This document shows, piece after piece, positions 1 to 64,000 of a stretch of DNA of 64,000 nt (position 1 is its first letter; each line of letters opens with the position of its first letter). Origin of the DNA: Maribacter sp. (GTDB lineage: Bacteria; Bacteroidota; Bacteroidia; Flavobacteriales; Flavobacteriaceae). The stretch lies in assembly GCA_029287355.1 (NCBI GenBank), contig JARFRH010000247.1, forward strand, positions 1 through 64,000, given 5' to 3'. The notes beneath the pieces were generated by a model that saw only the letters and a list, made by a program, of their open reading frames with translations, did not search any database and was not told the origin of the DNA. A program made the position numbers and the translations under genes.

Positions 1-509
1 TTCCCGTTTTTGATGAATTCATCAAAATAGGTTTCTTCCAAATTCAAGTGTAGTGCCAAAGCACGAAGGACATACTTGGCCGTTTTTTCCAACATTTTAG
101 AGGTTTTTTTTCCAATCTTGTTGAATTCAGGAAGTTCCTTAACTACAACGTTGACAGGGTATTCCGATTCAAGTCTTGGATTCTCCTCTACAAATTGTCC
201 AAAATGCCAGAACTCTTTTAAGTCTCCTTCTTTTCGCCCTTTTGCGTGTTCTTTTCCGAAGGAAGTATAACCGCGTTGACCTCCAATGCCAGGTATTTCG
301 TACGAATCCTTTATTTTTTGTTCGAGCTCAAAAAACTTTTTGATCTCATAATACAGGTCATCAACCAACTCTTGTGAAAGAAAATGTCCGCTCAATGCCA
401 CAAAACCGATTTCCTCAAAGGCCTGCCCGATTTCCGAAATAAACTTTTGTTTTCGAGAAGAATCCCCCGAAGTGAAATCCTTTAAATCGACACTGGGTAC
501 TAAGCTCAT
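1..509 (-). CDS. 2OG-Fe(II) oxygenase, isopenicillin-N-synthase-like (N-terminal part; runs off window start)
   Basis: Reverse-strand translation from ATG at 509: MSLVPSVDLKDFTSGDSSRKQKFISEIGQAFEEIGFVALSGHFLSQELVDDLYYEIKKFFELEQKIKDSYEIPGIGGQRGYTSFGKEHAKGRKEGDLKEFWHFG..., typical DIOX_N/IPNS N-terminus. Absent from the ORF track because it is open at the edge. Confidence 0.85.
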   Translation of the reverse strand, partial: MSLVPSVDLKDFTSGDSSRKQKFISEIGQAFEEIGFVALSGHFLSQELVDDLYYEIKKFFELEQKIKDSYEIPGIGGQRGYTSFGKEHAKGRKEGDLKEFWHFGQFVEENPRLESEYPVNVVVKELPEFNKIGKKTSKMLEKTAKYVLRALALHLNLEETYFDEFIKNG

Positions 510-636
510 GATGCTACTTTTGAAGTTTGCCCCAAAGTTAATAAATATTGTACGGGCAAACCGAAACCATCAATTTTTTGTAGTCTTTTTTGTTACATTT
601 ATCCCAATTTTAGCAATAAGGTTTTTAAAATATAAC

Positions 637-2613
637 ATGCAATACCAGAACAAGGGAATATCAAAAAAAGTGCAGCTCGAATTGTACGAAAGAATGCTGA
701 AACCACGTATGGTTGAGGAGAAGATGTTGATTCTCTTGCGACAAGGCAAAATATCCAAGTGGTTTAGTGGTATTGGTCAAGAAGCGATTTCAGTTGGTGT
801 TGCCAGTGTTATGAACGAGGCCGAATACATTCTTCCTATGCACCGAAATTTGGGGGTTTTCACAACAAGAAATATCCCCTTGCATCGGCTCTTTGCGCAA
901 TGGCAAGGAAAGGCATCCGGATTTACAAAGGGTCGTGATCGTAGTTTTCATTTCGGCACACAAGAATATAAAATTGTAGGCATGATATCGCATTTAGGTC
1001 CTCAATTAGGTGTTGCCGATGGCATTGCCTTGGCCGATGTTCTAAAAAACAAAAAGAACGTAACCGCTGTGTTTACAGGGGAAGGAGCGACTAGCGAAGG
1101 GGATTTTCACGAGGCGTTAAATGTTGCGGCGGTTTGGGATTTGCCTGTTTTGTTCTGTATAGAGAATAATGGCTACGGACTATCAACACCTACAAATGAA
1201 CAGTACAAATGTGAGCACTTGGCAGATAAGGGAAAGGGGTATGGAATCGAATCCCATATCATAGATGGGAATAACATTCTCGAAGTATATTCTAAGGTGA
1301 ATGCCATATGCAAAAGAATGCGTGAGAAACCAGCTCCGGTGCTTTTAGAGTTCAAGACCTTTAGAATGCGCGGTCATGAAGAGGCGAGTGGCACCAAATA
1401 TGTACCTCAAGACTTGCTGGATAAATGGGGTGCACGAGATCCACTCGAGAATTATGCCGAATTTTTAAGGAATAGCAACATCCTCACCGAAGAAGAAGAA
1501 GTTGTGATAAAAAAGAAAATCATCCATGAAATCGATGCGCATTTAAAGATCGCCTTTGCTGAAAAAAAAGTTGATTTTATTGAGAGTAATGAATTAGAAG
1601 ATGTATATAATAAATTTGATTATCAAGAAGTTACGCCTAACTTAAATGTTAAAAACATTAGACTAGTCGATGCCATTTCAGAGGGCCTTCGACAAGCTAT
1701 GGAGCGTCATGAAGAGCTCGTTATCATGGGTCAGGATGTAGCGGATTATGGTGGTGTTTTTAAAATTACCGAGGGATTTATTGGAGCTTTCGGAAAGGAG
1801 CGTGTGCGAAACACACCAATTTGTGAGTCGGCTATTGTAGCCGCTGCTGCCGGTCTATCCATCAATGGAATGAAAGCGGTTATGGAAATGCAATTTGCGG
1901 ATTTCGCCAGTACTGGATTTAATCCCATCGTGAATTATTTGGCGAAGATGCATTACCGATGGAATGAAAAAGCCGATGTGGTCATCAGAATGCCCTGTGG
2001 CGGTGACGTGGGTGCAGGTCCTTTTCACTCACAAACGAACGAGGCTTGGTTTACGAAAACCCCTGGTCTCAAAGTTGCCTATCCGGCTTTTCCCTATGAT
2101 GCAAAGGGCTTGTTGGCTACAGCAATCAACGACCCTAATCCCGTGCTATTCTTTGAACATAAGGGTCTGTACAGAAGTATTTATCAAGATGTACCCCCAG
2201 ATTATTATACCCTGCCTTTCGGAAAGGCAAGTTTAATCAAAGCGGGAGGCGATATCACTGTGGTATCCTATGGTGCTGGGGTTCATTGGGCGCTAAGTAC
2301 ATTAGGCAAGCACCCTGATATTTCAGCTGATTTGTTAGACTTGCGGACCTTGGCACCTCTGGATATAGAAGCCATTTATACTTCTGTAGAGAAAACCGGA
2401 AAGCTCATAATATTACAAGAGGATAGTCTTTTCGGCGGAATCGCTAGTGATATCTCATCTTTGGTTATGGAAAACCGATTTGAGTATTTGGATGGGCCTG
2501 TGAAGCGGGTAGCTAGTATGGAAACACCTGTTCCTTTCGCCAAAAACTTAGAGGATAACTACCTCTCTAAATCACGTTTCGAAGGCGCTTTACTAGAGTT
2601 ATTGGCGTATTAA
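637..2613 (+). CDS. Fused 2-oxoacid (branched-chain/pyruvate-type) dehydrogenase E1 alpha+beta, thiamine-PP dependent
   Basis: ORF 472-2613. Conserved E1alpha block (GIGQEAISVG, GEGATSEGDFHEALN) followed by E1beta block (MGQDVADYGGVFKIT, PICESAIVAAAAGLS). Internal ATG at 637 (MQYQNKGISKK) preferred because the upstream 55 aa overlap the divergent oxygenase. Confidence 0.9.
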   Translation: MQYQNKGISKKVQLELYERMLKPRMVEEKMLILLRQGKISKWFSGIGQEAISVGVASVMNEAEYILPMHRNLGVFTTRNIPLHRLFAQWQGKASGFTKGRDRSFHFGTQEYKIVGMISHLGPQLGVADGIALADVLKNKKNVTAVFTGEGATSEGDFHEALNVAAVWDLPVLFCIENNGYGLSTPTNEQYKCEHLADKGKGYGIESHIIDGNNILEVYSKVNAICKRMREKPAPVLLEFKTFRMRGHEEASGTKYVPQDLLDKWGARDPLENYAEFLRNSNILTEEEEVVIKKKIIHEIDAHLKIAFAEKKVDFIESNELEDVYNKFDYQEVTPNLNVKNIRLVDAISEGLRQAMERHEELVIMGQDVADYGGVFKITEGFIGAFGKERVRNTPICESAIVAAAAGLSINGMKAVMEMQFADFASTGFNPIVNYLAKMHYRWNEKADVVIRMPCGGDVGAGPFHSQTNEAWFTKTPGLKVAYPAFPYDAKGLLATAINDPNPVLFFEHKGLYRSIYQDVPPDYYTLPFGKASLIKAGGDITVVSYGAGVHWALSTLGKHPDISADLLDLRTLAPLDIEAIYTSVEKTGKLIILQEDSLFGGIASDISSLVMENRFEYLDGPVKRVASMETPVPFAKNLEDNYLSKSRFEGALLELLAY

Positions 2614-2748
2614 CCTGTATTTTATTTGTTTAAGGGTATTTCATCGATTATACCATTGATGAAATCATATTTTTTGATAATCATCGTTTAGTCAAAAGAT
2701 TTTATATCCGGTTCGTACGTACATAGCAACACCCTAAATCAAATTCGA

Positions 2749-3231
2749 ATGAAAAAATACGCAGTATTCACAGTGTTAATGGCCGTTTTTGTCTCTTCTT
2801 GTTCTGTTTCCAAAGCAGCTAGGGATCAGCGGAATTTATTGAGTGGTACTTGGACACTTGAAGATGTTTCTTATGAAAATGGAACAGGAAATTTTAAATC
2901 CGTCATTTTTAATGATGCCCAAGATATCTGTTTTGAGGGTAGCGACTGGTTCTTTAGAGATAATAATAGTACCGGGCGTTATACCATTGGATCATCCTCA
3001 CTATGTAATGCAGGGGATAGGTTTATCCGTTGGTCGGTCATAGACCATCCTGAGAATTATTCCAGTCAATTGCAATTCAAACGTATAGACGAAAAGAATA
3101 AGGATATGTCAGGCTTCGGATATAGACTTAATATTTCGACACTTACGGCCAATGAAATGGTATTAAAATCCAATGCGACCATTGATGGTGAAGTCATCAA
3201 TATCGTTTACAAATTCACAAAAAAATCGTAA
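2749..3231 (+). CDS. Lipocalin-like lipoprotein
   Basis: Signal peptide with lipobox-like Cys (VSSCSVSK) and LSGTWTLEDVSY lipocalin-like start. Confidence 0.65.
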   Translation: MKKYAVFTVLMAVFVSSCSVSKAARDQRNLLSGTWTLEDVSYENGTGNFKSVIFNDAQDICFEGSDWFFRDNNSTGRYTIGSSSLCNAGDRFIRWSVIDHPENYSSQLQFKRIDEKNKDMSGFGYRLNISTLTANEMVLKSNATIDGEVINIVYKFTKKS

Positions 3232-3242
3232 ATAATATCCCC

Positions 3243-3938
3243 ATGAAAAATCGAATAAGAAAAAGTACGTTCATCCTCCTATCGTCAGCTCTAATATTTG
3301 GCTGTAGCGCTGTTAAAAATGCAAATCACAAACAAAAGGGAGCGGTTGTCGGAGCGAGTAGCGGTGCGGTAATCGGTGGCATCCTAGGTAATAATGTTGG
3401 TAAAGGAAACAATACCGCTTTAGGGGCCATTATTGGGGCTGTAGTCGGTGGAGTTGCAGGAGGCTTTATCGGAGACCGTATGGATAGGCAGGCTGAACGA
3501 ATCGAAGAAGAAATTCCAGGCGCTGAAGTGACCAGGGTCGGTGAGGGAATCAATGTGGTTTTTAATGAGGAGGCGGGTGTTTACTTTGATACGAGCAAAT
3601 CAAATGTAAAAGGTACTTCGGCCACTACCTTGAATAAATTGGCGGGGATTTTTAAAGAATACCCAAAGTCATATATTTTGGTTGAAGGCCACACTGACAG
3701 TGCTGGTCCGGAAGATTACAATATGAAGTTATCACAACAACGTGCCGAATCGGTCACAACATATTTGATAGCACAAGGCATCAACCAAGGCCGATTTACT
3801 ACTAAATGGTACGGTGAATTGCAACCTAAGGCTGATAACGCAACCCCTGAAGGTAAAAGTAAAAACCGTCGTGTTGAACTCGCAATTGTCGCCAGTCAAG
3901 AACTTAAGGATGAAGCAAATAGTAAAACAAGTAAATAG
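3243..3938 (+). CDS. OmpA-family lipoprotein with N-terminal glycine-zipper region
   Basis: GAVVGASSGAVIGGILGNNVG glycine-zipper; C-terminal ILVEGHTDSAGPEDYNMKLSQQRAESV...NRRVELAI OmpA domain. Confidence 0.9.
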   Translation: MKNRIRKSTFILLSSALIFGCSAVKNANHKQKGAVVGASSGAVIGGILGNNVGKGNNTALGAIIGAVVGGVAGGFIGDRMDRQAERIEEEIPGAEVTRVGEGINVVFNEEAGVYFDTSKSNVKGTSATTLNKLAGIFKEYPKSYILVEGHTDSAGPEDYNMKLSQQRAESVTTYLIAQGINQGRFTTKWYGELQPKADNATPEGKSKNRRVELAIVASQELKDEANSKTSK

Positions 3939-3967
3939 CGCAAATTTTTAACCCATAAAATAAGAAT

Positions 3968-4002
3968 TAAAAAATCCCGACTATCAGTTCGGGGTTTTTT
4001 AA
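3968..4002 (+). terminator. Rho-independent-like terminator
   Basis: AAAAAATCCCGA-ctatcagt-TCGGGGTTTTTT hairpin plus T-tract between the OmpA gene and the PKS operon. Confidence 0.7.
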
Positions 4003-4018
4003 TTCCTATCTTTCCTCT

Positions 4019-5140
4019 GTGAAGCAATATGATGTTATAATTGTTGGTGGTGGATTAGCGGGACTCATAGCTGCGCTGCACCTTTCACATAAAAACTATT
4101 CGATTTTAGTTGTTGAAAAAAAGGAATACCCCCATCACAAAGTATGTGGTGAGTATTTATCTAACGAAGTGATTCCTTATCTGAATCGCCTTGGCGTTTC
4201 TTTCGAGGGCATACAGACAAAATCAATAAAAACACTATTGCTAAGTTCTTCGAGTGGCAAGTCTCTGCAGACCGAACTTCCTTTGGGTGGTATGGGTATC
4301 AGTCGTTTTGTATTAGACCATTTACTTTTCGCGCAAGCACTCAAAAGAGGTGTCGATTTCCTGACGGATAATGTCTTGACTATTGAGTATCGAAAAGACG
4401 CCTTTGAAGTGGGGACAGAGCAAGGTGACAAATTCGATGCCCATCTTGTTATCGGAGCATATGGAAAACGGAGTAGCTTGGATAAGAGCTTAAAAAGATC
4501 TTTCATCCACAAGAAATCATCTTGGATGGCCGTCAAGGCTCATTACGAAAACAATGATTTTCCCGATGACATGGTAGCCTTACACAATTTTAATGGGGGA
4601 TATGCAGGGTTGTCCAGAACAGAAACAGGAGCCGTCAATTTTTGCTATTTGACATCCTATAAAAGCTTTCAAAGAGAAAAAAATATTCAAGATTTCAACT
4701 CTAATATTATTGCTGAAAACCCGTTTTTGGGGGAGTTCCTCAAAACATCCAAACCGATTTTTAAGGAGCCTTTGACTATTGCACAGATATCTTTCGAAGG
4801 TAAAAATGCGGTTGATAACCATATTATAATGTGCGGCGATACGGCAGGTTTGATCCATCCGCTTTGCGGAAATGGTATGGCAATGGCCATTCATTCGGCA
4901 AAGATAGCTTCGGAACTAATTTTCGACTATCTGGAAAGTAAAGACCGAAATCGTGCACAATTGGAAAGTAATTATAGAACTCTTTGGGGCGAAGCCTTCA
5001 AAAAACGGTTATGGGCAGGGAGACAGTTTCAGGCGATCTTGTTGAACAAAACATTGTCAGGGGTAGCCATAAATCTCGCAATTCAAACGCCTATGTTGTT
5101 GCATCGGTTAATAAAAAGCACCCACGGTAAAACACTATAA
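4019..5140 (+). CDS. NAD(P)/FAD-dependent oxidoreductase (geranylgeranyl-reductase/UbiH-like flavoprotein)
   Basis: N-terminal VIIVGGGLAGLIAALHLS Rossmann motif; CGDTAGLIHPLCGNGMAMAIHSA FAD motif. GTG start. Confidence 0.85.
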   Translation: MKQYDVIIVGGGLAGLIAALHLSHKNYSILVVEKKEYPHHKVCGEYLSNEVIPYLNRLGVSFEGIQTKSIKTLLLSSSSGKSLQTELPLGGMGISRFVLDHLLFAQALKRGVDFLTDNVLTIEYRKDAFEVGTEQGDKFDAHLVIGAYGKRSSLDKSLKRSFIHKKSSWMAVKAHYENNDFPDDMVALHNFNGGYAGLSRTETGAVNFCYLTSYKSFQREKNIQDFNSNIIAENPFLGEFLKTSKPIFKEPLTIAQISFEGKNAVDNHIIMCGDTAGLIHPLCGNGMAMAIHSAKIASELIFDYLESKDRNRAQLESNYRTLWGEAFKKRLWAGRQFQAILLNKTLSGVAINLAIQTPMLLHRLIKSTHGKTL

Positions 5141-5871
5141 TGCTAAAAGATCTATCCAAAAGAAGTACTGAACCGGAGCTCATGGACGATTTTCGTTATG
5201 GCTTGGATTATCTTCGCTTGGTATTTGCCGATATTAATCGAGTAAATCGAATATTAGGAGGTAATTCGATTACCATCAACGCAGTGGCTAATTTGATAAG
5301 GGATAACCGAAAAGAACAGTATACTATTGTTGATATGGGCTGTGGTGATGGTACCATGTTGAGAGAAGTTGCCCGATTTTGTCATAAAAAAAATATTCAA
5401 GTACGTCTTATTGGGATAGACTTGAACCATGAAGCCCTGCAATTGGCAGAAGAAACCTCGAGCTCATATCCTGAAATAGAATACCGACACGAAGATATTT
5501 TACAACTCGACACAAAGGAATTCCACTGTGATATTTTGATCAATACCCTGTGTATGCATCATTTCACAAATGTGCAGTTGGCAACCTTTCTAAGAAAATT
5601 CGTTGAGTTGGGTAAAATCGGAATCGTTATTAATGACCTGCAAAGGAGTGGCTTGGCCTATTACCTTTTTAAACTCTTTAGCCTTATTTTTATAAAAACA
5701 AAAGTTGCTAAGATCGACGGTTTGATATCCATAAGTAAGGGATTTGTCAAATCCGATTTACTGACATACACAAAGTATTTGCCCTCTGTTACGCATAAGA
5801 TTAAATGGAAATGGGCCTTCCGTTATGTATGGGTCATGCAGCCAAATCGCCTAAGAAAAGAATATGATTGA
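5140..5871 (+). CDS. Class I SAM-dependent methyltransferase
   Basis: IVDMGCGDGTMLREVARF motif I; INTLCMHHF. Start overlaps the upstream stop. Confidence 0.85.
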   Translation: MLKDLSKRSTEPELMDDFRYGLDYLRLVFADINRVNRILGGNSITINAVANLIRDNRKEQYTIVDMGCGDGTMLREVARFCHKKNIQVRLIGIDLNHEALQLAEETSSSYPEIEYRHEDILQLDTKEFHCDILINTLCMHHFTNVQLATFLRKFVELGKIGIVINDLQRSGLAYYLFKLFSLIFIKTKVAKIDGLISISKGFVKSDLLTYTKYLPSVTHKIKWKWAFRYVWVMQPNRLRKEYD

Positions 5872-6919
5872 TACCCGAATCGTAACTGTAGCAAAGGAAC
5901 TGCCTCAGTATTGGCGCAGTACAGAAGAGATCATCCCCTTTATAAATATCTGGCTTGCCGATGAAGAGGAGCGTTTCCGGAGAAAAGTTATTAAGATTTT
6001 TGAAGGTGCCGCCGTAGATAAGCGTTACGGTATTATGAATATCGAAGAGGTTTTTACTGCTACTTCATTTCAAGACAAAAATGCCATTTATGTTCGAGAA
6101 GTCAAGAAATTGGGAAAAGCAGTATTGCGCAAAGCTTTAGACCAAAGTGATTGGGAGGCTGATTCTTTGGACTATATCATCACGGTAAGCTGCACGGGTA
6201 TCATGATTCCCTCGTTAGATGCCTATTTGATAAATGATCTCGGATTACGTCAAGATGTGGTTCGCCTTCCGGTAACTGAAATGGGTTGTGCTGCGGGAAT
6301 TTCAGGACTGATTTATGCACATAATTTTCTGAAATCCAACCCTGGAAAACGGATTGCCTTGGTTGCCGTGGAAAGTCCGACTGCGACTTTTCAGTTAAAC
6401 GACCATTCCATGGCGAATATGGTGAGTGCCGCTATTTTCGGAGACGGAGCCGCTTGTGTCTTGCTCTCATCGGAAGCGGACGCGAAGGGTCCGAAGATCG
6501 TTGGTGAGGAAATGTATCATTTTAAAGAGGCTACACATCTGATGGGTTTTGATTTGACGGACAATGGCCTGAAGATGATTTTGGATCCATCCGTCCCTGA
6601 GACCATTGCAAAATATTTTCCTGATATTGTCCATCCATTTTTAAGTCGTAATGGAACCGCTATCGATGAAATCGATCATCTGATTTTTCACCCTGGAGGG
6701 CGAAAAATCGTTCAAACGATTGAGGCGTTATTTGGTAACTTAGGAAAGAATATCGATGATACGCGTGAAGTATTGCGCGCTTACGGTAATATGAGTAGCG
6801 CTACCGTATTATATGTTTTGGAGCGCTTTATGGAAAAAGACATCAAATCAGGCGAAAAAGGGTTGATGCTAAGCTTTGGACCTGGCTTTTCCGCTCAACG
6901 TGTTCTATTGGAATGGTAA
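5864..6919 (+). CDS. Type III polyketide synthase (chalcone/stilbene-synthase-like)
   Basis: Catalytic Cys in TEMGCAAGISG, His in IFHPGGRKIVQ, Asn in YGNMSSATVLYVLE, and GPGFSAQRVLLEW C-terminus. Confidence 0.93.
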   Translation: MIDTRIVTVAKELPQYWRSTEEIIPFINIWLADEEERFRRKVIKIFEGAAVDKRYGIMNIEEVFTATSFQDKNAIYVREVKKLGKAVLRKALDQSDWEADSLDYIITVSCTGIMIPSLDAYLINDLGLRQDVVRLPVTEMGCAAGISGLIYAHNFLKSNPGKRIALVAVESPTATFQLNDHSMANMVSAAIFGDGAACVLLSSEADAKGPKIVGEEMYHFKEATHLMGFDLTDNGLKMILDPSVPETIAKYFPDIVHPFLSRNGTAIDEIDHLIFHPGGRKIVQTIEALFGNLGKNIDDTREVLRAYGNMSSATVLYVLERFMEKDIKSGEKGLMLSFGPGFSAQRVLLEW

Positions 6920-6977
6920 GAGCCGTCAACGCTTCATCAAAAGTAGATATCTTAAGAAAATTAGTTAAAATAAACCC

Positions 6978-7421
6978 ATGACCCCAAATGAAATAATTAG
7001 CGTATTACCTTATTGCAAACCCTTTCTTTTTGTGGATGAATTGATGCATGTGGATGAAAAGGGTGCAAAAGGTGCCTATGCCTTTGATGGAAAATCAGAC
7101 TTTTATAAAGGTCATTTTAAGGATGCCCCGGTAACCCCAGGAGTGATTTTGACGGAGTGTTGTGCTCAAATTGGGGTCGTAAGTCTAGGGGTATATTTAT
7201 TGGGAAATTCAATTCCGAAGCATTTGCAAATAGCGCTTAGTAGTTCCGAGATGGAATTTTACCTTCCCGTTTTCCCCAATGATCGGGTAGTGGTGACATC
7301 TCAAAAGAAGTATTTTCGATTTCATAAATTAAAATGTACAGTGAAAATGCATAATTCAGAAGGGAAATTGGTATGCAAAGGTGCAATTTCCGGAATGTTC
7401 AAAGTGAAAGCGGATGGGTAG
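6978..7421 (+). CDS. 3-hydroxyacyl-ACP dehydratase, FabZ/FabA-like hotdog protein
   Basis: YKGHFKDAPVTPGVILTECCAQIG matches the FabZ active-site helix (His and Glu retained). Confidence 0.88.
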   Translation: MTPNEIISVLPYCKPFLFVDELMHVDEKGAKGAYAFDGKSDFYKGHFKDAPVTPGVILTECCAQIGVVSLGVYLLGNSIPKHLQIALSSSEMEFYLPVFPNDRVVVTSQKKYFRFHKLKCTVKMHNSEGKLVCKGAISGMFKVKADG

Positions 7422-8688
7422 ACGCGTTGTCATAACAGGTCTGGGCATATGTGCGCCCAATGGAATTGGTCTTAATGATTTCACCCGTGCATTAAAAGAA
7501 GGGAAAAGCGGTATACGGTTCCAGCGACAGCTTCAAGATTTGAATTTTGGTTGTCAAATAGCAGCTGAGCCACTTGTACCTGATAATCTGGTCAACAACT
7601 ATTTTACTCCCTTACAACTTCGCGGTTTAAATGCCAGTGGCATTGTTTATGGTGTCATTGCTGGCACGGATGCATGGAAAGATGCTGGCCTTCCAATAGC
7701 TACAAATGATAGTCCTGATTGGGATAGCGGAATAATTTTTGGAACTGGAATTCTCGGAGTCGATAAATTTCGTGAATCCATTCATTTGGTAGATGATCTA
7801 AATGTGCGCCGATTAGGTAGCACCACGGTTTTGCAAACGATGGCCAGTGGCGTAAGTGCGTATTTAGGGGGTATTTTAGGTTGTGGAAATCAAGTAACAA
7901 CCAATTCATCGGCCTGTACGACTGGTACGGAGGGTGTACTGATGGCATATGAGCGTATTGCCTCTGGTAAAGCGAAGCGAATACTAACCGGTAGTTGTAG
8001 TGATAGTGGTCCGTACGTGTGGGGTGGATTTGACGCCATGCGAATTTTACCGAGACAATACAATGATAACCCCACCAAAGCGAGCAGACCCATGAGTGCT
8101 TCTGCCGCTGGTTTTGTGCCTGGTAGCGGGGCAGGGGCCTTGGTTTTGGAATCACTGGAGAGTGCCTTGGTAAGAGGTGCGAATATTTACGCTGAAGTAT
8201 TAGGTGGAGCCATAAATAGTGGTGGACAGCGAGGTGAGGGGTCTATGACCGCACCAAATAGCGAAGCGGTTCAACGCTGTATTGTTCAAGCTATTGCAAG
8301 TTCAGGTATCAAGAAATCGGATGTCGATATCATCAACGGACATTTAACCGCTACTTCGAAAGACGCTTTGGAAATCGAAAATTGGAGTAAAGCGTTGGAA
8401 CTCTCGGGTACTGATTTTCCATACATCAATTCTTTTAAAGGCTTATTCGGCCACTGTTTAGCTGCTGCTGGCAGTATTGAATGTGTTGGAGCTATTCTAC
8501 AATTCCAAGAAAATCAGATTTTTGGTAATGTGAACTGTGAAGATGTGCATCCTGAAATCGAAAGTCAAATTTCGCCTTCTCGAATACCTAAAAAAACAGA
8601 AAAGTATACCCCTAAAATAATCGCCAAGGCCAGTTTTGGTTTTGGTGACGTGAATGCTTGTGTTATTTTTGGGGCTTTTAACGACTGA
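7414..8688 (+). CDS. Beta-ketoacyl-ACP synthase, FabF-like
   Basis: NSSACTTGTEGVLMAYERI (Cys), IINGHLTATSKDALE (His), INSFKGLFGHCLAAAGSIE (Lys/His). Confidence 0.9.
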   Translation: MGRRVVITGLGICAPNGIGLNDFTRALKEGKSGIRFQRQLQDLNFGCQIAAEPLVPDNLVNNYFTPLQLRGLNASGIVYGVIAGTDAWKDAGLPIATNDSPDWDSGIIFGTGILGVDKFRESIHLVDDLNVRRLGSTTVLQTMASGVSAYLGGILGCGNQVTTNSSACTTGTEGVLMAYERIASGKAKRILTGSCSDSGPYVWGGFDAMRILPRQYNDNPTKASRPMSASAAGFVPGSGAGALVLESLESALVRGANIYAEVLGGAINSGGQRGEGSMTAPNSEAVQRCIVQAIASSGIKKSDVDIINGHLTATSKDALEIENWSKALELSGTDFPYINSFKGLFGHCLAAAGSIECVGAILQFQENQIFGNVNCEDVHPEIESQISPSRIPKKTEKYTPKIIAKASFGFGDVNACVIFGAFND

Positions 8689-8728
8689 TCCTGAAAATGG
8701 ACTCAGAAATCCAAAAAATATATTCAAT

Positions 8729-8980
8729 ATGAATGAGGAACGGTATACAAGACTTAAGAAAATCATCAAGATCTATCTTCCAGAAGATGTTTCCGTAGAT
8801 GATATATCGGCCCAAAGTCATTTCATTAATGAACTGAACATTAATTCGGCCAATTTGGTGGATATTGTGTTGGATGTTGAAGATACCTTCGGTATTATGC
8901 TTGAAAATGATGATATGGATCAGATGCAAACCGTACACGATGCTTTGCTGATTATTGATAAGAAATTAACCGACAAATGA
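8729..8980 (+). CDS. Acyl carrier protein
   Basis: MNEERYTRLKKIIKIYLPEDVSVDDISAQSHFINELNINSANLVDIVLDVEDTFGIML; Ser in ELNINSANLVDIV matches the phosphopantetheine site. Start moved to the internal ATG of ORF 8654-8980. Confidence 0.85.
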   Translation: MNEERYTRLKKIIKIYLPEDVSVDDISAQSHFINELNINSANLVDIVLDVEDTFGIMLENDDMDQMQTVHDALLIIDKKLTDK

Positions 8981-9408
8981 TCCAAAGATTTGTTACCTGG
9001 GCCAAGACAAAACTAAATGTCGATAAACGGCTCATCGTCATTTATTGCATTGTATATTTTGGCTGGGGAATATTGATGAACTGGTTTGGCACCGAAGTTG
9101 AAATCGCTAAATTCACCTATTGGTGGCAGGTGATTACCTGCTACCTTCTGTACATGGTGCCCATTTCACTACTCTTGCGCAACCTTCCCTTTCATACACA
9201 ATATGCATATGGACTTGTCGCCATGAGTTTTTTGGAGTTTGGGGGTTATGCGCTTCAAACTTCCTATGCCTTTCCGGATAACCTAATGGACCAGTTTTTT
9301 GGTGAACGTAATTTTGCTTTGGGTATGGCCTTGTTCTTCGCCCTATATTTTCCTATCGGAAATTGGGGGGTACAGAAAATCTATGAGTTGATTTTTAGAA
9401 AAGTCTAA
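8977..9408 (+). CDS. Hypothetical multi-pass membrane protein of the PKS operon
   Basis: Start overlaps the ACP stop; several hydrophobic helices. Confidence 0.7.
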   Translation: MIQRFVTWAKTKLNVDKRLIVIYCIVYFGWGILMNWFGTEVEIAKFTYWWQVITCYLLYMVPISLLLRNLPFHTQYAYGLVAMSFLEFGGYALQTSYAFPDNLMDQFFGERNFALGMALFFALYFPIGNWGVQKIYELIFRKV

Positions 9409-9416
9409 AGCGCGGC

Positions 9417-10358
9417 CTATTTCTCCTTTTCCGGAATCGCCAATGAAGCGATTACTCCACCTATAAGTGCTAAAGATATAACCGATAGCGAAACCCATTC
9501 AGGAAGATGAATTTGGTGTGAAAACAGCATTTTCAAACCTACAAAAGCCAAAATGACGACCAAGCTGTAATTGATAAAACGGAAAGTTTCCAACATCCTT
9601 GAAACCAGGAAATACATTGACCGGAGCCCCAAAATCGCTAAAATATTAGAGCTAAAAACAATAAATGGGTCTGCAGTAATCGCTAAGATTGCGGGGATAC
9701 TATCCAAGGCAAAAAGAATATCGGTAATTTCGATTACAATCAAGGCTACAAAAAGAGGTGTAGCAGATTTTACTCCCATTCGCTTCACGAAAAATTCATC
9801 GCCTTCAATGCTCCCCGTAATCGGATAGACCTTTTTTAACTGTTTGAAAACGAATGAATTTTTAGGATCGAATTCGTCACCTTCGCTTTTCAGCATTTTG
9901 AAGGCCGTGTAGAGCAGAAATACACCAAAAACATAGATAATCCATTCAAAACGCGTAATCAAAGCAACGCCGAATAAAATCATAAATGCCCTAAATACAA
10001 TTGCGCCCAGAATACCCCAGAATAAAACCCGATGTTGATAAATAGGGGGTATTTTAAAAGATGAGAAAATAACGGCGATGACAAAAATGTTGTCGACACT
10101 AAGTGACAATTCGATCAAATAACCCGTTATGTACTTAAGAACAGCGGAATTTGGTGTGAGCCCAGTTGGATTATCGACCAATCCTGCGGAAAACAGCCAA
10201 TAAACGATACCGCTAAAGCTTAATGCAACGGTTACCCAAATGGCGGTCCAGATGCTGGCTTCCTTGGATTTTATAACGTGGTTTTCCTTGTTGAAAACTC
10301 CAAGATCCAAAGCTAAGAAGACTAGGATACAGGCAATAAAAATGATCCAAACCCACAT
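9417..10358 (-). CDS. TerC/Alx family integral membrane protein
   Basis: ELSLSVDNIFVIAVIFSSF and IVIEITDILFALDSIPAILAITADPFIVFSSNILAILGLRSMYF are TerC hallmarks. Confidence 0.92.
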   Translation of the reverse strand: MWVWIIFIACILVFLALDLGVFNKENHVIKSKEASIWTAIWVTVALSFSGIVYWLFSAGLVDNPTGLTPNSAVLKYITGYLIELSLSVDNIFVIAVIFSSFKIPPIYQHRVLFWGILGAIVFRAFMILFGVALITRFEWIIYVFGVFLLYTAFKMLKSEGDEFDPKNSFVFKQLKKVYPITGSIEGDEFFVKRMGVKSATPLFVALIVIEITDILFALDSIPAILAITADPFIVFSSNILAILGLRSMYFLVSRMLETFRFINYSLVVILAFVGLKMLFSHQIHLPEWVSLSVISLALIGGVIASLAIPEKEK

Positions 10359-10431
10359 ATCGTGAAAAATTTTGCGCGAAGTTACGTATCATTTTGTAAA
10401 AGGAATGTCCGCTAAGATGATTTTTAAAACC

Positions 10432-10944
10432 TTAGTTGACCTTAAATGACATGTTCACAACGACTTTATTCGCTTCTCGGCTCTTCTTCATTATGTTAAT
10501 GCCGAAATCGGATGAAAACAGCGTAGTAGAGCCTACTAGACGATTTCCTTCGTCTTGAAAAGCAATCGTAATTGGCTTGCTAATGCCTTTAATAGTAAGC
10601 TGTCCGGTAACTGTGAAACCTACTTTTAGTTCTTCAATTGAAGTACTTTTAAAATGAATTGTCGGATAGGTGTCAGTATCGAAATATTTACCTCCTTTGA
10701 GTGACCAATTTCTAAGGAAATTACCAGAATCCAAGGTTTTCGTATCTACAGAACCGTTGAGCTCAGAACTTGATATGTTATTCTTATCGATCTTTGATGA
10801 AGAGCTGAATCCTGATATCGTTCCATTTACCTTCTTGGAAACGAATGTAAAAGAAATGTCGGCATCGGAAAGGGTGCCTTGATCCTGCCCGAAAAGAAAG
10901 ACAGTAGTACAGCTGACCAAAATAAGAAGGATGATCTTTTTCAT
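10432..10944 (-). CDS. YceI family periplasmic protein
   Basis: Signal peptide; FDTDTYPTIHFKSTSIE...VTGQLTIKGISKPITI. Confidence 0.85.
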   Translation of the reverse strand: MKKIILLILVSCTTVFLFGQDQGTLSDADISFTFVSKKVNGTISGFSSSSKIDKNNISSSELNGSVDTKTLDSGNFLRNWSLKGGKYFDTDTYPTIHFKSTSIEELKVGFTVTGQLTIKGISKPITIAFQDEGNRLVGSTTLFSSDFGINIMKKSREANKVVVNMSFKVN

Positions 10945-11091
10945 AGTAGTGGTATCAATTACACGAGTTTAAGGTACTGTTTTTCAAGATGAAATGTATG
11001 CTATTATCGGTATTGGTCTTATAATGATAGTAGTCATTACAGTTTAGATGAAAAACCATTACATTGCAAACTATAAAATATCCCTATTTCA

Positions 11092-11430
11092 ATGAAATTA
11101 AATTTTGTTTTCTTGGCTTGCATGGCACTCTATTTGCAAGGAACCATTTCATTGAACGCTCAAAGTGACCCTCAAAGAGAGTACAAAATCGAAACCAGAA
11201 ACGTTGAAGAGGAAGATGGTCCGATGATGTTCAAATTCGAACCAAATTTTTTATTCTCAAAAGAAAGGCGTCGCGAAGAAATGGCTCAAACTAGACGCAT
11301 TTTAGATACGCTTGATATTTCTGAAAACAAACGTAAAAAGTTACTAAAAGACCTTTACAAAAAAGGACTAACGAAACGACTATCAAAAGCTTTGATTACT
11401 GATAATAAGTTTGAGGAGGCGGAAAATTAA
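11092..11430 (+). CDS. Small secreted basic protein (paralogue A)
   Basis: Signal peptide; C-terminal RRILDTLDISENKRKKLLKDLYKKGLTKRLSKALITDNKFEEAEN. Confidence 0.65.
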   Translation: MKLNFVFLACMALYLQGTISLNAQSDPQREYKIETRNVEEEDGPMMFKFEPNFLFSKERRREEMAQTRRILDTLDISENKRKKLLKDLYKKGLTKRLSKALITDNKFEEAEN

Positions 11431-11568
11431 GAATCATCCAAATGTTCGTTACACCATACGTTTATCGTCTAAAAGACTAACTATTGTGACATACTACATC
11501 GAAATTGGTAAAAGGTCCGATGAAGGTATATTTTTCATATATTGTAATTAGAACAGTATATAGAAACC

Positions 11569-11925
11569 ATGAGAACCGTTAGAACAGTTATATGTGGGTG
11601 CATCCTTTTCTTCTCAGCATTCCAAGTTTTTGCACAAGAAAATCACGAGGGCGTACTCTTAAAAAAAGATTTCGAAATTCAGAAACATACGATTATGGAG
11701 CGATTTGAATCGGGGTATGTGATTTCTCCCGAAAAACGCGCTGAAATGAAAAGAAAGCGTATAGCGAATGCCAGATATGCCTTAGATGTTCTTGATACCA
11801 TGAAAATTTCGAATCGCAAACGAAATCAAATCCTACGTGATTTGAAATATTATCCCTTTTCCAACCGGCTGAATAAATTTATCGTCACTACTAAATTTGA
11901 CGATGCGGATGCAGTAAATCAATAA
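11569..11925 (+). CDS. Small secreted basic protein (paralogue B)
   Basis: Signal peptide; C-terminal ALDVLDTMKISNRKRNQILRDLKYYPFSNRLNKFIVTTKFDDAD resembles the preceding gene. Confidence 0.65.
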   Translation: MRTVRTVICGCILFFSAFQVFAQENHEGVLLKKDFEIQKHTIMERFESGYVISPEKRAEMKRKRIANARYALDVLDTMKISNRKRNQILRDLKYYPFSNRLNKFIVTTKFDDADAVNQ

Positions 11926-11938
11926 GAATAACCCCTTA

Positions 11939-12241
11939 TCAAAAACTCTTCATTTTTGCTTTTCGTTTTATCAATTGGCGCTCCAAATCGGAAACAGTTT
12001 CTGCTATGGATATTTCGAATGTAGCATTACTCGCCTCTGCGAAGAGTCTAGGCCCTGGGGTGCTCAACCGCATTTTACAAATCATTCCGGTATCCGGTTC
12101 ACTGGTATTCTCCGTTTTAAAGAACACATCTGCGCGAATGACAAAATGGTACTTGTTCAACAGCTTCTCTAGTTTCTCCGCAGCTAATATTTCGAGCCGA
12201 TTACTGGCTTTTACACCATGATATTCAAAGTTTATGTCCAT
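11939..12241 (-). CDS. hpf: Short HPF/RaiA-like ribosome-associated protein
   Basis: MDINFEYHGVKASNRLEILAAEKLEKLLNKYHFVIRADVFFKTEN..., Ribosomal_S30AE-type protein. Confidence 0.8.
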   Translation of the reverse strand: MDINFEYHGVKASNRLEILAAEKLEKLLNKYHFVIRADVFFKTENTSEPDTGMICKMRLSTPGPRLFAEASNATFEISIAETVSDLERQLIKRKAKMKSF

Positions 12242-12433
12242 GTAGGCAAAGTTAGACTTTTAAATTAAGGAGGGTTTTATATCAATACAGGCAGTTTTAG
12301 ATAAATGCTTAAAATATAATTAATTATTTGTTAAAGTCTGGTTTTCTGATGTTTAGAATAATCTGTATGTCTTTTTTTTCGTAAATTATTGTACCTATTT
12401 GTCATAAAGTGTTCAACTTAAAACCCCAATACA

Positions 12434-12754
12434 ATGAAATCGGACCTCAAAGAATTCGGTGAAACTTCATTGGTCACGCGTTTAGAGCGTAATCAAAATG
12501 ATCTTCTCAAAATGAAATCGACACTTTCCTCTTACACATGTGAGCCACGAACACCTAGTCTATTCGAGCGGTATGAGTCTTTGAAGCATAAGTTAGAAAA
12601 TTTAAGCAATACCAATGGCGAAATCATTCAATCCCTCAAAGTGCACAAAAAAAGTGTCAGTAAGTATGTGGAGCGAGCCAAAGAACAGTTTAAAGAATGT
12701 TATCAGCTTCAAAAAGGTGTAGAAGATTATGTGACCGGAGCTCGGAATCATTAA
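12434..12754 (+). CDS. Hypothetical helical/coiled-coil protein
   Basis: 106-aa ORF rich in charged helical segments; no recognised domain. Confidence 0.5.
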   Translation: MKSDLKEFGETSLVTRLERNQNDLLKMKSTLSSYTCEPRTPSLFERYESLKHKLENLSNTNGEIIQSLKVHKKSVSKYVERAKEQFKECYQLQKGVEDYVTGARNH

Positions 12755-12794
12755 TAACTTCAAATATGATCTCAAGAATAGGGTGATCCTTCCG

Positions 12795-12802
12795 TATCTT
12801 TG
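12795..12802 (+). promoter_or_regulatory. Bacteroidota -7-like element TATCTTTG
   Basis: TAnnTTTG match 24 bp upstream of the ATG at 12827; the -33 element is not clear. Confidence 0.4.
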
Positions 12803-12826
12803 ACCAATGTCAGATTACTTTGGTGT

Positions 12827-13672
12827 ATGGATTTAAAAAGAGCCATACTGTTCATGGTTCTTAGCACCATAGCCTTTACCGGCATGAATGGACTGTTAAA
12901 ATACCTTACGCACTATAGTGGTTATCAACTTGTATTCTTTAGATCTGTCGGATCACTCTTTTTTACTTTCGGATTTTTATTAAGCCATCGCATCCCCATT
13001 TTAGGAACAAATCGAAAACTATTAATACTTAGAGGGGTACTAGGGTCGACCTCAATGCTTCTTTTTTTTATCGCCGTGCATTATATGCCCATTGGGTCGG
13101 CGGTGGCATTACGGTACATTGCCCCAATATTCGCTGCCGTTTTTGCTATCCTGTACTTAAAGGAAAACGTCAAACCCATACAATGGCTATTCTTCATCAT
13201 TGCGTTTACCGGTGTTTTGGTACTGAAGGGTTTTGACAACAATATTGCTCCGATTGGTTTGTTCTTTGTATTATTGGCCTCTGTATTTAGCGGGATGGTC
13301 TATATCGTAATCAGAAAAATCGGCTTGAGTGAACACCCTGTGGTTATCGTAAATTATTTTATGTGTACCGCCGCCGTTGTAGGCGGTGTTTTATCCATTT
13401 TCGATTGGACCCCACTAAAAGGAACGGATTTAATCTTACTTCTAAGCCTTGGAATATTTGGCTACTTCGGTCAGGTCTTCATGACCAAGGCCTTTCAAAT
13501 GGGCGAAACAAACGTCATAGCTCCGATTAAGTATATAGAAGTAGTCTTTGCCATACTCGTGGGCATCGGGTTTTTAGGGGAAACCTACTCCCTTTGGAGT
13601 TTTGTGGGTATAGCATTGATTATCTCAGGTCTGTTGCTAAATCTTTGGTATAAATCAAAAAACAAAGTTTAA
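12827..13672 (+). CDS. DMT-superfamily transporter (EamA domain)
   Basis: 10-TM pattern; RYIAPIFAAVFAILYLKE and PIKYIEVVFAILVGIGFLGE EamA repeats. ATG 12827 preferred over TTG 12800. Confidence 0.9.
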   Translation: MDLKRAILFMVLSTIAFTGMNGLLKYLTHYSGYQLVFFRSVGSLFFTFGFLLSHRIPILGTNRKLLILRGVLGSTSMLLFFIAVHYMPIGSAVALRYIAPIFAAVFAILYLKENVKPIQWLFFIIAFTGVLVLKGFDNNIAPIGLFFVLLASVFSGMVYIVIRKIGLSEHPVVIVNYFMCTAAVVGGVLSIFDWTPLKGTDLILLLSLGIFGYFGQVFMTKAFQMGETNVIAPIKYIEVVFAILVGIGFLGETYSLWSFVGIALIISGLLLNLWYKSKNKV

Positions 13673-14889
13673 CCTTTTGCGCTCCGCACGACTTCTTCCC
13701 TCACACTTATCTTCAAGTAGTATAGTATACCCATTGACAGTAATGAGCAGATTGAAAAACCGATAAATAGCGGTAAGGCCCTATCATCAACATACCTTCC
13801 AATTACGGTACTTATGGGAACCGCCATCATTGTCGATATAAATCCAGTTATGGCCGCCCCAATTCCTGCGATATGGCCAATAGGTTCCATGGCCAAGGCC
13901 CTAAGATTTCCGAAAAGGAAACCAATCGCAAAAAATTGCAACCCGAAAAACAGTAGGAGAATCTCGACCGAGGGGTTTCCCCCATTGAAATACAATAGCA
14001 CATATACTACTGAGATTCCAAAATAAACAAGGAGAAAAGTAGTTGCCATTTTCTCCATTCCAAACTTCAGTACCAATGTCCCATTTAAAAATGTTGAGGT
14101 GCCAATGGCAATAGCCAGGCCTGCAAAAATAAAGGGGAATTCTTCCTTAAGATCGTACTGTTGTTGAAAAATTTGTTGTGCAGTACTAAGGTATACCAAG
14201 AACGAGCCAACAATAAAACCAGAGATTATTGTAAAGCCAAGGGTACGTTTATACTTTACGAGCTCTTTCAAACCATCCCAAAAAATATGCGAAGAGAAAG
14301 GAATGCGATTTGTCACCGCCAAGGTTTCGGGCTGTCGGCGCCAAAACCAAACACAAACAAGAACTGCGAAGAGGAGTTGGACATAGAAAATAGCCTGCCA
14401 ATTGTAACTATCAAGTACCCACTTTCCCATTGCTGGGGCAACCATGGGAACTAATAAAAATACAACGGTAATGAAAGACATGATACGCGCCATAAAATCA
14501 CCGCTATAGACATCACGCACCATTGCGATACTAATCGTTCTTGGAGCAGACAAAGCAATTCCTTGGAATATACGCCCTACGATCATCACTTCAAGACTAT
14601 TGGCATAAATGCATATGAAACTTGCAAAGATGAACAGGCCAAACCCCATATAAACAACTGGTTTACGTCCCAAACTGTCGGAAATTGGTCCAAAAACCAA
14701 CGGTCCTATGCCCAGTCCTAAGAAAATCATGGTAATGAGCAACTGATTGTCTAAGGGATCTTTAACCCCAAGTGAAAGTCCGATGACATCCAGTGCAGGA
14801 AGGAGTGCATCTATAGCCAAGGCTACAACTGACATCAATGACGCCATCAGTAGCACAAATTCAAGCTGTGGGAGCCTCTTTTTTAACAT
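13669..14889 (-). CDS. MFS transporter, Bcr/CflA-like multidrug efflux
   Basis: GPLVFGPISDSLGRKPVVYMG, RIFQGIALSAPRTISIAMVRDVY, 12-TM pattern. Confidence 0.9.
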   Translation of the reverse strand: MLKKRLPQLEFVLLMASLMSVVALAIDALLPALDVIGLSLGVKDPLDNQLLITMIFLGLGIGPLVFGPISDSLGRKPVVYMGFGLFIFASFICIYANSLEVMIVGRIFQGIALSAPRTISIAMVRDVYSGDFMARIMSFITVVFLLVPMVAPAMGKWVLDSYNWQAIFYVQLLFAVLVCVWFWRRQPETLAVTNRIPFSSHIFWDGLKELVKYKRTLGFTIISGFIVGSFLVYLSTAQQIFQQQYDLKEEFPFIFAGLAIAIGTSTFLNGTLVLKFGMEKMATTFLLVYFGISVVYVLLYFNGGNPSVEILLLFFGLQFFAIGFLFGNLRALAMEPIGHIAGIGAAITGFISTMMAVPISTVIGRYVDDRALPLFIGFSICSLLSMGILYYLKISVREEVVRSAKG

Positions 14890-15030
14890 CTGGCAAAAAT
14901 AGTTTTTTTAAATCGCTAATGGTTCCTATGAGTTCATCATTTTAACAACTATATTTCTTTTACACACTTGGTTAATACATCTAAACAGAGTAATTTTCAA
15001 ACTTCAATTTTATAATACATCTTTGAACGT

Positions 15031-15540
15031 ATGAAGAAGTGCTATTTGCTTTTGACCCTACTTTTTGCCAGCGTCTTGAGTTGTAAGAATGACCAAAATA
15101 AAGAAGTGGAAAGCAAAGGCCCTGCCGCTGTTCAGGAAGTCTCCATTGCCAAAAGTTCTTTTGAGGATTTGAATGGAAATCCTATTGAACTTTCCGATTT
15201 TAAGGGAAAGCGGGTCCTACTGAATTATTGGGCTACCTGGTGTAGACCATGTGTTGAAGAAATGCCTGCTATGCTTCGTGCCCAGGAAGTTTTGGCAAAT
15301 GAAAATTATGTTTTTCTTTTGGCCTCAGACCAATCCATAGACAAAATAAAAGCATTCAAAGACAATAAGAAATTCGATTTTACCTTTTTAAAATTCAATG
15401 GTTCGTTGACCGATATGAATATTAACGCCTTGCCGACAACTTTCATTTATAACGAGTCCGGGAAATTCATGAATCGCGTTGATGGAGCAACCGAATGGGA
15501 CTCCCCAAAAATCTTGGATAAGTTAAAAGCCATTAAATAA
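15031..15540 (+). CDS. TlpA/thioredoxin-like lipoprotein
   Basis: LNYWATWCRPCVEEMPAM CxxC motif; lipobox VLSCKND. Confidence 0.92.
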   Translation: MKKCYLLLTLLFASVLSCKNDQNKEVESKGPAAVQEVSIAKSSFEDLNGNPIELSDFKGKRVLLNYWATWCRPCVEEMPAMLRAQEVLANENYVFLLASDQSIDKIKAFKDNKKFDFTFLKFNGSLTDMNINALPTTFIYNESGKFMNRVDGATEWDSPKILDKLKAIK

Positions 15541-16754
15541 TGCACTTGAAAAGCTATAGCTCGGTTCTCTTTGCACTACTGATTTTATCCTGTGCTGAAA
15601 ATATAAAACCAGCACTTTTTGAAGTACGACCTTTGGTATCCCCAGCAGGTAATAATAGTTCCTTGCCTAATTTGTTTTCCAATTCTGACGTAACCCTTTT
15701 GTCATGGGTTGAAAAAGAGAACGATAGTTTGACTCATCTTCGTTATGCTGAATTCAAAAAAGGAGTTTGGCAAACTGCCAATGATATCACCAGTGGAACG
15801 GATTGGTTTGTCAATTGGGCCGATTTTCCATCAATAGTAGAAACTAAAGGCAATCTCTTTTCACATATTCTAAGGAAGTCATCCATCGGCACGTACTCGT
15901 ACGATGTTAAAGTGAATCTAAAACCGAAGGGGGCTAAAGATTGGAAGACCGATAATCCATTACATACGGATAGTACTTCTACAGAGCATGGTTTTGTGAC
16001 GGCCCTGCCATTTCGTGACAACTCCTTTTTTGTGACCTGGTTAGATGGTAGAAATACGGCAGAAAAAGAGGGCGAAGAACGTGGTGCGATGACCATTCGT
16101 GCGGCTGTGGTGTCGCCAAATGGAATAGTGAGCGGTGAAAAATTGTTAGATTCTAGAACATGTGACTGCTGCCAAACCACCGCTGCTATTACGGCTAATG
16201 GACCAGTAGTGATTTATAGGGATAGGTCTGAAAATGAAATTCGGGACATCAGTATAGTGCGTTGGATTGAGGGGGAATGGACAAGGCCAAAAGCGGTCTA
16301 TAATGATAATTGGAAAATCAATGGATGTCCAGTAAACGGGCCCAAAGCTGTCACCTTGGAAAATACCTTGGCCGTGGTTTGGTTTACAGCAGTCGATGAG
16401 CTTCCTGCGGTAAAGGTTTCATTTTCCCATGACAATGGCGCAAATTTTGAGGAACCTATTGCGATTGGAACATCAAATGTGATAGGTCGTGTCGATATCG
16501 CATTACTGGATACGAAAACCGCACTGGTTAGTTACGTAGTTGCAAATGAAAAAAAGGGGCAACTAAAAGCAGTGAAAGTGACGTCTACTGGGCAGGTATC
16601 CGATGCAAAAATTATTACTGGCATAAATCCCTCGCGCAAAACAGGCTTTCCGCAAATGGAGTTAGTTGAAGACACCGTCCATTTTGCATGGACGGACGTG
16701 ACTACTGAGCACTCAATGGTAAAAACGGTCTCGGTTTTAGTTGAAGATTTTTAG
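15540..16754 (+). CDS. Sialidase-like beta-propeller lipoprotein with a CDCC motif
   Basis: Lipobox ILSCAEN; RTCDCCQTTAAITANGPVVIYRDRSENEIRDISIVRW. Overlaps the stop of the TlpA-like gene. Confidence 0.7.
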   Translation: MHLKSYSSVLFALLILSCAENIKPALFEVRPLVSPAGNNSSLPNLFSNSDVTLLSWVEKENDSLTHLRYAEFKKGVWQTANDITSGTDWFVNWADFPSIVETKGNLFSHILRKSSIGTYSYDVKVNLKPKGAKDWKTDNPLHTDSTSTEHGFVTALPFRDNSFFVTWLDGRNTAEKEGEERGAMTIRAAVVSPNGIVSGEKLLDSRTCDCCQTTAAITANGPVVIYRDRSENEIRDISIVRWIEGEWTRPKAVYNDNWKINGCPVNGPKAVTLENTLAVVWFTAVDELPAVKVSFSHDNGANFEEPIAIGTSNVIGRVDIALLDTKTALVSYVVANEKKGQLKAVKVTSTGQVSDAKIITGINPSRKTGFPQMELVEDTVHFAWTDVTTEHSMVKTVSVLVEDF

Positions 16755-16760
16755 TTCGGA

Positions 16761-18743
16761 TTACCGATAGCCTTTATGGTACACGGTTCTATTCGTTGAT
16801 GTCTTTCCATTAAATAACCCATGTCGTTTCGTTTCTACTACCAAAGAAGGCTCCCATGGGGTTCCTTTTGCAGGTTGTAGCCACAAGGTTTGTGTAACTT
16901 CACTTTTTATGATTCCCCCTGATTCAGGATTTTTAAAAGAATACCAAGTACTAATTACCAATCGATTTTCGTTCCATGAAGTGGTAGAAAAAGGTGGGCT
17001 ACCTGAACGCCCAATATTTACCGGATTTTCGGTTCGTGCCCCATTTAGATGATACCGATATCGCAGCGGAGGCTGAATTTCACGAGGTACAAAAATGACC
17101 CGTTCCACTTCAAGGGTATCCGCACTTTGGATAATAGAGATTTCGTTTCCCCAACCGCTTCCGAGGGTGGGCATAGGTTCAGGGGTAATTCCTCTTCTTG
17201 GAGGAGAGGATCTTAATTCCTTGGTAGACCATGTGCCGGAAAAGTTTGGGGCGGGAAGGGCTTCCGAACGTTCTGGAAGCAATTGTCTGTCAGACCTTTT
17301 ATATACTAAGTCGGTAGCTCCCGAACCAGGTTTTGGAGGTACATAGGGATCCGCCGCCTTCCCCGGAACACGAGGGTGTTTGATCAGAGATTTCTCGTAA
17401 TCACCAATGATGCTGTCCATTACTGGAATTACCCAAGGGTAAAAATCCTTCACATCGAATTCTTCCTTTGGGTCAACATTTAAATCGAATAGGCGTACCA
17501 AATTATCCGGATTTGGATCTGATAACTCCGTATCATAATAGTACCATAATTTCCAATTTTCCCATTTAACGGCCATGGCGTACCCCTGTCGTGCCAAGAA
17601 AATCGAACTTGTTCTATTGGAATGCTTTTGCTGCCCTCTTAAAAAAGGTAATTGATTTACACCGTCATGTGTACGGTCTGTTTTTGTAATCGAGGCTATT
17701 CCTGCTGCCGCGGCAAGAGTTGGAAAAACATCTACTTCATGTAACATTTCATTGGATACTTGTCCGGGTTTTATTTTGCCTGGCCACATGGCCAAGAAAG
17801 GCGTTCGAACGCCACCCTCTAATGCCGAATTGTAATACCCCCTCCATGGTCCGGCCGACCCACGCCATGGGCGTCTCATTTCCGCTCCGTTATCCGTGCA
17901 CCAGATGACCAGGGTGTTCCGAGTAATACCAAGGCGTTTTATTTCATCTAATAACAATCCCACATTATGATCAACATCCAACATGGCATCCGCCATATCT
18001 CCTGCCCCCGATGCCCCCAATTTGTCAGGATGGGCCAAGGTCGGAAAGTGCAATTGGGTCATTGGGTAGAATAAGAAAAAAGGTTTTTCCTTCGCCACGT
18101 TCCGTTTCATAAATTCAATGCCTTTATATGCAGCTTCTCTGTCAATGGTGCGTCTTGAAACAATGTCGTAAGGTTTCACTTTCTTGGATGATTCGCCCAC
18201 TTTACCCTCCCAGATATAGGGTGTTTCAAATCTATTTGGATCAAAGCCATCAAAAGAGGTGAATTGCGCTGTGTGGCTTGTTCCGGGAATACCCCACCAT
18301 TCATCAAACCCTTGATGAATGGGTTCTCTTTTACCTTGCCAATCTGGTCCGCCTACATGCCATTTACCAAAAAGAGCGGTTGAATACCCAACGGTCTTAA
18401 GGCGTTCGGCAATAGTTTCCTCCCATAAAGTCATTCCATTGCCCGCGGCACCTTCACCTGTTCGTACGGCATAACGACCCGTCAGCATCGCTATTCGAGA
18501 CACCACACAAGAGTACTCTACGTTAAAATTGTTCAGGCGAATACCCTCGGTACCAATTCCATCGATATTGGGAGTGGATATTCCTCGTGGATTTCCGTAT
18601 GCACTTACTTCACCCACACCAAGATTATCGGGAAATATGAGGATAATATTGGGTCTTTCTTGAGCGTTGATTGTAAAAATAGTACAACAGAATATGTAAA
18701 TGACGGCTTTGATATGGTTTTTCATTTCAAGGATTTTATTCAT
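16761..18743 (-). CDS. Arylsulfatase-family protein with extra C-terminal domain
   Basis: NIILIFPDNLGVGEVSAYG, YSCVVSRIAMLTGRYAVRTG, FGKWHVGG, IWCTDNGAE. Signal peptide. Confidence 0.9.
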   Translation of the reverse strand: MNKILEMKNHIKAVIYIFCCTIFTINAQERPNIILIFPDNLGVGEVSAYGNPRGISTPNIDGIGTEGIRLNNFNVEYSCVVSRIAMLTGRYAVRTGEGAAGNGMTLWEETIAERLKTVGYSTALFGKWHVGGPDWQGKREPIHQGFDEWWGIPGTSHTAQFTSFDGFDPNRFETPYIWEGKVGESSKKVKPYDIVSRRTIDREAAYKGIEFMKRNVAKEKPFFLFYPMTQLHFPTLAHPDKLGASGAGDMADAMLDVDHNVGLLLDEIKRLGITRNTLVIWCTDNGAEMRRPWRGSAGPWRGYYNSALEGGVRTPFLAMWPGKIKPGQVSNEMLHEVDVFPTLAAAAGIASITKTDRTHDGVNQLPFLRGQQKHSNRTSSIFLARQGYAMAVKWENWKLWYYYDTELSDPNPDNLVRLFDLNVDPKEEFDVKDFYPWVIPVMDSIIGDYEKSLIKHPRVPGKAADPYVPPKPGSGATDLVYKRSDRQLLPERSEALPAPNFSGTWSTKELRSSPPRRGITPEPMPTLGSGWGNEISIIQSADTLEVERVIFVPREIQPPLRYRYHLNGARTENPVNIGRSGSPPFSTTSWNENRLVISTWYSFKNPESGGIIKSEVTQTLWLQPAKGTPWEPSLVVETKRHGLFNGKTSTNRTVYHKGYR

Positions 18744-18967
18744 AGATAGCGAAGAACTTTTTCATTATTTAAAAATACGAAGCTTAGATCCATATGTGGA
18801 ATAGTGATTCGCGATGAATGAAGTTATCTATTATTTCGCAGCTTGAACATCCGTCATTAAAGATTTTTTGTTTAGCACGTATTTAGCCGGGTGTAATATT
18901 TTATTCGGGTATATAATCATAAGGTTGTATTTTTAGAGTTCAATTTTTGATAATTTAAATTCGCGCG

Positions 18968-20161
18968 ATGAAAAAACAAGGTCTTCTTTCAAAATGGATA
19001 TTTCTTTCTGCAGTTTTGCTATGCATCGTTTCTTGCAAACAAGAAAAAAAGACAGACCAAGCAGAAGAAGTACCAATGGTTCAATACGATGAACCCAAGT
19101 CACAACTACCTATAGACAGGCTCAGACTTCCTGAAGGTTTTAAAATTGAAGTATATGCCGATAGCGTTGACGGAGCGCGTTCTATGGCCATGGGAGATGA
19201 TGGTACCCTCTTTGTAGGTACACGGAACGAGAATAAGGTCTATGCTATTCAAGATCGCGACAAAGATTTTAGAGCCGACAATATTATCGTATTGGATACA
19301 ACCTTGGAAGTTCCTAATGGTATCGCTTATAAAGATGGTTCACTCTATGTAGCGGAAGTAGGTCGCCTGCTTCGCTATGATGATATCGAATCACAATTGA
19401 ACAATCCCCCAAAGCCACAAGTCGTCTATGATGATTACCCGACCGAATTCCATCATGGTTGGAAGTACATCGCTTTTGGACCGGATGACAAGTTATATGT
19501 TCCAGTAGGTGCGCCATGTAATATTTGTGATTCTACAGTGAGCGATAAAAGATTTGCCACCATTACCCGTATGGATTCCGACGGCAGTAACCGAGAAATT
19601 TATGCTCAGGGTGTGCGTAACTCCGTAGGTTTTACATGGCATCCAGAAACTAAGGAAATGTACTTTACCGACAATGGTCGTGATATGTTGGGTGATGATA
19701 TACCGCCTTGTGAGCTGAACCGCGTGACCGAAGCAGGTCAGCATTTTGGTTATCCGTTTTGCCATGGGGGTGTAGTGAAGGACCCTGAATTCGGAGACAA
19801 AAGACCTTGTTCGGACTTTGTTGCGCCAGTTCAGGCTTTAGGTGCCCATGTTGCACCACTGGGGGTGAAATTCTATACTGGGGATATGTTTCCGGATAAA
19901 TACAAACAATATGCCTTTATTGCGGAACACGGCTCTTGGAATCGTTCAAAAAAAGTGGGGTATAAAATATCTTTGGTGCACCTTCAAGATAACGAAGCAG
20001 TCGGATATGAGACCTTTTTAGAGGGATGGCTTGATGAAGCAGCGCAAGAACGCTTTGGTCGACCCGTAGATTTACTGTTTTTGGATGACGGCTCTCTTTT
20101 AATTTCCGATGATTTTGGAGATGCCATATATCGAGTGACATATTCTTCAACTAATTCCTAG
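18968..20161 (+). CDS. PQQ-dependent sugar (sorbosone/glucose) dehydrogenase-like lipoprotein
   Basis: LRLPEGFKIEVYADSVDGARSMAMGDDGTLFVGTR, AQGVRNSVGFTWHPETKEMYFTDNGRDMLGDDIPPCELN. Confidence 0.9.
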   Translation: MKKQGLLSKWIFLSAVLLCIVSCKQEKKTDQAEEVPMVQYDEPKSQLPIDRLRLPEGFKIEVYADSVDGARSMAMGDDGTLFVGTRNENKVYAIQDRDKDFRADNIIVLDTTLEVPNGIAYKDGSLYVAEVGRLLRYDDIESQLNNPPKPQVVYDDYPTEFHHGWKYIAFGPDDKLYVPVGAPCNICDSTVSDKRFATITRMDSDGSNREIYAQGVRNSVGFTWHPETKEMYFTDNGRDMLGDDIPPCELNRVTEAGQHFGYPFCHGGVVKDPEFGDKRPCSDFVAPVQALGAHVAPLGVKFYTGDMFPDKYKQYAFIAEHGSWNRSKKVGYKISLVHLQDNEAVGYETFLEGWLDEAAQERFGRPVDLLFLDDGSLLISDDFGDAIYRVTYSSTNS

Positions 20162-20360
20162 TTTTAATCACTCGGCTTAAAGAATAGAAATAGGGTACTA
20201 AGTCCCAAAATCTTCATTTTATCCTTTGTGGATAAGATGCTAAGCTTGCATTCCCTAAAAAGAAGTTCTTTATTCTCAAAATGACCAGTGAAATCTATCG
20301 AAACAAATCGATAAAAACACTATTTTAGAGGCATTCCCTTTAGGGACTAAACCAACCATA

Positions 20361-23300
20361 ATGAAAGTATTTATCTTTTCCTTATGCTCCTTACTCGCTA
20401 TGAGTTTAGGGGCCCAGATTGAAAAATCACAATTCCAAAACCTTGAATATCGTATGATCGGCCCCTTTAGAGGAGGCCGAACCGTTGGCGCTGTCGGTAT
20501 TCCTACACAACCCAATGTCTTTTTCTTTGGTCATAATAACGGAGGCGTCTGGAAGACGGATGATTATGGTCGTACTTGGAATCCGATTTTCGATGATGCA
20601 CCTACGGGTTCTGTTGGCGATTTAGCAGTGTCCCCGACCAATCCTGATATTATATATGTAGGTACAGGCGAGGGTTTACATCGACCCGATTTAGCTGTTG
20701 GTGATGGAATGTTCAAGACCGCTGACGGTGGAAAAACCTGGAAACATATTGGTTTAAATGACGTTCAACAGGTCAGCAGAGTCATTGTACACCCTACCAA
20801 TCCGGATATCGTTTTTGTTGCTGGCTTAGGTCATCCTTATGGCGCCAATAAAATGAGGGGTATTTTTCGTTCCGTTGATGGAGGCACCACTTGGCAAAAA
20901 ACCTTATACATCAATCAAAGTACAGGAGCGGTTCAGGTGGAATTCGATCCTAATAATCCGCAAATTTTGTTTGCCGATATGTGGGAACATCTTGAAGGTC
21001 CTTGGGAAAATGCAAAATTCTCTGGTTCGAATAGTGGATTGTACAAATCAATGGATGGAGGAAGCACTTGGCAAAAAATCACCAAAGGATTACCGACTAT
21101 TGAGCAGGGATTGGGCAGAATTGGAGTCGCAATAGCCCCAAGCAATTCGGATACGATGTATGCAACCGTTGATGCCAGAGAAAATGGAGGCATCTATGGA
21201 AGTGACGATGCTGGTGAAAGTTGGTCACTCGTTACTACAGATTACAGATTATGGGGTAGAGGCAGTGATTTCGCTGAAATCAAGGTGCATCCTGATAATG
21301 AAAATAAGTTGTTTGTGGGGAATATTGCTTCCTATACATCCGATGATGGTGGTAAAAACTGGACCTCCCTAAAAGGTGCTCCAGGGGGTGATGACTATCA
21401 CCGTATTTGGATCAATCCCTTACAACCAGATATTATGCTTTTTGCGGCGGATCAAGGTGCCGTGATTACGGTGAACGGTGGTAAGACCTGGAGCTCGTGG
21501 TACAATCAGCCCACGGCACAATTATATCATGTGAGCACTGATAACCAATTTCCCTATTGGGTATATGGTGGGCAACAAGAAAGTGGTGCGATTGCAGTAG
21601 CAAGTCGAAGCAATGGCGGACAGATTTCATTTCGCGAATTCATGGGCGTTGGTGCTGATGAATATGCCTATGTGGCACCAGACCCCAAAGACCCTAATAT
21701 TGTCTACGGGGGTCGGGTCATCAAATATGATAAACGTACTGGGCAATCGCAGGTCGTTGCGCCGGAAGTATTACGCAGCGGTAAGGTCAGATTCATTAGA
21801 ACAATGCCATTATTGTTCCATCCTGCGGATGACACTATGCTTTTGTTTGGAACAAATATCGTTTTCAAAACTTTGGATGGAGGACATCGTTGGGAAGAAA
21901 TCAGTCCTGATTTAACGCGTAAACAACCAGAAGTTCCTGCTAGTTTTGCTGATTTTGTCAAAAAGGAAATAGAGCATATGCCACAACGGGCGATCGTTTA
22001 TGCCTTGGGGCCTTCTCCTTTGGACAAAAATATCATTTGGGCAGGCACGGATGACGGCCTGGTACATGTGACCACTGATGGTGGTAGCAAGTGGACAAAT
22101 GTCACTCCTTCCGAACTAAGCCCCTGGGATAAGATTTCTCAAATCGATGCAGGTCATTTTGATAAGGGAACCGCTTACATCGCCGTCAATGCCATTCGAA
22201 AAGACGATATGCGACCCTTGGTTTATAAAACGCACGATTTCGGAAAAACATGGGAAAAGATTTCCAACGGAATGAATCCTATGGGGCCAGTAAATACAGT
22301 TCGTGAAGACCATACCTCGGCGGGCTTGCTTTTTGCAGGTACGGAACGTGAGGTTTATTTTTCGGTTGACGATGGTGCTAGTTGGCAGTCATTACGAATG
22401 AACATGCCCGCTTCCTCTATACGTGATTTGGTGATTCATGAGAACGATTTGGTCATCGGTACCCATGGGCGTTCCATATGGATTTTGGATGATTTTAGTT
22501 TCTTAAGGGAATTGACGGAACTCCCTAAAGATGCGCCCCATTTGTTTCAACCTAGTGTAGCGACTCGTGTGCGGTTTAACATGTTCGCCGATACTCCTTT
22601 GCCACCTGAAGAACCTACTGGAGACAATCCGCCTGATGGTGCCCTGATCGACTACTATCTACCTCATGATTCCAAAGAAGTGTTACTGGAGATTTTGGAT
22701 GGAAACAATCAATTGATCGATAAATTCAGTAGTGCAGCTATTTTGCAACTTCCAGATACCACTAAACTGCCGCACCCCACGTATTGGATACGACCTATGT
22801 CAAAACCTTCAGCAAAGAAAGGTCATCAACGGTTTGTCTGGAACCTTAGATATACTGACCCACCGGGTGCTAATCGCAGTTATGCTATTGCTGCGGTTTT
22901 AAGAAATACGCCAGTCGGACCGGTGGGGCCATTAGTAGCACCTGGCATTTATACCATAAGGTTGACGGTAGATGGTATTACCGATGAAAAACAGATTACG
23001 GTTCGCTTAGACCCTCGATCGCAACTTTCGGATATAGATTTAAAGTTACAAACAGAACTTTCCATGGGGGTCTATAAGGCCTATTTGGAATTGCATAGCA
23101 TTCGTGACGAGGGTCTAGCAAAGTTGGAGAGCAAAATGCTTACGGGTAAAAAGAGATCTGCTTTTTTGAAATTCATCGGTGACGGTAATCCAAATAATGG
23201 AGACCCTTTGTACGGCAGCATACGCGAAACTGATCTTGAAGATGAAACGCTTGTTGGCCTTCAAGAGAAATTGCTCTATCTTTTGGTGGTCTTGCAAAAT

Positions 23301-23399
23301 GCGGATGTCAAACCGACCGAACCGACACAGAAAGCGGTCAAAAGTCTTATCAAACGAAAGGAAGAAATGCTTTCGAAATGGCAATCTATCTCGAAATAA
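20361..23399 (+). CDS. Sortilin/VPS10-like Asp-box (BNR) beta-propeller exported protein, paralogue 1
   Basis: Repeated Asp-boxes (TDDYGRTW, TADGGKTW, SVDGGTTW, SMDGGSTW); RMIGPFRGGRTV N-terminus; signal peptide. Confidence 0.9.
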   Translation: MKVFIFSLCSLLAMSLGAQIEKSQFQNLEYRMIGPFRGGRTVGAVGIPTQPNVFFFGHNNGGVWKTDDYGRTWNPIFDDAPTGSVGDLAVSPTNPDIIYVGTGEGLHRPDLAVGDGMFKTADGGKTWKHIGLNDVQQVSRVIVHPTNPDIVFVAGLGHPYGANKMRGIFRSVDGGTTWQKTLYINQSTGAVQVEFDPNNPQILFADMWEHLEGPWENAKFSGSNSGLYKSMDGGSTWQKITKGLPTIEQGLGRIGVAIAPSNSDTMYATVDARENGGIYGSDDAGESWSLVTTDYRLWGRGSDFAEIKVHPDNENKLFVGNIASYTSDDGGKNWTSLKGAPGGDDYHRIWINPLQPDIMLFAADQGAVITVNGGKTWSSWYNQPTAQLYHVSTDNQFPYWVYGGQQESGAIAVASRSNGGQISFREFMGVGADEYAYVAPDPKDPNIVYGGRVIKYDKRTGQSQVVAPEVLRSGKVRFIRTMPLLFHPADDTMLLFGTNIVFKTLDGGHRWEEISPDLTRKQPEVPASFADFVKKEIEHMPQRAIVYALGPSPLDKNIIWAGTDDGLVHVTTDGGSKWTNVTPSELSPWDKISQIDAGHFDKGTAYIAVNAIRKDDMRPLVYKTHDFGKTWEKISNGMNPMGPVNTVREDHTSAGLLFAGTEREVYFSVDDGASWQSLRMNMPASSIRDLVIHENDLVIGTHGRSIWILDDFSFLRELTELPKDAPHLFQPSVATRVRFNMFADTPLPPEEPTGDNPPDGALIDYYLPHDSKEVLLEILDGNNQLIDKFSSAAILQLPDTTKLPHPTYWIRPMSKPSAKKGHQRFVWNLRYTDPPGANRSYAIAAVLRNTPVGPVGPLVAPGIYTIRLTVDGITDEKQITVRLDPRSQLSDIDLKLQTELSMGVYKAYLELHSIRDEGLAKLESKMLTGKKRSAFLKFIGDGNPNNGDPLYGSIRETDLEDETLVGLQEKLLYLLVVLQNADVKPTEPTQKAVKSLIKRKEEMLSKWQSISK

Positions 23400-23418
23400 C
23401 CCAGTTCATGAACACTAA

Positions 23419-26400
23419 ATGAAATATGATATGAAAACGACACTTTACACTTTCATTGTAGCCCTCTTGCTGACCTCGGGGTTATTTGCACAGCGCAAGA
23501 ATAAAAGTACGGCTCCACTGATTTCCGAAAGACTATATGAATCAATGAAATATCGGAATATAGGGCCGTTTCGTGGTGGGCGCTCTACTACCGTAACAGG
23601 TATTCCGGATGATATTTTCACATTCTACATGGGTGCAACCGGAGGCGGAGTTTGGAAGACCACCGATGGTGGAAACACTTGGAATAATATATCCGATGGC
23701 TTTTTCAATACTACGGGTATTGGTGATATTACCCCTGCGCCCTCCAATCCGGATATTATTTATGTCGGTACGGGCGAATCGCCTGTTCGTGGGGTAAAGA
23801 CTTCCCACGGAGATGGGCTATACAAATCTACGGATGCGGGCAAGACATGGAAACATATGGGGCTACAGAAAACAAGGCATATCAGCGATGTTTATGTACA
23901 TCCGAACAATCCTGACAAAGTGTATGTTGCTGCTCAAGGTAATCCTTGGGGACCCAATGAAGAAAGAGGCATCTATCTTTCCGAAGATGGTGGTGTTACT
24001 TGGGATAAAATCCTTTATGTCAATGAGAATTCAGGCATTGTCGATATGACTGTTGACCCAAACAATCCTGATTTTATGATGGTGGCTTCTTGGGAGTTTT
24101 GGCGCAAACCTTGGATAGTTCACAGTGGTGGTCCCGGTAGTCATATCTATAAGACGACCGATGGTGGCAAAAACTGGAAGACAATTACGAAAGGCTTACC
24201 CGAATTAAAAGGTAAAATGGGGGTTGATATTTCACCAGCGAATCCTAATATTGTTTATATCGCCATTGATGCTTTAGGGGAGAAGGCAGGTGTTTATCGC
24301 TCAGATGATGCCGGTGAGAGCTTTAAACAAATGACCAATGATGCGACAACATATGCACGTTCCTGGTATTATATGCATATCATCGCAGACCCCAATGACG
24401 AAGATGAACTATGGGTAATGAACAGTTTTGCAATGAAATCGATCGATGGTGGAAAAACTTTTAAAGGGATAAAAGGTAGCCATGTGGATCATCATGATTT
24501 ATGGATCAATCCAAAGAATAGTGACATCATGGTCAATGCCAATGATGGTGGTGGTTCTGTGACCTTTAATGGTGGTGAAACTTGGTCATCGATGTTCAAT
24601 CAGCCAACGGGACAGTTTTACCGCTTGCTGACCGATAATGGAAATCCATATCGTATCTATTCAGGTCAACAAGATAATAGTACTATCGCTATTGACAGTC
24701 GGGTAGTCGATGACGGTATCGGTGAAATGCATTGGGATGTCATGCGTGCAGGGGAGTCTTCAACGGTAGCAGTAGACCCCAACAATCCACGTTATGTCTA
24801 TTCCACCTATTTCGCGAGCAATTTTGTGGAATGGGATCGCGATATCGATAACACAAGAATGGTGATGCCCTATCCTACCAGGGTTACCGGCGAGCAACCC
24901 AAGAATTTAAAATACAGAGCCAATTGGAACGGTCCCGTTATCGTTTCACCTCATAATCCGAATGTAATTTATTATGGTTCTCAATATGTCATGAAATCCT
25001 CGGATAGGGGTGTGACATGGGAGGTATTGAGTGAAGACCTTACTCGAAATGACAAAGACCATCAAGGAAAGGGCGGTGAACCCGTGAGCAATGAGCAAAT
25101 TACCGCAGAGAGCTACAATAATCTTTTTAATATCGAAGAGTCCCCATTGAAAGAAGGGGTGATTTGGGTCGGCTCTGATGACGGGCTAGTACATGTCACT
25201 CAAGATGCGGGTAAAACATGGACCAATGTGACGCCAAAGGGACTCAAAGAGAGTATCATTAATGTTGTCGAACCTTCCCCACATGATCCTGCGACGGCTT
25301 ATATAGCGGTTACTGGTTATAAACTAAATGATTTTACACCTTATATTTTCAAAACCAATGATTATGGTTCAAGCTGGACGAAAATCGTGAACGGCCTACC
25401 CGCCGATACTTTTGCCCGTAGTGTTCGCGAGGACCCGGATCGCAAAGGATTGTTATACGCTGGTACTGAAACTGGTGTTTTTGTTTCCTTTGATGATGGA
25501 AATTTGTGGCTATCCTTGCAGAACAATTTGCCGGAAGTACCCATAACCGATTTAAGGGTAAAGCGAAAAGACTTGGTCGTCGGCACCCAAGGAAGAGCAC
25601 TATGGATTTTGGATGACTTGACGCCATTACATCAGATTTCCGAGGATATCGCAAAAGCGGATTATTACCTTTATAAACCCAATGATCCCAGTGCCGAACT
25701 CTCGGTTGCCTATAGTATTGATGGGGGACAAGGGGAGAATCCTCCGCAAGGAGCACAAATTCACTATGTTTTGAATAAAGCGGTTGCTGAAGATACCCCA
25801 TTATCTCTTGAAATAATGGATAGTTTGGGAGAGGTCATTCATTCAGAGTTCACCAATTTACCAAGAGTAGGGTGTGATACTTTGATAAAGCCTCAATTGA
25901 AACGAAAAGTAGGGGCACATCGGTATCGATGGAATATGAAAGTGGGGACATTTGATTGTTTGACCGAATTGTATACGACCAATCGAGATTTGACGGCTTA
26001 CAATGCAGCTCCCGGTAAATATAAGGTTCGATTGAATGTAGGTGCGTTTTCCCAGACGCAAGACTTCGAAATTAAAATCGATCCACGTATTGCGAACAGC
26101 ATTGAAAATGTAACTGCAGCTTATAAGGAGCGTGATCTGATTTCAAAATCCATTTATGAGGGCGCCACTGAAATGGCCAAAGGAGTACGAGATTTACGTA
26201 AAATCAAGCAGCAATTAGATTTTATACTTTCGGTAACAACAGATGAAAAAATCAAGAAGGAGGGTAAAGCTTTGAACCAGACCTTAGATGATTGGATAGC
26301 TGAAATCTTACAAAAAGAAATGCGCACCTATCAAAGCAATTATATGTTTGAAGCACGCTTATTAATAAAATTCAAAGCCTTCTTGAACCGCACTGGAAAG

Positions 26401-26562
26401 GGAAATTTACCCGTTACCCAAGGCACACGTGATGTTACCAAAGACTATTTACAGCAATGGAGCGCCTTGAAATCAAGTTTGCAAGGCATAAAGACCAACG
26501 ATGTTTCAAAGTACAATCAACTCTTAAAAGATGCTGGTTTGCCTGAGCTGTATTGGCCGTGA
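23419..26562 (+). CDS. Sortilin/VPS10-like Asp-box beta-propeller exported protein, paralogue 2
   Basis: RNIGPFRGGRSTTVTGI; TTDGGNTW, STDAGKTW, SEDGGVTW repeats; WILDDLTPL near the end of the propeller. Confidence 0.9.
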   Translation: MKYDMKTTLYTFIVALLLTSGLFAQRKNKSTAPLISERLYESMKYRNIGPFRGGRSTTVTGIPDDIFTFYMGATGGGVWKTTDGGNTWNNISDGFFNTTGIGDITPAPSNPDIIYVGTGESPVRGVKTSHGDGLYKSTDAGKTWKHMGLQKTRHISDVYVHPNNPDKVYVAAQGNPWGPNEERGIYLSEDGGVTWDKILYVNENSGIVDMTVDPNNPDFMMVASWEFWRKPWIVHSGGPGSHIYKTTDGGKNWKTITKGLPELKGKMGVDISPANPNIVYIAIDALGEKAGVYRSDDAGESFKQMTNDATTYARSWYYMHIIADPNDEDELWVMNSFAMKSIDGGKTFKGIKGSHVDHHDLWINPKNSDIMVNANDGGGSVTFNGGETWSSMFNQPTGQFYRLLTDNGNPYRIYSGQQDNSTIAIDSRVVDDGIGEMHWDVMRAGESSTVAVDPNNPRYVYSTYFASNFVEWDRDIDNTRMVMPYPTRVTGEQPKNLKYRANWNGPVIVSPHNPNVIYYGSQYVMKSSDRGVTWEVLSEDLTRNDKDHQGKGGEPVSNEQITAESYNNLFNIEESPLKEGVIWVGSDDGLVHVTQDAGKTWTNVTPKGLKESIINVVEPSPHDPATAYIAVTGYKLNDFTPYIFKTNDYGSSWTKIVNGLPADTFARSVREDPDRKGLLYAGTETGVFVSFDDGNLWLSLQNNLPEVPITDLRVKRKDLVVGTQGRALWILDDLTPLHQISEDIAKADYYLYKPNDPSAELSVAYSIDGGQGENPPQGAQIHYVLNKAVAEDTPLSLEIMDSLGEVIHSEFTNLPRVGCDTLIKPQLKRKVGAHRYRWNMKVGTFDCLTELYTTNRDLTAYNAAPGKYKVRLNVGAFSQTQDFEIKIDPRIANSIENVTAAYKERDLISKSIYEGATEMAKGVRDLRKIKQQLDFILSVTTDEKIKKEGKALNQTLDDWIAEILQKEMRTYQSNYMFEARLLIKFKAFLNRTGKGNLPVTQGTRDVTKDYLQQWSALKSSLQGIKTNDVSKYNQLLKDAGLPELYWP

Positions 26563-26606
26563 TATCGTTTGTTATACGTCATTTAACCAAAGTAAAAAAC
26601 ACGACT

Positions 26607-27884
26607 ATGAATCAGCGTAGGAATTTTTTAAAAAGAGGTTCAATTGCTGCACTTGCAGCTCCTTTGATTTCTTTCGATTCCAATAAAAAATGGTCACTGG
26701 AAGTCCTTCGCGTACCCTTTGCTAATACGGAGGATTATTGGAGAATGATTCGCAAACAATTTCCATTGAAGGAAGGGCAGACCTATTTTAATAATGGTAC
26801 GATGGGCCCAAGCTCAGGCTATGTTTTGGATACGATGATAAATCATATGCTTCATTTTAACAAGGAAGCAGCTACCATAGATTACAAAGATGGTTCTGGG
26901 CCTGAATTGTTAAGTGGTTATTTCCCCTATAAAGAACTCCGTTCGAAATTGGCTGATATCATCAATTGTGATTACAAAGAACTGTCACTGGTACAAAATG
27001 CCACCTTCGGGATGAATTACGTTGGTATGGGGCTTGATCTGAAAGCTGGCGATGAATTGTTGAATACCGATCAAGAACATGGGGGTGGTTTTGGGGCTTG
27101 GCAATTGCTCGCCAAACGAAAAGGCTGTGTTTACAAGCAGGCCAAGATGCCAATTCCTGCGAATGACCCGCAAGAGATTTTCGATGCCATATTCAAAGCG
27201 GTAACACGAAAAACCAAGGTAATTGCCATTCCACATATTGTTTCGGTATACGGTACCATCATGCCGGTAAAAGCAATCTGTGCAGAGGCTAGAAAACGTG
27301 GAATTTTCACTGTCCTTGATGGTGCCCAATGTGTCGGCCAAATCAAAGTGGATGTTAAAGATATTGGTTGCGATGCCTATTATTCAAGTTTGCATAAATG
27401 GATGTTGGCCCCTGCTGGCAATGGCATCTTGTATATCAATAACGAGGTCGTTTCCAGTATATGGTCTACCGTTGCCAGTTACAATTGGGATAATCAAGAA
27501 GATCATGGATTTCGATTAATGCAAAACGGAACAGGTAACCCTGCACTCCTGGCTGGTTTTGATGCAGCTGTTGATTTTTTCAATACGGTAGGCGAGGATC
27601 GATGGGTCAATAGAATCAAGGAATTAGGAGCTCATTTGCGCAAAGGCCTAAAGGAAATGCCACATGTAACGATTCATTCCTCCACGAATGAAGCAATGGC
27701 TGCTGGTTTGACGACCTACGCCGTAGCTGGAATAAACGGACCCGATTTGCAGAAAACCCTATGGGAACGAGAACGTCTGCAACCGCGTTCGGTGGGAACA
27801 GAACTCTTGCGACACTCTGTACATATTTACAATTCAAAAGAAGAAATTGACAAAGCACTTCAGGTCATCCGTTCCTTGGCCTAA
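26607..27884 (+). CDS. Class V aminotransferase (isopenicillin-N-epimerase-like), exported (Tat-like leader)
   Basis: MNQRRNFLKRGSIAALAAPL leader; TVLDGAQCVGQIKVDVKDIGCDAYYSSLHKWMLAPAGNGILY PLP-Lys region; C-term LLRHSVHIYNSKEEIDKAL. Confidence 0.9.
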   Translation: MNQRRNFLKRGSIAALAAPLISFDSNKKWSLEVLRVPFANTEDYWRMIRKQFPLKEGQTYFNNGTMGPSSGYVLDTMINHMLHFNKEAATIDYKDGSGPELLSGYFPYKELRSKLADIINCDYKELSLVQNATFGMNYVGMGLDLKAGDELLNTDQEHGGGFGAWQLLAKRKGCVYKQAKMPIPANDPQEIFDAIFKAVTRKTKVIAIPHIVSVYGTIMPVKAICAEARKRGIFTVLDGAQCVGQIKVDVKDIGCDAYYSSLHKWMLAPAGNGILYINNEVVSSIWSTVASYNWDNQEDHGFRLMQNGTGNPALLAGFDAAVDFFNTVGEDRWVNRIKELGAHLRKGLKEMPHVTIHSSTNEAMAAGLTTYAVAGINGPDLQKTLWERERLQPRSVGTELLRHSVHIYNSKEEIDKALQVIRSLA

Positions 27885-27975
27885 ATACGAAGCTCATGAA
27901 TGCCGAATTACCCCGATTGCCCAAATTCGAACCAATGTGTTCTTTTTAGTTTTAATTGATAACAAAACAAAAACA

Positions 27976-29679
27976 ATGAAAAATTTTTATTCAAAAATTA
28001 TATACTGCTTACTATTTCTTGGCTGTAACCTCTATGCACAAGATCGTCTTACGGGTGAGACATTTACTACCCGTTCCGAAATTTTGGCTAGAAATGGTAT
28101 GGCCGCAACAAGTCAACCTTTGGCCACACAAGTTGCTTTGGAGATATTGAAAAAAGGGGGCACTGCAATGGATGCTGCGATTGCGGCAAATGCCATGCTG
28201 GGTCTTGTAGAACCGGGCAGTTGTGGCATTGGTGGTGATATTTTCGCCATTGTTTGGAACGCCAAAGACCAAAAACTCTACGGTTTCAATGGCAGTGGGC
28301 GCGCTCCGAAATCTTTGTCCATAGATTATTTTATGGATAAAGGAATGAAGTATGTTCCTTTACATGGCCCATTGCCCGTCTCGGTGCCTGGCTGCGTTGA
28401 TGGCTGGTTCGAATTGCACAAAAAATTCGGAAAACTAAAAATGGAGGAAATTTTGCAACCCGCTATATCCTATGCTCGCGATGGTTTTCCTGTTTCAGAG
28501 GTCATTGCCTATGAAATGGCCTCAAGCAATGCGAGGTTAAAAGACCAACCAGGTTTTGCGGAAACTTATATGCCCAATGGGCGATTTCCCCTTAAGGGAG
28601 AAGTCTTCAAAAACCCAGATTTGGCCAATACCTATGAAGCGATTACCAAAACTGGGCGTGATGCTTTTTATAAGGGCAGTATTGCCAAAACCATGGCGGC
28701 CTACATGGCAAAGCATGGTGGTTTCTTGTCATATGATGATCTAGCCAACCACACCTCGAATTGGGTGGAGCCCGTTTCGGTCAATTACCGAGGCTATGAT
28801 GTTTGGGAATTACCGCCAAATGGCCAAGGTACGGCAGCCCTGCAAATGTTGAATATATTGAAAGGATTCGATATCGCGACTATGGGATTCGGGAGTCCCG
28901 AATACCTCCATGTACTTGCCGAAGCCAAAAAATTGGCCTATGAAGATCGTGCGAAGTTCTATGCAGACCCGGCGTTTAATAATATTCCGCTAGAAACCTT
29001 GTTGTCCGATGCGTATACTGCGAAAAGGAAAGGTCTTATCAAGCTTGATGAAGCTGCAGACAGCTATCCTGCTGGTGATATGGAAATAGAAGCGGGCAAT
29101 ACCACGTATTTGACTGTTGCAGACAAGGAGGGAAATATGGTTTCTTTGATACAAAGTATTTATTCGGTATTCGCTTCAGGTATGGTACCCGATGGATTGG
29201 GTTTCGTTCTCCAAAACCGTGGACAAATGTTCAATATTCAAGACAAAAATCATGCAAACGCACTGGAGCCGAGTAAGCGACCGTTCCATACGATTATTCC
29301 GGCCTTTATTACAAAAGATGGAAAGCCGTGGGTGAGTTTCGGACTAATGGGTGGAGCTGTACAACCCCAAGGACACGCTCAGATTGTAGTCAATTTAGTC
29401 GACTTTGGCATGAATCTTCAAGAGGCAGGCGACGCACCTAGAATGCGTCATACTGGTAGCTCGCAACCCACAGGTTATAAAATGGCCAATGGCGGCATTT
29501 TGCATTTGGAAAGCGGCTTTGATGCAAAAACCCTGCGCGAATTACGAAAAAAAGGACACCGTATCGGTTATGGAGTAGGTATGTATGGCGGTTACCAAGC
29601 GATTGGAGTCAATTTAGAAAACAAAGTATATTCAGGTGCTTCTGAATCGCGTAAAGATGGACAAGCGGCCGGGTATTGA
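27976..29679 (+). CDS. ggt: Gamma-glutamyltransferase
   Basis: GMAATSQPLATQVALEILKKGGTAMDAAIAA; nucleophile region EAGNTTYLTVADKEGNMVSLIQSIYSVFASG; signal peptide. Confidence 0.93.
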   Translation: MKNFYSKIIYCLLFLGCNLYAQDRLTGETFTTRSEILARNGMAATSQPLATQVALEILKKGGTAMDAAIAANAMLGLVEPGSCGIGGDIFAIVWNAKDQKLYGFNGSGRAPKSLSIDYFMDKGMKYVPLHGPLPVSVPGCVDGWFELHKKFGKLKMEEILQPAISYARDGFPVSEVIAYEMASSNARLKDQPGFAETYMPNGRFPLKGEVFKNPDLANTYEAITKTGRDAFYKGSIAKTMAAYMAKHGGFLSYDDLANHTSNWVEPVSVNYRGYDVWELPPNGQGTAALQMLNILKGFDIATMGFGSPEYLHVLAEAKKLAYEDRAKFYADPAFNNIPLETLLSDAYTAKRKGLIKLDEAADSYPAGDMEIEAGNTTYLTVADKEGNMVSLIQSIYSVFASGMVPDGLGFVLQNRGQMFNIQDKNHANALEPSKRPFHTIIPAFITKDGKPWVSFGLMGGAVQPQGHAQIVVNLVDFGMNLQEAGDAPRMRHTGSSQPTGYKMANGGILHLESGFDAKTLRELRKKGHRIGYGVGMYGGYQAIGVNLENKVYSGASESRKDGQAAGY

Positions 29680-29758
29680 TTTAATTATGTATCAATTGAA
29701 TGGTATCCTATACGATACTGAATTATTAATTTATAGATTTTAACCAAGCTATTTTATT

Positions 29759-32700
29759 ATGAAGCTTCGATCCTATTACAAACTTCTCGTGTTCACTTTT
29801 TTAACAACTTCTACAACTTTGATTTCGCAAGATTTCGAGGCCTTGCAATATAGACAGGTTGGGCCTGAGCGAGGTGGGCGGGTTACCACGGTAACCGGAA
29901 CGGCAATGTTGCCGGGTACTTTCTATTTAGGAGCTTCGGGTGGCGGGGTTTGGAAATCGGAAGATTACGGCACTTCTTGGAACAATGTTTCCGATGGATT
30001 TTTTGCTACGCCATCGATAGGTGCTATTGAAGTGGCGACAAATGACCCTAATATCGTTTATGTCGGAACCGGTTCCGATGGATTGCGAAGCAATGTCATT
30101 GGCGGGAAAGGCGTCTATAAATCTATCGATGCAGGCAAAACATGGGAACATATTGGCCTCAAAAATGTTGGGCAAATTGGAGCAGTTGAAATCGACCCGA
30201 CAAATAGCAACATCGTTTGGGTGGCAGCAATCGGTAACGCATTCAAATCAAATGCGGAGCGTGGGATATATAAAACTATGGACGGGGGGCAAAACTGGCA
30301 AAAAGTTTTGTTCGTTTCCGATACTGTTGGCTTTTCTGATTTGGAACTCCTTCCGGGGAATCCGAATGTTATTTATGCCGCTGCTTGGAAAGCCGAGCGA
30401 AAACCATGGACTATCATTTCAGGGGGTACTTCGGAAGAAGGCGGAATTTATAAATCCGTGAACGGTGGAAAAGACTGGGTGAAGCTCGACAAGGGACTAC
30501 CTCAAGGAACCATTGGTAAAATCGATTTGGCTGTATCTGCCGTCAATTCGAGTATGGTATATGCCGTAATCGAAGCACCTGGGAAACAAGGAGGGATATA
30601 TAAATCCGTTGACCAAGGCAAATCATTTCAACAAATGTCTGATAACAAAGGTCTGGTCAATCGCCCCTTTTATTATACCAATATCGAATTGGACCCTACG
30701 AATCCTGATATTGTGTATTCCAATGCGAACCCGCTTTTGAAATCTATCGATGGTGGAAAAAGTTGGAAGCGGATGCGTGTACCCCATGGTGATAATCATG
30801 ATATTTGGATCAATCCAGATAATCCTGAATTGTTGATCCAGGCGAATGACGGTGGTGCAAACGTTAGTTTCAATGGTGGAAAGACCTGGTCTACACAATT
30901 CAACCAACCGACAGCAGAGTTATATCAAGTGGAAGTTGATGATCAATATCCGTATTGGCTGTATGCCGGTCAACAGGATAATTATTCAACCATTGCCGTA
31001 CCTAGTTTTCCACCTTACGCACTTCAAAATCCCGGTCGGGGCTATATTATCAATACCGGGGGATGTGAAACCGGCCCTGCGGTCCCAAAACCTGGTGATC
31101 ACAATACCGTCTATGCCAATTGTAAAGGTCGTTTTGGGGTATTTAACAAACTAACTGGGGTTGAAAAGAGCTATTATGTGGGTGCCTCCAATATGTACGG
31201 ACATAATCCGAAAGACTTGAAGTATCGCTTTCAACGGGTAGCACCTATTCATGTGTCACCGCACAACCCTGATGTGGTTTATCATGGCTCACAGTATTTA
31301 CATAAAACACGTAATGACGGACAAATTTGGGAAACCATTTCCCCTGACTTGACCGCTTTTGAAGCGGATAAACAGGTCATTTCAGGAAGTCCGATTACTC
31401 GTGATATCACAGGTGAGGAGTATTACAGTACTTTATATTCCATTCGAGAATCGAAGCTGAAAGAAGGTCTTATTTGGACAGGGTCTAACGATGGCGTTAT
31501 TTCCGTTACACAGGATGGTGGTGCAAGTTGGAAGAATGTTACCCCTAAGAAGCTACCGAAAGGGGGAAGGGTAGAATCGGTAGAACCCTCCCATCACGAA
31601 TTGGGTACTGCCTATATTGCAGTAGACCGGCATTTGTTGGGTGATGACAGGCCGTATGTGTATAAGACCGATGATTTCGGACAAAATTGGGAATTATTAA
31701 GCATAGCATCCAATGGAATTCCTTCAGATTATATCACTAGAGTACTGCGAGAAGACCCTGTTCGCAAAGGATTGCTGTACGTAGGCACTGAATTTGGCAT
31801 GTTCATTTCTTTCGATGATGGAAAAACATGGAAAACCTTTCAACAGAATCTTCCCGTTACGCCTATAACCGATTTGAAAATATTCCGTGGTGATTTGGTG
31901 ATGAGTACCATGGGTAGAGGGTTCTGGATTTTAGATAATATTACTTCGCTAAGACAAAAGGAAATAACCGATATTAAAAATTCGCCCCATGTATTCAAAC
32001 CGGATGTCACGGTTCGGTATCGTTACCCTATGGTACGCGATGGGGATGCATTTCCGAAATTCCCAAGGACAGCGGTTTTACTTGATTATTTTTTACCGGA
32101 ACCAGCCCAAGATGGTTTGAAATTGGAGGTTTTAAATTCCAAAAACGAATCGGTAGTGACGATTTTAAGTGATAGTACACAATTGAAATCGACTGTCGAG
32201 GAGGTCGAGGACATGAACTTGAGCCAAACCTTCCGTTTTGTAAATGAAAAATTAGAGAATACCAAGGGACTGCAACGTTTCGCTTGGGATTTACGCCAAA
32301 AAGGGGCTTGGGATGCAGATGCTAAAAAGCGTTTTAAAAACGGCCCAATGGTGCCTCCAGGAACCTACACGGCCAAACTGACCGTTGGTAAAGAATCCTT
32401 CGAGCAAACCTTCGAGATTGTATTGGATCCCAGGGTGAAGGCGGAAGGACTATCCGAAGCTGAGATTGAAAAACAATTGGCCATGCAAAACCAGGTCATG
32501 CATTTGCTCTCGAAAGCTCGAAAACTTCAGACCGAATTGGAAAAAGAGTCCAAATCATTAAAAGATGAAGTGAAACAGGCTTCCCAATTGGAACATACGA
32601 ATTCCCTTTTAAAACAATTAAAAAACGATGAGGGGGCTTACCCGAAGCAAATGTTGGTAGCCCAAATAGCCTATTTGTACAATATGGTCAAGGGTGCGGA

Positions 32701-32785
32701 TCAGCGACTTGGGCAAGATGCTGCTGAGCGCTATCAAGAATTGGAAGCGCAGTTTGAAAAAATAAAAGAAGCAGCCGGTAGTTGA
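29759..32785 (+). CDS. Sortilin/VPS10-like Asp-box beta-propeller exported protein, paralogue 3
   Basis: RQVGPERGGRVTTVTGTAM; SEDYGTSW, SIDAGKTW, TMDGGQNW, SVNGGKDW repeats; GFWILDNITSL. Confidence 0.9.
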   Translation: MKLRSYYKLLVFTFLTTSTTLISQDFEALQYRQVGPERGGRVTTVTGTAMLPGTFYLGASGGGVWKSEDYGTSWNNVSDGFFATPSIGAIEVATNDPNIVYVGTGSDGLRSNVIGGKGVYKSIDAGKTWEHIGLKNVGQIGAVEIDPTNSNIVWVAAIGNAFKSNAERGIYKTMDGGQNWQKVLFVSDTVGFSDLELLPGNPNVIYAAAWKAERKPWTIISGGTSEEGGIYKSVNGGKDWVKLDKGLPQGTIGKIDLAVSAVNSSMVYAVIEAPGKQGGIYKSVDQGKSFQQMSDNKGLVNRPFYYTNIELDPTNPDIVYSNANPLLKSIDGGKSWKRMRVPHGDNHDIWINPDNPELLIQANDGGANVSFNGGKTWSTQFNQPTAELYQVEVDDQYPYWLYAGQQDNYSTIAVPSFPPYALQNPGRGYIINTGGCETGPAVPKPGDHNTVYANCKGRFGVFNKLTGVEKSYYVGASNMYGHNPKDLKYRFQRVAPIHVSPHNPDVVYHGSQYLHKTRNDGQIWETISPDLTAFEADKQVISGSPITRDITGEEYYSTLYSIRESKLKEGLIWTGSNDGVISVTQDGGASWKNVTPKKLPKGGRVESVEPSHHELGTAYIAVDRHLLGDDRPYVYKTDDFGQNWELLSIASNGIPSDYITRVLREDPVRKGLLYVGTEFGMFISFDDGKTWKTFQQNLPVTPITDLKIFRGDLVMSTMGRGFWILDNITSLRQKEITDIKNSPHVFKPDVTVRYRYPMVRDGDAFPKFPRTAVLLDYFLPEPAQDGLKLEVLNSKNESVVTILSDSTQLKSTVEEVEDMNLSQTFRFVNEKLENTKGLQRFAWDLRQKGAWDADAKKRFKNGPMVPPGTYTAKLTVGKESFEQTFEIVLDPRVKAEGLSEAEIEKQLAMQNQVMHLLSKARKLQTELEKESKSLKDEVKQASQLEHTNSLLKQLKNDEGAYPKQMLVAQIAYLYNMVKGADQRLGQDAAERYQELEAQFEKIKEAAGS

Positions 32786-32864
32786 ACGCTATTCTAACCG
32801 AACATTTGGGTAGTACACCCTAGATTTTTTTATCAATATAACGTCTAAGAAACCAAAATAAATT

Positions 32865-34745
32865 ATGAAAACCCGTCACCTAATTACACTGATACTATTG
32901 CTATTCACCTTCCAAAATGGAAATAGCCAAGAAGAAAATGACATCTTTCTCAAGTTGGAAGAAATTGCCATCGTTGACCAAAAGGTGATGATGCCCATGC
33001 GCGATGGTATTCGTTTGGCAACGGACATTTATCGCCCTAAGACCACTGAAAAAGTCCCTATTATTTTTTCAAGAACACCATATAACTTCAATACATGGGG
33101 AGATGGAGAGCAACGAACACGAACCGCGGAACGAGCCTATGAAGTAGTGAAACGAGGATATGCCTATGTGGTTCAAAATGAACGCGGGCGTTATTTTTCA
33201 GAAGGCGAGTGGGATATTTTGGGAGTACCCCTTACCGATGGGTATGATGCATTCTCGTGGATGAAAGACCAATCGTGGTCGAATGGTAAAATAGGTACTT
33301 ATGGCTGCTCTTCCACGGCGGAGTGGCAAATGGCCGTCGCCGCTTTGGACCATCCGTCGCATGCCGCCATGGTACCACAAGGCTTTGGTGCCGGTGTGGG
33401 AAGTGTTGATGGTATTGTGGAACAGGGTAATTGGTATCGAGGAGGTGCCGAGCAATTGTTGTTTTTTTCTTGGTTATACGGGGTGGAGCACGATAAATTC
33501 AAACCAAGAATTCCAGAGGGAGCTACCCAGGAAGATTTAATCCGTATTTCGAGATTTTATGATTTGGCACCTGAGAATCCAAAAGTGGACATGGCTGAAG
33601 CCTTAAGTCATCTGCCAATCCAAGATATTTTAAAAAATATCAACGGCAAGAAAGAAGTATTTGACAAGATGGTGCGCCGTAAACCCAATCACCCTGATTG
33701 GTTCAAAGGCGGATTATATCATGATACTATGGAAATCAGTATTCCCAGTTTTTGGTTTGCTTCTTGGTATGATGTTTCCATCACGCCGAACTTGACCTTG
33801 TTCAATCATGTGCGAAACAAATCTAGCGACCCTACAGTGCGTGATAATCAGTATTTGGTCATTGCACCGACCTTGCATTGCGCATACACCAGAGCTACTG
33901 AGAATACTGTGGTCGGTGAACGCAGTGTAGGTGACGCTCGGCTCAATTATGACGAACAGATTTATGCCTGGTGGGATCTTTGGTTGAAAGGCGAATCCAA
34001 CGATTTTAAGGAAAAGACACCGCGGGTACAATTCTATACAATGGGAAGCAACAAATGGCAGTCCGCAGCGCAATGGCCTCCTGCCGATACCAAAATGACA
34101 ACCTACTATTTGAATAGTAACGGTGATGCGAATACCTTGAATGGGGGAGGTACCTTGACCAAAAAGAAGGCATCCAAAGATATGCCCGATTCTTTTGTCT
34201 ATGACCCTATGAATCCGGTTGGCTCTTTAGGAGGCAATGTATGCTGTACCGGAAATGCAGTGAAGGGAGGCGCTTATGATCAACAGAAACAAGAGGAAAG
34301 AAATGATATACTGGTCTATACCTCCGATGTGCTTTCAAAAGGAGTTGAAGTTAGTGGATTTATCGAATCGACCCTCTATGTTTCTTCAGATGCCAAGGAT
34401 ACCGATTTTACCATAAAACTGATAGATGTTTATCCTGATGGAAAAGCCTATAATTTAGATGAAACCATTCAACGGGTACGATATCGCGAAGGATATGACA
34501 AAGAGGTTTTTATGGAAGACGGAACCGTGTATAAAGTTGATTTGACTCCAATGTCGACCAGTAACTATTTTAAAAAAGGGCATCGCATTCGTATCGAAAT
34601 ATCCAGTAGTAATTTTCCGCGTTTTGCCCGTAATTTAAATACCGGTGGTAACAATTACGATGAGGCCGAGGGCGTGATCGCCAAGAACAAAGTACATCAC
34701 TCCAAAAGCTATCCTTCACAAATACGCCTACCATTCAGAAAATAA
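32865..34745 (+). CDS. CocE/NonD-family (X-Pro dipeptidyl-peptidase-like) hydrolase, exported
   Basis: [16 protein letters not shown]; catalytic Ser region [21 protein letters not shown]; signal peptide; C-terminal jelly-roll-like region. Confidence 0.9.
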
Positions 34746-34750
34746 AGCCC

Positions 34751-35473
34751 ATGAAAAAATTGCTTGTCCTTATAAGTTTTCTGATGCTGACAACGCCCTT
34801 GCAGTATTGCAAAGGTCAGTCTGAAACGGAGGGCAATGCTGCCTATTCTTATAGAAAAGGAGACCCAAACGGAATAGGCAAATGGTATATGGGTAGAGAA
34901 ATCGCTCACGTTATGGGGTTTCAAGGCATGTCTTGGCTCGAGCGACCAGAACGAGAGGCGGAAGAAAATACTTCCACTTTGTTAAAAAATATGGAGATCA
35001 AAGCAGGTGATACCATTGCGGATATCGGTGCCGGGTCGGGCTATCATGTGTTCAAAATGGCCGCTTTGGCTAATGAAGGACATATTTATGCCGTGGATAT
35101 ACAAGATGAAATGTTAACCGTCATTCAACAAAAAAAGAAGGAGACCGGAGTTGCTCATATTTCTACTGTCAAAGGGGGAGCCAAAAGTGTCAACCTTGCT
35201 GAAAACACCATTGACAAAGTACTTATGGTGGACGTATATCACGAATTCGACTATCCGGCAGAAATGATCGCTTCCATAAAAAGTGCCTTGCGACCCGATG
35301 GCAAAATCTATCTTATTGAGTACCGAGGGGAAGATGCGAATGTGCCTATAAAAGAAATCCATAAAATGACTGAAAATCAGGCCGTGAAGGAACTAAAAGC
35401 GGCTGGTTTTTCCCTGGAAAGAAATATGAATAACCTGCCTTGGCAGCATTGTCTGGTTTTTATTTTGGAATAG
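34751..35473 (+). CDS. SAM-dependent methyltransferase with N-terminal signal peptide
   Basis: IADIGAGSGYHVFKMAALA motif I; AVDIQDEML; hydrophobic leader MKKLLVLISFLMLTTPLQYCKGQ. Confidence 0.82.
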   Translation: MKKLLVLISFLMLTTPLQYCKGQSETEGNAAYSYRKGDPNGIGKWYMGREIAHVMGFQGMSWLERPEREAEENTSTLLKNMEIKAGDTIADIGAGSGYHVFKMAALANEGHIYAVDIQDEMLTVIQQKKKETGVAHISTVKGGAKSVNLAENTIDKVLMVDVYHEFDYPAEMIASIKSALRPDGKIYLIEYRGEDANVPIKEIHKMTENQAVKELKAAGFSLERNMNNLPWQHCLVFILE

Positions 35474-35681
35474 ATGAGACCCTAAAATCGAAATATTATA
35501 GTACAGGCATTCCGTTAACCTATTTCCCATATAAAGTACTTGGTGCTTCCCATTCTTTGTACAAGGTTTCATCCTCAAAAAACAAAAAGATTCGCCATAA
35601 TTTGATTTAATAATGTATCGAGAAAAATAAAGGGTTTTCTCTGCCTCAAGGTTCTACGAGACCGGATAAATAAGCATCAGC

Positions 35682-36293
35682 CTATTTCGCCTGAAAAACG
35701 ATAATGATATAGAATAAAGATGTGATGAATAGCAGTATCAGACCCAGAGCCAAATATAGTAAGGACTTGTTGACGTACTTGAACTTCACAGCTGCGATCT
35801 TTGAGTTGATATATATTTGTTGCCCCAATTGGTCGAATAATTCATCTTGGTCTAAGCTAATTTTGTAAAAGGTTTTAGAAAATTCATTTATGGTGCCATA
35901 GTTGTTAATGACGTCCATAAAAAAAAATACGTTCTTATCAAATTTCAATTCAAGTCTTGGCATAAAACATCGGATACTGAAGTAGATGGAAATAACGGTC
36001 GTCACGAACCATAATCCCGATAGCACATATAGGAAATTATAACCCATTGCCTGCTCAAGAACCTCACCTATATGGTTATATATTAAATTTAAAATGATGC
36101 CATAAAAAGAAAGGATCAGGCCTGCTTTTATTTCCGATGCCCTGATAAGTCCGAAAATATAGTTGATACTTCCCCAATAATGGTCTACCAATTCTTCAGC
36201 GTGACCCGTTAACTTTGGTGGTTTAAGACTTGGTCTAGGTTTTTTCGTATTGTCGGTTTGCTGTTGTTCTTGTGGTTGGTTCATATACTTCAA
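35682..36293 (-). CDS. Pycsar-effector-like membrane protein (PycTM / DUF5706-type)
   Basis: HAEELVDHYWGSINYIFGLIRASEIKAGLILSFYGIILNLIY N-terminal helix pattern, 2 central TMs, C-terminal TM; resembles the PycTM effector family. Confidence 0.68.
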   Translation of the reverse strand: MKYMNQPQEQQQTDNTKKPRPSLKPPKLTGHAEELVDHYWGSINYIFGLIRASEIKAGLILSFYGIILNLIYNHIGEVLEQAMGYNFLYVLSGLWFVTTVISIYFSIRCFMPRLELKFDKNVFFFMDVINNYGTINEFSKTFYKISLDQDELFDQLGQQIYINSKIAAVKFKYVNKSLLYLALGLILLFITSLFYIIIVFQAK

Positions 36294-36434
36294 ATTAAAA
36301 CTTAAAAGTAACTACCTTGTTATTTTTCAGGGGCACATAGGAAAGATAGTGAATATACCTAAAAGTTAAGTTTTTAATCCTATTCGCGGTTAATAAGGTG
36401 TAAGAATTACAATGGAATCTCAAATTCGACAACA

Positions 36435-36728
36435 ATCAATACCGGACCTATTGTGGGTGGGGTAGCGGGCACCAAAAAGTTTGTCTATGATATTTGGGGC
36501 GATACCGTCAATTTTGCCTCCCGTAGGGAGACCATGTCGGAAATTGGACGGGTAAAAATTTCGGAAAGCACCTATCAATTGGTGAAGGACCATTTTGATT
36601 GCACTCCCCATGGTGAAATATATGTCAAGAACCGGGGTATGATGCGAATGCATTTTGTAAATCATTTAACTACATCAAAGACGGATGACATCGAACTTGG
36701 TATCTTGGATAGTGGCAAGAAGGTTTGA
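36435..36728 (+). pseudogene. Truncated class III nucleotidyl cyclase (C-terminal half only)
   Basis: INTGPIVGGVAGTKKFVYDIWGDTVNFASRRETMSEIGRVKISESTYQLVKDHF; no first-Asp (FTDFKGFT) or second-Asp (IGDAYM) segments upstream. Confidence 0.75.
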
Positions 36729-36827
36729 ATCATTTCACTTAATTACCAAATTCTTTTGATATCCTTACCAAAATCCTTTTATCTTTATAAAAGCTTGATT
36801 CTCAAATATTAAAATGTATTACACCCA

Positions 36828-38417
36828 ATGAAAAGTTATCCCAGTATTTTCAATGATGTCATCGGACCGGTCATGCGTGGCCCTTCAAGTTCACATTGTG
36901 CAGCTTCTTTGCGTATTGGCCGAATGTGTCGTGACTTAATGGAGGGTGACATCGAAGAAGTCTATATCGAATTCGACCCGAATGGTTCCTTGGCTACTAC
37001 CCACAAGGGGCAAGGATCAGATATGGGGTTGTTTGGGGGTTTCATGGGATGGGAAGCCGACGAAGAGCGGTTGCCCAATTATTTACAGGCCATTGAGGAA
37101 GCGGGGATTCAAGTTAAAATCGATATTCATCCCATCGGGGCTACACATCCCAATACCTATAAGATTAGCTTAAAAAACAACAAGGAGACCCGAATAGTAA
37201 CCGCCATTTCAACGGGAGGAGGCATGATCGAAATTATTGAAATCGATGGAGCACCGGTATCCATGGCCGGAGATTTTTGTCAGACTTTGGTCTATGTTAA
37301 ATCCCCCGCGAAGTTAATGGACCACATTAAAGCGTCTTTTGCTTATGATGATATTGGCTTACGCGAGGGAAATTCCACTTTTATTGAAATAAAATCGAAC
37401 CAATTCATTCCGGCTGGTCTACAGGCATCACTCCTTGAAATGAACGAGGTACTTTTCATTAAGAAAATGCACCCTATACTTCCTATAATGGCACGTAAGA
37501 ATCTTGCTGTTCCCTTTATTACCTGTAATGAAATGCTTGATTATAATAAAGGCAAGGATCTTGAATTATGGGAGTTGGCCGTTGCCTATGAAAGTATGCG
37601 CGGCAATATTTCGGAAGAAGTTGTTTTTGAAAAGATGCGTGCTATTTTGAAGCTTATGCAAAATGCCATCGACCTTGGCTTACAAGGAACGAAATATGCG
37701 GATCGCATTCTAGGCCCACAATCCTTGACTTTTCAGGAAAGGATGGATGGAAAAAAATTGGTGGCGGGCGATGTGCTGAACCAGGTAATTCTATACACTT
37801 CTGCCATGATGGAAGTCAAAAGCGCTATGGGTGTGATTGTAGCAGCACCTACTGCAGGCTCTTGTGGGGCCTTGCCAGGAGCACTTATTGGTATTGGCAG
37901 AACATTAGAACTATCCGAAGACGAAATGATAAAAGCATTGTTGGCAGCAGGAATTATTGGTGTTTTCATTGCCGCGCACGCTACATTTGCGGCGGAAGTC
38001 GGTGGGTGCATGGCTGAATGCGGATCAGGATCTGGCATGGCCGCGGCAGGTATCGTAGTATTAAAAAAGGGCACTTTGAACCAATCACTTTCAGCAGCTT
38101 CCATGGCCTTGCAATCCTGCTTAGGGATGATCTGTGATATGATTGCCGATCGGGTCGAGGCCCCATGTCTAAATAGAAATGTTATGGCGGCAACCAATGC
38201 TATTTCTTGTGCGAATATGGCCTTATCCGATTACGATCATTTGATTCCCTTAGATGAAGTAGTCGAGACCATGAAACGCGTGGGCGATGAACTGCCCAAT
38301 ACACATCGATGTACTGGTCTAGGCGGGTTGGCCATTACCAAAACCGCGAAGGAAATCGAGGCCAAGTTGGCCAAGGGGGAAATCAATACAAACAAGACCT
38401 TTTTTAAGGTTTGCTAG
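36828..38417 (+). CDS. sdaA: L-serine ammonia-lyase (fused beta+alpha)
   Basis: IGPVMRGPSSSHCAASLRIG and VIVAAPTAGSCGALPGALIGIG, CLGMICDMIADRVEAPCLNRN Fe-S domain. Confidence 0.92.
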   Translation: MKSYPSIFNDVIGPVMRGPSSSHCAASLRIGRMCRDLMEGDIEEVYIEFDPNGSLATTHKGQGSDMGLFGGFMGWEADEERLPNYLQAIEEAGIQVKIDIHPIGATHPNTYKISLKNNKETRIVTAISTGGGMIEIIEIDGAPVSMAGDFCQTLVYVKSPAKLMDHIKASFAYDDIGLREGNSTFIEIKSNQFIPAGLQASLLEMNEVLFIKKMHPILPIMARKNLAVPFITCNEMLDYNKGKDLELWELAVAYESMRGNISEEVVFEKMRAILKLMQNAIDLGLQGTKYADRILGPQSLTFQERMDGKKLVAGDVLNQVILYTSAMMEVKSAMGVIVAAPTAGSCGALPGALIGIGRTLELSEDEMIKALLAAGIIGVFIAAHATFAAEVGGCMAECGSGSGMAAAGIVVLKKGTLNQSLSAASMALQSCLGMICDMIADRVEAPCLNRNVMAATNAISCANMALSDYDHLIPLDEVVETMKRVGDELPNTHRCTGLGGLAITKTAKEIEAKLAKGEINTNKTFFKVC

Positions 38418-38511
38418 ATCGACCTGGAATTTTGACGAGGTGTTTCTAATGAGTTGGTCTTTTACCAGATATCCTTTCCGCGTATTAAAATAATGGCATC
38501 ATTTACAGACG

Positions 38512-38847
38512 ATGAATAATACGACTAGAGTTTTAAGAACATGGAAAGGGTGGACAACCATGGAGAATGCTCCGATTTATGAGGACATGCTTATTTATGA
38601 GGTATTCCCTGAAGTAAAAAGAAAAGGCATTGACGGTTTAGAGAAAGCCAGTATTTCAACATTAAAAACAGAAGATGAAGTAGATTTTTTTCTTGTTCTA
38701 CAATTCGATCCACTTGATGCAGTAAAGAGTTTTGCGGGTGAAAATTATAAAAAGGCCTATATTCCCGATAATGCAAAACGCGTGCTTTTGAGATATGATA
38801 CTAATGCCCAACATTTTGACTTAAAGAAGGAGTTGATTTTATCATGA
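38512..38847 (+). CDS. Antibiotic-biosynthesis-monooxygenase-like (ABM-fold) small protein
   Basis: TRVLRTWKGWTTMENAPIYEDMLIYEV... length and pattern suggest a dimeric alpha/beta barrel. Confidence 0.55.
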   Translation: MNNTTRVLRTWKGWTTMENAPIYEDMLIYEVFPEVKRKGIDGLEKASISTLKTEDEVDFFLVLQFDPLDAVKSFAGENYKKAYIPDNAKRVLLRYDTNAQHFDLKKELILS

Positions 38848-38911
38848 AGAATTAATACAGCAGTTAAAAATATCTAAATTGCATTGAAACGCATCGTACA
38901 TTTGATACAAT

Positions 38912-39769
38912 ATGATTATAGTAATTTGGGTTTCATTGGCCGGTCTGGCGATTTGGTTTAGTATTGTTTTAACAAGAGACTTCTTAGCCCATAAAAATTC
39001 GTTGGAAGATAGTAGTTGGTTAAAAACCTCGATTATAGGCTTTGTGGTCAATTTTTTCGATGTCCTTGGTATCGGCGCCTTTGCTCCCCAAACGGCCCTT
39101 CTGAAATTTACCAAGCAAACAAAGGACAAACATATTCCAGGAACCATGAATGTGGCGAATACGCTACCTGTCTTATTCCAGGCTATCGTCTTTATTACCA
39201 TAATAGCGGTGGAGCCATTAACCATGGTACTCATGTTTGTTTCCGCTGCTTTGGGTGCGGTGATGGGCGCAGGGGTAGTAGCTAAAATGTCAGAGAAAAA
39301 GATTCGCTTGGTCATGGGCTTCGCTTTATTGGTTACTGCTTTTTTTATGGTGGCCACCAGTATGGAATGGATACAAGGAGGAGGGGAGGCCATCGGGCTC
39401 ACGAATGGTAAATTGGCTATCGCGGTAATTGCCAACTTTGGTTTAGGCGCATTGATGACTGCCGGTATCGGATTATATGCACCCTGTATGGCCTTGGTTT
39501 TTGCCTTGGGCATGTCGCCCCAAGTCGCTTTTCCGATTATGATGGGCTCCTGCGCTTTTTTGATGCCACCCGCTTCGGTACGTTTTATTCGGGAAAAGGC
39601 TTATAACAGAAAGGCTGCCGTTGCCATGGCCATTCCAGGTATTGTGGCCGTAGGTATTGCGGCATTTATTGTAAAGTCTTTACCCTTGGATGTGCTTCGA
39701 TGGGTAGTTATTGTAGTGATACTGTATACTTCAGGAGTGATGCTACATGCGGGATTTACTAGAAAATAG
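38912..39769 (+). CDS. TauE/SafE-family sulfite/anion exporter
   Basis: GFVVNFFDVLGIGAFAPQTALLKF, duplicated hydrophobic halves. Confidence 0.82.
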   Translation: MIIVIWVSLAGLAIWFSIVLTRDFLAHKNSLEDSSWLKTSIIGFVVNFFDVLGIGAFAPQTALLKFTKQTKDKHIPGTMNVANTLPVLFQAIVFITIIAVEPLTMVLMFVSAALGAVMGAGVVAKMSEKKIRLVMGFALLVTAFFMVATSMEWIQGGGEAIGLTNGKLAIAVIANFGLGALMTAGIGLYAPCMALVFALGMSPQVAFPIMMGSCAFLMPPASVRFIREKAYNRKAAVAMAIPGIVAVGIAAFIVKSLPLDVLRWVVIVVILYTSGVMLHAGFTRK

Positions 39770-40200
39770 CTTTATCGGCCGAAAAAAACTCTGGATAATG
39801 GCCGCTACTTGTAGGACCTGGAATTTAGGTCGATAGTTGGCTATAAACCGTTCTGATTTTAGGCAAAGGCTTCCAATATCACTAGAAAGGCCCAGGTAGC
39901 CAGTGCTCCGATACTATGAACAGATGGTCTAAAACAAATTAGGGACTCTTAAAAACCTTGGGTAACCCGTGAAGGGCTTGCGGACAAAAAATGAAGGGAT
40001 TGGGAAATTTTTTGGCTGCGTTTACCAATAATTTCGATACCTTGTTCAAGCAAGGTCGATGCCTAGGCATGCGACGAATAACAAGGACAAAGGATAAACA
40101 AAAATCCCTTTGTATATTCATTCCGGTTGGATGAAATCATGCACGAATTCACACGGAATAAGAAGTGCTCATTAACGATTATAACCAAAAAAAATATATC

Positions 40201-40653
40201 ATGGGAAAAGACGTATCTATTACATTAATTGTGAATGCAGAGGTTCTATATAATATATCAGCTCCAACACCTGGCGATATCAGTGCTAATTGTAGATTTG
40301 AAGGCGACACCCGGCCTCCCGGTAGTCCATTAGGGAGTTACGAAACGAATGTTTATCTTGACAAGAAAGTTACATGGGATGGCAAAAGGAGCGACCCCAA
40401 TGGCGTGGACAAACCTTATTCCGTAGATATTGACAATATAGTTTATGAACCCACGGGTACAGACAAAAATTTTTTCAATAGACAAATTGTTTGTGGAAAG
40501 AATGGAGTTGTTGATGTTAAAGTGAAGAATGACCCGAATTTGCTGAATCAAACCGATGTCTATACGATTAATTTCAGTATTGTCTATCCGCAAGGAAGTC
40601 AGGGGGTTCCCAAATATTATAATATTGATCCTCGATTAAAAGGTAATCCGTAA
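40201..40653 (+). CDS. Hypothetical beta-rich protein upstream of TPR-cyclase
   Basis: MGKDVSITLIVNAEVLYNISAPTPGD...; stop lies 3 bp before the next ORF start. Confidence 0.55.
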   Translation: MGKDVSITLIVNAEVLYNISAPTPGDISANCRFEGDTRPPGSPLGSYETNVYLDKKVTWDGKRSDPNGVDKPYSVDIDNIVYEPTGTDKNFFNRQIVCGKNGVVDVKVKNDPNLLNQTDVYTINFSIVYPQGSQGVPKYYNIDPRLKGNP

Positions 40654-40656
40654 AAT

Positions 40657-42486
40657 ATGATTATGTCCATAGATAGAAAAGCCTATTATTTACTGATAGG
40701 CTTCTTTTATTGCATTGTTCATTTAATGTCGGGCCAAGATCAGCGTATAGCGGATAGTCTTTCCAAGGTTTATCAGAATGATCGGTTGGCAGGTCTTGAA
40801 AAACTGGAATTACTCCGGAATTTAGCGTTTAACGAGTTGAGTGACCTTGAACTATCTAAGCGCTATGCTGAAGAACTAATTGCGCTTTCCAAATTAGAAA
40901 ACAACAATTTATACTTGTTTAGGGGCTATTATCAAAAAGGAAGTATTTATATAAATGCCGGAGATTTGGAAATTGCGTTGGATGCATATTTCAAGGGATT
41001 GGAGACCGCTTCCAAAGCGGCGTACCTGGAAGGTGAAGGGTCGGCTTACTATGCTATTGCGGACGTATATTCCGTCATGGGAAATTCCGATAACGCCGAA
41101 GAATACTACAATAAAGCAATTCAAATATTACGTAAGGCCGACGATTCGGTTTCCTTGGCAACGGCCTTATTGAACACGGGAGAGTATTATTTTAAAAACA
41201 GGAAATACGGCGCTGCATTACAGTTCAATGATGAAGCCAAGGTCATTTTTGAGCGTGTGCATAATCCTATCGGGATGGCTTATGCTATGGGAAATGCAGG
41301 CATGCTCTATGCAGAGCAGGGTAACGATGTACTGGCAGAAGCGAATATAAATGAAGCGATCACGATACTGGAGGAGCTTCAAGATTATTATCCCATTTCC
41401 GTGTATTTAACCTATATGTCCGACATCTATTTACGACGGAATGATCCAACAACCGCATTCAACTATGCTGAAAGAAGCCTTGAGCTGGCCACGGCATACG
41501 GTTTAAAAAAACAGATCAGCGATGCCATTTTAAAGCTATCGGAACTGAATGAAAATTTGGGGGATTTTGAGAAATCACACCATCACTACAAACAACATAT
41601 AGCCTATCGCGATAGCGTAAAAAATATTGAAGATGTGCAAAAAATGGCCGATCAGCGTACCAATTTTGAAGTCTCCCAAAAACAAATACAGCTTGATTTG
41701 GCAGAACAGCGAGAAAAAAACCAACGCAACATAACGATTGCGACGACAATCGCCCTGTTTTTAATTGGAATTTTTGCCTTCGGATTATTTAGACGCAATA
41801 CATTCATTAGAAAAACAAAGCAGATCATTGAGGAAGAACGAGACCGTTCGGATACCTTGTTGCGCAACATTTTACCAGAAGAAACGGCCGCGGAGTTAAA
41901 AATGCATGGTAAGGTGAAAGCGAAAAAAATAGAGTCCGCTACGGTACTCTTTACTGACTTTAAAGGTTTTACCCAGTATTCCGCTCATTTATCCCCGGAA
42001 GATTTGGTGGAAACCGTGGGTTTTTACTTCTCAAAATTCGACGAAATCGTCGAAAAACATGGACTGGAAAAAATCAAAACCATAGGGGATGCCTATATGT
42101 GTGCCGGGGGATTGCATGGATCAACTAAAACCCATCCAGAACAAATGGTGTTGGCCGCAACCGAAATAGCGCAATTTGTGAACAAAACGAAACTAGACGT
42201 AGCGGCTAGTGCCATGAATTTCGATATCCGTATAGGAATTAATACAGGTCCGGTAGTAGCAGGTGTGGTCGGCACCAAAAAATTCGCGTATGACATCTGG
42301 GGCGATACGGTAAATGTTGCCTCGCGCATGGAATCAATGTCCGAACCCGGAAGGATCAATATTTCAAATAACACATATGAGCTTATAAAATCGGAGTTCG
42401 ATTGCGAATATCGCGGCGAAATTGAAGCGAAAAATAGAGGAAAGATCAAGATGTACTTTGTCAAAGGTGCCAAGAGTAAGGTCTAA
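40657..42486 (+). CDS. TPR-repeat, membrane-anchored class III adenylate/guanylate cyclase
   Basis: TPR repeats, one TM (ITIATTIALFLIGIFAFGLF), cyclase core ATVLFTDFKGFTQYS, LEKIKTIGDAYMCAGG, KKFAYDIWGDTVNVASRMESM. Confidence 0.92.
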   Translation: MIMSIDRKAYYLLIGFFYCIVHLMSGQDQRIADSLSKVYQNDRLAGLEKLELLRNLAFNELSDLELSKRYAEELIALSKLENNNLYLFRGYYQKGSIYINAGDLEIALDAYFKGLETASKAAYLEGEGSAYYAIADVYSVMGNSDNAEEYYNKAIQILRKADDSVSLATALLNTGEYYFKNRKYGAALQFNDEAKVIFERVHNPIGMAYAMGNAGMLYAEQGNDVLAEANINEAITILEELQDYYPISVYLTYMSDIYLRRNDPTTAFNYAERSLELATAYGLKKQISDAILKLSELNENLGDFEKSHHHYKQHIAYRDSVKNIEDVQKMADQRTNFEVSQKQIQLDLAEQREKNQRNITIATTIALFLIGIFAFGLFRRNTFIRKTKQIIEEERDRSDTLLRNILPEETAAELKMHGKVKAKKIESATVLFTDFKGFTQYSAHLSPEDLVETVGFYFSKFDEIVEKHGLEKIKTIGDAYMCAGGLHGSTKTHPEQMVLAATEIAQFVNKTKLDVAASAMNFDIRIGINTGPVVAGVVGTKKFAYDIWGDTVNVASRMESMSEPGRINISNNTYELIKSEFDCEYRGEIEAKNRGKIKMYFVKGAKSKV

Positions 42487-42498
42487 GCACCATAATTT

Positions 42499-42576
42499 GA
42501 AGTGTTTCGGACATTCCCTGCACAACTACAATTCAAAAGAGGCAATTGATAGGGCTTTTAGGATAGTTATGTACTT
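42499..42576 (+). pseudogene. C-terminal remnant of a class V aminotransferase
   Basis: Translation KCFGHSLHNYNSKEAIDRAFRIVMYL resembles LLRHSVHIYNSKEEIDKALQVIRSL at the end of the 26607-27884 gene. Confidence 0.6.
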
Positions 42577-42597
42577 GGGCTATGTAAGGTTAGAAAC

Positions 42598-44259
42598 TTA
42601 CTTTTTCTCAAAATCCGCCTCCATAAGAACCAAAAAATGAGGATCAAGGATCAGCCTTTCGGGTTCGAAATCGACGGAAAAGGCAAATGTGTTCGATTTT
42701 TCATTGAGCTGTACCCGTTTAATTTTCGATTTTTGGTCTTTCGACCCATATATACCCACCTCTAATGGCGTCTTGAAAAAACTGCCATCCGTTTGAACTT
42801 GATCAAGGCGCAACACAACTTCCTTTTTCCCTGAATCATATTCCCAGCTGCCTTTGTACTTCAACGCACCGGATTGGTATACCCATTGTTGAAAAAATTG
42901 TTGTAGATCCAAACCGGAAGCTTCCTCCATTTCCCTTTGAAAATCAGCTGTTGTGGCATTCGAATCTTTGTATCTTTTATAATACGCCCGAATACCTTTC
43001 CAGAAAACTTCCGTTCCAACAACCCCACGTAGCATATGTAAAATCCAACTGCCTTTTTGGTAAGTCTGTATGCTGGTCACTTTTGACATATCCGAAAGGT
43101 TATCATGTACAATACGATACGCTGGGTTTTTCCTTTGAAATTCGTCCACTCGTTTTTTACTGGATGCGAGTCCCTCCATAAAGGCATCCTTACCGTACTG
43201 GTGCTCAATGAAAAGTAAGGTAAAATAAGTGGCAAAACCCTCGCTTAGCCAAACATCGTCCCAATCATACTCGGTTACGGCATTCCCGAACCACTGATGT
43301 GCGATTTCATGGATGACTACATTCCTCCAGCGCTCATTTCTATCACCCACAACCGAGTTTTCACCGTAGAGAATGGCAGAAGCGGCTTCCATACCACCGC
43401 TTACGCTATTTGATTGAATGTTGGCCAATTTTTCATACGAAAAGGGTCCGATACGATCGCTGTAAAATTCCAATGCTTTTTTGGTGGGGATGGCAAAATC
43501 ATAAAATCCGGCGTCCCTATCTTGAGGATATACCCACGTCTCAATTGACTTCCCATCAAATCGATCGACATATTGAACGGCGAATTTGGCCACACCCAAT
43601 ACATATAGCCAAGTAGCAATAGGAACGGACTGTTTCCAATGTGTAAGACGCTCACCATTGACCAAATTGCTTTCTTCGACTTTCAAGCCATTGGAAACGA
43701 CCTGGTAGTGTGCCGGTGCGGTAATTATAAACTCACAAGTCGCTTTGTCATACGGATGGTCGATGGTAGCCAGCCAATTCCGGCCCTTATTAGGCCAATT
43801 GTCACTAAAAAAAGTACGGTCCCCATATTTATTATTTGCGATCTTAAGGCCAGTAGCTGGTACACCTTTATATAGGACCGTATAGCTACTGCGTTGATTC
43901 AAGACTGCCGGAGTGGGCAGTTGAATGGTCAAGGCATCATTTTCATGGGTGTATTCCAAGGTATTTCCCTCGGAAAGCACTTTACTAACAACCATGCCTT
44001 TATTTCCGAGTTTTTCCGAAGCCTTGATCAAATCTAGCCGCAAGGTGGTGACACCTGCCGCCAAGTATCGAATATCAATGGTCTCCTCACAACGTATTTC
44101 ATCCGTAGTATCCGATACATTGATGCGAAAGGTATAGTTTATGGCATCGATATTGGGATTTTTCGGGTACTTGTCCGAAAACGGAAATGCTAGCAAGGTT
44201 GAGAGTGGTAGGGCTAAAAGAATCAATAAAAAAAGGTTTTTCATACGAGTTAATTTCAT
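42598..44259 (-). CDS. M1-family metallopeptidase (aminopeptidase N-like)
   Basis: SGGMEAASAILYGE (GxMEN-like) and VVIHEIAHQWFGNAVTEYDWDDVWLSEGFATYF zinc motif; signal peptide. Confidence 0.93.
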   Translation of the reverse strand: MKLTRMKNLFLLILLALPLSTLLAFPFSDKYPKNPNIDAINYTFRINVSDTTDEIRCEETIDIRYLAAGVTTLRLDLIKASEKLGNKGMVVSKVLSEGNTLEYTHENDALTIQLPTPAVLNQRSSYTVLYKGVPATGLKIANNKYGDRTFFSDNWPNKGRNWLATIDHPYDKATCEFIITAPAHYQVVSNGLKVEESNLVNGERLTHWKQSVPIATWLYVLGVAKFAVQYVDRFDGKSIETWVYPQDRDAGFYDFAIPTKKALEFYSDRIGPFSYEKLANIQSNSVSGGMEAASAILYGENSVVGDRNERWRNVVIHEIAHQWFGNAVTEYDWDDVWLSEGFATYFTLLFIEHQYGKDAFMEGLASSKKRVDEFQRKNPAYRIVHDNLSDMSKVTSIQTYQKGSWILHMLRGVVGTEVFWKGIRAYYKRYKDSNATTADFQREMEEASGLDLQQFFQQWVYQSGALKYKGSWEYDSGKKEVVLRLDQVQTDGSFFKTPLEVGIYGSKDQKSKIKRVQLNEKSNTFAFSVDFEPERLILDPHFLVLMEADFEKK

Positions 44260-44280
44260 GTAGCGAATAGGTTACAATAC

Positions 44281-45732
44281 TTAGTTTTTCAGGGGTAGTT
44301 CGGTGGGCGGATGGAATTCTAACACTCCTTTTTCCTTGATTGTCTTTTCCACAGCTTCTATTGACGAGGGTACAAAGGCACTTAAGTTTTCGACACCGGC
44401 TTCTGTAACCAGGGCGACATCTTCAATTCGAATATACAAACGTTCTTCAGGAATCCAAATCATGGGATCTATGGTGAAGACCATACCAGGCCTTAAAGGA
44501 ACGCGATGGACAATCCCCACATCATGAACTGCCATGCCCACTGGATGTTGAAAATGCCCCCTGAATTTTATGCCTTCCTGTACCGCTTTTAAATGATGTG
44601 GTTTGGCAAATTTTTTTCCCTTTAAATACTGTTTCATATCGGCGGCGGCTCGATCCAGTACTTCATTTGAAGTGACCCCTGGTTTTATATAGTTGAAAAG
44701 TGCATCACGATAAGCAACAATATAGTCGTATAATGCCTTCTGGGCCATGTCAAATTTTCCGTTAACGGGCCAAATACGAGTGACATCACTTGTATAATAG
44801 CGATAATCCGGAGCATAATCCATGAGCACCAAGTCGCCGGCATTAAGCACATCCGTTTTATGAAAATAATGGCCCATATACGCATTGGTACCCCCGCCGA
44901 TAATTGAGGCATAGCCATCACCGCGGGCACCATTTAAGTGGAATACATATTTCGCGGCAGCATCGAGTTGATATTCATAAGTGCCCGGTCTGGTTGAACG
45001 CATAGCTTCCATAATCCCCAATCCAGCTATATGAGTGGCTTTTCGTATGAGTTCGATTTCTTCCTTGCTTTTGATCAACCTCATGGCATCGAGAATAGGT
45101 CCGAGATCACGAATTTCGAATTGCGGAAATTGTGAAGTTATTTTCCGTGTGAACAAGGCTTCCCTCGACGGCTGTCCATCCCAAGGGTCGGAAGCGGCTC
45201 GGGCCTGACCGTATAAAAGCTCGTCTCGACTGTCATTGCCGGTTTCAGCAGGGCCTAAAGGGGTATATAATACTGGCGGGTCCGATTTAATCAAGCCGGT
45301 TCGGAGCAGGTCGGCCGATAAAAATTCATAGCCCTTTACCTCGTCAACCCCTGTAAGATTTTTGACCAATTCGTCGTCTTCCGCAGATAATATCTTGCCT
45401 TGACCCTTTTCTCGCCCTTCATTCCTATGCGGCAGGTACAAAATGGTCTGTTTGCTTTTTCCGTTTAACAAGAGATAGGCATGATCGGTCTCCAACCCTG
45501 TGAGGTAATAGAAGGTATTCGATTGACGGAAAATACTGAATCCAGCATGACCGCCTGCGCCTTGAACTAGTGCAATGGCATCATCACCTATAGCTTCCAG
45601 TATTTTGGCTCTTCGTTCACTAAAATTTTCTATGGAGAAATCGCTCTGGTAATGATGCTTGTCCTGTGAAAACAAGGCTGAAACGGTACAAAAGAGTAAG
45701 ATCATCACAAAAGTCCTGACGGTATTTCCCAT
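44281..45732 (-). CDS. Xaa-Pro aminopeptidase / aminopeptidase P-like (M24B), exported
   Basis: DLVLMDYAPDYRYYTSDVTRIWPVNG, HPVGMAVHDVG, PGMVFTIDPMIWIPEERLYIRIEDVALVTEAG. Start set at MGNTVRTF signal peptide. Confidence 0.92.
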   Translation of the reverse strand: MGNTVRTFVMILLFCTVSALFSQDKHHYQSDFSIENFSERRAKILEAIGDDAIALVQGAGGHAGFSIFRQSNTFYYLTGLETDHAYLLLNGKSKQTILYLPHRNEGREKGQGKILSAEDDELVKNLTGVDEVKGYEFLSADLLRTGLIKSDPPVLYTPLGPAETGNDSRDELLYGQARAASDPWDGQPSREALFTRKITSQFPQFEIRDLGPILDAMRLIKSKEEIELIRKATHIAGLGIMEAMRSTRPGTYEYQLDAAAKYVFHLNGARGDGYASIIGGGTNAYMGHYFHKTDVLNAGDLVLMDYAPDYRYYTSDVTRIWPVNGKFDMAQKALYDYIVAYRDALFNYIKPGVTSNEVLDRAAADMKQYLKGKKFAKPHHLKAVQEGIKFRGHFQHPVGMAVHDVGIVHRVPLRPGMVFTIDPMIWIPEERLYIRIEDVALVTEAGVENLSAFVPSSIEAVEKTIKEKGVLEFHPPTELPLKN

Positions 45733-46115
45733 GGGATAAGCGTTTTTTAGATTAGAATAGCATTCATTACTAACATACGGATTAATGTACTGAAAAAAGG
45801 GCTGGATTGAAAACTTCAAATTAAGACTACCTATCTGCACTATATCGATATAAAAAGCGCAAGATCAGTTAGTCGGCGATGTGAAAAAACGTCTAGTGAT
45901 TGTTTTTGAAATGGCAGTGAAGTGAAACATTGGTTCATTTGGCAGTTTTGTTTCTTTAATCTGGTTTTTTTCTTGATCAAAAGTTGCTTTGAAAATGTAT
46001 TGAAATACTAGATAGGTAATCGCTTGGGAGGGAAGCATTAGGTGCTTGGAGTAGCATATAAAATTGATAATCAATTATTTAAGACGTTTTTTAGTAAACC
46101 AACGTTAATTTAGCC

Positions 46116-46123
46116 TACCTTTG
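46116..46123 (+). promoter_or_regulatory. Bacteroidota -7-like element TACCTTTG
   Basis: TAnnTTTG match; lies ~190 bp upstream of the desaturase start, implying a long 5' leader. Confidence 0.4.
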
Positions 46124-46316
46124 CACGGTTAAATATTTAGACAGCTTTTCTTTTTTTAATTTCTGGCAATTTTAATCAAATCTTTGCTTTCTTCATTTTT
46201 TTAATTGATGTACTTCAGTGTTAATCGTCTGATTCGTCACAAGGCTTCTTCATTGCATTATTAAGTTAGCTAAGCGTAAAAAATTTGCTCTTAATTGAAC
46301 TTACTGCTGTATTGAA

Positions 46317-47426
46317 GTGTTAAAAAATCCCCTAAAAAACAATAACATCGATACCCCGAAATTTTCAAGAGACATACACCCAGACTTTTCAAAAACCTTA
46401 AGAAACAAGGTAAACACCTATTTTAAAACCCAAAATAAGAGTAGAAATGCCAATGCAACCATGGTGGTGAAGACCGTCATCATGATAGCATTATTTTTTG
46501 TGCCTTTAATCGTACTGGCATCAGGAATGATAACATCGGTTTGGATGCTTTTCGCATTGTACGTTTTAAGCGGATTAGGTATGGCCGGCATAGGTATGGG
46601 GGTTATGCATGATGCTATTCATGGTTCGTATTCGAAAAACAAAAGGATCAATACCCTTTTGGGGTATACTTTTAATCTTATAGGAGCAAACGCAACTATT
46701 TGGAAAATACAGCACAATGTCTTGCATCATACCTATACCAATATTGATCATGCTGACGATGATCTTAATGCCCCTTTTTTCTTGCGATTCTCGCCGCATG
46801 CCAAGCACTATTGGGCACATCAATTTCAGCATATCTATATCTGGTTCTTTTATGGCATCTCAACCATATCATGGATAACCACTAAAGATTTCGTCCGTCT
46901 AAAGCGCTACAAAGACATGGGCTTTTTAGATAAGAAACATGAATATGAAAAAACGCTGATGAGCATGACCGCTTGGAAATTGCTCTATTATTCCTATGCG
47001 CTAGCATTGCCAATGATTATGGTGCCCTATGCATGGTGGATTATTCTCTTGGCATTTATTTGCATGCACGTTGTTACCGGTATTTTGGTGAGCATCGTTT
47101 TTCAGATAGCACATATTATGCCTGCTAATGAATTTCCACTTCCTGATGGGGAAGGCATGATGAACGATAATTGGTATGCACATCAATTCGCGACTACTAC
47201 TAATTTTTCTCCCGATAGTAATTTGATGTTTTGGCTTACAGGTGGCTTGAACTATCAAGTAGAGCACCATGTATTACCTGACGTATGTCACGTGCATTAT
47301 AAAAACCTAACAAAGATCGTATCAGAAACCGCTCAAGAATATGGCATGCCCTATCATGTTAAAAAATCGTTTGTTCATGCCATTGGTGATCACACCAGAA
47401 TGCTTCGCTCGTTAGGCAAAAAGTAA
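46317..47426 (+). CDS. Membrane fatty acid desaturase / acyl-CoA desaturase
   Basis: Three His boxes: HDAIHGSYSKNKR, HNVLHHTYTN, QVEHHVLPDVCHVHY. GTG start. Confidence 0.92.
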   Translation: MLKNPLKNNNIDTPKFSRDIHPDFSKTLRNKVNTYFKTQNKSRNANATMVVKTVIMIALFFVPLIVLASGMITSVWMLFALYVLSGLGMAGIGMGVMHDAIHGSYSKNKRINTLLGYTFNLIGANATIWKIQHNVLHHTYTNIDHADDDLNAPFFLRFSPHAKHYWAHQFQHIYIWFFYGISTISWITTKDFVRLKRYKDMGFLDKKHEYEKTLMSMTAWKLLYYSYALALPMIMVPYAWWIILLAFICMHVVTGILVSIVFQIAHIMPANEFPLPDGEGMMNDNWYAHQFATTTNFSPDSNLMFWLTGGLNYQVEHHVLPDVCHVHYKNLTKIVSETAQEYGMPYHVKKSFVHAIGDHTRMLRSLGKK

Positions 47427-47519
47427 TTTGGTATTAAAACGGGCAATTATTAACTGGCTTAAGGCTAAGGGGTCCAAAATAAAGATGTAGTTTCGCCCCT
47501 TGTAAAAAAAATCAGGTCT

Positions 47520-47969
47520 ATGAAGCGTATAAGTCAATACAGGAAGCTATTTGGTGTAGAAAAGGAGATTGATCTTAAAACACTCAAAACGCGTTACCGA
47601 AATCTGGTAAAAGAATGGCATCCTGATAAATTTCAAGAAGGCGATGCTAAACGTGAAGCGGCAGAAGTAAATAGCCGTAATATCATCGATGGGTATCATT
47701 TTTTGGTGAGCATTGCACCTGAGACCTTGGCAGCGAACCTAGATGCCTATACTGAAACCATAACGAATTCAGGAATAGCCGATTACGATTACAAAGGTTT
47801 AGTATTGGAAATCACTTTTTTAGATGGAACCACCTACGAGTATTTTGGAGTCACGAAGCCTATCTATTCGAAGATGGTTAATTCCAACAAATTGAATCGT
47901 TTCGCTAAACGTGCCATCTACCCAAACTACATCCACAGAAAATCGAAGCGCAGGCTTCAAGAGGCCTGA
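47520..47969 (+). CDS. J-domain plus KTSC-domain protein
   Basis: RNLVKEWHPDKFQEG (HPD) and LEITFLDGTTYEYFGVTKPIYSKMVNSNKLNRFAKRAIYPNYIHRK. Confidence 0.88.
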   Translation: MKRISQYRKLFGVEKEIDLKTLKTRYRNLVKEWHPDKFQEGDAKREAAEVNSRNIIDGYHFLVSIAPETLAANLDAYTETITNSGIADYDYKGLVLEITFLDGTTYEYFGVTKPIYSKMVNSNKLNRFAKRAIYPNYIHRKSKRRLQEA

Positions 47970-48068
47970 AATGAGGGTGCCATTTGATTGTATACGAACG
48001 TATCTTATATATTCCCTTTTTTTGAACAATAGCCTAACAATTTACACGATTCTGGTACTTCGTGTGGC

Positions 48069-48076
48069 TATCTTTG
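48069..48076 (+). promoter_or_regulatory. Bacteroidota -7-like element TATCTTTG
   Basis: TAnnTTTG match 14 bp before the helicase ATG at 48091; -33 element not clear. Confidence 0.35.
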
Positions 48077-48090
48077 ATTAAATCCAAATT

Positions 48091-49422
48091 ATGTCAAAAC
48101 AGTTTTCCGATTTAGGAATTAACAGACTAGTATTGCAGAGTTTAGTCGATTTAAAGATTTCTGTTCCCACGGATATACAAAAGAAAACAATTCCAATCCT
48201 TTTACAACAAAAAGAGGATGTCGTTGCTTTGGCAAAAACGGGAACTGGGAAAACCGCAGCATATGGCTTGCCTTTACTTCAACTGATCGACTCAGAAAGT
48301 ACGAAGGTGCAGGCTCTAGTATTAGCTCCCACAAGAGAATTAGGACAACAAATTTATGCGAACTTAGTCTCCTTTGCTGCGCATAGTCCTGCGATATCCA
48401 TTGCATCCGTCTGTGGAGGCATTCCTATTAAACCCCAAATAGGGCGTTTAAAAAAACCGACACATATTATCGTGGCTACGCCAGGGCGATTAAACGATTT
48501 GGTGCAACGCGAGGCAGTTGTACTCAAAAACTTGAAGTATTTGATCTTAGATGAAGCCGATGAGATGGTAAGCGCTTTAAAAACCGACTTGGATACGCTT
48601 GCCAAAGGAATTCCCAAATCAAGAAGAACTTTATTATTTACGGCCACTATGCCGGGTACCGTGAAACAGTTGGTACAAAATTATATGTCAAAGCATGTGG
48701 TGCATCTAGAAGCAGATATGGCACAGCTAGGGCATCGAGGTATCGCTCATCACTACGTGGTGGTAGAACCCATAGAAAAGCTAGAAGTACTACTTCACTT
48801 TCTTCATGCAAAAGAAGGGGAACGCGGTATTATTTTCTGTAAAACCAAGGCTGCCGTTAATAAACTGGCAAAAAAATTAGCCATGAACAAGTTCTCGTCC
48901 GGTGCTATTCATGGGAGCTTGACCCAAGGTATTCGTGATCGTATCATGGGGCAATTCAGAGAAGGATTTATAGATATTCTTGTAGCAACGGATTTAGCGG
49001 CACGTGGCATTGATGTGAAAGAAGTCTCGTACGTAGTTAATTATCATCTGCCGGATACCTATGAAGCCTATGTACACAGAAGTGGGCGAACAGCAAGGGC
49101 AGGAGCAAAGGGACTCTCCCTAAGCATTATACAGCAAGAAGAGATTAAAGACATTCCAGATTTTGAAAAAGAACTAGGACTTATTTTTGAAGAGTATAAA
49201 AAGCAAAATGCCGAAAATAGGGAAGAAATCAATTTGGTCATATGGGCAAAAAAAATATTTAAGACCAAGCCCAACCGTGAGCTTTCTGATGATACTAAAG
49301 AAAAAATAAAAACCATATTTCATCATTTGACTAAAGAAGAATTGATAGAAAAAGTACTAGGCGATTATTTGACGCAGCATGCCATTACTCCTTCAAAAAC
49401 AGCGACTTTCCAAAAGAAATAA
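48091..49422 (+). CDS. DEAD-box RNA helicase
   Basis: ALAKTGTGKTAAYGLP, LILDEADEMV, LFTATMP, VATDLAARGIDVKEV, HRSGRTARAG. Confidence 0.95.
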   Translation: MSKQFSDLGINRLVLQSLVDLKISVPTDIQKKTIPILLQQKEDVVALAKTGTGKTAAYGLPLLQLIDSESTKVQALVLAPTRELGQQIYANLVSFAAHSPAISIASVCGGIPIKPQIGRLKKPTHIIVATPGRLNDLVQREAVVLKNLKYLILDEADEMVSALKTDLDTLAKGIPKSRRTLLFTATMPGTVKQLVQNYMSKHVVHLEADMAQLGHRGIAHHYVVVEPIEKLEVLLHFLHAKEGERGIIFCKTKAAVNKLAKKLAMNKFSSGAIHGSLTQGIRDRIMGQFREGFIDILVATDLAARGIDVKEVSYVVNYHLPDTYEAYVHRSGRTARAGAKGLSLSIIQQEEIKDIPDFEKELGLIFEEYKKQNAENREEINLVIWAKKIFKTKPNRELSDDTKEKIKTIFHHLTKEELIEKVLGDYLTQHAITPSKTATFQKK

Positions 49423-49427
49423 TACCT

Positions 49428-50753
49428 ATGGCTAATCGTATTCGAGAACAAAAAGATATTCTGGCAAAATTAAAAATCACGGCATTGAATCCAATGCAGG
49501 CAGAAGCTATTGGCCTTATTGAAAAGACTGCGAATACGGTGCTTCTTTCCCCAACGGGCACGGGCAAGACTTTGGCTTTTCTACTGCCGATCATTGAAAC
49601 ATTGGATGCGGCATGCACTGAAATACAGGCGTTAATTCTAGTGCCTTCCAGAGAACTGGCCATACAAATTGAACAGGTAGTTCGTACGATGGGGTCGGGT
49701 TTTAAAGTCAATTCGGTGTATGGGGGTAGGCCTATGTCTAAAGATAAAATTGAGTTAAAGCATACTCCAGCCATTTTAATAGGAACACCGGGCAGAATTG
49801 TAGATCATTTTAGCAATAACCGTTTTTCAAAAACAAGTATTAAAACACTCGTTTTAGACGAGTTTGATAAGTCTTTGGAAACAGGTTTTGAGAATGAAAT
49901 GAGGGCAATTATACAGCAATTGCCGCAGCTGAACAAACGTATCTTGACCTCCGCAACACAAGGTGTTGAAATTCCCGATTTTGTTGGATTGCAAGCCCCT
50001 ACGACCCTTAATTATCTAATGGATAAAAAAGGATCTAATTTAGCTGTTAAAATAGTGCTTGCTGCAGATAAAAATAAGCTGCAAACCCTAGTGGAATTGT
50101 TGCTTCATATTGGTAATCAACCCGGAATCATTTTTTGCAATTTTAAGGACAGTATTGAACAAGTAAGTGCGTATTTAGATAAAAATGGTATTAATTATGC
50201 CCGCTTTTCCGGTGGCATGGAGCAAAAAGATAGGGAACGCTCGTTGATCAAATTTAGAAACGGCACATGTCAAGTACTGATCGCTACCGATTTGGCAGCA
50301 AGGGGTATTGACATTCCGGAAATGAAATATATTATTCATTATGAGCTGCCAAGGGCCGTAGCGGAGTTTACCCATAGAAATGGTAGAACGGCGCGGGTAA
50401 ATGCAGCAGGAACAGCCTATGTCTTGCAATGGACAAAGGAGCGCTTACCTGAGTTTATGAAAAGGGATGAACCGATTACAATTTCAAAAAAAGCGGGCCA
50501 TCAGCCACTACCGAAACCTCGGTATTGGGAAACCCTATTTATTTCTGGAGGAAGAAAAGACAAAATATCGAAAGGTGATATCGCTGGCTTATTTTTGAAG
50601 CAGGGCGGTATGAACAAAGACCAATTGGGCATCATTGAACTAAAACAAGATTGTGCATTTGTTGCTGTTCCACTATCGATTGCACGTGAATTGGTGGATA
50701 AGCTCAATAACACGCGCTTAAAAAAGAAAAAAGTTCGAGTCATTATAATTTAG
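49428..50753 (+). CDS. DEAD-box RNA helicase with DbpA-type C-terminal RNA-binding domain
   Basis: LLSPTGTGKTLAFLLP, LVLDEFDKSL (DEFD), TSATQ, HRNGRTARV; C-term YWETLFISGGRKDKISKGDIAGLFLKQGG...DKLNNTRLKKKKVRVIII. Confidence 0.92.
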   Translation: MANRIREQKDILAKLKITALNPMQAEAIGLIEKTANTVLLSPTGTGKTLAFLLPIIETLDAACTEIQALILVPSRELAIQIEQVVRTMGSGFKVNSVYGGRPMSKDKIELKHTPAILIGTPGRIVDHFSNNRFSKTSIKTLVLDEFDKSLETGFENEMRAIIQQLPQLNKRILTSATQGVEIPDFVGLQAPTTLNYLMDKKGSNLAVKIVLAADKNKLQTLVELLLHIGNQPGIIFCNFKDSIEQVSAYLDKNGINYARFSGGMEQKDRERSLIKFRNGTCQVLIATDLAARGIDIPEMKYIIHYELPRAVAEFTHRNGRTARVNAAGTAYVLQWTKERLPEFMKRDEPITISKKAGHQPLPKPRYWETLFISGGRKDKISKGDIAGLFLKQGGMNKDQLGIIELKQDCAFVAVPLSIARELVDKLNNTRLKKKKVRVIII

Positions 50754-50798
50754 ATATAAAGACTTTTTAGTATCAGCATATATTACCAATTCAGCTAC

Positions 50799-52355
50799 AT
50801 GTATAAAGAAGATAAAGAAACGGACCTAAGTCATAAAATTTCTTCAGAAGAAATTGATAAATGCATTTTGGTATTAGAGCAATTGGTTGCGGATACAAAT
50901 CAAATATTTGATATTCCAAAAGAGAAAAGAACTGCTTTGATAAAAGCTTCTGGAAGGCTTTCCAGACCAAGTAGAGAAGAATTTGATCGAAGAAAAAAAG
51001 ATGGGAAGAAAGCTGCGAAACGCAAAATAGCAGCTAGAGATAGGGTAGCCCGAAAAGAAACAGGTATCCGTAGCGCCCGTGAGGCTCATGTATTTGAAGC
51101 GCCTAAACTTTTGGGTGTTTCCGCAATAGCCGATAAAGAAGAGCAAGTATTGGAATCGCCTAGAAATTGCTATGTATGTAAAACGGTATTTACACAACTG
51201 CATCATTTTTATGATACCATGTGTACTGACTGTGGTGATTTTAACTATGCAAAACGTTTTCAGAATGCAGATGTAAAAGGACAGGTTGCTATCATAACAG
51301 GCTCTCGGTTGAAAATAGGATATCATATTACGCTGATGCTGTTACGGGGTGGAGCAACGGTAATTGCCACAACTCGTTTTCCAGTGGATTCGGCATTGCG
51401 TTATTCAAAAGAAGCTGATTTTGCAGTGTGGGGGCATCGCCTAAAAATTCATGGGCTCGATTTACGCCATATTCCGAGTGTAGAGATTTTTTGCAATTAT
51501 ATTGAACAAAAATATGAACAGTTAGATATTTTAATCAATAATGCCGCCCAGACTGTGAGGCGCCCCGCGGGCTTTTATTCACATTTAATGGAAAACGAAG
51601 ATAAGCCACTAGCATCCTTGCCAAAATATGCACGTGAGTTATTAGTAGATCATATGGGTTGCTTAGAAGAGTTAAAAGCATTGACATCCGGAACATCTTC
51701 GAATAAAAATATGCCTGTTACCTGGCATGGGCCCGAACCTGGTATTGGTTTAAGAGCTTCAGCGAAATTGTCTCAAATTCCTTATAGTTTTGATAATACA
51801 TTGCTAACTAAAGAAGTGTTCCCAGAAGGTGAATTAGATGCAGATTTACAACAAGTGGATTTAAGAAAAACAAACAGTTGGCGTCTAAAGCTCGGTGAGA
51901 TTGAAACGACCGAAATGATAGAAGTACAACTGGTGAATGCAGTGGCGCCTTTTGTGCTCTGCAATCGCCTTTCAGAAATCATGAAAAAAAATAATACAGG
52001 CAAAAAACATATCATAAATGTCTCCGCAATGGAAGGGAAGTTTCATCGCTTTTTTAAAGAAAGTCGTCATCCACATACAAATATGGCAAAAGCTGCATTA
52101 AATATGCTAACACATACATCGGCACAGGCATTGGCAAAAGATGGCATTTATATGAATGCGGTAGACACTGGATGGGTTACTGATGAGGACCCCGCGGAAT
52201 TAGCTAAGAAAAAAGAGGAATTATATGACTTTCAACCACCTTTAGATATTGTTGATGGCGCTGCTCGTGTCATGGATCCCTTATTTGATGGTATCAATAC
52301 TGGGAAACATTGGTGTGGTAAATTTTTAAAAGATTATCAACCTATTCATTGGTAA
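50799..52355 (+). CDS. SDR-family oxidoreductase with N-terminal basic region and CxxC...CxxC zinc-binding-like segment
   Basis: [65 protein letters not shown]. Confidence 0.85.
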
Positions 52356-52436
52356 TACTTGTGTCAAGAGCATATGTGCAATGAACTAGCTATTCTTATG
52401 TATGAGGGCACTGTTGGGCAGGAATTGGTATGCAAT

Positions 52437-53519
52437 TCATCCATGAAAAATGGCAAAAACATTCAGCTCTTTCTTTTTCCCTTTTAAAAGTAAGCTACCT
52501 ATAGGTTTCATTGCGTATTTCGAGTCTGCCTGTAAATCTTCCTTTAAGGCTTCAGATATCAAGACAGCTACATTATATGTATTGCATTCTGACTGTATTC
52601 TTGCCGAAGTATTGATAACATCGCCATGAAAAGCCAATTCCTTTTTCACAACACCTACTTCGGCGACCATTAACTTTCCTCCATGGAGACCCGCTTTAAA
52701 TTCTGGTACTAATCCATATTTATTCATATAATAAGAATTTCGTGACTTCAAAATAGCCTGAAATGCGAAGAACAAGGCCACACAATTATTATTGGCTAAA
52801 CCTTTGTGGTACGGCCAACTAAGTACCGCTTCATCCCCTACATATTGATAAATCTCAGCCGAATATGTTGGAACAATGTCATTTAAATCATAAAAGCAAT
52901 CCTGAATAAGCTGGCTGTATTTAAAATGCCCTAATGTCTCGGCGATGGTTGTCGATGATTTCAAATCAAGAAACATAAAAACCCGCTTCTCTTCTTTAGG
53001 CTTTTTATAGGTACCCAATAACATTTTTAAAAAAACGCCTTTTCCGAATTTGTCATTGGCAATCTTTATGAAAGAGAAAATCAGGGAGGCCAGTAAAAAG
53101 TAGAACACGGTTATCCAAAACCCTTTGTCTTGTCGCCACCAACCCAGTTCGTTGTTTTTTTGGTATCCGAAGAAATTTGTACCTAATTCAATCATCAAAG
53201 TTGCTATGAGTATGATACAAAACAAATAGATAAATGTTTTTATCACGATGCTCAGCCCTATAGAACGTCTTTTAGAATCATATTTTTCAAAAGCGAACTC
53301 TATAGCGGCATATAGAATGCCCATTAGAAAACCGGCTAGTGCAAATAGTTGAAGCACGTTCTTTATTTGTGTACCGTTGAGAAAGTCTGAACTGATGGTT
53401 ACTCCTGGTTGAGCCTCAAGGCCATAATATCTGAACATTCCCCAGAGGATCATCGCAATAGTCCAAAAGAGTATGGATTGCCATAATTGGCTCAAAAATA
53501 GTTGCATTGTTTTATTCAT
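52437..53519 (-). CDS. Membrane-anchored class III nucleotidyl cyclase-domain protein
   Basis: N-terminal TM helices; RVFMFLDLKSSTTIAETLGHFKYSQLIQDCFYDL, YQYVGDEAVLSW, HGDVINTSARIQ. Start at MNKTMQLF. Confidence 0.87.
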   Translation of the reverse strand: MNKTMQLFLSQLWQSILFWTIAMILWGMFRYYGLEAQPGVTISSDFLNGTQIKNVLQLFALAGFLMGILYAAIEFAFEKYDSKRRSIGLSIVIKTFIYLFCIILIATLMIELGTNFFGYQKNNELGWWRQDKGFWITVFYFLLASLIFSFIKIANDKFGKGVFLKMLLGTYKKPKEEKRVFMFLDLKSSTTIAETLGHFKYSQLIQDCFYDLNDIVPTYSAEIYQYVGDEAVLSWPYHKGLANNNCVALFFAFQAILKSRNSYYMNKYGLVPEFKAGLHGGKLMVAEVGVVKKELAFHGDVINTSARIQSECNTYNVAVLISEALKEDLQADSKYAMKPIGSLLLKGKKKELNVFAIFHG

Positions 53520-53547
53520 GACCTTTACTTCGTAGTTAGAACAAGAT

Positions 53548-54159
53548 TTACATGAGCACCTTTGTGGAGTGTTCCATGAAATAAGACTCAAAGTGTTCTA
53601 GCTTTGGGAGCAATTTTTCAGCGTATATCACATACTGGCATTTTCGAATGCTTTGAGTAATGGAAATAATAGCACTGGAATCCGATTTTTGTAGTAGAAA
53701 TTCCGCATCATCTATACTAAATATCCTTAATTGAGAGGTACTTACTCCATTTAATAAAAACAACTTATTCATGCTCTTGGGTGTGGAAATAAGAATGTCG
53801 ATACCTTCAAAGATTTCCGATTTTTGCACATCGATATGCAATTGTTCATATCCTACATAAACCCGCAAGGAATTATATTTTGTATAGCTTAAAAAAGCAT
53901 TGTATAATTCCAAGGCTCTTTCCTTATTTTCTACGAGAACCACCGCTCTTGGGGCATTTCCTACCGCTTCACATTTTAATTTTTGTAAAGTGGTTAGTAT
54001 GAGCGTGGTCGTTTTTCCACTATCTTTTGGTGCTATGCAAAAGACATTAGCGCCACTTTTAATTACTGGAATACTTCTGCTCTGAAAAGGAGTGGGCGTG
54101 ATGATTTCTAGACGCGATAGCGCCTCCTGGATATCGGAATGTAATTTTTTAAATGGCAT
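53548..54159 (-). CDS. DEAD-box-helicase-like protein, RecA domain 1 only
   Basis: Q-motif-like ITPTPFQSRSIP, Walker A APKDSGKTTT, motif II position IDDAEFLL; ends before domain 2. Confidence 0.78.
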   Translation of the reverse strand: MPFKKLHSDIQEALSRLEIITPTPFQSRSIPVIKSGANVFCIAPKDSGKTTTLILTTLQKLKCEAVGNAPRAVVLVENKERALELYNAFLSYTKYNSLRVYVGYEQLHIDVQKSEIFEGIDILISTPKSMNKLFLLNGVSTSQLRIFSIDDAEFLLQKSDSSAIISITQSIRKCQYVIYAEKLLPKLEHFESYFMEHSTKVLM

Positions 54160-54220
54160 AGGATTTTAAAAGACGACCGTTTGGGGTGCTATTCATAATG
54201 AACTAAGATAAAGATACCAC

Positions 54221-54481
54221 CTAGGAATTGAAAAGATGATGAGCAAAATAACGCTTTAAAATTGTATCGTACGCTTCTGTGTACGTAATATTTGAAGATT
54301 TTTCAAGTGTACAAGTGAGTTCCATAAAAACCCTTAAGAAACCAATCATTTCAGGTATTTTTATGTCCATAAAAATGGGTTCGGGAAACTGATTAAGCTT
54401 GTTGCCAAGATCGTGCAGAGCATCAATTGGGGAATTCTTTGGCCTTATCCTCTCCTTGGCAACTACCCTAAATTGATACAA
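54221..54481 (-). CDS. Hypothetical 86-aa protein
   Basis: Short ORF in a co-directional minus-strand run. Confidence 0.4.
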   Translation of the reverse strand: MYQFRVVAKERIRPKNSPIDALHDLGNKLNQFPEPIFMDIKIPEMIGFLRVFMELTCTLEKSSNITYTEAYDTILKRYFAHHLFNS

Positions 54482-54517
54482 TTATATATGTCATTAGCAT
54501 CGATCAACAGAATTTCT

Positions 54518-57193
54518 TTAAGCTTCCTTGGCAAGGTTGTGCTCATTTGCATTTGGTATGGTCAATGTAAATCGTGAACCTTTACCTATATCTGAAACAA
54601 CTTTGATGGTGCCCTGAAGTTTATTAATGGTTTCGCTAACGATATATAATCCCATTCCGGAACCTGTTGATAGTGTAGTGGCTCGATAGAACATATCAAA
54701 TATTTTATCGATATTGGCCTTATCTATGCCTACGCCATTATCTTCTATTACGATTGTCGCTTTATCCATATCTATTGTGAGTGAAATGTTAATATAATGG
54801 GTTGTTTTTGTTTTGTCATAATATTTGATGGCATTTGAAATAAGGTTGTTCAAGATAATCTGCAATCTTCTTTTGTCCGAAAAAAAAGCTTCATTCTTCG
54901 TTATAGTAACATTGCATATGGGCTTACCGTCAACGTCCATATATTTTAAATTTTCCCAACATGAGTTAATTAAACCTTCGAGATCGGTTTTTCCTTTTCT
55001 TAATTCGCTTCTAGAATTTATGGAATAGTCTAAAATGTCATCAATGAACTTATCCATTTTATCAATAGTTCTGGCCATCAATTTGTGCAGTTCTTTCTCT
55101 TCTACTTCCTCTGGACATGGTTCCATTTCCATGAGTTGTAGTAAACCTCTCATCGAGGTTAATGGGGCTCTTAAATCATGGGATGCACTGTATACGAACC
55201 GATCTAGTTCTGCATTTACCTTTAACAACTCTTTATTCTTATGGATTAATTCATCATTTACCAATTTCTCGGCCGAAATATCTTGAATGGTGCCCTTCAA
55301 TTGTATGATCTCACCTTTTTCATTTTTAACCAATTCTCCAAGCTCATGGATATACTTGAGTTCATTTTTTTTGGATTCGATATAATATTCAAAAGAATAG
55401 TTGTTTTTGTCTTTTACAGCAGTGTTGAACAAAGTAGTGAATGAGCCATGGTCTTCGGGCAAACATTTTGATCTAAAAGTCTCGTAGAGATTAGACCTTG
55501 AGCCCTTGTTCATTTCCAATATAACATACATCTCGTCAGAGAAAATACATTCTTTAGTAAGGCTATTAAACTCCCAACTTCCGATTTTCGCCCGCCGTTG
55601 CGCTTCTTTCAATTTCGAATATGAAACTTCCCGTTCTGCTTCCGCAATTTTAAGTTTGGTGATATTGCTATGTGAAATAACCACTTTGTCGGATGCTGTT
55701 CCAAAGGGTTCTGCTCGAAGTACAAACCAGTTTTTTCCGTATGATAAATCACAGTGGTATTCCATTTCAAAACTGATTTTATCTTTGTTCAAAACTGATT
55801 TCAAACCCTCAAGAACTGTTTTTGATTGAATATCACCATCCGCAATTGCATCATTGCATATTTGAAAATAGTTGCTTCCGACCCTCGCGCGTTTTGAATA
55901 CATTTCACAATTGTTTTTCGAGAAATCGTCCCAAGCTTTGTTCGTTGTAAGTATGGTACCTGTTTTATCGATTACCGCAATATGCGCACTTATCGAGGAA
56001 AGAATCCCCTTATTAAAAGCCTCGCTGTCTTTCAATGCAATTTCAACTCTTTTTTGCTCTGTGATATCTGTAAAATAGATGGTCAGACCGCTGGTTGAGG
56101 GGTAAATACTATTTTCGAACCATCTATCGAAAGGTTCAAAATAGTCCTGAAGATGCTCGGTCTTCTGGGTTTCAATAGCTTTGTAATAGGCAGTGTGAAA
56201 TGGGAGGCCAATCCCCTCGGGAAATTCTTGCCATATATTTTTACCCACCAAACTATCAGGTGTTCTACCTAACAATTCCCCCGCTTGTTTATTGACATAC
56301 GTGTAACAACAATTTTCATCTAAGGTGACAATCCCGTCTGAAATACTTGTTAGCGTCTTCTCGAATTGTGCTGTCAGTTTTTCTTCGGTTTTCCTTTTTT
56401 CAATTTGCAGATCAAAATATTTTTTTCTGTATTGTAAAATAGAAAATATATCCCGTTGTTGATCAACAATAAAAGCAGTAGTTGCTTTCCCATTATCGAA
56501 AAACTTTAGATAAAAATAGAGAAAGCTCGAAAAGATCAAAGCGGCAAAAGACTTCCCGATGATATGTCCGATTAATGAAGCCCATATGACAGGAGTGCTG
56601 TAATACATGATTCCGGTAAAAGCAAAGGCATCGAAATTCAATACCAATAAGAGGGATGCAAATAGAATTAAAAAGAAATAGGGGCGCTTTATTTTTATAA
56701 TTAGAAATTGATAAATAATTACTAGAAGGAAAAAATCAGCCAACAAGATGATGGTGCCGATTACAAAACTCCTATAATTAATATCAAAAAACGCCGCGTC
56801 ATTTAAATTTAGGCCACTTAGTTTTCCTAGAATGATGTTTTGTGTATTTGTGATTTCAAACAGCCCGATCAAAAAGAAATTTGAAATGATAATACCTAAA
56901 ATAAGCGCTCTTGCACTTGAAACACCTTCTTTTATGTAAATCAACAGAATTGCAAAAAGAATTGCACTGATAAGGAGAATAGACCCTGGATAAATTGGGA
57001 ATTTACCCAAGATGTCGAGGCCTACCAATTTTTCAAAATTAACTTGAAAATACTGTAACGAACCTAGTAGAATATAAAGGGGGGCCAGACCGATTCTTTT
57101 TCTATAATTGAACAGGACTAGAATTCCTAAAACAATAATGAGAAACTCAAAAAGAATGGTTAAAATGATACTCATATACGATTCAATTGCCAA
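54518..57193 (-). CDS. Membrane-bound multi-PAS sensor histidine kinase
   Basis: ~7 TM N-terminus, several PAS segments, HisKA FVYSASHDLRAPLTSMRGLLQL, HATPase ILNNLISNAIKYYD, VIEDNGVGID, GSGMGLYIV. Confidence 0.93.
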   Translation of the reverse strand: MAIESYMSIILTILFEFLIIVLGILVLFNYRKRIGLAPLYILLGSLQYFQVNFEKLVGLDILGKFPIYPGSILLISAILFAILLIYIKEGVSSARALILGIIISNFFLIGLFEITNTQNIILGKLSGLNLNDAAFFDINYRSFVIGTIILLADFFLLVIIYQFLIIKIKRPYFFLILFASLLLVLNFDAFAFTGIMYYSTPVIWASLIGHIIGKSFAALIFSSFLYFYLKFFDNGKATTAFIVDQQRDIFSILQYRKKYFDLQIEKRKTEEKLTAQFEKTLTSISDGIVTLDENCCYTYVNKQAGELLGRTPDSLVGKNIWQEFPEGIGLPFHTAYYKAIETQKTEHLQDYFEPFDRWFENSIYPSTSGLTIYFTDITEQKRVEIALKDSEAFNKGILSSISAHIAVIDKTGTILTTNKAWDDFSKNNCEMYSKRARVGSNYFQICNDAIADGDIQSKTVLEGLKSVLNKDKISFEMEYHCDLSYGKNWFVLRAEPFGTASDKVVISHSNITKLKIAEAEREVSYSKLKEAQRRAKIGSWEFNSLTKECIFSDEMYVILEMNKGSRSNLYETFRSKCLPEDHGSFTTLFNTAVKDKNNYSFEYYIESKKNELKYIHELGELVKNEKGEIIQLKGTIQDISAEKLVNDELIHKNKELLKVNAELDRFVYSASHDLRAPLTSMRGLLQLMEMEPCPEEVEEKELHKLMARTIDKMDKFIDDILDYSINSRSELRKGKTDLEGLINSCWENLKYMDVDGKPICNVTITKNEAFFSDKRRLQIILNNLISNAIKYYDKTKTTHYINISLTIDMDKATIVIEDNGVGIDKANIDKIFDMFYRATTLSTGSGMGLYIVSETINKLQGTIKVVSDIGKGSRFTLTIPNANEHNLAKEA

Positions 57194-57393
57194 AAGAATG
57201 AAAGTAGGAAAATATTTCTGATTATGTAAACTTCATTTATTTGTCGAAATGAATTTAGCAGCTTCCTTTCTTAAGCCAAAATGCAAGGTGAATCAAAGAG
57301 TGCTGCTTTAGTGCCACTGCCTCATTTACCGTATTGTATGAGGAGGATTAAATTTCATATTATAACTTTTCCAAACTCCGTTATGAGCCTTTT

Positions 57394-59586
57394 TTAGGCT
57401 AAAATGCTCTCATGTCCAGAATCTTTAACGAACAAACAAGTACTTTTTGTTTTGGCCGACATTTCTTTTACAAATTCGAATTTAAGATCTTCATCCATTC
57501 CAAAAATATTCAAATCTGCAACAGGTGCGTTACGTATGACCGTATTGAAATCACCAATTTGAACTTCAGTGAGTGTTTCAGGTAGTCGTGCCAGATTAAT
57601 CAATAAACTCAAAAATTCCCTGGCATTATCCGCCTCATTCGGGTCGTTTATAACGGTAATCAATCGAATACGCGCGCCCCAATTCATTTTGAGTTTGTAG
57701 GCCACAAGAATAGAAAGGTCTAAGTTTCCGATATCCCAACCCAAATCCCATTTGGTTTTCCTATCACTCACCCAAACGTTGATGATATTACGTTGACCTA
57801 ATAATGAAATGGGATGTGACAAATACAAAAGCACACCAATTTCAAGGCGAATAGATTCTTTCATTACAGGCCGTAATTCGGTTTCATAATTATCGTGATC
57901 CTGTAAATTCAAAAAGACAATATTGGGTCTAAAAAAAGCCCCCTGAAGCGCTTGGCTTCCGTAATTGATTCCCTTGGCAAATTCCTCCGTATGAATTACC
58001 GAAGATGATGAAAAGACCTCCTTTTTCCGGAATGATTCAGAAATGGCCTCCAATTCTTCCGCCAGTCTACTGTTTTCAGAGAATGCCTCGATGCCTAATA
58101 ATTTGATCGAGCCTTTTGGCTTGGCGATATTTCTCAAAAATTCAAAAGTTCCTTTTAAGCCATTTACATCCCTAACGGGTACCATTAAATTGGCCTTCCA
58201 GGCACGTTGTTGATTTTTTTTCATATACCACGTGTGTTTGGCAGCCCATTCTGCAAACGAAAAAAACAGGCCGGAGCGTACATCTTCAAAAGGGGTTTCC
58301 AAATGTTGTCGTGATAAGTACCAATACACCATCAAAACGATCATGATAGATACTAAACTAACCGTCGGGTTGATAATAAACATGGCAAAGACCGAGGAAA
58401 CCAGCCCGAACCAAGGGACCCATCTGTGAATCTTGAATAAAGGCCGATAACTGATCAATCCGAGGTTCTGTTCAATGATGACTACAATATTGATCATGGC
58501 ATAGGTAATCAAAAAGAATAGTGTCACCAATGGAGCAACGGCATTTAAATTTCTGAGCAATAGGGTCGAGAAAATTAGTATTCCTGTGACCAGCATGGCA
58601 TTTCTCGGCTGGCCATTACTACTTTGACCTGACAAAAAATCGGAAAAGGGGAGTACCTTGTGTTCTCCCATGGCAAATAAAATTCGTGAGGAACCAACGA
58701 TGGAAGCCAAGGCTGAAGAAAAGGTCGCCCCAAGTATTCCTGCAAGTATTAAAGGCCCTATATAGGCCTTTTCTACCATAATGTAATAATTACTTACTAA
58801 TTCGGCTTCCGTGGCGCTTCTTGAAATCCAAAAGGCTAGGAGCATATAAATAATGAAACTTACCCCGATAGCCCAAAGGGTTCCTGTAGGAATGCTACGT
58901 TTCGGGTCTTTTAATTCGCCTGACATATTTGCCCCGGCCATGATACCAGTAGCGGCAGGAAAGAAAACCGCAAAAACGATCCAAAAATTACTGCCGCTAA
59001 ATCCATTCTCGATAGAGCCTTGAAAAGACCCCCAACTTAAGGCGTCACTCGTGGGTATGGTCATTGATCCGCCATAGGCAGCAATGACAATTGAAATCAG
59101 AGATAGCACAATAATCCCCATGATTATGAACTGCGTTTTAATCGCAAGATTCGCACTGATATAGGCAATTGAAATGAGGAGCGAAAAAACGATGATATCC
59201 ACGAAGAAGGCATTATGGTCCGGAAAAATTGCTAACCAACCTTCCCTAAAACCAAAAATATACATGGTTACCGCCAAACCTTGCGAAATGTATCTCGGAA
59301 TACCCAAGCTACCTCCAACTTCCAGTCCCAATGCCTGGGAAACAATGGCATAGGCACCCCCTGCGCCAATACGAATGTTCGTAGAAATCGCGGACATAGA
59401 GAGCGCAGTACACAATGTGATCAAAAAGGAAATGATGATGATCAACCACGCTCCTAGAAGTCCGGCGTTTCCAACCACCCAACCCAAACGCAGGTACATG
59501 ATGACGCCCATTATGGTTAGTAAGGTTGGTGTGAAGACACCTCCAAAGGTTCCGAATTTCTTAAGGGTATTCGATTGTTTCTCCAT
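57394..59586 (-). CDS. APC-superfamily / Na-K-Cl-cotransporter-like permease
   Basis: GTFGGVFTPTLLTIMGVIMYLRLGWVVGNAGLLGAWLI; FFPAATGIMAGANMSGELKDPKRSIPTGTLWA. Confidence 0.9.
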   Translation of the reverse strand: MEKQSNTLKKFGTFGGVFTPTLLTIMGVIMYLRLGWVVGNAGLLGAWLIIIISFLITLCTALSMSAISTNIRIGAGGAYAIVSQALGLEVGGSLGIPRYISQGLAVTMYIFGFREGWLAIFPDHNAFFVDIIVFSLLISIAYISANLAIKTQFIIMGIIVLSLISIVIAAYGGSMTIPTSDALSWGSFQGSIENGFSGSNFWIVFAVFFPAATGIMAGANMSGELKDPKRSIPTGTLWAIGVSFIIYMLLAFWISRSATEAELVSNYYIMVEKAYIGPLILAGILGATFSSALASIVGSSRILFAMGEHKVLPFSDFLSGQSSNGQPRNAMLVTGILIFSTLLLRNLNAVAPLVTLFFLITYAMINIVVIIEQNLGLISYRPLFKIHRWVPWFGLVSSVFAMFIINPTVSLVSIMIVLMVYWYLSRQHLETPFEDVRSGLFFSFAEWAAKHTWYMKKNQQRAWKANLMVPVRDVNGLKGTFEFLRNIAKPKGSIKLLGIEAFSENSRLAEELEAISESFRKKEVFSSSSVIHTEEFAKGINYGSQALQGAFFRPNIVFLNLQDHDNYETELRPVMKESIRLEIGVLLYLSHPISLLGQRNIINVWVSDRKTKWDLGWDIGNLDLSILVAYKLKMNWGARIRLITVINDPNEADNAREFLSLLINLARLPETLTEVQIGDFNTVIRNAPVADLNIFGMDEDLKFEFVKEMSAKTKSTCLFVKDSGHESILA

Positions 59587-59907
59587 TTGAAAGAAAGGTC
59601 GATTTTGAGTATTAAAGTACTGATTATATGGTCATGTTGTTTTCTGATTTTTAGATAAAATCACAATTTTAGTGCTGCTCGTGCTTCTTGGGGAAGCCTT
59701 CAGCGTGTTGTTCCTATAGGGGACTTTACTACATTTTATTCGAACCGATCGCCTATCTATCGGGCGGAGGAGGGGGGGTGCAACCTATTGGTTCAAAAGA
59801 CACTGATAAAAATTAGACCAGCCATTGGCTAATGTGTATGGAATGCAATGTTCAAAACTAACTTTTCACGATATTCAGTAGTGTAAATTACTTAAATTTC
59901 AAACAAG

Positions 59908-60529
59908 ATGCGCTTCGTCTCATTCTTCTTTGTATTGCTCATATTGAATAGCTGTAACATGGGTGCAAATCTGGGATTACCAAAAAGGGGTTCATAAAAA
60001 AACCGGGGTAAAAGTCGAATACCCAGTCCATCGACTTTTTAAAGTCGATAAAAATAATAAGGTCGAAACAATAATCACTTATGGTCAAACGTACGTCAGA
60101 GTTATGCCGATCGTAAGAATGGAAGTCTTTATGACCATCATGAGTATATCAATACCGTGCGAAATCTGGTCCATACCTTAAAATTTAAGGATATCGATAA
60201 GGCTTTTGGTTATTATGATGAAAAAGCGCGATTTTCGGATATGGATACGCTAAGAAATGAATCTAGGAACAAGGAAGAAGAAAAGGCTTAATTTAATGGG
60301 TTTTTGGAGAATTTTGACATTAGCAGTATAGATGTAACTGGCTATCCTGATCATTTAGATTATTAATCGGGCAATGGGAAAGTGGTGCAAACTTGGTGGA
60401 CATTGAGAGTGGCCCGCAAATCGGATAAGATAAAAATAGATGCCCCTATTTTTTTATACATGACTTTAATGACGATGGTAAGATAACGAATGAAATACTC
60501 TACATCAGTCATAAGTTACTGGAGAATTA
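59908..60529 (+). pseudogene. Lipoprotein / NTF2(SnoaL)-like pseudogene with stops and frameshifts
   Basis: Lipoprotein start MRFVSFFFVLLILNSCN; then across frames VEYPVHRLFKVDKNNKVETIITYG / NTVRNLVHTLKFKDIDKAFGYYDEKARFSDMDTLRNESRNKEEEKA*FNGFLENFDISSIDVTGYPDHLDY*SGNGKVVQTWWTLRVARKSDKIKIDAPIF / FIHDFNDDGKITNEILYISHKLLEN*. Confidence 0.75.
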
Positions 60530-60544
60530 ATTCAAAAAGATTTA

Positions 60545-60586
60545 ATAAAAAAAGAGAGCGATAGGGCACATGCCCTCTTTTTTTAT
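60545..60586 (+). terminator. Rho-independent-like terminator
   Basis: AAAAAAAGAGAGCGATAGGGCACATGCCCTCTTTTTTT; GGGCA/TGCCC stem flanked by A and T tracts. Confidence 0.55.
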
Positions 60587-60747
60587 ATGTTTACACGAAA
60601 CAAAATAAACTTATGGCCATCGCGTTTTAGATTGGTCCCAACCAATAGATCATTTGGACCTTGGGGTTCCATAATTTTCAATACGGAACTTGATCTCAGC
60701 ATCATTAAATTGATTATCATTGGCGAACGAATAAATCTAGTAAAGAT

Positions 60748-61308
60748 ATGACGAAGTACATTGTTTGTTGTTTCCTGTTGATGAATATGGCTTGTGGATC
60801 TACTATAGAAATTACCACTGAAGAGGATTATGAAGCTTTAGTGCTTCCTGACGGTTCCCAGGTATATCTGAATCAGCATAGTTCGATTTCATATCAGGAA
60901 GATTTTAGCCCGCGGCATATAATTCTTAGTGGTGAGGCCTTCTTCAGCGTAGTACCAGATACATCTGACTTCATTGTTGCGACGCAACATGGTGATATCG
61001 AAGTCTTGGGTACGGAGTTCAATGTAAAGACGACTTCTAATCAAATAGCTGTCGCTGTTAAAAAAGGGCTGGTCGAACTGAAAACGACATACCATAAGAG
61101 CAAAGTGAAAAAAGGAATGAAAGCCATTTATAAAGATGGAGCACAAGAAGTTCAGCAGATAAAATCAAAAGGGGAATACCGAAAATGGATGCGCTCCTTA
61201 CGAAAGGAATTTAAAAAACTCGGGAAGGAGCTACAGCCCGCTCTTAAGGAAATCGGCAACGAATTCGAAAAAGCAGGAAAAAAAATAGGTGGCGAATTTA
61301 AAAAATAA
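60748..61308 (+). CDS. Secreted FecR-domain protein (stand-alone)
   Basis: LVLPDGSQVYLNQHSSISYQEDFSPRHIILSGEAFFSVVPDTSDFIVATQHGDIEVLGTEFNVKT; lipobox-like MNMACGS; Lys/Glu-rich helical tail. Confidence 0.85.
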   Translation: MTKYIVCCFLLMNMACGSTIEITTEEDYEALVLPDGSQVYLNQHSSISYQEDFSPRHIILSGEAFFSVVPDTSDFIVATQHGDIEVLGTEFNVKTTSNQIAVAVKKGLVELKTTYHKSKVKKGMKAIYKDGAQEVQQIKSKGEYRKWMRSLRKEFKKLGKELQPALKEIGNEFEKAGKKIGGEFKK

Positions 61309-61519
61309 CCCCCATTTAGGCATGCAACTCCTAATGCTTAAGTAATCACGTTGTGCAATTAGATACTTGAATAGGCCAGTATCGCTGGCAATCTAGAAGC
61401 TCAGAATAGGCTCCCTGATATATTTTCACACCACCTCATCTCCATCAAGATCTATAATTCCAAATGATAAGGTACTAAATCAAGTTTGGTCACGTTCTAG
61501 CTACTCTAAACCCAAAGAT

Positions 61520-63469
61520 ATGACCACATTTAAATCATTTTTTATATTCGCAATACTTTGCCCTTTAATGCACTTTGCACAGGTGGAGGTCAAATGGAAC
61601 AAAGAACTACCAACCGATATACTATGGCAAGAGGTCACCGCATTAGGTAACCTGATTGTAAGCTCTAGAGAGGGTTTGATGGGCGTAGAAACGGAAACCG
61701 GCGAGATCACTTGGAGCAGTCGTGCACTAGGTAATCTAGGTAGAACAGCATTTGAAGAACTGCCTCAAAGTCCGTTTTTTACCATCACTACAAACAATAC
61801 GCTGCACATGATTGATCAGTTCAGTGGAAAGGAAGTTTTCAATTCTGCCAATGCCGGACTACAGGAGATTTCCAGTTATTACCTCTTGTACGACTCGGAT
61901 GCCATTCTTGTTGCCGGAACCGACCGAAACGGAGAACCCTTGATGGTTTCCGTTAAAATGTCTGACGGTAGCCAGTCATGGTCGCTGAACGAAAAATTTG
62001 GCCGCATCGTTGCCGCAAATGAGCTTGGCAATGAAGAATTACTTATCGTAACACTGTTCAACAACTATAAACTCAATGCCGATTCGGGTGAAATCATTTG
62101 GAAGAACACCAATTCAAAGGAGGCAGCCCAGATCGATAAAATGGGAGCGTTCGGGGCGTTGCTCAAAAAGGCTGCAGAGAACGTCTCAAAAGACATGGAT
62201 ATACAACTTGACTATTACAAACCTGAAGAAAGTGATGTCTTTTATTTGGGATCGCAACAGGAACGGCAGTCAGGTATGACAACGTCTTCAGGTACCACGA
62301 CGATCAATTATACCAACCATTATAACGCCTATAACATCAATGATGGAAGTTTGGTCTGGAATGAGGAATTGGAACTGAATGGCGCCTTGGGGCAAGTCAG
62401 CTTTTTAGAAAAAGGGCTACTTGTATTACCGGATGATGGTAACCGCACTAAAATAAACCTGTTCGACTACCAAACACGTGAAGGCCTTTGGGGAAAGAAG
62501 GGTCGTGGTATCGCCATCAAAGGAGGGGTATATGATTACTTGGATTCGGGTGACGGCATGCTTCTCGTGTCTCGCACTGCAAATAAGGATTTCCTGAATT
62601 TTCTTAACCCTACTGAAGGCGTCATAACTTTCGAAAAACCGGTTAAGGTCGACGGCACGGTTGTGGGTATAGTGCCACTTTCCAACTCCATCTTATATAT
62701 TACCACGACATCCATGAACATTTTGGATCAACATGCAGGGACGCTTAAGTGGAAAAAAAGCATCCAAACCAGTCCGAGCCTAACAGCGGAATACGAGGGT
62801 AAAATATACGCTTATGATTATAAATCAAGCTTGGTAAAAGTTGTGGATATGGCCACGGAGGAATTAAGCGACCTATCACAGGTCGAGCTCCAGTTTCAGG
62901 GTAAGGAAAGTCCAAGAAAGCTTGAAGTTATGGAAGATGGTATTTTTATACATTCCGATCAGAATGTTGCTAAATATAATTTTGATGGATCACTTAGTTT
63001 TCAAAAATACTATGACGCCCCTCGCGAGTCGGGTTGGAAAAGAGCACTACTGTACGCTTCGTCTGTACGCGCGGCATACATCGGAGCCACTTCGTATTAT
63101 ATTTCCGGTGCGATGGCCGCTGCGCAAGATGATGTCCGCCAAGAAGACGCCTTAGCCGGGGAGGTGGTAGCCCAAGTGGGCAATGCCTATGGTGAATTGG
63201 GCAATGCCGCTTCGAGTTATGCCGCTACTGCCTTTAAGCAAGCGAATGCCAGGCTGAAAGCAACAAAGGCCGGTAGGGATTTTATGTTCATTATGTCTAA
63301 AAAGGAAAAGGACGTTGTCCTTTTAAAAGTGAGTAAAATAACGGGTGAAGTTGAGGGGGAGATCAACCTCGGTAAAGATCGCGAACCTATTTATGCCATA
63401 GATGATATTACAGGACAATTATACTACCGCACAACGGATAAAGAACTGACTTCATATCTAGTGCGTTAA
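61520..63469 (+). CDS. Exported PQQ-like beta-propeller repeat protein
   Basis: Repeated TGEITWSSRALG, DSGEIIWKNTN, DGSLVWNEELEL, HAGTLKWKKS; signal peptide. Confidence 0.82.
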   Translation: MTTFKSFFIFAILCPLMHFAQVEVKWNKELPTDILWQEVTALGNLIVSSREGLMGVETETGEITWSSRALGNLGRTAFEELPQSPFFTITTNNTLHMIDQFSGKEVFNSANAGLQEISSYYLLYDSDAILVAGTDRNGEPLMVSVKMSDGSQSWSLNEKFGRIVAANELGNEELLIVTLFNNYKLNADSGEIIWKNTNSKEAAQIDKMGAFGALLKKAAENVSKDMDIQLDYYKPEESDVFYLGSQQERQSGMTTSSGTTTINYTNHYNAYNINDGSLVWNEELELNGALGQVSFLEKGLLVLPDDGNRTKINLFDYQTREGLWGKKGRGIAIKGGVYDYLDSGDGMLLVSRTANKDFLNFLNPTEGVITFEKPVKVDGTVVGIVPLSNSILYITTTSMNILDQHAGTLKWKKSIQTSPSLTAEYEGKIYAYDYKSSLVKVVDMATEELSDLSQVELQFQGKESPRKLEVMEDGIFIHSDQNVAKYNFDGSLSFQKYYDAPRESGWKRALLYASSVRAAYIGATSYYISGAMAAAQDDVRQEDALAGEVVAQVGNAYGELGNAASSYAATAFKQANARLKATKAGRDFMFIMSKKEKDVVLLKVSKITGEVEGEINLGKDREPIYAIDDITGQLYYRTTDKELTSYLVR

Positions 63470-63491
63470 AGAAGGGGTTTTTTAGAGAACC

Positions 63492-63523
63492 AAAAACCAT
63501 GATGCAAGCATCGTGGTTTTTTT
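63492..63523 (+). terminator. Rho-independent-like terminator
   Basis: AAAAACCATGATGC-aa-GCATCGTGGTTTTTTT hairpin just downstream of the propeller gene. Confidence 0.75.
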
Positions 63524-63743
63524 GAAATGAATATTCAAGAGTGGAAGGGACACCTTTTTTGATCGGCATTGCAATCCCGATTGCTATTGAGAACTGCGCT
63601 GGAACTTGAGTTCGGTATAAAAAGGTCTAGTAGCCTTTTTAAGCGACAAAGCTAGCCGGTGCATAGGCGCATTTCACTTTTTATTGCCCGCGCTTCATTT
63701 TAATAATTATTTAATACATTTAAGGCTAAAGGATATTCTCAAT

Positions 63744-64000
63744 ATGCACGAAAAAAAGCAAAGCTTTAATACCTTTTGGATCCTATTCGTTCTAACTGCC
63801 TTTCTGGGAGGGTCACCCTTTTTTTCAAACACTATGGAAAAGGAATGGGTTTCCATTTTTAATGGGACTGATTTAAGCGGTTGGACCATAAAAATAAGAG
63901 GTTATCCATTGGGTGAAAATTTTGGAAATACGATGCGGGTTGAAGATGGTCTCCTGAAAATACGATATGATGCCTATGGCCCTGAATTCAACAATCGTTT
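63744..64000 (+). CDS. DUF1080 / 3-keto-disaccharide hydrolase-like exported protein (N-terminal part; runs off window end)
   Basis: MHEKKQSFNTFWILFVLTAFLGGSPFFSNTMEKEWVSIFNGTDLSGWTIKIRGYPLGENFGNTMRVEDGLLKIRYDAYG; FNGTDLSGW is typical of DUF1080. Confidence 0.85.
   Translation, partial: MHEKKQSFNTFWILFVLTAFLGGSPFFSNTMEKEWVSIFNGTDLSGWTIKIRGYPLGENFGNTMRVEDGLLKIRYDAYGPEFNNR

Follow-up and report, generated by a model that had tools for sequence, protein, structure and literature searches.

A type III polyketide synthase operon coupled to a putatively dedicated type II fatty-acid module in Maribacter and related Flavobacteriaceae

Type III polyketide synthases (T3PKSs) make up 9% of the predicted clusters in the Flavobacteriaceae, ranking among the commonest, with no product given in the portion of that survey drawn on here (PMC7440613). 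In the 64,000-nucleotide stretch of Maribacter sp. DNA analyzed here (the window), a T3PKS gene lies in a row with genes for a dehydratase, a beta-ketoacyl-ACP synthase (KAS) and an acyl carrier protein (ACP), raising the question of whether this fatty-acid set supplies the T3PKS with its starter. Our analysis suggests, with a probability of roughly 0.6, that the T3PKS of a phenolic-lipid pathway is supplied by a private fatty-acid module of type II, and the module probably builds the tail of a phenolic membrane lipid in many marine flavobacteria. No earlier description of such a combined T3PKS and type II fatty-acid operon was found in the papers searched.

Organization of the operon

The ORF listing and the sequence bear out the seven co-directional genes with overlapping or near-overlapping ends that an initial annotation had described at 4019-9408, and Pfam and NCBIfam searches confirmed its gene family assignments. 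All genes lie on the forward strand, in the order FAD-dependent oxidoreductase of the geranylgeranyl-reductase/UbiH-like superfamily (4019..5140, GTG start), class I SAM-dependent, PRK06202-like methyltransferase (5140..5871), T3PKS (5864..6919), FabZ-like 3-hydroxyacyl-ACP dehydratase (6978..7421), FabF/FabB-like KAS (7414..8688), ACP (8729..8980) and membrane protein (8977..9408). Overlaps amount to 1 base between oxidoreductase and methyltransferase, 8 between methyltransferase and T3PKS, 8 between dehydratase and KAS, and 4 between ACP and membrane protein, while 58 bases separate the T3PKS from the dehydratase and 40 the KAS from the ACP. According to the ORF listing and Pfam, all module enzymes are discrete single-domain proteins. 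Neither a ketoreductase (in the ORFs, Pfam matches and relatives' loci) nor an acyl-loading enzyme was found among the operon genes.

The upstream boundary of the operon is set by an intrinsic-terminator-like hairpin on the forward strand (3964..4005, 17 pairs with a T-rich tail) that closes the upstream ompA-like gene. A hairpin followed by a T-run occupies the matching place in many relatives, and the weight of the Maribacter hairpin is limited by the fact that terminator-like sites are no commoner in the region than in shuffled sequence. The -7 promoter element of the Bacteroidota has the consensus TAnnTTTG. The forward-strand string TATCTTTC (4007..4014), which ends 5 bases before the GTG start at 4019 and resembles strings preceding the start codon in many relatives, is a possible -7-like element, and translation from 4019 may be leaderless.

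Enzymes encoded in the operon

The T3PKS matches both Pfam domains of its family above the cut-offs (PF00195, 81.5 bits; PF02797, 71.6 bits), and its catalytic triad C142/H276/N309 is invariant among 91 sequences. Its AF2 model (pLDDT 95) aligns with PKS11 at a TM-score of 0.93, the nearest folds being PKS11, CylI in second place, PKS18 and THNS. By domains, triad and thiolase fold the protein is a type III PKS, for which malonyl condensation and cyclization are predicted. The pocket is unusual, with P172 replacing an otherwise invariant Cys and F229 an otherwise invariant Trp, so that it does not reveal the ring type.

Of the two tailoring enzymes, the oxidoreductase matches TIGR02032 at 127 bits, under the family cut-off, and has only remote kin in the PDB; it is predicted to act as a ring hydroxylase or reductase. 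The methyltransferase falls within Methyltransf_25 in Pfam and scores 123 bits against NF004851, also under the cut-off. In the fatty-acid module, the catalytic residues H46/E60 of the dehydratase (91 sequences), C168/H310/H347 of the KAS (90 sequences) and the attachment serine S40 of the ACP, in the motif INSA (90 sequences), are all invariant. In NCBIfam, every module protein scores under its curated cut-off, which places the assignments at the family rather than the orthologue level. The same genome encodes a separate housekeeping FabF, a FabI-like gene and a FabZ domain within a long LpxC-FabZ-like frame, as well as a separate flexirubin-type cluster, with a flexirubin-type SDR above cut-off on another contig (C14); the fatty-acid set of the operon is therefore an additional one.

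Coupling of the fatty-acid module to one T3PKS clade

The initial annotation had named missing gene-order conservation in relatives as grounds for discarding its proposal. That order is kept: the succession oxidoreductase, methyltransferase, T3PKS, FabZ-like dehydratase, KAS and ACP is repeated in virtually all of 63 related loci, one of them from Pedobacter, extends down to T3PKSs of about 67% identity, and was seen in further genomes beyond these loci. Given this recurrence, we regard the arrangement as far beyond chance. In many genera the operon also keeps its position, with pdh and ompA genes upstream of it, and the methyltransferase adjoins the T3PKS in all loci of the operon type. These six genes form the conserved core of what had been described as a seven-gene operon, the membrane protein being a lineage-specific accessory present in 33/90 loci.

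Within the T3PKS clade of the operon, the dehydratase is present in 90/90 loci and the KAS and ACP in 89/90, the exception (L051) being a locus only 10.4 kb long; dehydratase, KAS and ACP occur in 0/75 of the other type III PKS loci of the Bacteroidota. Among 201 genomes of the family, 83 encode the T3PKS and 82 the operon-type KAS, with both in 82, the KAS alone in 0 and the T3PKS alone in one (G527), where a contig end cuts the operon. Two genomes keep both halves apart: in G557 and G532 the dehydratase, KAS and ACP have moved together, away from the oxidoreductase, methyltransferase, T3PKS and enoyl reductase; in G557, a single-contig genome, the distance is 355 kb. Metalloprotease-like and nitroreductase-like genes beside the displaced modules, their sequences read by eye only, were set aside as unrelated neighbors. 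One operon from a complete genome (L215) lacks the dehydratase. Taken at the sequence level, these distributions demonstrate evolutionary coupling of the FabF/FabZ/ACP module to a single T3PKS clade, in line with the earlier view of a dedicated set belonging to the operon.

Loss of the enoyl reductase

In most relatives an additional, eighth gene lies between T3PKS and dehydratase and encodes a FabL-like enoyl reductase of about 260 aa, at the site taken in the window by the gap at 6920..6977 (forward strand). FabL is the top match of these proteins in both NCBIfam and the PDB, and all of them (53/53) contain Y-x6-K; their FabL score of 156 bits, against an equivalog cut-off of 328, marks them as kin and not as proven orthologues. 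A search of the window, gap included, found no remnant of the reductase, and no orthologue was found elsewhere in the genome, where a best match of only 27% identity led us to reject relocation. The reductase is likewise missing from several other genera and from four further genomes of the same genus, and one locus (L041) retains a 16-residue C-terminal remnant of it, making an assembly error an unlikely cause. Locus comparison shows loss of the gene in this operon and, repeatedly, in other lineages. The seven-gene form is present here as a reduced local version, the fuller form including the enoyl reductase and often a PPTase, which follows the ACP in 20 loci and carries a WxxKE motif in 19 of those. 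Considering the repeated loss of the reductase and the missing dehydratase of L215, the exact chemistry of the module may vary.

Relationship to known systems

A T3PKS stands beside a methyltransferase in the phenolic-lipid operons srsABC of Streptomyces and bpsAB of Bacillus, and srs also includes a flavoprotein, as here. The methyltransferase of srsABC and bpsAB is ICMT-like, unlike the class I SAM enzyme (Methyltransf_25/PRK06202-like) of this operon, and T3PKSs with an ICMT-like neighbor are nearest in the tree, yet only 26-35% identical. The earlier comparison with srsABC was not upheld, the tailoring genes being closest to those of hidABC-like and Planctomycetota-like trios of methyltransferase, oxidoreductase and T3PKS. 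Discrete KAS, dehydratase and ACP proteins are shared with the aryl polyene and flexirubin clusters of the Bacteroidota, which use their own ketosynthases and a ketoreductase and are not known to include a T3PKS; the present operon, with a T3PKS and without a ketoreductase, belongs neither with these nor with type II PKS clusters. Two further candidates were put aside: the koreenceine cluster, a type II PKS of Pseudomonas, and DpgA as the closest T3PKS family, which scores 171 bits in NCBIfam, but BpsA-like and trio T3PKSs score 163-173 bits, making the match uninformative.

Like the operon described here, the cyanobacterial hierridin operon hidABC and the Planctomycetota trio (PMC8086630, PMC10896814) unite a methyltransferase, a FAD oxidoreductase and a T3PKS, in a different gene order, and their expected chemistry of a long-chain alkylresorcinol with later methylation and oxidation is the one proposed here; the Planctomycetota T3PKSs make pentadecyl- and heptadecylresorcinols (PMC10896814). 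Unlike here, no dehydratase, KAS, enoyl reductase or PPTase is mentioned for the operon in the parts of these descriptions consulted. The present operon could still be an ordinary alkylresorcinol trio of hierridin or Planctomycetota type with extra genes, a reading favored by the shared gene content and by an oxidoreductase 41.5% identical to those of plain trios in other Bacteroidia. We consider it improbable, since the extra genes belong to a fixed core and are not optional, and the T3PKS has other pocket residues and forms a clade separate in the tree from 26 T3PKSs found in trios of the phylum (HidC not among them). Its identity to the trio enzymes of its own class (median 29.5%) is no higher than to those of distant groups within the phylum (30.6%). 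The tailoring pair resembles that of Bacteroidia trios and the T3PKS does not, as if the T3PKS had been exchanged when the module joined the pair.

Supply of a T3PKS with ACP-bound chains has precedents. In the ars operon of Azotobacter vinelandii, the ArsA fatty-acid synthase passes acyl-ACP directly to the T3PKSs ArsB and ArsC (PMC6274091). Dedicated fatty-acid genes are likewise found here (FabZ-like, FabF-like and ACP, with the FabL-like reductase in relatives), as separate type II proteins and a lone ACP, alongside oxidoreductase and methyltransferase genes, instead of a type I megasynthase. In cylindrocyclophane biosynthesis, the T3PKS CylI reportedly takes substrates attached to an ACP and receives its acyl chain in this form (PMC8086630), as proposed here; that chain is first activated on a free-standing ACP and then built by type I PKS modules, and not by a discrete FabF/FabZ/FabL set. 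Transfer from ACP to T3PKS is reported for ArsB/ArsC and Gcs (PMC6274091). Acyl-CoA is the usual T3PKS substrate, a point that counts against an ACP-fed pathway, as does the lack of a ketoreductase and an acyl-loading enzyme in the operon.

Proposed pathway and alternatives

We propose that the growing acyl chain sits on the ACP of the operon and would be extended by its KAS, reduced by the primary-FAS ketoreductase FabG encoded elsewhere, dehydrated by the FabZ-like enzyme and, in most relatives, saturated by the FabL-like reductase. With this gene lost in the present genome, either the primary FabI would take over or the tail would keep double bonds. The ACP would then pass the chain to the T3PKS, which would add malonyl units and close a resorcinol or pyrone ring, to be methylated and oxidized by the methyltransferase and flavoprotein. 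The evolutionary tie between module and T3PKS clade makes the earlier suggestion, a starter made on the ACP of the operon itself, the best reading; the acyl-ACP hand-over, like chain length, ring type and final product, we infer.

At somewhat under even odds, we tentatively place the locus in a distinct class of operons, hybrids of type II FAS and type III PKS, that has been kept by vertical descent. In this class, the tailoring pair of an ancestral trio would have been combined with an exchanged T3PKS and a private ACP-based chain builder, and repeated enoyl-reductase loss would make the tail of one phenolic lipid saturated in some close species and unsaturated in others. In the sampled family, the T3PKSs represent one clade with one old operon bearing its own type II fatty-acid module. 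If the proposed pathway is right, it would point to an unrecognized phenolic lipid in common marine bacteria and offer a clean system for how a T3PKS picks a starter bound to an ACP, since enoyl-reductase-plus and -minus versions occur naturally within one genus.

Alternatively, the primary FAS might provide the T3PKS with ordinary acyl-CoA or acyl-ACP, with KAS, dehydratase and ACP making a second product part, for example a second chain on the ring, so that co-conservation would reflect a common product and not starter supply. The split in G557 and G532, where T3PKS and enoyl reductase remained together, indicates that the two blocks are separable, characterized T3PKSs mostly use CoA thioesters (PMC6274091), and the ACP-T3PKS contact here is putative. 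We nevertheless judge this unlikely: no ester synthase, acyltransferase or cyclase for joining a second chain was found in the operon, and association of the module with one T3PKS clade unlike the trio enzymes fits a changed starter source. Synthesis of a special unsaturated or branched fatty acid for the general membrane, with the T3PKS genes merely co-transcribed, would agree with the fatty-acid character of FabZ, FabF, ACP and FabL and with the conserved place behind pdh and ompA, and is very improbable considering that the KAS occurs without the T3PKS in 0/201 genomes, that both persist when unlinked and that the module is never found on plain T3PKS trios.

The initial annotation had suggested that the membrane protein could tie the product to the envelope. 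We see no ground for this role: it is lineage-specific, and its confident model of four long helices (pLDDT 87.5) has no fold match in the PDB, nor its sequence a family match in Pfam or NCBIfam. An MMPL exporter encoded after the PPTase in five relatives is a better, if weak, pointer to the envelope.

Operon organization and conservation

The ORF listing and sequence place seven genes on the forward strand of the window (4019-9408); neighbouring genes overlap at four junctions (by 1, 8, 8 and 4 bases) and are spaced by 58 and 40 bases at the other two. These coordinates bear out the seven co-directional genes proposed in the initial annotation, and Pfam and NCBIfam assignments agree with six of its families: a flavoprotein (FAD), a class I methyltransferase (MT), a type III PKS (T3PKS), a FabA/FabZ-like dehydratase, a FabF-like KAS and an ACP. 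The membrane protein, 143 residues long, had no family match in either database. Upstream, a terminator-like hairpin lies between an ompA-like gene and the operon, which ends 8 bases short of a convergent terC gene. Immediately after the hairpin, a few bases 5' of the first start codon, lies a TAtCTTT(C)-like element (4007-4021), also found at the equivalent place in many relatives. The position of this element behind the hairpin suggests that the operon transcript may be leaderless.

A protein search of GTDB genomes yielded 63 loci, nearly all from Flavobacteriaceae (Zobellia, Maribacter, Arenibacter, Ulvibacterium, Salegentibacter and others), together with Pedobacter deserti. The initial annotation named a lack of conserved gene order in relatives as a refutation of its reading; the FAD-MT-T3PKS-dehydratase-KAS-ACP order is in fact retained in essentially all of those loci of sufficient length, and the operon usually lies 3' of a shared set of pdh, lipoprotein and ompA genes. 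In two relatives (L222 and L112), an insertion of ~2.4 kb separates dehydratase from KAS; that of L222 contains opposite-strand ORFs.

A type II module coupled to one T3PKS clade

Of 393 genomes covered by a phylum search, 192 have a T3PKS above cut-off; 60 regions from this search and 15 new ones from relatives were fetched and annotated using profiles derived from the initial set. Within the T3PKS clade of the window, the dehydratase is present in 90/90 loci and KAS and ACP in 89/90, the sole exception being a locus of 10.4 kb (L051). Dehydratase, KAS and ACP occur in none of 75 other T3PKS loci, an absence that is firm only for the ~45 longer ones, some 30 being short; where a module-type neighbour is present there, it is MT or MT with FAD. 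Among 201 family genomes drawn, 83 have T3PKS, and 82 of these also have operon-type KAS, which is never found alone; the one T3PKS genome without KAS (G527) has its dehydratase at a contig end. In two genomes, G557 (a single contig; L210/L211, 355 kb apart) and G532 (L212/L213), FAD-MT-T3PKS and a predicted enoyl reductase gene lie apart from dehydratase-KAS-ACP, and both sets are retained. One complete-genome operon (L215, 4893-6930) lacks the dehydratase and has T3PKS, enoyl reductase, KAS, ACP, PPTase and membrane protein.

Alignments of all sampled members and to solved enzymes revealed fully or almost fully conserved catalytic residues (at least 98%) in T3PKS (C142/H276/N309), dehydratase (H46/E60), KAS (C168/H310/H347) and ACP (S40). 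A PPTase gene lies 3' of ACP in 20 loci, with the W-x-x-K-E motif in 19 of them, and is directly followed in five (L219, L220, L223, L063 and L113) by an MMPL-type exporter gene, whose protein possibly exports the operon product. Since FabF-like, FabZ (in a long frame of LpxC-FabZ length) and flexirubin-type SDR genes are encoded separately in the source genome, the operon constitutes an extra, dedicated set. Two contigs of this genome, C14 (L232) and C266 (L233), carry a flexirubin-type cluster with a FlxB-like SDR (412 bits, above cut-off) and further KAS and dehydratase genes, all distinct from the operon described here.

Loss of a probable enoyl reductase gene

Most relatives carry, between T3PKS and dehydratase, a gene for a ~260 aa protein that is absent from the window. 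Its top NCBIfam match is FabL (156 bits, runner-up 119), below the FabL equivalog cut-off of 328, and its top PDB match is 3oic, an enoyl-ACP reductase that we take to be B. subtilis FabL. The catalytic region has Y-x6-K in 53/53 copies first examined and Y-x3-K in none, and Y165 and K172 are near-invariant among 69 sequences. We read this protein as a probable enoyl reductase. Four other genomes from the same genus lack the gene as well, as do Arenibacter and further lineages, the Pedobacter locus among them. Its presence changes 10 times on the FAD+T3PKS+KAS tree, with at least 9 changes forced by well-supported branches, a count that is blind to gain versus loss. In one relative (L041, about 9092-9150), a 16-residue C-terminal remnant, WINGTVINVDRGESLQ, persists at the expected position between T3PKS and dehydratase; this fragment demonstrates that the gene has been lost at least there and is a visible stage of its decay. 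In another relative (L224), a transglutaminase-like gene (7630-8316) occupies the enoyl reductase position, immediately after T3PKS. No orthologue of the enoyl reductase was found in the source genome, where a FabI-like gene on contig C300, with Y-x6-K read from its sequence, could stand in for the lost gene. Alternatively, the tail of the product may retain double bonds in this genome.

Probable mosaic origin

Plain MT-FAD-T3PKS trios without the module occur in other Bacteroidota. Median identity of the operon proteins of the window to those of the Bacteroidia trios is 41.5% (FAD), 31.1% (MT) and 29.5% (T3PKS), versus 47.7%, 39.6% and 68.9% to distant members of their own operon type. T3PKS is therefore the most conserved of the three within the operon type, yet no closer to the class than to distant groups. 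The operon FADs form a clade among those of the class trios, and the operon T3PKSs a separate, long-stemmed clade. The latter groups most closely with T3PKSs that have an ICMT-like neighbour, a sister group that is tentative because the tree program warns of long-branch joining. The simplest reading would be that T3PKS was exchanged, or drastically changed once, about when the module joined. Clade-specific T3PKS residues include P172 and F229 (Cys and Trp, respectively, in 45/45 others), which map to sites that determine the shape of the starter cavity of other T3PKSs, as well as E139, close to the active-site Cys, and K44, in an N-terminal helix.

Proposed pathway and precedents

The operon KAS and dehydratase, together with primary FabG and an enoyl reductase (either operon-borne or FabI), would build a chain on the private ACP. 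T3PKS would then accept the chain from ACP, add malonyl units and cyclise it, and MT and the flavoprotein would finish the ring; we can only infer ring type, chain length and order of tailoring. ACP-fed T3PKSs are already known, with transfer precedents in ArsB/ArsC, Gcs and SCO7671 (PMC6274091) and in CylI (PMC8086630); the structures nearest to that predicted for the operon T3PKS are PKS11, CylI and PKS18. MT-oxidoreductase-T3PKS operons are likewise known (PMC10896814, PMC8086630), and Flavobacteriaceae T3PKS clusters are counted in PMC7440613, whose available text gives no product. We came across no account, in the open-access papers searched, of a discrete type II module within a T3PKS operon.

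Other genes in the window

Elsewhere in the window, three large Sortilin-Vps10-like proteins are encoded close together, followed by an S15 peptidase (20361-34745), and a TPR protein carries a C-terminal adenylate/guanylate cyclase domain (40657-42486).
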